The notes under the pieces are model-generated. The model saw only the letters and a program-made list of their open reading frames with translations, was not told where the DNA came from and ran no database searches. From assembly GCA_021372475.1 (NCBI GenBank), contig JAJFUJ010000173.1, positions 1 through 32,341 on the forward strand: DNA of 32,341 nucleotides. Reading direction: 5' to 3'. Within the stretch, counting starts at the first letter, position 1. Every line of letters starts with the position of its first letter. Source of the DNA: Chloroflexota bacterium. Its GTDB lineage: Bacteria; Chloroflexota; Anaerolineae; UBA1429. Below, in pieces: positions 1 to 32,341 of the stretch. The position numbers were made by a program, and so were the translations under genes.

Positions 1-21
1 TGTTTGTTCTATTATGAGCTG

Positions 22-1311
22 TTAAAACCAGGCGGGGTCCAGCCAAAAAGGACGCTCCTGCCAGAGCGCAACAAACGCCGGCTTGGCTTCAGCCATCGAC
101 ATGGCGATGCGCTCCACTTCATGCTCGCGCTCCGCAGGCGCTAATGCCAGTGTATCCTGGATAAAAGCAGCAGCGCGCCCATAATACAGCGGCAAAAAGG
201 CCTCGGCGATCTTGTCGGGATCACCTTCCCCGCAGTTGTAAACAAATGCAAAGCGGAGCAGGACGCGCGTCCACAGCCCCAGCGGAAACTCAAACTCTTT
301 GGGCTGCAGTTCGCACAGTCCTTTGATAGTTGCGATGTCCTTGGCGGTAAGCGTCTGCTTCCACTCGCGGTGATATACCCGTGAGCCTTCTTTAAGTGCA
401 GCGATTAATGATGGCACGCACTCGGGGCAGCCCATATTCTTCGGCTTTAGTTCGGAGCTGACAACTGGAATATGCTGCTGCGGTGCCGCAGCAGCCCAAA
501 GACGGTGGTAAGTCGTTAGGAAACGGAACAAGGTGCTGATGACATGCAATAACCGCGGGTCAGCCATCGCACCGGGTTCACCGCTTGGGTCGCCGCGATA
601 GCCCAGCTCGATCTGGATGATGCGCCTCTGCATGATGAGCGCCTCCAGCACCACCCACATATTCACGCCGAACTTGGCCACGTCAGTTTCCCATACATCC
701 TGGCTGATTAATTCGGCGGCGTATGCGCCGGATAAACACATTTCCGAAGGCAGCGGGTTGCGCAGGTCTGCGTTGAGAAAAGCGTTCACAAACGGGTAAA
801 CGACGTTGTCGTTAAAGGCCGCAGCATACGGGCTGCGTTCATTTGCGCCAATTGCCAACTCGTAGCCTTCCAGAACTGGCTTGACGAGTTTATTAACCCA
901 CTCCGGCTTTATGCCAGGGATACGAGCATCTAGGACAAGGCACGCTTTAGCCTTGGTAATCGCACTAGCTTCAAAAATGGCGCGTACAGCAGTGCCCCTG
1001 CCCATCGTGCCGATATAGGTGGCTATCATTTTCACCACGTTTTCGGGCATCAGGGTATCCATAACCAGGTGGGTGGTATTATCGGAAGAGCCGCCATCTG
1101 CATTAAATAGCAGTACCTGCCTAGCAGGAAAGGACTCACTCACGCCCCGGCCTATCGCCCGCAAAACCTCGCTGATGGTGCGCCCATTGCGGTGGCTGGG
1201 AATGCCAATCACGATATCGACGGGCCCCAATTCGGATAACCTGGAGCGCGTGTCATCATCTAGATTCGAGGTATTATCTGCAAACATCTGGCTGTGTTGT
1301 TTGGCTTCCAT
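22..1311 (-). CDS. GT-A family glycosyltransferase, divergent
   Basis: 429 aa. Residues 30-200 read as a GT-A (family 2-like) nucleotide-sugar fold: a VDIVIGIPSHRN strand-loop near 31-42, ADGGSSDNT at 71-79 as the nucleotide-binding turn, and LVLDAR at 125-130 where related proteins carry the metal-binding DxD. A mostly helical C-terminal region follows (about 230-429), as in the mannosylglycerate and glucosyl-3-phosphoglycerate synthase-like enzymes that I recall as the nearest relatives. The second Asp of DxD is Arg here, so activity on a metal-bound sugar nucleotide is uncertain. There is no signal peptide or membrane segment, so it is probably cytoplasmic. It starts 6 nt after the stop of the upstream lipoprotein gene, with AAGG in the expected region, and is probably cotranscribed with it. 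The family call is good; donor and acceptor are unknown. Confidence 0.75.
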   Translation of the reverse strand: MEAKQHSQMFADNTSNLDDDTRSRLSELGPVDIVIGIPSHRNGRTISEVLRAIGRGVSESFPARQVLLFNADGGSSDNTTHLVMDTLMPENVVKMIATYIGTMGRGTAVRAIFEASAITKAKACLVLDARIPGIKPEWVNKLVKPVLEGYELAIGANERSPYAAAFNDNVVYPFVNAFLNADLRNPLPSEMCLSGAYAAELISQDVWETDVAKFGVNMWVVLEALIMQRRIIQIELGYRGDPSGEPGAMADPRLLHVISTLFRFLTTYHRLWAAAAPQQHIPVVSSELKPKNMGCPECVPSLIAALKEGSRVYHREWKQTLTAKDIATIKGLCELQPKEFEFPLGLWTRVLLRFAFVYNCGEGDPDKIAEAFLPLYYGRAAAFIQDTLALAPAEREHEVERIAMSMAEAKPAFVALWQERPFWLDPAWF

Positions 1312-1317
1312 CGGACT

Positions 1318-2661
1318 CTACCTTAAGCTGGATATCGCTTCGGATATGCTAGCAGCAGCGCGTTCCGGGGTTTCGATGCCAGCTAACACATCCTCGATAG
1401 CCTGGCTGATGCTATCTTGTATTCTGGCATAAGATTCTAGATTGGGATATGGGTATGCGGAATATAACAACGATTCTATAAAGGCGCGGTAAGTGCCGTC
1501 GCTGATTACCTTATCCAGGCTGCCAAGACGCGATGGCAATAGATGCTGCAAGGCAGCCCACTCTGCCAGCGCATCTGGCTGCATGGCCATCTCGATATAA
1601 CGAATCGCCAGCTCTTGTTTCTCGGGGTCATCTGTTATGATAACCCAGGCGTAACCGCGCGCCAGGGTGGCCGATTCGCTGCCCATGTGAGGTACGGCAG
1701 CATATTGCGACCGGATTAAGTTGGGACGATTTGCGTCATACTTGGAATACAGGACGTTCGTCATTGCCGCTTCGCCAGCGGCATACATCTCCCAGCACTC
1801 TTCATAGGTTGCCACTTCACGTATAGACTCAGGAAGCGCGCCTAATTCCATATAAGTACGATAGGTGCGCAGGACTTGGCTGGCAATCTGAGTATCCAGT
1901 GTCAGCTCCCCATTATTTGTAGTGAGTTTCCCTCCCAATGATAAATAGTGCAGGATAAATGTGTCAGCCGAGGAACCATCCCCTTTAGCTGCAGGAAAGA
2001 GGTAGCTCGCGGAGGCATCGGTGAGATTTGTCCAGCCCGCCGGTGGTGAACTAACCATCGAGCTATCATAAACCAACAATACTAAATCCGTCACAAAGGG
2101 AATCGCAATATGGGCGCCGCTAGATATGACCGCCGTACGCATCACGGGATATATAGTATCCCAAAACTCGGTGGTGATGTACCCATCTGGAGAATGCGTT
2201 AAGCCAGCTTCTTCCAGCGGAGCCAACTCAGCGGCATCCACCAGCACAACGTCCGGAAGCTGCGCCGGCGCTGCGGCCTTGGCGGTGAGCAGCAGGTTGG
2301 TTATTCCCCCAGGCCCATGCAGCGCTTTTGGTAGTTGATGTAGAATCAGGTTTGGGTATTCCTTGCTGAACCGCTGGTTGATCTGGGCTATATACCCGTC
2401 AGTGCTTGCTGTCTCGGCTAATTCTGGAGGCAACCAGAAATTAAGAGTAACCTGCACCAGGGGGTCAATGGCCGATACGCTCGGCGTAGCAGCCGCGGTA
2501 GGCATCGCCGTTGGGATTTCAGTTTGGTTGGGCAGTGGTGTGGCGGAGGTAGGTGTCATACTTTGGCAGCCTGCTAGCATCAGGCAAAAAAACACCCAAA
2601 AGCCCCCAACTTTGAGGCTATGTGATAGGCATGAATCGAACCGAGCAAAAAAAGTCGCCAT
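1318..2661 (-). CDS. Extracellular solute-binding lipoprotein (ABC transporter family 1-like)
   Basis: 447 aa from the chosen ATG. A basic/hydrophobic signal segment (about 16-29) ends in a lipobox LMLAGC with Cys32 as the lipidated residue, followed by a Ser/Thr/Pro-rich linker. The mature part resembles family-1 sugar-binding proteins: a VTLNFWLPPE strand at the start, a middle LPDVVLVDAAELAPLEEAG segment, and late AMTNVLYSKYD and EKQELAIRYIEMAMQP segments typical of the hinge and C-lobe. In-frame ATGs at 2709 and 2727 exist, but the region between them and 2661 does not look like coding sequence and a -10-like TATACT lies at 2718-2723, so 2661 is preferred. No permease or ATPase genes are adjacent. 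A glycosyltransferase gene follows 6 nt downstream. The ligand is unknown; a carbohydrate is a family-based guess. Confidence 0.8.
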   Translation of the reverse strand: MATFFARFDSCLSHSLKVGGFWVFFCLMLAGCQSMTPTSATPLPNQTEIPTAMPTAAATPSVSAIDPLVQVTLNFWLPPELAETASTDGYIAQINQRFSKEYPNLILHQLPKALHGPGGITNLLLTAKAAAPAQLPDVVLVDAAELAPLEEAGLTHSPDGYITTEFWDTIYPVMRTAVISSGAHIAIPFVTDLVLLVYDSSMVSSPPAGWTNLTDASASYLFPAAKGDGSSADTFILHYLSLGGKLTTNNGELTLDTQIASQVLRTYRTYMELGALPESIREVATYEECWEMYAAGEAAMTNVLYSKYDANRPNLIRSQYAAVPHMGSESATLARGYAWVIITDDPEKQELAIRYIEMAMQPDALAEWAALQHLLPSRLGSLDKVISDGTYRAFIESLLYSAYPYPNLESYARIQDSISQAIEDVLAGIETPERAAASISEAISSLR

Positions 2662-2717
2662 GGGACACAGACACCCTTTTTGCCAGCATAGGATAAACCC
2701 GCTAGACATTGTATTGT

Positions 2718-2723
2718 AGTATA
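2718..2723 (-). promoter_or_regulatory. Possible -10 box for the lipoprotein/glycosyltransferase pair
   Basis: TATACT on the minus strand, about 60 nt upstream of the chosen lipoprotein start. No convincing -35 hexamer is seen at 16-18 nt spacing, so this is only a weak promoter call. Confidence 0.3.
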
Positions 2724-2751
2724 GCACAAAATTAGGTCAGAAGAAAGACCA

Positions 2752-2760
2752 GTCGCATAG
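2752..2760. repeat. Target-site duplication, left, of MITE-like copy 1
   Basis: GTCGCATAG is repeated exactly at 2998-3006 on the other side of the element. The final G may belong to the element end, making the duplication 8 or 9 bp. Confidence 0.75.
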
Positions 2761-2997
2761 AGGTGTGGAAAAAGTATCCAGTTGGAGACACCATAGCGTC
2801 TGAAAAGACCGACTTGCGAACTTGCATATCATTCCCGCGCAAGCAGGAATCCATTTGAGTCTTGTTTTTATTATTGTTATTATATGATATATTCAATTAT
2901 ATGTCAGATTAATACTGGATTCCGGCCTGCGCCGGAATGACGCTTCCTGTTCCCCAGTGGGCAAGTATAAGGACAGAACCTCTTTTTCAACACCCTC
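2760..2997 (+). mobile_element. MITE-like element, copy 1
   Basis: A 238-bp non-coding element. Its ends are imperfect inverted repeats: the right end read inward begins GAGGGTGTTGAAAAAG and the left end is GAGGTGTGGAAAAAG. It is flanked by a direct repeat GTCGCATA(G) at 2752-2760 and 2998-3006, which reads as a target-site duplication of 8-9 bp. Inside are two small palindromic units, ATTCCCGCGCAAGCAGGAAT near 2832-2851 and a GGATTCCGG...CCGGAAT unit near 2918-2939, separated by an AT-rich stretch. A second diverged copy in opposite orientation is at 21057-21293. No transposase is encoded, so it is presumably moved in trans by an unidentified transposase. Confidence 0.8.
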
Positions 2998-3006
2998 GTC
3001 GCATAG
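2998..3006. repeat. Target-site duplication, right, of MITE-like copy 1
   Basis: Exact copy of the nonamer at 2752-2760, immediately after the CCCTC end of the element. Confidence 0.75.
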
Positions 3007-3055
3007 ATTTACTGGCTAAATGGGTTGCTGATGAAGGCTTGCTGTGCTTATTTTT

Positions 3056-3083
3056 TTGACATGCAAAGTATAGTTTATATAAT
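3056..3083 (+). promoter_or_regulatory. Consensus sigma-70-type promoter for apt
   Basis: A perfect TTGACA (3056-3061), a 16-nt spacer and a perfect TATAAT (3078-3083). It lies 58 bp downstream of the MITE-like element and about 80 bp upstream of the apt start, so the transcript would carry a leader of roughly 70 nt. Confidence 0.75.
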
Positions 3084-3093
3084 GATTGAATCA

Positions 3094-3121
3094 GGAGCGT
3101 GCAGCAGGTGCGCTCCCTTTT
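3094..3121 (+). promoter_or_regulatory. Stem-loop in the apt 5' leader
   Basis: GGAGCGTGC pairs with GTGCGCTCC (two G-U pairs) around the loop AGCAG, followed by CTTTT. It sits in the leader between the consensus promoter and apt. It could be a weak attenuator or an mRNA-stabilising hairpin. The T-run is short, so terminator activity is doubtful. Confidence 0.4.
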
Positions 3122-3163
3122 GCTCTTATCGAAATAAGCGCACATTATACGAAAGGATAATGA

Positions 3164-3676
3164 ATGGACCTCGCGGCCTGCATCCGAGATATTCCTGATT
3201 TCCCCAAAAAGGGGATCCTGTTCAAAGATTTGACCACTTTGTTCCAAAATCCCGGAGCATTTCATGAAGCAGTAGATGCGATGTATGCGCGAGTCAAAGG
3301 CCTCCAGATTGATACGATTGTTGCTATTGAATCTCGCGGGTTTATCTTAGGCGCGCCATTGGCATATCAGCTAAACGCAGGTTTTGTGCCAGTACGCAAG
3401 CCCGGCAAACTCCCTGGCGCAACTATTCGCGTCGAATATGACCTAGAGTACGGCACAAATATACTTGAGATTCACACGGACGCTATCCAGGCTGGTGAAC
3501 GTGTATTGGTAGTAGATGACTTGTTGGCGACGGGCGGGTCAGCTAAGGCGGCCATCGAACTGGTTGAACGCCTGAACGCTAAGGTAGTGGGCGTAGCGTT
3601 CCTCGTCGAATTACTTGCGCTTAGAGGGATGAGTAAGCTGGGCGATTACAACGCTTTCTCTATCATTCAATACTAA
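3164..3676 (+). CDS. apt: Adenine phosphoribosyltransferase
   Basis: 170 aa, the normal length for the family. Converts adenine and PRPP to AMP and pyrophosphate in purine salvage (cytoplasm). The N-terminus has the typical IRDIPDFPKKGILFKD block (8-22). IESRGFILGAPLA (55-67) and VRKPGKLPG (77-85) are characteristic of Apt, and VLVVDDLLATGGSA (114-127) is the PRPP-binding loop. The ATG is preceded by AAGGATA at suitable spacing. The gene follows a consensus promoter and is 18 nt upstream of the TraR/DksA-like gene, so the two are probably cotranscribed up to the terminator at 4191-4221. Confidence 0.95.
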   Translation: MDLAACIRDIPDFPKKGILFKDLTTLFQNPGAFHEAVDAMYARVKGLQIDTIVAIESRGFILGAPLAYQLNAGFVPVRKPGKLPGATIRVEYDLEYGTNILEIHTDAIQAGERVLVVDDLLATGGSAKAAIELVERLNAKVVGVAFLVELLALRGMSKLGDYNAFSIIQY

Positions 3677-3694
3677 ATATAGGAGGATGTTGTA

Positions 3695-4165
3695 ATGGCT
3701 AAAGGAACCCAGACAGTCGTTGAACTGAGACGCCTTCGTAGAGCGACTCTGGAAGAGATAGCCGCTCTTAACGAACAGCTTCAGGCTGAGATCGAGCCTG
3801 CTTCGGCGCCGGACGATGACTCTGTGGACGTGGCTGCGGATATCTATGAGCGTGGCAAAACGCTGTCTCTCATCCAAAGCCTGGAAGATAAGCTGCACAA
3901 TATCGAGCATGCCATCGCTGTGGCATCCAAGGGCACTTATGGTATCTGCGAGAACTGCGGCAGCCCAATCCCATCCGAGAGACTGGAGATAGTGCCGGAG
4001 ACCACTTTGTGCGTGAACTGCGCCAATAAGCTGGAGCAAGGAATCCGACGGCGTCGGATTCAAATGGCCGACGAAGAATCCCTCGAAGAAGAGCACAGTA
4101 TCGATGATGAATACGAGGCTGAAGAGGAAGAAGAATTCGAGGAAGAAAGCGACGACGAACTCTGA
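3695..4165 (+). CDS. TraR/DksA-family C4 zinc-finger protein with acidic tail
   Basis: 156 aa. Residues 1-80 are helical and charged, like the coiled coil of DksA/TraR-type proteins. A four-Cys zinc finger follows (Cys85, Cys88, Cys106, Cys109 in CENCGSPIPSERLE and CVNC), with a GTYGICENCG lead-in typical of the family. Family members bind the secondary channel of RNA polymerase or have undefined regulatory roles; which applies here cannot be told. From about residue 126 the protein ends in roughly 30 residues that are mostly Glu/Asp, unusual for DksA itself. AGGAGGA lies at suitable distance before the ATG. An intrinsic terminator follows. Confidence 0.85.
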   Translation: MAKGTQTVVELRRLRRATLEEIAALNEQLQAEIEPASAPDDDSVDVAADIYERGKTLSLIQSLEDKLHNIEHAIAVASKGTYGICENCGSPIPSERLEIVPETTLCVNCANKLEQGIRRRRIQMADEESLEEEHSIDDEYEAEEEEEFEEESDDEL

Positions 4166-4190
4166 GCTAATTGCGATATAGCTGGTGTTT

Positions 4191-4224
4191 AAACGACCTC
4201 CTTTTGACAAGGAGGTCGTTTAGC
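4191..4224 (+). terminator. Intrinsic terminator after apt and the TraR/DksA-like gene
   Basis: A perfect 13-bp stem (4191-4203 with 4209-4221) and a 5-nt loop TTGAC. The stem ends AAA...TTT and is followed by a short, interrupted T-rich run. It separates the apt unit from the oxidoreductase operon. Confidence 0.75.
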
Positions 4225-4225
4225 T

Positions 4226-4255
4226 TTATCATTTCTTGTCTGAAACAAGTATAAT
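4226..4255 (+). promoter_or_regulatory. Likely promoter of the pyruvate:ferredoxin oxidoreductase operon
   Basis: TTATCA (4226-4231), an 18-nt spacer and a perfect TATAAT (4250-4255), directly after the upstream terminator. It leaves a 5' leader of about 100 nt before the gamma-subunit gene. Confidence 0.5.
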
Positions 4256-4361
4256 TACATAGCTGCTTCATATCCATGTTTTTATAAATTGCAAGGCCTA
4301 ATAGTAAGTTAAAGACGGAATCAAACCCGTCAAAACAGAAAAGTACATGGAGGTATAGGCG

Positions 4362-4934
4362 ATGAGCCAGATGACCGAAATCCGTTGGCACGGCCGTGCT
4401 GGGCAGGGTGTGGTGACAGCGGGTGAATTGCTCGGCGAATCCGCAATGCATGAAGGCAAGTATTTTCAATCATTCCCCGAATATGGCGCCGAACGTATGG
4501 GCGCCCCCATCAAGTCCTATACGCGCTTGTCAGATCAACCGATTGAGTATCATTGTCCCATCCTCGAACCAGACGTAGTAATCGTCGTCAATCCCAACCT
4601 TCTCTCGGTGGTGGATGTGACTGAAGGATTGAAACCGAATGGAATCTTGATCGTCAACACGGTCGAGTCGCCTGAGAAAATCCGCAAGCAGCTCAAGTTC
4701 ACAAAGGGTACGGTCTGGTGCATCGATGCCTCCAAGGTAGCGATGGAAGAACTCAAGCGCGATATTCCCAGCACGATGATGCTTTCGGTCATCGCCAAGG
4801 CAACGGGGATGATCAATATCAAGGCTACCATTGAGTTGACGCAGGAGAAGCTTTCGGGCAAGCTGCGGCCTGAAGTTGTGGAAGCGAATTTGCGCGCTCT
4901 GCAGCGCTGTTATGACGAATGTGTACAAGGCTAG
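4362..4934 (+). CDS. porC: Pyruvate (2-oxoacid):ferredoxin oxidoreductase, gamma subunit
   Basis: 190 aa, the normal length for a separate gamma subunit. EIRWHGRAGQGVVTA at the N-terminus, FPEYGAERMGAPIKSYTR in the middle (about 39-56) and the PDVVIVVNPNLL strand are hallmark gamma-domain motifs. It is one subunit of the cytoplasmic enzyme that oxidises pyruvate with CoA to acetyl-CoA, CO2 and reduced ferredoxin, a step found in anaerobes and reversible for carbon fixation. The four subunits follow in the order gamma-delta-alpha-beta. GGAGG lies 8 nt before the ATG. Related 2-oxoacid oxidoreductases share these motifs, so pyruvate as substrate is an inference from the four-subunit organisation. 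Confidence 0.9.
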   Translation: MSQMTEIRWHGRAGQGVVTAGELLGESAMHEGKYFQSFPEYGAERMGAPIKSYTRLSDQPIEYHCPILEPDVVIVVNPNLLSVVDVTEGLKPNGILIVNTVESPEKIRKQLKFTKGTVWCIDASKVAMEELKRDIPSTMMLSVIAKATGMINIKATIELTQEKLSGKLRPEVVEANLRALQRCYDECVQG

Positions 4935-4973
4935 CGCCCGTTGGCTAGTGAGAATATTAAGCGTGGAGGACTC

Positions 4974-5327
4974 ATGAAGGAGTACACAGCTCCCAGACTT
5001 GATCGCCCTTGGAGTGAAGTGAATCCGGGTGGTATTGTGCTGGATCCAGGCATTTCGGTAACCTATATCACCGGCACCTGGCGTACGATGCGCCCCGTGC
5101 GCGACCAGGCGCAGTGCACTCAGTGTCTTATTTGCTGGATAATGTGCCCTGATGCAGCGATTCCGATTGTAGATGGTAAAGTCGATAGCTTTGATTATGA
5201 CCACTGCAAAGGCTGCGGCATTTGCGCCGAACAGTGTCCCGTCAATATCAAAAAGCCCCACAGTGTCACTGGTGAGTTAGGCAAGGTCATTCAGATGGTC
5301 CCTGAGTCCAGCGAGGGTGGGGAGTAA
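4974..5327 (+). CDS. porD: Pyruvate:ferredoxin oxidoreductase, delta (ferredoxin-like) subunit
   Basis: 117 aa. Two classical 4Fe-4S motifs are present: Cys48, 51, 54, 58 (CTQCLICWIMCP) and Cys78, 81, 84, 88 (CKGCGICAEQCP). It carries electrons from the catalytic subunits to ferredoxin. The ATG at 4974 has GGAGGA three nt upstream. A TTG in the same frame at 4941 lacks a ribosome site and would add residues unlike the family N-terminus. The N-terminal PWSEVNPGGIVLDPG segment is typical of PorD proteins. It lies 39 nt after the gamma subunit and 12 nt before alpha. Confidence 0.92.
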   Translation: MKEYTAPRLDRPWSEVNPGGIVLDPGISVTYITGTWRTMRPVRDQAQCTQCLICWIMCPDAAIPIVDGKVDSFDYDHCKGCGICAEQCPVNIKKPHSVTGELGKVIQMVPESSEGGE

Positions 5328-5339
5328 GGTGGAGGAAAA

Positions 5340-6536
5340 ATGGTAGAGAGCAAATTCCTGCCTCTTGATGGGGCAACTGCAGTCTCCCAGGCAATGCGCC
5401 AGATTAACCCTGATGTGGTAGCTGCTTACCCGATTACACCACAAACAGCGGTGGTTCAGAACTTTTCACAATATGTCGCTGATGGCATTGTAAATACAGA
5501 GTTCATCCCAGTCGAGAGCGAACACGCCGCCATGAGCGCTTGCGTCGGTTCTTCTGCAGCCGGTGCGCGCGTTATGACAGCTACCGCGGCCAATGGGCTT
5601 GCTTTGATGTGGGAGATGCTCTATATCGCTGCCGGGATGCGTTTGCCAATAGTGCTGACGGTAGTAAACCGCGCTCTTTCGAGCCCTTTGAATATTCACT
5701 GTGACCATTCGGATGCCATGGGGGCGCGCGATTCCGGCTGGATCCAGATTTATGCCGAGACTGGCCAGGAGGCCTATGACAATACCCTTCAGGCCATGCG
5801 CATCGCCGAGCATCCGGACATATTAACGCCCGTGATGAGCTGTCAGGATGGATTCATCACCGGCCATGGCGTCGAGCGCGTCGGCATCCTGCCGGATGAG
5901 GTCGTTAAGCAGTTTGTGGGCGAATACAAGCCTCGCTACGCCCTCCTGAATACTGATGAACCCGTTACTTTTGGCGCCTGGGATTTTACTGACTATTACT
6001 TTGAACACAAACGTCAGCAGAGCGAAGTAATCAATTCCGCCCTGCCGATAATCGAAGACGTCTTTTCAGAATATACCAAGCTCTCCGGTCGTCCTCAACC
6101 AGTGCTCGATACCTGGGAAATGGATGACGCCGAGTATTGTATTGTAGTGCTCAGTTCTACTGGCGGGACAAGCCGCGCCGTGGCGCGCGGGCTTCGCGCC
6201 CAAGGAGTCAAGGTCGGCATCGTCAAGCCGCGTCTATACCGCCCCTTCCCTGCTAAGTATATTGTGGAGGCTATCAAAGGCTGCAAAGCTGTAGCTGTCC
6301 TCGACCGTGCCATCTCGTTCGGTGCGCCGGCAGGCCAGGGACCGCTCTTTACCGATATCACTGCTGCCCTGTACAACGAAGGTATCACCGGTTTGAACAT
6401 CGTTGATTATATCTTTGGCCTTGGCGGCCGCGATATCCTGCCTGACCAGATCACCTCTGTTTTCACCGACCTGCAGCAGATCGCCAACGAAGGTCAGCGC
6501 GGTGCGATGGTTCGCTATCTCGGATTGCGCGAGTGA
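5340..6536 (+). CDS. porA: Pyruvate:ferredoxin oxidoreductase, alpha subunit
   Basis: 398 aa, the usual length for PorA. The N-terminal thiamine-pyrophosphate pyrimidine domain shows GATAVSQAM, AAYPITPQT and FIPVESEHAAMSAC near the start. TATAANGLALMWEMLYIAAG and the HCDHSDAMGARDSGWIQIYAETGQEAYDN region follow, characteristic of the pyruvate enzyme. The C-terminal half (about 260-398) is the transketolase C-like domain with VVLSSTGGTSRAV. GGAGG precedes the ATG. Acts with PorB to decarboxylate pyruvate. The best-supported member of the operon for a pyruvate assignment. Confidence 0.95.
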   Translation: MVESKFLPLDGATAVSQAMRQINPDVVAAYPITPQTAVVQNFSQYVADGIVNTEFIPVESEHAAMSACVGSSAAGARVMTATAANGLALMWEMLYIAAGMRLPIVLTVVNRALSSPLNIHCDHSDAMGARDSGWIQIYAETGQEAYDNTLQAMRIAEHPDILTPVMSCQDGFITGHGVERVGILPDEVVKQFVGEYKPRYALLNTDEPVTFGAWDFTDYYFEHKRQQSEVINSALPIIEDVFSEYTKLSGRPQPVLDTWEMDDAEYCIVVLSSTGGTSRAVARGLRAQGVKVGIVKPRLYRPFPAKYIVEAIKGCKAVAVLDRAISFGAPAGQGPLFTDITAALYNEGITGLNIVDYIFGLGGRDILPDQITSVFTDLQQIANEGQRGAMVRYLGLRE

Positions 6537-6549
6537 CGAGGAGAATAAA

Positions 6550-7494
6550 ATGACGGATAGAATTCGTATCAATTTAAAAGATATTGTCAATAATGAGGAG
6601 CGACTCGCTCCCGGCCACCGCCTTTGTGGCGGGTGCGGGGAGCCGACAATTATGCGAATGATCCTGCATGCAATCGAAGGACCTGTAGTTATCTCGACGG
6701 CCACCGGCTGCCTGGAGGTATCAACGACGGTCTATCCAACGACGGCCTGGCAGGTACCCTGGATTCACTCTGCGTTTGAGAACTCGGCAACGACCATCTC
6801 TGGCGTGGAAGCGGCATACAAGGCGCTCAAGCGCTCCGGCAAAATCCCGGCTGACAAAGAGATCAAGTTCCTGGCAGTGGGCGGAGACGGCGCCAGCTAT
6901 GATATCGGTTTCCAGTGGATATCGGGAGCGCTGGAACGCGGCCACAAGCTCGTGTATGTCTGCCTGAACAACGAGGCTTACATGAATACCGGCATTCAGC
7001 GTTCCGGGGCTACACCCAAGGGCGCTAACACCACCACCTCCCCTGTCGGCGATGTGATCCCAGGCAAGACCCAGTGGCGCAAGCCGTTTACCCGCATCAT
7101 GGCTGCGCACGATATCCCGTATGTTGCCCAGGCAGCTCCGCACAACTACCGCGATCTGATGACAAAGGTCAAGAAAGCATTCGCGGCGGATGGCCCGGCT
7201 GTGCTGAATATCCTGGCGCCCTGCCCGCGTGGCTGGCGCACCGAGAGCGACCAGACGATGGTGCTTACAAAACTCGCCGCCGACACCTGTTATTGGCCGT
7301 TGTATGAAGTGGACCACGGCAAGACTGTCGTTAACTACAAGCCGCGCGAGAAAAAGCCCGTCGCGGATTGGCTCAAGGTTCAGGGACGGTTTCGCCATCT
7401 CTTCCGACCTGCTTATGCCTCAATCCTGGAGGAGATTCAAGCCAGAATCGACCAGGAGTGGGAGCGCTTGCTCAAGGAAGAAGCCGCAGGTTGA
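6550..7494 (+). CDS. porB: Pyruvate:ferredoxin oxidoreductase, beta subunit
   Basis: 314 aa from the ATG at 6550, preceded by GAGGAG after the alpha-subunit stop. An upstream in-frame start would overlap porA by more than 100 nt and is rejected. The thiamine-diphosphate site is visible as GDG at 112-114 followed by NN at 140-141 (LNNEAYMNTGIQRSG). Four cysteines for a 4Fe-4S cluster are in place: Cys26 and Cys29 (LCGGCG), Cys54 (ATGCLE) and Cys225 (APCPRGW). The gene is followed by a strong terminator 7 nt after its stop, so the operon ends here. Confidence 0.95.
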   Translation: MTDRIRINLKDIVNNEERLAPGHRLCGGCGEPTIMRMILHAIEGPVVISTATGCLEVSTTVYPTTAWQVPWIHSAFENSATTISGVEAAYKALKRSGKIPADKEIKFLAVGGDGASYDIGFQWISGALERGHKLVYVCLNNEAYMNTGIQRSGATPKGANTTTSPVGDVIPGKTQWRKPFTRIMAAHDIPYVAQAAPHNYRDLMTKVKKAFAADGPAVLNILAPCPRGWRTESDQTMVLTKLAADTCYWPLYEVDHGKTVVNYKPREKKPVADWLKVQGRFRHLFRPAYASILEEIQARIDQEWERLLKEEAAG

Positions 7495-7500
7495 GTTTTA

Positions 7501-7532
7501 ACCCTCCCGCAGCATTTGTGGGAGGGTTTTTT
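7501..7532 (+). terminator. Intrinsic terminator of the oxidoreductase operon
   Basis: ACCCTCCC pairs with GGGAGGGT (7501-7508 with 7520-7527), extendable to 11 pairs with one G-T, loop GCATT, followed by six T residues. Confidence 0.92.
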
Positions 7533-7542
7533 GTGCTATAAT
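7516..7542 (+). promoter_or_regulatory. Possible promoter of upp
   Basis: A perfect TATAAT at 7537-7542 just after the terminator. The best -35 candidate is TTGTGG at 7516-7521 with a short 15-nt spacer inside the terminator stem, so the -10 is the only strong part. Confidence 0.4.
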
Positions 7543-7585
7543 CGCATACGTTTGTTTATTTAGCATTATGGAGAATCAGGCTCAT

Positions 7586-8248
7586 ATGGTATACCCCGCT
7601 AATGTACACGTATCGGAACATCCGCTCATCCGACATAAACTGAGTCTGCTGCGTAACAAGGATACCGAGCCTAAGAAATTCCGCGAGCTGGTCCGCGAGA
7701 TAGCGATGCTGCTAGGCTACGAAGCCACCTGCGATCTGGCGACTATGCCGATCGATGTGCAGACTCCTCTCGCGACGGCTCACGGCTGCGAGTTGGCTGA
7801 ACGAATCGGCCTCATACCTATTCTGCGGGCGGGCTTGGGCATGGTTGAGGGCATCTGGGAGTTGATGCCCGGCGCAGAGGTGTGGCATATCGGCTTGTAC
7901 CGTGACCACAAGACCCTGCAGCCGGTGCAATATTATAACAAGCTGCCGGTTACCCCGACGGTGCAGGTTTGCCTGGTGCTCGATCCGATGCTGGCGACCG
8001 GCGGCTCGGCCGTTGCGACAATCGATATCCTCAAGAACTGGGGAGCCAAACGCATAAAATATCTCGGGATTATCGCTGCTCCGGAAGGGATTCAACTGCT
8101 CAGCAGCAAGCATCCGGATGTCGATATTTATCTAGGCGCGGTCGACGACCACCTTACGCCGCTGCCGATGAAGCCGGGCGATCCACCGCAGGGCTATATC
8201 GTCCCCGGTCTAGGAGATGCCGGCGACCGCCAATTCGGCACGGCGTAA
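7586..8248 (+). CDS. upp: Uracil phosphoribosyltransferase
   Basis: 220 aa from the chosen ATG. Makes UMP from uracil and PRPP in pyrimidine salvage. [13 protein letters not shown] at the N-terminus, [12 protein letters not shown] in the middle, [13 protein letters not shown] as the PRPP loop (about 130-142) and the C-terminal [10 protein letters not shown] uracil-binding signature are all intact. An ATG at 7568 in the same frame would add six residues. The later start has GGAGA upstream and matches the usual family N-terminus, but the choice is not certain. The gene is 37 nt upstream of the phosphosugar transferase gene and probably cotranscribed with it. Confidence 0.95.
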
Positions 8249-8285
8249 TGCGCTGCCTACAGTGCGGTAATCTGCGGAGAGCCTG

Positions 8286-9320
8286 ATGCCAGTTTACACG
8301 TATATCATCTTTTTCGTTCTCGCGGTTGGCTTAACAGCGGGATTGACACCCCTGGTTATCCGCCTGGGGCAACGTTGGAATATCGTCGCCGAGCCGGGGG
8401 GCAGGCGCACGCACCACGGCCGCGTGACGCGCATTGGCGGCCTGGCGCTCTACCCCCCATTTGTAGTCGCCTGCCTGGCAACCTTGTTCATCCCACGGCA
8501 GGACTCGCTCGAGGTCACCCGCATCATCGGTATGCTCGCAGGAACCACTGTGGTCTTTGTGATGGGCATGTTGGACGATCGCTTCAAGCTGCCCGCCTGG
8601 AAGCAGGCCATCCCTCTGGTTCTGGCAGCCGGTATCGCAATATTATGTAAAGTATTTATCGAATTATATAACGATCCCTTCACCAATATGCAAGTCAAGG
8701 TGGATTGGTACGTCATGGTGCCGATCACCCTTTTCTGGTTGATTGGCATGCCGTCAACGGTAAATATGCTCGACGGCCTGGACGGCTTGGCCACCGGTGT
8801 AACGGCTATCTCGTCGCTGGTGCTGTTTATCCATATGCAGCGTCTTGGGCAGTTCAGCGTCTCGCTGTTGCCGTTGATATTATTAGGCTGCTGCCTGGGA
8901 TTTCTGCCTTTTAACTTTGCGCCTGCGCGGATATTCCTGGGAGGCGGGGCGTATGTGCTGGGGTTTGCGCTGGCAGCCTTGTCGATTATTTCGGGAGCCA
9001 AGGTTGCTACCGCACTGATGGTTATATGGCTGCCGATTGTCGATGTCGTCTGGCAGATTTACTCACGCTGGCGCCGCCACCAACCAGTGAACCTCGGCGA
9101 CCGAGGTCATCTGCATTTACGGCTGCAGGATATGGGTTGGCCCCAATGGCGCATCGTTTTGATGTATTACGGATTCACGGCTGCACTGGGAACAATGGCC
9201 CTGCTGATTTCCTCGCGCCTGCTCAAGCTTATCATCCTGCTTGTTTTGGCCGTAATTATCTTGGCAGGGTTGGCGTTTCTATCCGGAAAGACCGGCGACG
9301 CTACGCCAACCGGCGACTAG
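8286..9320 (+). CDS. WecA/TagO/MraY-family undecaprenyl-phosphate sugar-1-phosphate transferase
   Basis: 344 aa integral membrane protein with about ten hydrophobic segments. Family enzymes transfer a HexNAc-1-phosphate from UDP-sugar to undecaprenyl phosphate at the inner membrane face, starting cell-wall polymer or exopolysaccharide synthesis. Seen: RRTHHGRVTRIGG (40-52), the acidic MLDDRFKLP loop with Asp97-Asp98, NMLDGLDGLA (160-169) and DRGHLHLRL (272-280), where relatives read HLHHRL. The normally conserved F-x-GD-x-G-S motif after P-A-R is FLGGGAY here (217-223), one residue shorter and without the Asp. Either a lineage-specific variant or an altered enzyme. The ATG is preceded by GGAGA. 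Confidence 0.85.
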   Translation: MPVYTYIIFFVLAVGLTAGLTPLVIRLGQRWNIVAEPGGRRTHHGRVTRIGGLALYPPFVVACLATLFIPRQDSLEVTRIIGMLAGTTVVFVMGMLDDRFKLPAWKQAIPLVLAAGIAILCKVFIELYNDPFTNMQVKVDWYVMVPITLFWLIGMPSTVNMLDGLDGLATGVTAISSLVLFIHMQRLGQFSVSLLPLILLGCCLGFLPFNFAPARIFLGGGAYVLGFALAALSIISGAKVATALMVIWLPIVDVVWQIYSRWRRHQPVNLGDRGHLHLRLQDMGWPQWRIVLMYYGFTAALGTMALLISSRLLKLIILLVLAVIILAGLAFLSGKTGDATPTGD

Positions 9321-9337
9321 ACTAATCCCCTTCTTTG

Positions 9338-9841
9338 TTACAGCGCTAGGATCCCTTTCTCTAGCAAAATATCAACTGCCCGCTCATATTCCGAGGCTTG
9401 CAGGATGGGAATATCTGGAAAGAGTCCCGCCGGCGCGAGCGCCAAGTCGCGGTATACTGCTGCCAATAGCAATTCCGGGGGAGTCTCCGGCAGGCCTTCA
9501 ATCAGTATCTCAAACCTCGGCAAGTTCAGCTTTCGGTAACCTTCCACAATGATCAGGTCGATGTTGGCCGGCACCATAGCGGCCAATTCCCAAAACGTTG
9601 GCTCAGGCGGCTGTGGTAGGAGCACTGCGCTTCCCTGGCGGCCGGCAATGGCAACAAAACTGCTGCCAGCCTGCGCAAAGTGAAAGGTATCCGTGCCTTC
9701 CCGGTCCATCTGGATGGCTTCGCTGGTATGCTTGATCGTCGCTACGCGGATGCCGCGCGCTCGCAGAACGCGAATCAAGCCAACGATAAAAGTCGTCTTG
9801 CCTGTACGGTGCCACCCGACCGCGCCGATAATCGGGATCAT
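9338..9841 (-). CDS. mobB: Molybdopterin-guanine dinucleotide biosynthesis protein B
   Basis: 167 aa. P-loop NTPase with Walker A GWHRTGKTT at 9-17, followed by VATIKHTS, the MDREGTDTFHFAQAGS block and VEGYRKLNLPRFEI, all MobB hallmarks. MobB assists attachment of GMP to molybdopterin for Mo/W enzymes; it is accessory to MobA, which is not in the window. Its ATG overlaps the stop of the upstream MFS transporter gene (ATGA at 9838-9841), so it is the last gene of the minus-strand operon that begins near 15.2 kb. It converges with the phosphosugar transferase gene. No clear terminator is seen between the two. Confidence 0.9.
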   Translation of the reverse strand: MIPIIGAVGWHRTGKTTFIVGLIRVLRARGIRVATIKHTSEAIQMDREGTDTFHFAQAGSSFVAIAGRQGSAVLLPQPPEPTFWELAAMVPANIDLIIVEGYRKLNLPRFEILIEGLPETPPELLLAAVYRDLALAPAGLFPDIPILQASEYERAVDILLEKGILAL

Positions 9842-11133
9842 TGCACTGCCTTATTGACGCTAGTTTCCGTTTGCCCGGCTTCCTCAGGGGGTTTGATGGT
9901 CACAAACATTCGGTAAAGGGTGAGATCGTATATAATTTTGAGCCCACCCCCGATCAAGAACGGTACTCCCATCAAGAGCGGATTGGCGATGAGCATGCCG
10001 GCCAGCGTGGGTGAAATGGAAGCGCCAATCGAGCGTGCGATGCTGGTGACGCCCGCTGCGGCCGAACGTTCGTCAGGATCCACTACGGCCATGGTATAAG
10101 ATTGGCGCGTCGGCACATCCATCTGGGAGATAGAGAAGCGCAGCAGCAGCACGATGATCGCCAGTGGAAGGCTGGGCATCAACGGTACCAGCATCAGCAG
10201 GATGTTGGATGGTAAATGGGTAAAGACCATCGTCTTGATCAGACCGATTTTGTCTGCCACCCACGAGGCCGAAAGCGCCGAAATCCCTGCCAGCAGGTTT
10301 GCCCAGAAAAAGATGTTTCCCAGCATCGCCGAATCGGCATGCCATCTGGCAGCAAACCAAAGTATCATGATGCTTTGACCGACAAATCCTCCGCCGAAGG
10401 CATCGATACTGAACAGCCCGGCCAGGCGAAAGACTACCGCCTTGCTCTTGTGCAGGCCAAACATCGGCTTCTTGACCTGCTGTACCCCCGAGTCCTGGGT
10501 TTTTACCTCCACCTGAGGTGAAACAAACAAAAACAGGATAGCCAACACCAATCCCATGGCTGCATAGGCGAAAATAACTACACGATAACTTGCCCAATCG
10601 CTCCATCCAGCGCGCTGCAGAGCGTTTGCCAGGTTGCCCCCTGCCAGTGCGCCCAGTGCTGTGGCGAAGGAGCCTGCCAGGTTGTACCAGGCAAATACCT
10701 GTGTGCGTGACGAGGCTGGAATCACGTCGGTGAGGGATGCCTGTTCCAGGGATAGAAAAGGGCCAATCTCGTTGCCGTTTGGGCTTACAATGCCGATAAA
10801 TGCTGCGATGATGAGCAGGATAGGATTCCTGGTGAAAGCGAAGACGAGCCCGGCCAGGATCATCAAGCCGGCCCCCGCTAGCAGCATCCGCCGCCGCCCG
10901 AGTCTATCCGCGGTTGTGCTGATGAACAGGGTCACCAGCACATCGCCAAGCAGCGTGAAGGAAATCAGCCGGCCGACTTCCTGCTTGGTAAAGCCGCCGG
11001 AAACAAGATACAGCGCCAGGACAACCGACATCGAGCCGTAGGCAAATAAGCGGATTATCCGGGTTGCAAACAGGATATGCCCGTCTCTTGGCAGGCTTGG
11101 CAATTTCTTCTTCAGGATACTCTCACTTGACAT
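9838..11133 (-). CDS. MFS transporter
   Basis: 431 aa with about 12 hydrophobic segments. The loop-2 MFS signature appears as TTADRLGRRRML, and a related ADKIGLIKT repeat occurs in the second half. GPFLSLEQASLTDVIPASSRTQVFAWYNLAGS is a conserved feature of an MFS branch common in environmental bacteria. Acts in the cytoplasmic membrane; substrate unknown. Its start overlaps the end of the beta-propeller gene by 11 nt and its stop overlaps mobB by 4 nt, so translation is probably coupled. Position in a glycosidase operon suggests sugar or oligosaccharide movement, an inference only. Confidence 0.88.
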   Translation of the reverse strand: MSSESILKKKLPSLPRDGHILFATRIIRLFAYGSMSVVLALYLVSGGFTKQEVGRLISFTLLGDVLVTLFISTTADRLGRRRMLLAGAGLMILAGLVFAFTRNPILLIIAAFIGIVSPNGNEIGPFLSLEQASLTDVIPASSRTQVFAWYNLAGSFATALGALAGGNLANALQRAGWSDWASYRVVIFAYAAMGLVLAILFLFVSPQVEVKTQDSGVQQVKKPMFGLHKSKAVVFRLAGLFSIDAFGGGFVGQSIMILWFAARWHADSAMLGNIFFWANLLAGISALSASWVADKIGLIKTMVFTHLPSNILLMLVPLMPSLPLAIIVLLLRFSISQMDVPTRQSYTMAVVDPDERSAAAGVTSIARSIGASISPTLAGMLIANPLLMGVPFLIGGGLKIIYDLTLYRMFVTIKPPEEAGQTETSVNKAVQ

Positions 11134-12262
11134 CCCTGCGCCTCAAGTTTGTTGTAGAGTCGGGTTCAGGAATTGTGACATCCACCTGATGGAGGTCGGT
11201 GCCATTTCCCTCAAAAATAAGCCTGAATGTCTGAGCTACGACAGTCAGGTTCCCAGTCGTGTTGCTGTTGCACATTGTCCAATACGGATACGAAAGGTCC
11301 TGGCGCGCAGGGGCAAGAGGGATCGGGTAACTAAAATGTACTGGATCCTGGCTGAAGGCGATCTGGCAGGCCCCCTGGCCAGATCGCCAGAGTTTGCCAT
11401 TATAGCTGGAAAGCAGGTATTGGTTCAGATAAGTGCTGTACACTACGCAAGGTTCACAGGCATCGAGGCACACTGGCGATTCCTGCCCCAGATTGCCCGG
11501 CTCGCTAAAGCTGCCGTTGTAGTATTTGCGCCAACTGCCCGGCAGCCCGTTGCTGGACATCGGCGCGCGGGCTGCGTAAATGTTGGTCCCGACGCCCGCG
11601 CAGCTTTTGGTAAAATAGATATACAGATGCTTGTCCTGGTCATTCACAAAGAGGGTCATGTCTCCCGCACCCAGACAGAACTTGTCCGGATCCTGCCCCC
11701 CGCTCATTCCCTCGACCTGAAAGGCCGTCGTCCAGCACGGCTCCGGCGAGGAGATGATCCAACCGCCGAAATCCCAACTGCGCCCATAGTCGTGTGATAT
11801 CATCAGCCCCAGGTGGCGGAAATCCGGCTCACCTTCCTGGTAGCCGTGGGCGGTGTAGGAGGTCGCCCCGGCGCCCCAGCCGGTCTCGTTGTGGATGTAA
11901 CAGTAAAAGGTATCGTCGCTGGTATCGATCCACAGGCCCATCGCCCACAGCCCGCCGCGCGAGCGCACACCTTCGGGATAAGAGATGCCGTTAAAGGCAA
12001 AGCCCGCTTCGCCCAGTTCAAAGTTGAACCTAACATGCCCGATTTTGTGCAAGTCATCGATCGAGGCACCGCTCCACAACGTGACCCCGCCCGCGCGGGT
12101 ATGCCCGAATAATGCCCACAGCCGACCCTGGCTGTCCCTGCCCAGCGGAATCATCGAATCATGGCACACGCCGTTAGCATTCGTCCAGGGTGTCTCACGG
12201 GATGGGCTGATTACCCAACCTTGTTCCACTAGCGGAATATTCTGCGTAAAACTCTTGGCCAT
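11123..12262 (-). CDS. Putative beta-propeller protein (glycosidase/sialidase-like fold)
   Basis: 379 aa without a signal peptide. Repeated strand-rich units such as LGRDSQGRLWALFGHT, YCYIHNETGWGAGA and QYLLSSYNGKLWRS suggest a five- or six-bladed propeller. An Asp-box, SHDYGRSW at 156-163, is typical of sialidase-like and BNR-repeat propellers. It is rich in Trp, Tyr and Gly and holds many Cys. I do not recognise a characterised family. A carbohydrate-active or carbohydrate-binding role is inferred from the fold and from neighbouring putative glycosidase, transporter and URO-D genes. AAGGAG precedes the ATG; 14 nt separate it from the URO-D-like gene. Confidence 0.6.
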   Translation of the reverse strand: MAKSFTQNIPLVEQGWVISPSRETPWTNANGVCHDSMIPLGRDSQGRLWALFGHTRAGGVTLWSGASIDDLHKIGHVRFNFELGEAGFAFNGISYPEGVRSRGGLWAMGLWIDTSDDTFYCYIHNETGWGAGATSYTAHGYQEGEPDFRHLGLMISHDYGRSWDFGGWIISSPEPCWTTAFQVEGMSGGQDPDKFCLGAGDMTLFVNDQDKHLYIYFTKSCAGVGTNIYAARAPMSSNGLPGSWRKYYNGSFSEPGNLGQESPVCLDACEPCVVYSTYLNQYLLSSYNGKLWRSGQGACQIAFSQDPVHFSYPIPLAPARQDLSYPYWTMCNSNTTGNLTVVAQTFRLIFEGNGTDLHQVDVTIPEPDSTTNLRRRDVK

Positions 12263-12276
12263 CTGATACTCCTTGT

Positions 12277-13503
12277 TCAGGAACGAACGAGTTCACTGGC
12301 AATCGACGTCCACGCGCTAAAGCGTTCCGGATGCTGTTCGCAGGTGTGCGTGTCCTTGAGGATTATTTCCAGCGTGCAGCCGTTCGCTCGTGCGGCAGCG
12401 ATTGTTTGACTGATATACTCCTTAACCATCCCTGCGTCAAACGACCCGACAAGGTGTGCTGGATGCGGTTTCCATGAGAATATCGCCCGATTGCTGAGCT
12501 GCTCCGCGCAGCGCCTGACATCCGCGAACGGTGAAATAGAGATGCGCCGAATATGCGGTATGGTTAATACTTCCGGCAGTTTTTCGGTCAGGTTCTCGCA
12601 GCAGCCGTAACCGGTCAAGCCGAAGGGCTCAAGCAGGCGCTTTTCGTAGGCCAGGATAAACTCGCTGTGCATCGCTGGCGAGACCTGCGCCATCTCCTGC
12701 GCCTCGGCTGAGGCCCACATATCGCGGGGACGCACAGTCCCGCTATAATCCGCCGCTGGCAACTCCTCAGTATAGCCGACACCGCCTGACGAATGGTACG
12801 TGCCGTCGTTGTTCAGGCTCAACAGGTTTAGATCGATATACTGCTGCACCAGCCTGCGGCTGCCTTCTTCAAGGATGCCCATCGCGTGGTGAAGCATCCC
12901 AGGATTGTCGTACATATCCCACATAACCTGGTCGAGGCCGCGCAATTGGCAGTACAAGCTCATTAGGTGAAACGAAATATGCGCCACGCCGCGCAACTGC
13001 ACGTCGAGGATATCGCCGTATAGTTCCTGTGCTGACGCTAGGTTTTGCCTGGTTTGGTCTGCGTCGTATACGACCTGCGGATACACCAGCTTATCCAGGT
13101 CGGCTTCGTTATGGATGACCGGCTTGAAACCCCAGGCGCCGGTGGCCTGGCTGGTCGGCTGGTGCTCGGGTTCAAGCCCCCAGCCGCTAATGTGCACGAC
13201 TTTTGGCACAATCCACAGGGGCTCGACCACTGTGTCATCGTAGATGTGCTCGTGCGCGTAAATGCGCGCGCGCAAAGCCCATTCCTCCGCGCGCGCAGCA
13301 GCATCCATGCAGGAGCAGTCAGCCTCGGGCAGCAGCTCACGCCAGGAACCCTCCGGGAAAACGAGCACCAGCGGCCGCTCAGGCTGCAGTTGGTTATGGC
13401 GCACCCACCTCTTGCGGCGGTCCGCCATTAGCGGCAGTTCGGCGATCTCCCTGGTGCGCTGTGCGAGGCTACGGAGAATAGCTCGATCGTGATCGTTATA
13501 CAT
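12277..13503 (-). CDS. URO-D (uroporphyrinogen decarboxylase)-like protein, probable methyltransferase-type
   Basis: 408 aa, longer than HemE (about 350 aa) and lacking its N-terminal substrate motifs. The C-terminal half matches the URO-D superfamily that includes corrinoid-dependent methyltransferases (MtaA/CmuA type): GYGCCENLTEKLP (298-310), IRRISISPFADV (318-329), FSWKPHPAHLVG (342-353) and ILKDTHTCEQHPERF (381-395). Cys301, Cys302, His386 and Cys388 are candidate metal ligands. Genes of this branch often lie among sugar catabolic genes, and a role in removing methyl groups from substrates has been suggested for the superfamily; no function is proven here. GAGGA precedes the ATG. Second gene of the minus-strand operon. 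Confidence 0.75.
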   Translation of the reverse strand: MYNDHDRAILRSLAQRTREIAELPLMADRRKRWVRHNQLQPERPLVLVFPEGSWRELLPEADCSCMDAAARAEEWALRARIYAHEHIYDDTVVEPLWIVPKVVHISGWGLEPEHQPTSQATGAWGFKPVIHNEADLDKLVYPQVVYDADQTRQNLASAQELYGDILDVQLRGVAHISFHLMSLYCQLRGLDQVMWDMYDNPGMLHHAMGILEEGSRRLVQQYIDLNLLSLNNDGTYHSSGGVGYTEELPAADYSGTVRPRDMWASAEAQEMAQVSPAMHSEFILAYEKRLLEPFGLTGYGCCENLTEKLPEVLTIPHIRRISISPFADVRRCAEQLSNRAIFSWKPHPAHLVGSFDAGMVKEYISQTIAAARANGCTLEIILKDTHTCEQHPERFSAWTSIASELVRS

Positions 13504-13577
13504 TTAGTTCCTCTAACTAATAAAATGTAGGTCCCTGAGCTATATGTTGTGTACTCACTAGGCGCTTTCGCTGGCCA

Positions 13578-15230
13578 CTAAATCCAATCCTGGCGCCAAG
13601 TATGGGCGCGCTCCAATACCAACCTGACGCGAGCATCATCCAGCGGATTGCCTTTGCCGGTAAAGTGCCCCGGACCGAGAGTGGGCATCACCTCGAGGGC
13701 GCGGTACACCTCGATGCCCAGTTCCATATCCTCGTCGTTGGGGTGCAGGTGGTAGTAACCCAACAACTGCGTATGTCCGCGCCACAGATAGGAGCAAATC
13801 GGCACCGAGATGGCGGCATGCTCGGGCATCAATCCACCGACGTGCGGCGTGTCATAAATATGCGCCTGCGCAAAACACTCACGCTGGAAGCTGATCTCGT
13901 TGCAGCCCTCGCCGGCCAGTACGATATCGGGTTGCACAGCGCTGAACTCTTCCTGCAGCCAGCGCAGTCCTTCAATGGTGCTCATATTCTCCACCAGGCC
14001 GTTATCCGTGTTCCAGGTACATAATGTCTGGTCGATAAAGGCAGCCTGCGCCTGCAGGCTGGCGCAGGTGCGCCGCAAGGTATCAATCAGGGTCCGTCGC
14101 CACAGCCCCAGGCCAGGGTGGATGTAGCCCATGCGCGTATAGTCATGGGTATCGGGAGGCCAGTACCAGCCCTGCGGCTCGTTGCGCATGGCTGAGCGAA
14201 TCTGCCAATCGCGGAGCTGAATGTACAACGGATGGTCGTTGTAGCACGAGAAATAATTGAAATGGGGCATCACGTGATAGCCCAGCGCCTGCGCCTTGGC
14301 CATGAAAGCGCGCGCCTCGCCGGTGGGGTAATAGTCGGGATAATCGACGTCATAGGCGCTCGTGCGCCAGCTTGCCAGGTGAATCAGCACCTCGCGCGGC
14401 GGATACACCTCCGCCAAACGATCGAGCAGCGCCGTATCTGTATCCGCCCACATGATGTTGAGCGAAACCTCGTTCACCCAGGCCGGTCGTGCGGCGCGCT
14501 TATCGGCCAGGTCGTAGGTTTTAGCCAGCCAATTGCGGTAGCGTGCTGCCGGCACCTGCCAGTTGCCTGGATACACATTGACGCGCCACTCGGTGCCACC
14601 GGCCGTGCGGTTATCCCACAACGGACCGACCTGCTCGCTTTCAAAACCCAGCGTGGTGTACTCGGCATCGTGACCGAGTTTGAGCGCCTTGAACTTGAAG
14701 GCGGTATCCTGCGCGTGAATCATCAGCGCGCTGCGCCCGCGCTCGGCGATGGCCAGTTGGGCGTTCCAGGTAAACGGCCAGGCGAAACGATTGCTGCGCG
14801 GCGCCTGGTATGCCTTGCTGACGCGCAGCCCGTTGACGCAAGGCAGCACCAGGCTGGCCTCGGCATCGAAGGCCACGTTCCAGCGGATTGAAGCCACACC
14901 GCGGCGGGCGCTTTGGCCGCTGGGTATAACGCGCATATCCCCGTTGGCCGGGTCGAGGCAAATCAGCAGCTCGCGGATGGAATCGGCGCCCAGCAGGATG
15001 ATGCGCGCTGCCAGGGAGGAAAGCAGGCGTACTTCTACCTGCTGGTGCTTGTCGGCAGCCAGTGAATCCTCATGGACGTAATATAGCTCCAGCGGGTAAC
15101 TGCTACCCGGCCGGCAGAACTCGCTGCCGTCCTGCTTGGCCACGACACTCACCAGTGTGGCGCCATCCCATCTGGCGGTATAATTGGGGGCGTCGATGAA
15201 CAAGCTGTTATGTTGCTGCCGAATCTCCAT
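13578..15230 (-). CDS. DUF6259-type putative glycoside hydrolase
   Basis: 550 aa, no signal peptide. Residues 1-235 are beta-rich, like an N-terminal sugar-hydrolase beta-sandwich. From about 245 a TIM barrel is suggested by VSLNIMWADTD, EVLIHLASWRTSAYDVDYPDYYP, GYHVMPHFNYFS, AAFIDQTLCTWNTDNG (Asp400) and VLAGEGCNE (Glu441, Glu445), spaced like the catalytic strands of retaining alpha-glycosidases. The closest family I recall is DUF6259. Substrate unknown; a cytoplasmic location would mean it acts on imported oligosaccharide. First gene of the minus-strand operon, with AAAGGAG before the ATG and a promoter and palindrome upstream. Confidence 0.65.
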   Translation of the reverse strand: MEIRQQHNSLFIDAPNYTARWDGATLVSVVAKQDGSEFCRPGSSYPLELYYVHEDSLAADKHQQVEVRLLSSLAARIILLGADSIRELLICLDPANGDMRVIPSGQSARRGVASIRWNVAFDAEASLVLPCVNGLRVSKAYQAPRSNRFAWPFTWNAQLAIAERGRSALMIHAQDTAFKFKALKLGHDAEYTTLGFESEQVGPLWDNRTAGGTEWRVNVYPGNWQVPAARYRNWLAKTYDLADKRAARPAWVNEVSLNIMWADTDTALLDRLAEVYPPREVLIHLASWRTSAYDVDYPDYYPTGEARAFMAKAQALGYHVMPHFNYFSCYNDHPLYIQLRDWQIRSAMRNEPQGWYWPPDTHDYTRMGYIHPGLGLWRRTLIDTLRRTCASLQAQAAFIDQTLCTWNTDNGLVENMSTIEGLRWLQEEFSAVQPDIVLAGEGCNEISFQRECFAQAHIYDTPHVGGLMPEHAAISVPICSYLWRGHTQLLGYYHLHPNDEDMELGIEVYRALEVMPTLGPGHFTGKGNPLDDARVRLVLERAHTWRQDWI

Positions 15231-15258
15231 ATTGCTCCTTTCAAACGTGTCTTACCTC

Positions 15259-15287
15259 AGTATAACCTCGCGCCGCGCCTCTGTACA
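15259..15287 (-). promoter_or_regulatory. Probable promoter of the DUF6259-mobB operon
   Basis: On the minus strand: TGTACA (15282-15287), a 17-nt spacer and TATACT (15259-15264), about 30 nt upstream of the DUF6259 start. The -35 hexamer is the core of the palindrome at 15274-15295. Confidence 0.5.
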
Positions 15288-15295
15288 GACGCGCG
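15274..15295. promoter_or_regulatory. 22-bp palindrome, candidate operator between divergent genes
   Basis: The core TCTGTACAGA (15280-15289) is a perfect palindrome; CGCGC and GCGCG arms extend it on both sides with one mismatched pair, giving 20 of 22 symmetric positions. It overlaps the -35 of the minus-strand operon and lies about 13 bp from the -35 candidate of the divergent oxidoreductase gene, as expected for a dimeric regulator controlling both. No regulator gene is adjacent. Confidence 0.5.
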
Positions 15296-15307
15296 AACGG
15301 ATGACAA

Positions 15308-15335
15308 CTGACCTTGAGTGGGTGTACACTATATT
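15308..15335 (+). promoter_or_regulatory. Possible promoter of the Gfo/Idh/MocA gene
   Basis: CTGACC (15308-15313), a 16-nt spacer and TATATT (15330-15335), about 28 nt upstream of the ATG at 15363. Confidence 0.4.
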
Positions 15336-15362
15336 CATCCAAGGATAGCGAGGAGCAAGGAT

Positions 15363-16379
15363 ATGACTCTACGCATCGCCATAGCAGGCTTCCGACATGG
15401 TCATATTATGGATCTATACCGCCGTGCGGCTGAACACCCTGCCCTGCAGCTTGTGGCTGCCTGCGAGGAAGATGAGGCTACCCGCGCCCAGTTGGCAGCG
15501 CAGGGGCAGGTCAAAATTACGCACAGCAATTACCTGACGATGCTGCGCGAGGCGCCTTGTGATGCCGTGGCTATCGGCGATTACTTTGCCAGGCGCGGCG
15601 CGCTGGCAATCGCCGCACTGGAGCACGGCAAGCACGTCATCAGCGACAAACCGCTGGCTACCAGCCTGGCTGAGGTAGAGCGCATCACCGAGTTGGCGGC
15701 CGCCAACCGGCTGTGCGTCGGCTGTATGCTCGATTTGCGCGATAACGGCCTGTATATCCGCACGCGCGAGCTGGTGCGCCAGGGCATCATTGGCGAGGTC
15801 AAGGCAATCTCTTTCAACGGGCAGCATCCGCTGCTGTTCGGCTCGCGTGCGGGCTGGTATTTCGAACCCGGCAAACACGGCGGCACGCTAAACGACATCG
15901 GCATCCATGCTTTTGATGCGCTCCCCTGGATCACCGGGCTGCAATTTACCCAGATAAACGCAGCGCGCTGCTGGGTGGCGCATCCTGAGCTGTGCGGCAC
16001 CTTTGCCTCGGCCGGCCAGGTGATGCTGACGCTCGAAAACGGCTGCGGGGTGCTGGGCGATGTCTCTTATCTAACCCCGGATAGCTTTGCTTACCGCAAC
16101 CCGCAGTATTGGCGCATGACCATCTGGGGGTCCCAAGGGGTGCTGGAGACGGCGCTTAATGAGAAAGCGATTCACCTGGCGGTCAACGGCGAGGGCGAGA
16201 TGCGCTGCGAACAGCCTGCCCCCAACCGCCCGGGCGGCTACCTGGAGGCTTTCCTGCACGATATCGAGGGCTCGAGTGCCGCCGGCGAGTTGGATACCTG
16301 CCAGGTGCTGCGCGCGGCCAGCGTGGCGCTGCAGGTGCAGGCGGCCGCGGATGATACGAAAACTACGCTAATCGTTTAG
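15363..16379 (+). CDS. Gfo/Idh/MocA-family NAD(P)-dependent oxidoreductase
   Basis: 338 aa from the ATG at 15363, preceded by GAGGAGCAAGG; an upstream in-frame ATG at 15318 falls inside the promoter region. The N-terminal Rossmann part has IAIAGFRHGHI (5-15), a known GxxxGH variant of the nucleotide-binding loop, and SDKPLA (94-99), equivalent to the EKP motif with the catalytic Lys. The C-terminal domain has GGTLNDIGIHAFDAL (173-187) with the active-site Asp/His pair. Family members oxidise or reduce sugars, inositols and their derivatives. Divergent from the glycosidase operon, which suggests action on a released or modified sugar. Substrate not predictable. Confidence 0.88.
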   Translation: MTLRIAIAGFRHGHIMDLYRRAAEHPALQLVAACEEDEATRAQLAAQGQVKITHSNYLTMLREAPCDAVAIGDYFARRGALAIAALEHGKHVISDKPLATSLAEVERITELAAANRLCVGCMLDLRDNGLYIRTRELVRQGIIGEVKAISFNGQHPLLFGSRAGWYFEPGKHGGTLNDIGIHAFDALPWITGLQFTQINAARCWVAHPELCGTFASAGQVMLTLENGCGVLGDVSYLTPDSFAYRNPQYWRMTIWGSQGVLETALNEKAIHLAVNGEGEMRCEQPAPNRPGGYLEAFLHDIEGSSAAGELDTCQVLRAASVALQVQAAADDTKTTLIV

Positions 16380-16397
16380 CGCAGCGCTTGTTCGCTT

Positions 16398-16440
16398 AAA
16401 AAACAACACCTGAACGGTCAGCCGCAGTGCCTCGTTCAGG
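16398..16440 (-). terminator. Intrinsic terminator downstream of the Mrp-type ATPase gene
   Basis: Read on the minus strand, CCTGAACG (16440-16433) pairs with CGTTCAGG (16416-16409) around a 16-nt loop, followed by TGTTGTTTTTT (16408-16398). It also sits just after the convergent oxidoreductase gene, but has no T-run in that direction. Confidence 0.6.
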
Positions 16441-16459
16441 CGCCGTATATTATGTAAAA

Positions 16460-17524
16460 TTAGTTTTGCAGCGGGGTACAGGCTTCTTCCGGAATCACGG
16501 GCAAAAGGCGGTCGGCCAGTTCCGCGAAGCCGTCGGCAGCATAGGTTTCGAGCGCGCCGTTATCGCCCAATGCTGCGATGGCTGGATCGATTGCCAGCCG
16601 CGCCAACAGGGGAATGTGCATCTCCTGCGCTAGCTCGGCAGCGTGCGATGGCCCGAACACTTCCAGACGTTCGCCACACTTGCATTCGGCATAGCTCATA
16701 TTCTCCACGATGCCCAGGAGCGGAATAGAGAGCTGATCGGCCATCGAAGCAGCCTTGCGCACGACCATGGCTGCCAGGCTCTGCGGCGTGGTAACCAGAA
16801 TGATGCCGTTCAACGGCAGCGACTGCATCACCGTCAGCGAAGCATCCGAGGTTCCGGGCGGCAGGTCGATAATCAGGTAATCCAGCTCGCCCCAATACAC
16901 ATCCCCCCAGAACTGCTTAATCGCTCCGGCAATCAACGGGCCGCGCCAGATGACGGCCTGGTTGGGGTCCGCTAAAAGCAGATTGATGGACATCACCTTT
17001 ATCCCGCTGGGGGTCTCGATGGGCACGATGCCCATCTGGCTGGTGTGCGGATGCTGATTATCCTGCAGCAGCATCTTGGGGATGCTTGGTCCCGTGATAT
17101 CGGCATCCAGAATGCCCACGCTGTAACCGCGCCGGTGCAGCGTGATGGCCAGCAGTGCTGATACCGACGACTTGCCTACCCCGCCTTTGCCGCTGACCAC
17201 TGCAAGCACGTGCTTGATGTGGTTGAAAGCTTCCGCCGCGCCCTGTTCGGGCTCACCGAAGATCTGCTTCTTTTCATCAGCGCTCATTTCGCGGGTTTCT
17301 ATCGTCACATCCTTGACGCCCTCCAGCGCCAGCAGCCGCTCGCGCGCGTCCTGGCTCATCTGGTTGCGCAGCGGGCAGCTCAGCGTGGTGAGCGCGAGTG
17401 TGAACTTCACGGTACCTTGTTCGAGGGTGATATCGCGGGCCATCCCCAGTTCGAGGATGCTTTTATTGAGATCTGGGTCAATGACCTGGTCGAGTGCGTG
17501 CCGGACATCGTCAAGGGTAGTCAT
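16460..17524 (-). CDS. mrp: Mrp/NBP35-family iron-sulfur cluster carrier ATPase
   Basis: 354 aa from the ATG at 17524, which has AAAGG 6 nt upstream. Residues 1-85 form the MIP18/DUF59 domain (VIDPDLNKSILELGMARDI, with LTTLSCPLRNQM). A linker leads to the P-loop domain with the deviant Walker A GKGGVGKSS (112-120), LDADITGPSIP and LIIDLPPGTSDASL. The protein family assembles and delivers Fe-S clusters in the cytoplasm. The usual CxxC after ENMSY is CxC here (Cys281, Cys283), one residue shorter. The gene has its own probable promoter and may also receive transcription from the DUF4838 gene upstream. Confidence 0.92.
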   Translation of the reverse strand: MTTLDDVRHALDQVIDPDLNKSILELGMARDITLEQGTVKFTLALTTLSCPLRNQMSQDARERLLALEGVKDVTIETREMSADEKKQIFGEPEQGAAEAFNHIKHVLAVVSGKGGVGKSSVSALLAITLHRRGYSVGILDADITGPSIPKMLLQDNQHPHTSQMGIVPIETPSGIKVMSINLLLADPNQAVIWRGPLIAGAIKQFWGDVYWGELDYLIIDLPPGTSDASLTVMQSLPLNGIILVTTPQSLAAMVVRKAASMADQLSIPLLGIVENMSYAECKCGERLEVFGPSHAAELAQEMHIPLLARLAIDPAIAALGDNGALETYAADGFAELADRLLPVIPEEACTPLQN

Positions 17525-17555
17525 ATCATACCTTTCTATCGGAATTAAGCGCTTC

Positions 17556-17561
17556 ATTATA
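17556..17561 (-). promoter_or_regulatory. -10 box of a probable mrp promoter
   Basis: A perfect TATAAT on the minus strand about 32 nt upstream of the mrp start. The -35 would fall within the large inverted repeat at 17568-17601 (TTACCG at 17 nt spacing, a poor match), so factor binding or hairpin formation there could affect initiation. Confidence 0.4.
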
Positions 17562-17567
17562 CTACAA

Positions 17568-17601
17568 GGGCGTGAAATCGGTAAAAAACGATTTCACGCC
17601 C
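17568..17601. repeat. Perfect 13-bp inverted repeat between the DUF4838 gene and mrp
   Basis: GGGCGTGAAATCG (17568-17580) and its exact complement (17589-17601) flank an 8-nt loop GTAAAAAA. It lies 22 nt past the DUF4838 stop. As RNA it forms a strong hairpin in either direction, but no T-run follows in the minus direction, so it may be a factor-independent mRNA 3'-end hairpin or an operator for mrp. Confidence 0.6.
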
Positions 17602-17622
17602 ACACTGTCTTGCAAGAACTGG

Positions 17623-20028
17623 CTATATCTGCGTGATAATCCAGCTTTGCTCCAGGGTAAACTTGGCTCCGGCCGGCAGCGCCCGCGGGTTGGCATTGAG
17701 TGCTAAGCTCAAACCGCGGTCCATCCGGGAGCCGTTACACGAGACGGCAGCAATCGGTTGGTTAGCAAATACCTGCGTGAGTTGAACCTTACCAAGCTGC
17801 GCTGTCCATTCGCCCTCGGCGATGTCGGCATATTGCATTTCGTGAGGATGACCGGGCTCCGGGATGGCAAGCTGTACCGTTTCGCCCGCTGTGCTCCGGT
17901 AGAGAACACTTGGCTCAACGCCATCCGGCCAGGTGAGCTCGATAACGCTGCGCAGCGCGATATGTTGCACCTCGGCAGTCGTGTTCGCCAACTCTGTTTT
18001 GATATCCAGGCGATCGCCTTGCAGCGAAAGGCAGCGCTTAACGGCTACGCCGTTTTTGAGCATCACCTCAAGGATGATACTGGCAGGTGTTTGGGCGTTC
18101 CCTTTGTTGAGGGTGCCCTGATATGCCTCGCGTGCGCCCATGCCGCGGTCTTCGATGCCGACGTATTCGGCAAAACCACCGCCTGCTGGGTAACTCCATT
18201 CGGCGGCCGTAACCTCGCGCAGCAGGTTTTGCCCGCTGGCTTTATCCAGCAGACGCACGATACGCCCGCCCAGGGCGGGAACCACGTCCACTCGCACCTG
18301 CTCGTTCGCCAGGCTCAGCACCGGGTATTCGCTCTGGTCGGTGACGCGCTGGAAAAAGCGCCACTTGGGCTGACCCTCGCGGATCTGCCCAACCCCATAT
18401 TGGTTCACCTTGGTCTCCAAAGTGGAGAGCAGCTTGGCATCCACTCCCTGGGTGCGCTTGTAGGTGCTGCCGACCACCTGATGGCGGGGCAGCGCGCGCA
18501 TCAGGAGCACATAGTCGAGCGCCAGGCGGGCGCGTTGGACCATTTCGAGCGTCAAGGTATTATCGGCAACTGCTTGTTCAGCCGCATCAAAGATACGCTG
18601 TCCTTTAGCCAAAACATCATCGGCAAGATACGGCGCCGTAGGGGTATCCCAGATGCGCAGGTGCCAGTTCTGCTTGCGCAGCACATCGTGAATTAGGTCG
18701 AGCCACTCCTTGATATACGGTGCAGCCTTACCGTACACGCCTTGCAGGAAATCGGCGATAATCGGTTCGGCTGGACGGTCGGTATGCCACATCAGCTTGG
18801 CCATCAGATACGCTTCCAGCTCGCTCTGTGCGCACATCCCACCCGGGGCATAGCCGCCTTCATAAAACAGGCCGACCGCGCCGTATTTCTTGAAAATAGG
18901 GATGTCGCCGATAACCTCATCCAGGTTGGGGAATGGCTGCAAATAGTGCGCAAAGTTAGTCGAATAGTGCCAGACATAGAGTTGATTGGTGATCGCCCCC
19001 CACGCCTTTAGGTTGTTGAAGGCCTCTATGTTGGCTGCGCAGCCGTCCAGCGGGTGACTGAAGCAAGCATAGATGGGCGCCAGGCGAATGCGTACATTGG
19101 GGCGTGGCCTAACATATTTAGGCGTGCTCTCCGTCCATTGGTAGGCCAGCGTGTCAATCAGAATATGCGGGTATTCGGCCGCGATGGCATCCGCGATGGC
19201 ATTGACAAAGCGCAGCACCAGGCCTGAAGCAGCCCCTTCCTCTTCTTCAACGGCGCGGCACTTGTCGCATTGGCAGTTGAAATATACATCGTTCTGAGAA
19301 ACAGAGATGATAGTAGCGTGCGGATTCTCTTTGATCCACCCGCGCACGCTCTCGATGCTGATACGCAGGACATCTGGATTGGTCAGGCAAAGCTGGTAAT
19401 ACCCCTTCATGCGCTTGCCATCGATTAACGAAAAGTATTCGGGATGGGCGTCATAGTACTTGTCGGGCGAAACCAGGTCATTGAAGGTGTGCACGAACAG
19501 GCGCCCGTAGGAGACGTTGCCGCCCACCGATTCATCGAGCAACTGATGGTGGCCGTTGGTGCGGTTGCGCACTGCCCAATCCTTTGCGAACGCCTCGGTA
19601 TAGAACGGCTCTCGGTATTCGAAATCAGGCTTGTCATGCACATCCAGCGGGTCGACCGTCAGCGTGCGCTTCTTGGGCACATAGGTGATGCGCGAGGTAT
19701 ACCAGCGTACCCCCAGGATATCCTCGAGCAAGGCATAGCAGCCGTAAAGCACGCCGCGTTTACCGCCGCCCGAGATGGTCAGCCTTTGGCCGCTTGTTTT
19801 GAGGGTGAATTCCTCCTCGCCCAGGCTGGCGGTGGGTTCCAGGCAGATCGCCAGATCGGTTTCAGGCACCGTTTCCTGGATTGGCAGGATCGCACCGGAC
19901 ATCATGGCCAGGTGCTGCTGCAGCTCATCCGCGCCGTGCTTCACAGGTGCGGCTGCGTCGGCCGGAATGACGATCGCGTATCTGCCTTGGCCATTGTGTA
20001 CGAGTGTCAGTTTACCAGTAGTTGCCAT
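17623..20028 (-). CDS. DUF4838-containing protein, putative carbohydrate-active enzyme
   Basis: 801 aa, no signal peptide. Residues about 10-125 resemble the alpha-glucuronidase N-terminal domain (IVIPADAAAPVKHGADELQ, RGVLYGCYALLEDILGVRWY). The central DUF4838 domain runs about 140-470 and includes HPEYFSLIDGKR, the C-x-C-x-x-C cluster CQCDKC (252-257) that may bind a metal, TLAYQWTE and GLFYEGGYAPGGMCAQSELEAYLMAKLMW. The C-terminal third is beta-rich and may bind carbohydrate. Characterised functions are lacking; a glycosidase-type fold is the family prediction. AAAGGA lies before the ATG. It is 112 nt downstream of the alpha/beta hydrolase gene on the same strand and may be cotranscribed with it. 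Confidence 0.75.
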   Translation of the reverse strand: MATTGKLTLVHNGQGRYAIVIPADAAAPVKHGADELQQHLAMMSGAILPIQETVPETDLAICLEPTASLGEEEFTLKTSGQRLTISGGGKRGVLYGCYALLEDILGVRWYTSRITYVPKKRTLTVDPLDVHDKPDFEYREPFYTEAFAKDWAVRNRTNGHHQLLDESVGGNVSYGRLFVHTFNDLVSPDKYYDAHPEYFSLIDGKRMKGYYQLCLTNPDVLRISIESVRGWIKENPHATIISVSQNDVYFNCQCDKCRAVEEEEGAASGLVLRFVNAIADAIAAEYPHILIDTLAYQWTESTPKYVRPRPNVRIRLAPIYACFSHPLDGCAANIEAFNNLKAWGAITNQLYVWHYSTNFAHYLQPFPNLDEVIGDIPIFKKYGAVGLFYEGGYAPGGMCAQSELEAYLMAKLMWHTDRPAEPIIADFLQGVYGKAAPYIKEWLDLIHDVLRKQNWHLRIWDTPTAPYLADDVLAKGQRIFDAAEQAVADNTLTLEMVQRARLALDYVLLMRALPRHQVVGSTYKRTQGVDAKLLSTLETKVNQYGVGQIREGQPKWRFFQRVTDQSEYPVLSLANEQVRVDVVPALGGRIVRLLDKASGQNLLREVTAAEWSYPAGGGFAEYVGIEDRGMGAREAYQGTLNKGNAQTPASIILEVMLKNGVAVKRCLSLQGDRLDIKTELANTTAEVQHIALRSVIELTWPDGVEPSVLYRSTAGETVQLAIPEPGHPHEMQYADIAEGEWTAQLGKVQLTQVFANQPIAAVSCNGSRMDRGLSLALNANPRALPAGAKFTLEQSWIITQI

Positions 20029-20140
20029 AGCACATTCCTTTCGCTAAAGTAGAGCGAGTATGAACGAAAACGAGTTAATTATCAACCCAATCCCAGATAA
20101 TGGCCGCGATTTCTGCAAATCGTTCATCCTGCCTTATCCA

Positions 20141-20998
20141 TCATCTCTCGCAACACTTGAGCGTCCGGTAGAAAAAGGCATCGACCAGGCAATTTACCTC
20201 CGGCGTCTGCCAGGGGATATCCGTCGTACGACGGTCGTAGCTGAGATGATCCCCTCCTCGTACGACGTACAGTTCCACATCGGCGCCGGCTTGCCAGAGC
20301 GCCTCATACAATAAAACGCTCTGATTCAGCAGGACGGTGGTATCCTTGTCACCGTGCATAATCAGCATTGGGGCGGCGTCTTTATGCGCATAGGTAATGG
20401 GGCTGGCGGCGCGCAGTTTGTCCATGTGCTGCGCCGGCGGGCAGCCCAAGAAGCGCGTCCAGAAGCCGGATTCATCCTGCCACGTCGGTTCGGAGGACGA
20501 GAGCCCCACTCCAAGCCGTGTAAAATCGGACACACCGTACCAATCGCAAACGGCCTGCACCGCACTGGATACTCCCGGCGTTCCAGAATCGCCCTCGAAT
20601 TCGCTGATGCCGGCGGTCAAGCCAAGCATGGCCGCCAGATGCCCGCCCGCCGAATCGCCCCATGTGGCAATATGCCCGCCGTCATAGTGATACTCGTCAG
20701 CGTGCGCGCGCAGCCAGCGCACGGCAGCTTTGCAATCGTGCAGGCAGGCTGGGAATGGCGCCTGTTGAATCAAGCGGTAGTTAATGCTAGCTACCGCATA
20801 CTCCTGCTCAAGCAGGCGCATCGGGTATGGGCACCAGCCTTTATCCAGCCCAGACCAGCCGCCCCCATGGATATAAATGATTAATGGAACGCGGCGGATG
20901 GGACGGTTGGGCAGGTATAGATCAAGCGTGAGTTCACAGCCCCCGCCGCGCCCGAAAACGATATCGCTGTGCAGAGTATATCCGCTGTGCATTGCCAC
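20141..20998 (-). CDS. Alpha/beta hydrolase, esterase of the hormone-sensitive-lipase-like type
   Basis: 285 aa, cytoplasmic. The oxyanion-hole motif HGGGW (44-48) and nucleophile elbow GDSAGG with Ser116 are typical of the BD-FAE/HSL-like esterases. The acid is probably Asp217 or Asp219 in MHGDKDTTV, and the base His251 in GGDHLSY. Such enzymes remove acetyl or other acyl groups from sugars and small esters. Placement before the DUF4838 gene suggests deacylation of a carbohydrate, an inference. GGGAG precedes the ATG, and a promoter with a perfect TTGACA lies upstream, next to the second MITE-like element. Confidence 0.85.
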   Translation of the reverse strand: MAMHSGYTLHSDIVFGRGGGCELTLDLYLPNRPIRRVPLIIYIHGGGWSGLDKGWCPYPMRLLEQEYAVASINYRLIQQAPFPACLHDCKAAVRWLRAHADEYHYDGGHIATWGDSAGGHLAAMLGLTAGISEFEGDSGTPGVSSAVQAVCDWYGVSDFTRLGVGLSSSEPTWQDESGFWTRFLGCPPAQHMDKLRAASPITYAHKDAAPMLIMHGDKDTTVLLNQSVLLYEALWQAGADVELYVVRGGDHLSYDRRTTDIPWQTPEVNCLVDAFFYRTLKCCER

Positions 20999-21014
20999 TC
21001 TCCCGTTTTCTCTG

Positions 21015-21043
21015 GTTGTATCTTATGGTGTTGAGCTTGTCAA
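21015..21043 (-). promoter_or_regulatory. Probable promoter of the hydrolase-DUF4838 unit
   Basis: On the minus strand: TTGACA (21043-21038), a 17-nt spacer and TACAAC (21020-21015), 17 nt before the ATG. The MITE-like element begins 13 bp upstream of the -35. Confidence 0.5.
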
Positions 21044-21056
21044 TCCTGATCGGCGC

Positions 21057-21293
21057 GAGGGTGTTGAAAAAGACGTTCTTTCCTTATACTTGCCCTCTGG
21101 GAAACAGGAAGCGTCATTCCGGCGCAGGCCGGAATCCAGTATCGATCTGATATATAGTGTAATATATCATATCATAACACGAATAAAAGCAAGACTCGGA
21201 TGGGTTCCTGCTTGCGCGGGAATGATCTCGAGTTCGCAACTCTGTCTTTCAGACACTGCGGTATCTCCTAGTGGATACTTTTTGAACACCCTC
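21057..21293 (-). mobile_element. MITE-like element, copy 2
   Basis: 237 bp. Its reverse complement aligns over its whole length with the element at 2760-2997; by eye roughly four in five positions match. Ends are GAGGGTGTTGAAAAAG and GAGGGTGTTCAAAAAG read inward, a near-perfect terminal inverted repeat. Flanking octamers ATCGGCGC (21049-21056) and ACCGGCGC (21294-21301) differ at one base and read as an aged 8-bp target duplication. The two internal palindromic units are conserved. It is non-coding; short ORFs across it are accidental. Confidence 0.8.
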
Positions 21294-21518
21294 ACCGGCG
21301 CTGTAAATATCTATCGACACTGCTATTGCTGCGGCAGTGTGCTCTGTCCAGTGGTTGTGTTGCACTGCCCATGCCGCGCTAAAAAAGGGCAGCGCAATGA
21401 GCAGGAAAGCCCGGCTAACCACACCGAATCAGACATATACCAAGGCGCACACTGGAACATACGGCAGGATGCGCCCAAATAACTTGCACGCCCTCTGGCT
21501 CCTTTCACAACAGATCCC
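21294..21518. other. Intergenic remnant with no recognised gene
   Basis: Between the MITE-like copy 2 and the end of the ferric-reductase-like gene. The only structure seen is a 7-bp inverted repeat, GGCAGTG (21333-21339) with CACTGCC (21363-21369). Short open frames on both strands have no family features and no ribosome sites. No tRNA or clear terminator is visible. Confidence 0.5.
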
Positions 21519-22121
21519 TTATGCCGTTTTGATTTTGCGCGGTCGCCTTTTGAGGACGAATATCACGATAACGGATAATCCGAGCAGCCCAATCCCTATA
21601 CGCGCCGGCATTTCCTGAAGGTTCATGCCCAGCAGCGCGGCATGTACCGAAGCTATGAGAAAGGCGAGGTAAACCAGCCAGTGCAGCATGCGCCAACTGC
21701 CCTTCAGTTTAGCGCGCAGCAAAGCAAACAGCGAAGCTGCCCCAAATAACAGCAAAGCCACTGGCCCGCTTCTGGCAAAAAAGGCATAGCCTGAGGTGAA
21801 ATCGGGTAAAAGGTAATACGGCGGATATCCACCTAGCACGACAAAGAGGGGATGCAACGCCATCGCTGCCAGGGCTGTGACGGTGATGATATGGTGGATA
21901 GCAATAAACCTACGCCCGAATAAGTGCACGAGCTCTTGAATGAAAAGTGCACTGAGTATGCTAGCTAAGGCAAGCAGATACGCCGTAAAACCCAGAATAC
22001 GCATCGGCGCAAGGGATTCGCGGGGCTCTCCCGTGATAACCAGCAGAATAGCAGCAAGGGCAACCACCGCACAGCCGATAATAACAAAGAGATAGGAATT
22101 CCGTGCTCGCAGCTTGTTCAT
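21519..22121 (-). CDS. Ferric-reductase-like transmembrane protein
   Basis: 200 aa with about six membrane segments. The order and spacing of histidines fit the ferric reductase-like (YedZ/MsrQ/NOX-type) b-haem domain: HH in RFIAIHHIITVTALAAMALHP, and later WRMLHWLVYLAFLIASVHAALLG. It would carry electrons across the membrane through haem b. No FAD/NAD domain or molybdenum partner subunit (YedY/MsrP) is adjacent, so the electron donor and acceptor are unknown. A very strong AGGAGGAGG lies before the ATG. It is divergent from the GNAT gene. Confidence 0.78.
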   Translation of the reverse strand: MNKLRARNSYLFVIIGCAVVALAAILLVITGEPRESLAPMRILGFTAYLLALASILSALFIQELVHLFGRRFIAIHHIITVTALAAMALHPLFVVLGGYPPYYLLPDFTSGYAFFARSGPVALLLFGAASLFALLRAKLKGSWRMLHWLVYLAFLIASVHAALLGMNLQEMPARIGIGLLGLSVIVIFVLKRRPRKIKTA

Positions 22122-22242
22122 TGGCCGCCTCCTCCTGATACTACAGCGGGTACTAGCGCCTGCCGAGTCAGCCGAAATCCCGTAGGATCGGTACGCTCAT
22201 AGCAAGTACATTATGCTAGAAGACTCCAGCGTTCGCAATGTT

Positions 22243-22271
22243 TTGACGTTACCAAGTAAACTCTGTATATA
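22243..22271 (+). promoter_or_regulatory. Possible promoter of the GNAT gene
   Basis: TTGACG (22243-22248), a 17-nt spacer and TATATA (22266-22271). It gives a leader of about 57 nt. A second -10-like TATACT lies at 22289-22294 with no good -35. Confidence 0.4.
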
Positions 22272-22334
22272 GTTCTAGTAGATGTGCCTATACTTAGCAT
22301 AATGGCGCCCATTGTGTGCACGGAGTAATGACTG

Positions 22335-23273
22335 ATGGAGATTCGACCGGCGACCTTGGATGATATCGTCGCGATTACCGAGGTGCACAAAGGTGATGTC
22401 CCCGATTGGTACCGTGGCTTTGGCGATTCCAGCGTTCCTGCGCCGTATGAGACGCTTTCGGTGTTCGAGCGATATATGGCCGGCGGTCCCTGGATGAGTG
22501 TTGAGACCTGTGCTATCCATGTCAATCAGCTCCTCCTGCACGACCTGCCCCCAATTGTTGTGGTGGCGGACGGCCAAGTGGTTGCCGAAGCCGAGTTTTA
22601 CATCGGCGAAGAGGGTGCGCCGTATGGCAAAACGTTGGATATCTCGGTGCTGTATGTGCACCCCCAAGCGCAGGGTAAAGGAATAGGCGGGGCGCTGCTC
22701 ACATACCTTGTCGATCGTGCGGAGCGTAAAGAGTGCCGCTGTATCACGGTGGTGCCCGGTCCGCGGGGATTCTACCAGCATTACGGATTCAGCGAGATTT
22801 ATGAGCGCCCGCATCTCCTGGTGAATGCGCGTAAAACCAACCTTGCTTATGCTATCGCTGAAATCGATGTCGAGACCCCTTGGAAGGTCGTAACCGGTTT
22901 GCCGATGCCCATCGGGCGCTATACCTCCAGTCGCCAGGAATGGGAACGTCACAAGATGATCACCTACCATCTGCCCGAATTGGCTACCTGCCTGCACAGG
23001 CGTGTGCGCATCACCACCGAGCAGGCAGAGGCTGTAGCTATCCTGGGTCAGCACTCGCCGTTTGATGATGCGTTGGTGGCGCACGCCTGGACGGCTAATA
23101 TGCCGGTCAACGAGCTTGTCTCGATCCTGCGTAACGAGTGCATTGTGTCCGGTTACAACCGGTTGCGGATGCTCATCGATGAAGAGATTGTACATACTCC
23201 CCTCACCTGCGAGCCGGTCGAGCGCGATTCCAGCACTTGTATGGTGCGCTGGCTACAGCCGCCTCTGCGCTGA
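22335..23273 (+). CDS. GNAT-family N-acetyltransferase
   Basis: 312 aa. The N-terminal half is a GNAT domain: MEIRPATLDDIVAITEVHKGD at the start, VVVADGQVVAEAEFYI, then LDISVLYVHPQAQGKGIGGALL with the acetyl-CoA-binding QGKGIGG at 113-119, and GFYQHYGF closing the domain. Residues from about 175 onward are an extra C-terminal region without recognised motifs, possibly a degenerate second GNAT or sterol-carrier-like domain. It would acetylate an amine; substrate unknown. GGAG is near the ATG. It converges with the MFS gene on the other side. The 205-bp gap between the two holds no gene. Confidence 0.85.
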   Translation: MEIRPATLDDIVAITEVHKGDVPDWYRGFGDSSVPAPYETLSVFERYMAGGPWMSVETCAIHVNQLLLHDLPPIVVVADGQVVAEAEFYIGEEGAPYGKTLDISVLYVHPQAQGKGIGGALLTYLVDRAERKECRCITVVPGPRGFYQHYGFSEIYERPHLLVNARKTNLAYAIAEIDVETPWKVVTGLPMPIGRYTSSRQEWERHKMITYHLPELATCLHRRVRITTEQAEAVAILGQHSPFDDALVAHAWTANMPVNELVSILRNECIVSGYNRLRMLIDEEIVHTPLTCEPVERDSSTCMVRWLQPPLR

Positions 23274-23478
23274 TCCTTCACGATGAGTGCATAAACTGCC
23301 AGCCTGCCTCCCTGAACGGTAAAAGCAGCCTGGCGGATATTGCCTCAAGTGGATGTTACTCGCCGGGCATATGCGCTGCTGGGAGCTGCGGCAGCTTGGT
23401 ACACGCCGTCTGCGAAGGCGACCATCGCTGGTTCGGCGACCAGGCGGTTCCCTGGCTAAGCAGCTAAGTGCCCGATAG

Positions 23479-24669
23479 TTAATACGGTTCGGCAGTTTGC
23501 ACCCTGCGCAGCAGGCTGGTAAGGATGATGCCGATTACCAGCACGATCGCGCCGGTGACTCCCAGGGTCAACCGGATGCCCATCCCCTTGGAGAGCACCC
23601 CGCTGATGGCCGGACCGGCAAACATCCCGAAGGCATAAATCGATTGATGGATGCCCATGGCGGTGGTGCGCTTCTCCTCCGTAACCTGCCTAATGCTCAT
23701 CCCCATCAGCATCGGCGCGCTGATGCCTTGGGATAGCCCAATGGCTAGCTGGAATACGAGCAGCACTGCGAGCGACTTGGCTAACGCGCTGGCCACTAAT
23801 CCCAGAGCGAGCAGCGCGAAAGTGCCGTATAACAACTGTCTTTCACCAATGCGCCGTGAGAGGGTTGCTGCCATCAAGTTGCCGACAATCAGAATAGCGA
23901 CATTCGCACTCACCATGACGCTCTGGATCACGTCCGACGCGCCCAATTGCTTGGCCAGGATTGGGATAAATCCAAAAATGGCAGCCCAGTTGGCGTACTG
24001 GCTTATAGTGGCCAAAACCGTGGGCAGCATCACGTCGCCGCGGATGAACAGCCCGCCGATAGTTTTGAGTGAAGGTGTTTTGGGCGGACGCGCTTGCTCG
24101 TGAGTGGTCAGCACCAGGATGAAAGCCAAGCCTGCAGCGCCGGCAGCCAGATAGAAGGCGAGCGAATACCCACCGATGCCGTTCAGCCAACCGGTAGAGG
24201 CTGTCGCAAAGAGGCGGCCAACCGAACCGAACAACGTCAACAAGGCTGTTGCGCGCACCGCTTCATGAGGCTGAAAGAGGCCGTTGAATACGACGACCAG
24301 TGGCACCCAGGTGCCGGCTGCCAAGCCGCTGATGGCGCGGCCGATGAGAATGCCGTTCACATCCTCCGAGCTGCCCATCACAACGGCTGCGGCGGCGCAA
24401 AGGACAAATCCTCCCAGGATGAAAGGTTTGCGCCGGCCGAGCCAGTCTGACATGATGCCCAGCGGTATGCGAATGAGCGCCTGCCATAAGCCGTACATGG
24501 AGAGAACAACGCCTACCAGAGCTAAATCATCGGTTTTGCTGGACACATAGGTCGGCAGTGTGGGCACATAAAGGTACAATGAGGTCCAGTACAGAGCCAC
24601 CGTCACTCCATAGATACCTATCAGGCGCTTGCGGTGGTTAGCTGGTGCTGCTGATGAATCTGCTTGCAT
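23479..24669 (-). CDS. MFS transporter (drug/sugar efflux type)
   Basis: 396 aa from the ATG at 24669, which has GAAGGAAA 5 nt upstream; a TTG at 24693 in frame lacks this. About 12 hydrophobic segments. MSDWLGRRKPFILGG is the loop-2 MFS signature, and IGRAISGLAAGTWVPLVVVFN matches the segment 4-5 region of drug:H+ antiporter-type members. A matching ATLSRRIGERQLL loop begins the second half. Cytoplasmic membrane; substrate not predictable. Divergent from the lysine operon and probably unrelated to it, although an amino-acid exporter cannot be excluded. Confidence 0.88.
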   Translation of the reverse strand: MQADSSAAPANHRKRLIGIYGVTVALYWTSLYLYVPTLPTYVSSKTDDLALVGVVLSMYGLWQALIRIPLGIMSDWLGRRKPFILGGFVLCAAAAVVMGSSEDVNGILIGRAISGLAAGTWVPLVVVFNGLFQPHEAVRATALLTLFGSVGRLFATASTGWLNGIGGYSLAFYLAAGAAGLAFILVLTTHEQARPPKTPSLKTIGGLFIRGDVMLPTVLATISQYANWAAIFGFIPILAKQLGASDVIQSVMVSANVAILIVGNLMAATLSRRIGERQLLYGTFALLALGLVASALAKSLAVLLVFQLAIGLSQGISAPMLMGMSIRQVTEEKRTTAMGIHQSIYAFGMFAGPAISGVLSKGMGIRLTLGVTGAIVLVIGIILTSLLRRVQTAEPY

Positions 24670-24696
24670 GGATTTTCCTTCGGCCAAGTTCAAGCT

Positions 24697-24725
24697 ATTG
24701 TGCGTGAAATGGTATAAAGGGTCAA
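24697..24725 (-). promoter_or_regulatory. Possible promoter of the MFS gene
   Basis: On the minus strand: TTGACC (24725-24720), a 17-nt spacer and CACAAT (24702-24697). It lies 12 bp from the divergent -35 of the lysine operon promoter. Confidence 0.4.
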
Positions 24726-24736
24726 GAGAAACTAAA

Positions 24737-24765
24737 TTGACAAGCTCTGGTGTTTATGCTACAGT
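24737..24765 (+). promoter_or_regulatory. Promoter of the lysine operon
   Basis: A perfect TTGACA (24737-24742), a 17-nt spacer and TACAGT (24760-24765). Transcription would start near 24772 and give a leader of about 214 nt before lysW, containing the leader peptide and terminator described separately. Confidence 0.6.
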
Positions 24766-24795
24766 CTGTATTATTCTGCTCAGTGGTGAGAATGC

Positions 24796-24882
24796 ATGTG
24801 CTCTATTGATGCGCAGATGATTCAGATTACTTACTGCATAAAGCCGAGCAAGTCTTTCAAGCCGACGTACAAGTCTGGCTAG
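24796..24882 (+). CDS. Lysine-rich leader peptide of the lysW operon
   Basis: 28 aa. It begins at ATG 24796 with a GGTGA ribosome site 6 nt upstream; an internal in-frame ATG at 24817 is an alternative. The last 14 residues are [14 protein letters not shown], with four Lys, all AAG, at 24841, 24850, 24859 and 24871; the stop TAG is 24880-24882. It lies between the operon promoter and an intrinsic terminator, 32 nt before the terminator stem. The arrangement matches amino-acid-biosynthesis leader peptides whose translation senses the charged tRNA of the end product, here lysine. Leader-peptide attenuation has been reported for the Thermus lysine (hcs) operon. The coding call rests on position and codon content, since the ORF is too short for other evidence. 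Confidence 0.65.
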
Positions 24883-24889
24883 ACTGCTC
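24846..24889 (+). promoter_or_regulatory. Candidate pause hairpin (1:2) of the lysine attenuator
   Basis: GAGCAAGTCT (24846-24855), inside the Lys-codon region, pairs with AGACTGCTC (24881-24889) with one bulged A. An alternative antiterminator uses GTCTGG (24873-24878) with CCAGAC (24923-24928) plus CTGC (24884-24887) with GCAG (24914-24917), which would invade the terminator's 5' arm. Pairings were found by eye; stabilities were not computed. Confidence 0.45.
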
Positions 24890-24914
24890 CTACCTACAAA
24901 GAAAGTAATAAAGG

Positions 24915-24951
24915 CAGCTCCTCCAGACAAAAACGAGGAGCTGTCTTTTTT
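24915..24951 (+). terminator. Intrinsic terminator/attenuator upstream of lysW
   Basis: CAGCTCCTC (24915-24923) pairs with GAGGAGCTG (24935-24943), then TCTTTTTT. It stands within the leader of the lysine operon, 35 nt before lysW and downstream of the Lys-rich peptide, so it would switch the operon off rather than end a gene. Confidence 0.85.
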
Positions 24952-24985
24952 ATGCCTAGTTTATTTTGATAAAGGAGAAGTAGAG

Positions 24986-25159
24986 ATGGCAACAGCCGCG
25001 TGCCCCGAATGTGCAGCCGAAATCGAGTTGGATGCTGACAGCGTGATGGTCGGTGAGATTATCGATTGCCCCGATTGCGGGGTCGAGCTCGAGGTTGTTA
25101 ACACCCACCCGCTCACTCTGGAGCTCGCGCCAGAAGAAGAAGAGGATTGGGGGGAATAA
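24986..25159 (+). CDS. lysW: LysW amino-group carrier protein
   Basis: 57 aa. It carries the growing lysine precursor on the side chain of its C-terminal Glu, protecting the amino group and presenting the intermediate to LysX, LysZ, LysY and LysJ. An N-terminal zinc ribbon uses Cys6, Cys9, Cys28 and Cys31 (CPEC, CPDC). The C-terminal acidic tail ends EEEEDWGE, containing the conserved EDWGE signature with the attachment Glu as the last residue. AAGGAG lies 9 nt before the ATG. The small size makes it easy to miss. It is the first gene of the operon, 6 nt before lysS. Confidence 0.95.
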
Positions 25160-26311
<1,152 letters not shown>

Positions 26312-27574
26312 TTGGATACATCGATGCATCATCCATCTGCTGGACAAACGCTCTCGGAACTCATCCTTTCGCACGCTGCTGGGCAGCAGGTGCATGCGGG
26401 CGATCTGGTAATTGTGCCGGTTGACCGCTGCATGACCCACGATTCGCTCACGCCCGAGATCATCGATGCCCTGGAGAAAAATCTCGGCGTCAACCGTATT
26501 TACGACCCTGAGCGGGTGGCCGTGGTGATGGACCATGTGGCGCCTGCCGCATCCGTCCAGACGGCCAACGCCCAAGTGCGCACGCGACGCTGGGTCGCTC
26601 AACAAGGTATCCGCCATTTTTATGATGTGGGCGCGGGTGTGTGCCACCAGGTGCTGATTGAGGAACGCCTCGTCTTGCCCGGTCAGGTGGCGATCGGCTC
26701 TGACTCGCACGCCACCTCTTACGGTGCAATCGGCGCTTTTGGCACTGGGATGGGCACGGGCGACCTGGCGCTGATCCTGGCCAGCGGCCGCACCTGGCTG
26801 CGCGTGCCCGAGACGATTCGTGTGCAGGTCGTGGGGCGCTTTCGCAAGAATGTCAGCCCCAAGGATATCAGCCTGTATCTGTGCGGGATGCTGGGTCTGG
26901 ATGGCGCAACCTATCAGGCGGTCGAGTTCCACGGCGTCGACTGGCTCTCGCTGGATGGGCGTGAGGTGCTGGCCGGCATGAGCACCGAAATCGGCGCCAA
27001 AGTGGGCATCGTCCCGCCCAGCGGCGAGATTGCTTCACGTTATAACGTTCCAGAGTGGTTGCGGGTGCAGCCCGGCGCGCATTATGTGCGCACTATCGAG
27101 GTTGACTTGAACACGCTGGGCTCGCAGGTGGCGGTGCCGCCCGAGGTGGACCACATCGCACCGGCGAGCGAGCTGGGGGACGTTAAGGTCGATCAGGTAT
27201 TCGTCGGCACCTGCACCAATGGCCGCCTGGAGGACCTGCATATCCTGGCGGAGCTGCTGAAGGGGCACAAGTTGGCGGCGGGCGTGCGTCTGCTGGTCAT
27301 CCCCGCCTCGCACCGTATCCTGCAGGCCGCCGCCGAGGATGGCACGCTGAGCATTTTGCTTGCGGCCGGCGCTACCCTGGGCACACCCGGCTGCGGACCC
27401 TGCATCGGGCGCCATATGGGCGTCATCGGTGCCGACGAGGTTTGCCTTTCCACCGCCAACCGCAACTTCCGCGGGCGGATGGGCGATCCAAACGCGCGCA
27501 TCTATCTTGCCTCGCCCGAGGTGGCCGCCGCGACGGCGCTGCGCGGTTCTATCAGCGACCCAGCTAACCTGTGA
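26312..27574 (+). CDS. lysT: Homoaconitase large subunit
   Basis: 420 aa. With the small subunit it isomerises homocitrate to homoisocitrate through homoaconitate. The 4Fe-4S ligands are Cys301 (GTCTNGR), Cys361 and Cys364 (GCGPCIGRH), and the SDSHATSYGAIGAFGTGMGTGD block is the usual aconitase-family motif. It belongs to the LeuC/LysT type with separate subunits; assignment to lysine rests on the operon. The start is a TTG directly after the lysS stop, with GGAGGTG 5 nt upstream; the first ATG in frame, at 26324, is too far from that site. Confidence 0.92.
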   Translation: MDTSMHHPSAGQTLSELILSHAAGQQVHAGDLVIVPVDRCMTHDSLTPEIIDALEKNLGVNRIYDPERVAVVMDHVAPAASVQTANAQVRTRRWVAQQGIRHFYDVGAGVCHQVLIEERLVLPGQVAIGSDSHATSYGAIGAFGTGMGTGDLALILASGRTWLRVPETIRVQVVGRFRKNVSPKDISLYLCGMLGLDGATYQAVEFHGVDWLSLDGREVLAGMSTEIGAKVGIVPPSGEIASRYNVPEWLRVQPGAHYVRTIEVDLNTLGSQVAVPPEVDHIAPASELGDVKVDQVFVGTCTNGRLEDLHILAELLKGHKLAAGVRLLVIPASHRILQAAAEDGTLSILLAAGATLGTPGCGPCIGRHMGVIGADEVCLSTANRNFRGRMGDPNARIYLASPEVAAATALRGSISDPANL

Positions 27575-27594
27575 TCACCTATAAGGAGCTGCCT

Positions 27595-28095
27595 GTGGCC
27601 CGTGTATGGTTATTTCCAGCTAATATTGATACCGACCAGATTGTGCCCGGCCGTTATGCGCCGTATATGACCTCCGAAGCGGAGCTGGGCAAATATCCTT
27701 TTATCGAATATCGCCCTGAGTTTGCAAAAACAGTGCAACCCGGCGACCTGATTGTGGCGGGCAGCAATTTCGGCTGCGGTTCCTCGCGCGAGTATGCTCC
27801 GCGCGCCTTGGTCGCCGTTGGCATTGCCGCCATCATCGCCCCGAGTTTCAGCCGTATCTTTTTCCGCAATGCCCTGAACCTCGGCCTGCCCTTGTTTGAA
27901 TGCGACCTGCAGGGTATCCTGAGCGATGGGCAGCAGGTTACCTACGACAATACAAGCTATATTATCACCACGTCGGAAGGCGCGGTTACCTCCCTGCCCC
28001 AGCCGCCGGCTTGGCTGCAGGAAACCTGGGCAGAGGGTGGCATCGTGCAGTATTACCGCCGTCACGGCCGCTTGCCGGTGGGGGCAAACCGATGA
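27595..28095 (+). CDS. lysU: Homoaconitase small subunit
   Basis: 166 aa from the GTG at 27595, which has AAGGAG 6 nt upstream and gives the usual family N-terminus, MARVWLFPANIDTDQIVPGRY. A GTG at 27571 overlapping the lysT stop is a weaker alternative adding eight residues. GSNFGCGSSREYAP is the conserved swivel-domain motif that binds the substrate carboxylate, and PSFSRIFFRNALNLGLP follows it. Forms the swivelling domain that closes over the LysT cluster. Overlaps the next gene by ATGA (28092-28095). Confidence 0.92.
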   Translation: MARVWLFPANIDTDQIVPGRYAPYMTSEAELGKYPFIEYRPEFAKTVQPGDLIVAGSNFGCGSSREYAPRALVAVGIAAIIAPSFSRIFFRNALNLGLPLFECDLQGILSDGQQVTYDNTSYIITTSEGAVTSLPQPPAWLQETWAEGGIVQYYRRHGRLPVGANR

Positions 28096-29087
28096 GCTAT
28101 CGCATCTGCCTGATTGAAGGGGATGGCATCGGCCGCGAGGTCATCCCGGCCGCGCGTCGGGTACTCGAGGCATTACCGCTTGCGCTAGAGTTTGTAACCG
28201 CCGAGGCCGGCTGGGACTCCTTCCAGCGTACTGGCAGTGCTCTGCCTGAGGCCACCCTGGAGGCAGTGCGCAGTGCACGCGCGACGCTCTTTGGCGCCGT
28301 TTCATCGCCGCTCAACCCGGTTGCCGGCTACCACAGCCCTATCGTGGCGCTGCGCCGCATGTTCAACCTGTTTGCCAATCTGCGGCCGGTGATTTCCCAG
28401 CCGATCGCCACTTCGCGCGCGGGCATCGATATGCTTATCGTACGCGAGAACACCGAGGGACTCTATGCCGGGCGCGAACGGGCTACCGCTGATGAGGCCG
28501 TTACCGAGCGCGTGATTACGCGGCGTGCTTCGGAGCGCATCGTGCGCCTGGCCTGCCAGCAGGCGCTGCAGCGGCGCAAAAAGGTGACCATCGCGCACAA
28601 GGCCAACGTGCTCAAGGCAACCTGTGGCCTGTTCCGCCAGGTTGCCTTTGAGGTCGCGCGCGAATTCCCGGATGTACAAGCCGAGGAAGCGCTGGTCGAT
28701 TCGCTGGCGATGCGCCTGATTACGGAGCCTGAGCGGTTCGATATTATCGTTACCACCAACCTGTTCGGCGATATCCTCTCGGATGAGGCTGCCGGCTTGG
28801 TGGGCGGGCTTGGCCTGGCGCCTTCTGCCAATATCGGCCTCGAACAGGCCGTCTTTGAGCCGGTGCACGGTTCGGCGCCAGATATCGCCGGCAAAGGTAT
28901 CGCTAATCCCTTGGCGGCCGTGCTGGCAGCCGCGTTGCTGCTACAGCATTTGAACGAACCGGCGTCTGCGGCCAAAATAAGGGATGGGGTGGATTCTGTC
29001 ATCCGCGCAGGCTGCGTGACGCCTGATCTGGGCGGTACAGCGACCACCGCTAAAGTCACTAATGCTGTCATCGAGCGTATCAGGTAA
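28092..29087 (+). CDS. hicdh: Homoisocitrate dehydrogenase (isopropylmalate/isocitrate dehydrogenase family)
   Basis: 331 aa. NAD-dependent oxidative decarboxylation of homoisocitrate to 2-oxoadipate. IEGDGIGREVIPAARRVL opens the fold. LRRMFNLFANLRP, VRENTEGLYAGRE, TIAHKANVLKATCGLF and FDIIVTTNLFGDILSDEAAGLVGGLGLAPSANIG carry the Arg, Tyr, Lys and Asp residues of the decarboxylating dehydrogenases. The family also includes LeuB and isocitrate dehydrogenase; the choice rests on position between lysU and lysX, and relaxed specificity is possible. The start overlaps the lysU stop, and longer upstream extensions in the same frame lie inside lysU. Confidence 0.9.
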   Translation: MSYRICLIEGDGIGREVIPAARRVLEALPLALEFVTAEAGWDSFQRTGSALPEATLEAVRSARATLFGAVSSPLNPVAGYHSPIVALRRMFNLFANLRPVISQPIATSRAGIDMLIVRENTEGLYAGRERATADEAVTERVITRRASERIVRLACQQALQRRKKVTIAHKANVLKATCGLFRQVAFEVAREFPDVQAEEALVDSLAMRLITEPERFDIIVTTNLFGDILSDEAAGLVGGLGLAPSANIGLEQAVFEPVHGSAPDIAGKGIANPLAAVLAAALLLQHLNEPASAAKIRDGVDSVIRAGCVTPDLGGTATTAKVTNAVIERIR

Positions 29088-29120
29088 TAGAACAATCATT
29101 ATCAGTTAGCGGAGGAATAT

Positions 29121-29975
29121 ATGCGCGTTGGGATGCTGATGTCGCGCGTTCGCGTTGAGGAAAAGCTGCTCATCGACGCCTTTGCAGCGCGGCAGGTGGA
29201 GGTTGACCTGCTCGACGATCGCGAGCTCATTTTTGATATCGGCGATTCGTCGCCCTTTCGCCAATACGACGTCATCATCGAGCGCTGCATCAACCACTCG
29301 CGGGCTGTCAGCGCCCTGGAAATGCTCAACTCCTGGGGTATCCGCACCGTGAACACGTATGAGGTTGCCAATGTGTGTGGCAGCAAGTTTTCCACCACCC
29401 GCGCGCTCTACGCTCACGGCGTGCCTAGCCCGCGCACCCTGTTGGCCTTCACGCCCGAATCGGCGCTGCAGGCCATCGAGAGCCTCGGTTATCCGGTGGT
29501 GCTCAAACCGGCGGTCGGGTCGTGGGGCCGCTTGTTGGCGCGCATCAACGACCGCGACGCCGCCGAGGCCGTCCTGGAGCACAAGAGTGTGCTCGGTTCC
29601 TACCAACACTCGATATTCTACATCCAGGAATACATCGCCAAACCGCAGCGCGATATCCGTAGCTTTGTGGTCGGCGGCGAAAACATCTGCGCGATCTACC
29701 GCACCTCCGAGCACTGGATTACCAACACCGCCCGCGGCGGCAAGGCGTCCAACTGCCCCATCACCCCCGAGATCGAAAAACTCTCATGCGCGGCCGCCGC
29801 TGCGGTGGGCGGGGGCGTGGTAGCTATCGACCTGCTGGAAAAGCCCGGGGGTGAGCTGGTGGTCAATGAGGTCAACTACACCATGGAGTTCCGCAACAGC
29901 ATCGACACAACCGGCGTGGATATCCCGGCTAAAGTGGTCGATTATGTCCTCAAGGTGGGAAGAGGCGAAGCATGA
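29121..29975 (+). CDS. lysX: LysW--aminoadipate ligase LysX
   Basis: 284 aa, ATP-grasp fold. Joins the amino group of alpha-aminoadipate to the C-terminal carboxylate of LysW. Motifs: [20 protein letters not shown] (77-96), [11 protein letters not shown] (127-137) with the ATP-binding Lys, [18 protein letters not shown] (168-185), NTARGG (202-207) and [12 protein letters not shown] (248-259) with magnesium ligands. The paralogous ArgX uses glutamate; the presence of the aminoadipate genes supports LysX. GGAGGA precedes the ATG. 33 nt separate it from the dehydrogenase gene, the widest complete gap in the operon, and it overlaps lysY by 4 nt. Confidence 0.95.
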
Positions 29976-31039
29976 GCAGAGCGCGCGTCGCGATTATTGG
30001 CGGCTCCGGCTACGCCGGCGGTGAGGTGCTGCGCCTGCTGCTGGCTCATCCACAGGTTGAGGTGACCCAGGTTACCTCGGAGAGCAACGCCGGCAAATAT
30101 GTGCATGCCCTGCATCCCAACCTGCGCAAGCGCACCGACCTGAAATTCGTGCCCGTAGCAGCAGTAGAGCCTTGCGATATTCTTTTCCTTGCCCTGCCTC
30201 ATGGCGAGGCGATGCAGCGCATCGAGCAGTTCGCCGCGCTCGCCCCGCGCATCATCGACCTTTCCGCAGATTTCAGGTTGCGCAACCCTGATGATTATGT
30301 CAAATGGTATGAGCATCCGCATGCCGCGCCGGAGTGGCTGGCGCGTTTTACCTACGGCCTGCCTGAGATCAACCGCACCGGCATCTGCGGAGCCAATTAT
30401 GTCAGCGGCGTGGGCTGCAATGCTACCGCCACCAACCTGGCGCTCTGGCCGCTCTTTCAAGCTGATGTAATCGACCGCAGCCGCGGGATTATTGTCGAGG
30501 TCAAGGCCGGTTCATCGGAGGGCGGCGCGATGGCAGGTCCCTCTTCGCACCATCCCGACCGCAGCCATGCGGTGCGCTCCTACGCGCCGGTGGGGCACCG
30601 CCACACGGCTGAAGTGCTCCAGGCGCTGGCTCGCCCGGGCGACGGGCTGCAGGTGCATATGTCGGTGACCTCCATCGAGCTGGTGCGCGGCGTGCTGGCT
30701 ACGGCCCACGTCTTTATCAAGCCCGAGCTGCTTCAGGACGGTTTTGCGCTCAAGGACCTGTGGAAGGCTTACCGTTCCGCCTATAATAGCGAACCCTTTG
30801 TGCGCATCGTGCGCGAGCAAAAAGGCGTCTATCGTTTTCCCGAACCCAAGATATTAGCCGGCAGCAACTATGCCGATGTGGGCTTTGATTTTGATCCGGA
30901 GACCGGGCGCGTGGTGGCTATTGCTGCCATCGATAACCTGATGAAAGGCGCGGCCGGTAGTGCGGTGCAGTGTATGAACCTGATGTGTGGCTGGGATGAA
31001 ACGACAGCCCTCGGCTTCACGGGGCTGCACCCGGCCTAA
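29972..31039 (+). CDS. lysY: LysW-aminoadipate semialdehyde-forming reductase LysY (ArgC family)
   Basis: 355 aa. NADPH-dependent reduction of LysW-aminoadipyl phosphate to the semialdehyde. GGSGYAGGE (10-18) is the nucleotide loop; the catalytic Cys149 lies in [52 protein letters not shown] contains the His/Arg set of the ArgC family. It could also serve arginine synthesis if the strain lacks another ArgC. Start overlaps the lysX stop as ATGA. Confidence 0.93.
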
Positions 31040-31050
31040 GGAGCAAAGCG

Positions 31051-31869
31051 ATGATTGTAATCAAAGTGGGCGGCAGCGAGGGGATCGACCTGCGGGCGCT
31101 GTGTATGGATATTGCTGTGTTAATTCAGGAGGGGCAGCAGCTCGTGCTCGTGCACGGCGGCTCTGCGCGCACCAACCAGGTTGCTGCACAGCTTGGGCAT
31201 CCGCCTCAGTTCGTCACTTCGGTCTCGGGTTACACCAGCCGACGCACCGACCGCGAGACCCTGCGTATTTTTGAGATGGTTTACTGCGGTGAGGTGAACA
31301 AGGGGATCGTCGAGATGCTGCAAGCTGTCGGCGTCAATGCGGTTGGCCTGTCGGGCATTGACGGGCGCCTGCTGGAGGGCAAGCGCAAAGAGACAATCAA
31401 AATCGTGGATGGTACCGGCCGCCGCATGGTGCTGCGCGATGACTACACCGGCACGGTGGAACACGTCAATACCGCTTTGCTCAATCTGCTGTTGGCCAAC
31501 GGTTATTTGCCGGTGATTACCCCGCCGGCTATCAGCGAGGCCGGGGAAGCGATCAATGTGGATGGCGACCGCGCCGCCGCGTTTATCGCTGCGAGCCTCA
31601 AGGCCGATAAGCTGATTATCCTTTCCAACGTGCCCGGCCTGCTGCGCGATTTTCCTGACGAGGCCAGCCTGATTACGCGCATCGACCCGGCGCATATCGG
31701 CGAGTTTATGGAACACGCCCAGGGGCGCATGCGCATCAAAGTGCTGGGCGCGATGGAAGCGATTGAGCAGGGCGTTGCCCAGGTGATTTTCGCCGACGGG
31801 CGCATCGCCCAGCCGGTGCATGCCGCACTGGCGGGCCGCGGCACCGTGATTGGCGCTAAGCCTTTATAA
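31051..31869 (+). CDS. lysZ: LysW-aminoadipate kinase LysZ
   Basis: 272 aa, amino-acid kinase fold (ArgB/NAGK-like). Phosphorylates the distal carboxylate of LysW-aminoadipate. IVIKVGGS at the start and VLVHGGSARTNQ bind ATP and substrate; SGYTSRRTDRETLRIFEMVYCGEVNKGIVEML is the characteristic LysZ segment, INVDGDRAAAFIAASLKADKLIILSNVPGL is the second nucleotide motif, and RMRIKVLGAMEAI closes the site. GGAG lies 7 nt before the ATG. Confidence 0.93.
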   Translation: MIVIKVGGSEGIDLRALCMDIAVLIQEGQQLVLVHGGSARTNQVAAQLGHPPQFVTSVSGYTSRRTDRETLRIFEMVYCGEVNKGIVEMLQAVGVNAVGLSGIDGRLLEGKRKETIKIVDGTGRRMVLRDDYTGTVEHVNTALLNLLLANGYLPVITPPAISEAGEAINVDGDRAAAFIAASLKADKLIILSNVPGLLRDFPDEASLITRIDPAHIGEFMEHAQGRMRIKVLGAMEAIEQGVAQVIFADGRIAQPVHAALAGRGTVIGAKPL

Positions 31870-31887
31870 TCTATATATTGGAGAGCG

Positions 31888-32341
31888 ATGGATACGATTA
31901 TCCGCGAGACGCTATACACCAGCGGGGTTTATCCCAAGCGCGATGTCGCGATTGTGCGCGGACTGGGCGCAAGGGTCTGGGATGATGCCGGCCGTATGTA
32001 TATCGACTGTGTTGGCGGGCACGGCGTAGCCATCGTCGGACACTGCCATCCGCGCGTGGCTGAGGCAATCTCCGCACAGGCGCGCACGCTCATCATCTGC
32101 CCCGAGATATTCTACAACGACCAGCGGGCGCTGCTCGAGGAGCGCCTGGTCAGGCTGGCGCCGCAGGGCCTGGAGCGTGTGTTTCTGTGTAACTCGGGCG
32201 CCGAAGCGGTCGAGGCAGCCTTCAAGTTCGCCCGCCTGAGCACCAGCAAACCCGGTATTGTCGCCGCGATGCGCTCGTTCCACGGACGCACGCTGGGCGC
32301 CCTCTCGGCTACCTGGGAGCCGGAATACCGCACTCCGTTCG
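31888..32341 (+). CDS. lysJ: LysW-lysine aminotransferase LysJ (partial, 3' end outside window)
   Basis: The first 151 residues of a class-III PLP aminotransferase, cut by the window end. It transaminates LysW-aminoadipate semialdehyde to LysW-lysine. Seen: YIDCVGGHGVAIVGHCHPRV, NSGAEAVEAAFKFAR (phosphate and cofactor binding) and SFHGRTLGALSAT. The PLP-binding Lys would lie beyond the window. GGAGA precedes the ATG. ArgD-like enzymes share these motifs; the operon supports LysJ. LysK (deacylase) and the aminoadipate transaminase LysN are not seen here. Confidence 0.9.
   Translation, partial: MDTIIRETLYTSGVYPKRDVAIVRGLGARVWDDAGRMYIDCVGGHGVAIVGHCHPRVAEAISAQARTLIICPEIFYNDQRALLEERLVRLAPQGLERVFLCNSGAEAVEAAFKFARLSTSKPGIVAAMRSFHGRTLGALSATWEPEYRTPF

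Follow-up and report, generated by a model that had tools for sequence, protein, structure and literature searches.

The five minus-strand genes described here very probably form a composite locus and not a conserved sugar-degrading operon. They lie in a stretch of 32,341 nucleotides of Chloroflexota DNA, which is referred to as the window. At its core would be three proteins: a URO-D-superfamily enzyme, an Asp-box protein with propeller-like features, and a Gfo/Idh/MocA dehydrogenase, whose gene is divergent from the others. Together they probably make up a small module that works in the cytoplasm on a sugar or on a molecule derived from one. In the source genome, this core appears to have been joined by an upstream gene for a DUF6259 glycosidase-like protein and by an MFS gene unrelated to the core. 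We give about even chances to this explanation as a whole, that is, to the composite locus, the sugar-linked core, and the chemistry proposed below.

Organization of the locus

The features of the locus are listed in Table 1. By the ORF calls, the spacings from the DUF6259 gene through the URO-D-like, propeller, and MFS genes to MobB are 74, 14, -11, and -4 nt, all on the minus strand. This agrees with a reading made previously from the sequence only, which had noted gaps or overlaps of -11 to about 75 nt, and spacings this tight make co-transcription of the five genes plausible. In the region scanned around the divergent intergenic region, five promoter-like sites were found versus 3.0 ± 1.5 expected, all of them consensus matches only.

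Table 1. Coordinates of the features of the locus in the window
Feature	Position	Strand	Basis
DUF6259 glycoside-hydrolase-like protein	13578-15230	minus	PF19773 4.1e-13
URO-D-superfamily enzyme, distinct clade (motif Y-G-C-C-E ... K-D-x-H-T)	12277-13503	minus	fold, profile comparison, invariant residues
Putative Asp-box/DUF4185-like beta-propeller protein, function unassigned	11123-12262	minus	remote relatives; Pfam without credible match
MFS transporter	9838-11133	minus	PF07690 (MFS_1) 1.8e-28
MobB	9338-9841	minus	PF03205 4.9e-30; TIGR00176 above cut-off
Gfo/Idh/MocA-family dehydrogenase	15363-16379	plus, divergent from cluster	PF22725 3.8e-16, PF01408 1e-13
Divergent intergenic region, 132 nt	15231-15362	promoter-like sites, both strands	consensus matches only

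An N-terminal hydrophobic segment is absent from all three soluble proteins (DUF6259, URO-D-like, and propeller), which bears out the earlier view that these likely enzymes have no signal peptide and are cytoplasmic. The families guessed in the sequence-only reading held for the DUF6259 protein, the MFS transporter, and MobB by Pfam and for the URO-D-like protein by its predicted fold; the propeller is merely suggested, by one Asp-box and by remote relatives. PDB sequence searches with single proteins of the locus gave no useful match. The Gfo/Idh/MocA gene had been left out of the sequence-only reading, and it is a steadier neighbor than the MFS or DUF6259 gene. The best NCBIfam match of its product is inositol 2-dehydrogenase, below the cut-off.

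Several other genes in the window were also noted. At 17623-20998, a DUF4838 protein with a GH20/GH67-like N-terminal domain is followed by a BD-FAE/alpha-beta hydrolase; both are present in the nearest relative, G036, and they are a possible glycan-active pair adjoining a Mrp-type Fe-S carrier. The cluster at 25166-32340 encodes homocitrate synthase-like, aconitase (in parts), isocitrate/isopropylmalate-type dehydrogenase, LysX-like ATP-grasp, semialdehyde dehydrogenase, and amino-acid kinase proteins and is probably for LysW-type lysine synthesis. At 22-1311, a 429-aa protein that has no Pfam match and whose start is conserved in G036 adjoins a solute-binding protein.

Conservation of the gene set

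Conservation was examined in 249 genomes of the class, including the source genome (G000), and in 15 genomes of the family. The sequence-only reading had called the five genes an operon and the most plausible undescribed catabolic system in the window, and had proposed a comparison of gene neighborhoods for co-occurrence as the check that could refute it. In this comparison, the five-gene set was found in none of the 248 other genomes of the class, which leaves the claim mostly unsupported. Taken singly in the class search, the DUF6259 protein was found in 11 genomes, with matches over most of its length in only two others (G099 and G235), and the URO-D-like protein was found in 41 of the 249. 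A close homolog of the propeller protein was present in only one other class genome, G036, also when the search was repeated over the 15 family genomes. When 84,980 species genomes were scanned, one close record was obtained, apparently G036 itself, together with two distant relatives; the G036 homolog, with 73% identity, was the only close one in all the collections searched.

G036 belongs to a sister genus; its gene order follows that of the window between the left end and about 24.7 kb, and the identities there are 34-88%. Among the genes tested, only DUF6259, MFS, and a small ORF at 21519-22121 are missing from it, and searches of the rest of the G036 genome gave no DUF6259 and no close MFS. 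The Gfo/Idh/MocA gene is kept there (68% identity), divergent from the URO-D-like gene, which is followed by the propeller gene and then by MobB, the last two overlapping by 4 nt. Thus, the URO-D-like, propeller, and Gfo/Idh genes alone appear to stay together, as known from this one sister-genus genome. Their adjacency is weak evidence because the whole G036 block is collinear anyway and may simply be inherited.

The MFS transporter and MobB

Orthologs of the MFS transporter, mostly with 55-62% identity, were found in 25 other Anaerolineae genomes and in none of its own family. In the 20 ortholog loci that were retrieved, there were no relatives of the URO-D-like, propeller, DUF6259, or MobB proteins. 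The ortholog directly adjoins a chromate-resistance gene in 7 of these 20 loci: ChrA in two and ChrB_C in five, where the gene for the ChrB C-terminal domain is immediately adjacent and on the same strand. Four of the five ChrB_C neighbors were scanned with Pfam, and the fifth clusters with those four. Loci L118-L121, L126, L131, and L133 represent a chromate- or oxyanion-linked MFS family in Anaerolineae. The window transporter is like chromate-resistance loci (ChrA, ChrB) in what its orthologs adjoin but differs in that no Chr gene was seen among the window proteins scanned. Judging by these orthologs, it probably belongs to the exporters associated with chromate or some other oxyanion and is unrelated to the core. 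Since the orthologs adjoin ChrB_C or ChrA and never the partner genes in the 20 loci, sugar import by this protein, and with it the idea that processing occurs after import, is unsupported.

MobB scored 103.6 bits with TIGR00176, against a cut-off of 76.2, and is present as one copy in each of the 15 family genomes. It is mostly convergent to a GT4 gene that comes after uracil phosphoribosyltransferase (UPRT), as in the window, and the genes on its other side vary among the family genomes and are often in opposite orientation. Because the UPRT-GT4-MobB arrangement is family-wide whatever lies upstream, MobB is, by gene order, an old housekeeping neighbor at the end of the transcription unit and outside the proposed module. 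A role for MobB in serving a molybdoenzyme of the pathway was considered and ruled out, since its anchoring is family-wide and G036, in which no PF00384 molybdopterin oxidoreductase was found, has it too.

The URO-D-like enzyme

The AlphaFold2 model of the URO-D-like protein, made from an alignment of 29 relatives, has a pLDDT of 95. All 25 Foldseek matches at E ≤ 0.001 were uroporphyrinogen decarboxylases or the M. mazei methyltransferase, and profile comparison (hhalign) against 50 PF01208 proteins from the source genome gave E-values of 4e-22 and 3e-18. Membership in the UroD superfamily, with a URO-D/MetE-like barrel, was confirmed for the predicted structure. The window protein has no Pfam match at E 0.1, and members of its clade score 11.6-17 bits versus the PF01208 gathering cut-off of 23.9. 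It is like HemE in fold (Foldseek E ~1e-6, TM ~0.5) but differs in its 12-15% identity, in matching no hemE model in NCBIfam, and in the carbohydrate neighborhoods of its clade.

Y299-G300-C301-C302 is invariant in all 29 clade sequences and E303 is present in 28 of them; D384 and T387 are invariant in the same alignment (n=29), and H386 is found in 20 of the 29 sequences, among them the first ten of the alignment. In an alignment with the zinc site of the genome's other URO-D proteins, G300 falls on the His ligand, C302 on the Cys ligand, and H386 on the third ligand. The clade therefore has G300-C301-C302-E303 and H386 instead of the His-Cys-Cys zinc triad of the MtaA/MtbA type. To our knowledge, a Cys/Cys/Glu/His metal site is not a described set, and such a site would be chemically interesting. 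In the UroD superfamily, His-Cys-Cys favors sulfur substrates and carboxylate substitutions favor oxygen (PMC10418091). The window enzyme shares with MtaA/MtbA and the O-demethylases of that superfamily the URO-D fold, a cysteine (C302) at the place of the H-x-C cysteine, and a candidate third ligand (H386). It differs in having Gly for His, an extra invariant Cys, and a near-invariant Glu, in having no PF01208 or relevant NCBIfam match, and in that no corrinoid protein or activase was found in its cluster or elsewhere in the window. A possible action of the enzyme on methyl groups, as suggested earlier, survives but is weakened by the loss of the zinc-site His and by the absence of a corrinoid partner from the locus. 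We consider metal-assisted demethylation doubtful.

Gene neighborhoods were compared for 28 clade members. Their neighbors include GH2 (5), apiosidase (3), xylose-isomerase-like (3), and GH31, sulfatase, and ThuA proteins (2 each), and a second URO-D protein is near 3 of the 28. In a random control, which was small and drawn from the source genome only, none of those carbohydrate families was seen twice or more. Gfo/Idh proteins are not clearly enriched, with 4 of 106 neighbors versus 2 of 49 random proteins. Because the control lacks the carbohydrate families but has Gfo/Idh as often, the carbohydrate link of the clade is supported and, on these counts, its Gfo/Idh link is not. These neighborhoods lead us to lean toward a carbohydrate-linked role for the enzyme. 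This much of the sugar route proposed earlier survives, but not the five-gene system of import and degradation. No corrinoid family was among the commonest neighbors of the clade or of the other URO-D paralogs; the neighbors of the latter include FGGY kinases, MR_MLE proteins, and amidohydrolases.

Many URO-D proteins and few corrinoid proteins

Beyond the window enzyme, PF01208 has 54 matches in the 3.3-Mb source genome and 41 in G036, some of which are possibly two pieces of one gene. The 50 proteins extracted from the source genome have a median pairwise identity of 20%, with no pair above 47%, and their aligned ligand triads are H-C-H (10), D-D-H (10), H-C-C (4), and many others. Example loci are L174-L201 and L214-L233. 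The median number of first-look PF01208 candidates is 43 for class genomes with the window clade and 5 for the others, in a comparison of loose candidates and of genomes that are not independent. There are at least 40 such candidates per genome in 28 sampled class genomes and up to about 107 in related families of the class. We found no description of a URO-D expansion in Anaerolineae in open-access papers, which is not proof of absence.

The source genome has one RACo and two corrinoid-domain (PF02607) proteins, of which one (contig C136) is MtgC/MtbC-like; all three are encoded outside the window. The RACo gene (contig C87, L241) adjoins GAPDH and a gene for a SAM-type methyltransferase that weakly matches CpaM, and no corrinoid protein or URO-D gene was found near it. 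A hub-and-spoke arrangement can be imagined, in which dozens of URO-D enzymes would pass methyls to the single MtgC-like corrinoid protein, kept active by the one RACo. Each enzyme would sit with its own substrate-specific, often carbohydrate, genes, and the G-C-C-E clade would be one new spoke, for a decorated sugar. We regard both the shared hub and this placement of the spokes as quite improbable.

The DUF6259 and propeller proteins

The DUF6259 domain (PF19773) scored 49.6 bits against a cut-off of 28.7. D400, in the strand FIDQT, and E441, in GEG, are invariant in 7 of 7 diverse members in an alignment, and the DUF6259 profile weakly matches alpha-amylase-like TIM barrels over D400/E441 (E 0.0012). 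The two residues are plausible candidates for the carboxylate pair of a retaining glycosidase. Active sites clearly unable to bind sugars, which the sequence-only reading had named as grounds against its proposal, were not seen here, and the D400/E441 site offers no grounds for excluding a sugar. The Pfam score, the weak profile match, and the conserved D and E make DUF6259 similar to GH13-like TIM barrels, but a characterized member was not found and the activity of the window protein is predicted from sequence. Open-access searches yielded no paper on DUF6259. In a genome of an unrelated family (G029), a PF01208-type URO-D gene comes directly after a DUF6259 gene in the same orientation (L083 4523-7513). 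This adjacency could be due to chance, since G029 has about 60 PF01208 candidates.

The propeller protein contains one Asp-box (SHDYGRSW) and has a weak GH33 sialidase profile match; its sole Pfam match is below the cut-off, with an E-value of 0.086. Its remote relatives weakly touch DUF4185/BNR, and one of them matches PF13810 (DUF4185) at E 0.0014, below the cut-off; the window protein itself has no PF13810 match. These similarities suggest a sialidase/DUF4185-like beta-propeller fold. The AlphaFold2 model, made from four sequences, was unusable (pLDDT 34). DUF4185 enzymes are GH183 endo-D-arabinanases with two catalytic aspartates (PMC10115798). The window protein is like these enzymes and the GH33 sialidases in its Asp-box and in a weak profile link via distant relatives, but it has no family match and the GH183 catalytic aspartates could not be placed in it. 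A TGA within the G036 propeller match is best taken for its stop codon, the ORF being open for 379 codons.

Interpretation of the locus

In the chemistry that we propose, the DUF6259 protein would hydrolyze a glycoside by a retaining mechanism, with D400 as nucleophile and E441 as acid/base, and the Gfo/Idh/MocA dehydrogenase would oxidize the sugar. The URO-D-like enzyme would use a Cys-rich metal site at the mouth of its barrel, made up of C302, H386, and either C301 or E303, to activate a substituent of the sugar. Most plausibly, a methyl group or another one-carbon unit would be removed and passed to a corrinoid protein whose gene lies outside the locus.

Alternatively, all five genes could belong to a single operon dedicated to the import and degradation of O-methylated or otherwise decorated sugars, as their tight spacing and overlaps, sugar-linked families, and lack of signal peptides would allow. 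The full set is in no other genome, however, MobB is anchored independently, the MFS orthologs are chromate-linked, and the only other genome with the core, G036, has neither DUF6259 nor MFS. Since the five genes do not co-occur elsewhere, this explanation is largely refuted, and we consider it very unlikely. It is also unlikely, to a lesser degree, that the core is just left over from vertical inheritance, its genes sharing a promoter without being functionally linked. The collinearity of the whole window with G036 and the single close relative of the propeller would fit such a remnant, but in both genomes the URO-D-like and propeller genes overlap or almost do so, and they have been kept together despite gains and losses at their flanks.

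The URO-D-like enzyme may also be a non-corrinoid enzyme (decarboxylase-, lyase-, or alkyl-transfer-like) that acts on sugar acids or keto-sugars, and not a methyltransferase. UROD itself contains no metal (PMC539065), the zinc triad has lost its His in this clade, and the neighborhoods described above, poor in corrinoid families and with kinases and amidohydrolases beside the other paralogs, point the same way. Set against this, the Cys pair and Glu are invariant or nearly so, as expected for a metal or thiol site, and corrinoid machinery is present in the genome. We rate a non-corrinoid enzyme as possible, though on the less probable side.

As an operon, the composite locus is ordinary and mixed. 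It leads, however, to an undescribed URO-D clade with an invariant Cys-Cys(-Glu) site that is tied to carbohydrate loci of Anaerolineae, and to a large expansion of URO-D proteins in genomes with very few corrinoid proteins. If even a few of these URO-D enzymes demethylate natural products or glycans, they would account for the way in which these abundant anaerobes deal with methylated polymers from plants and microbes.
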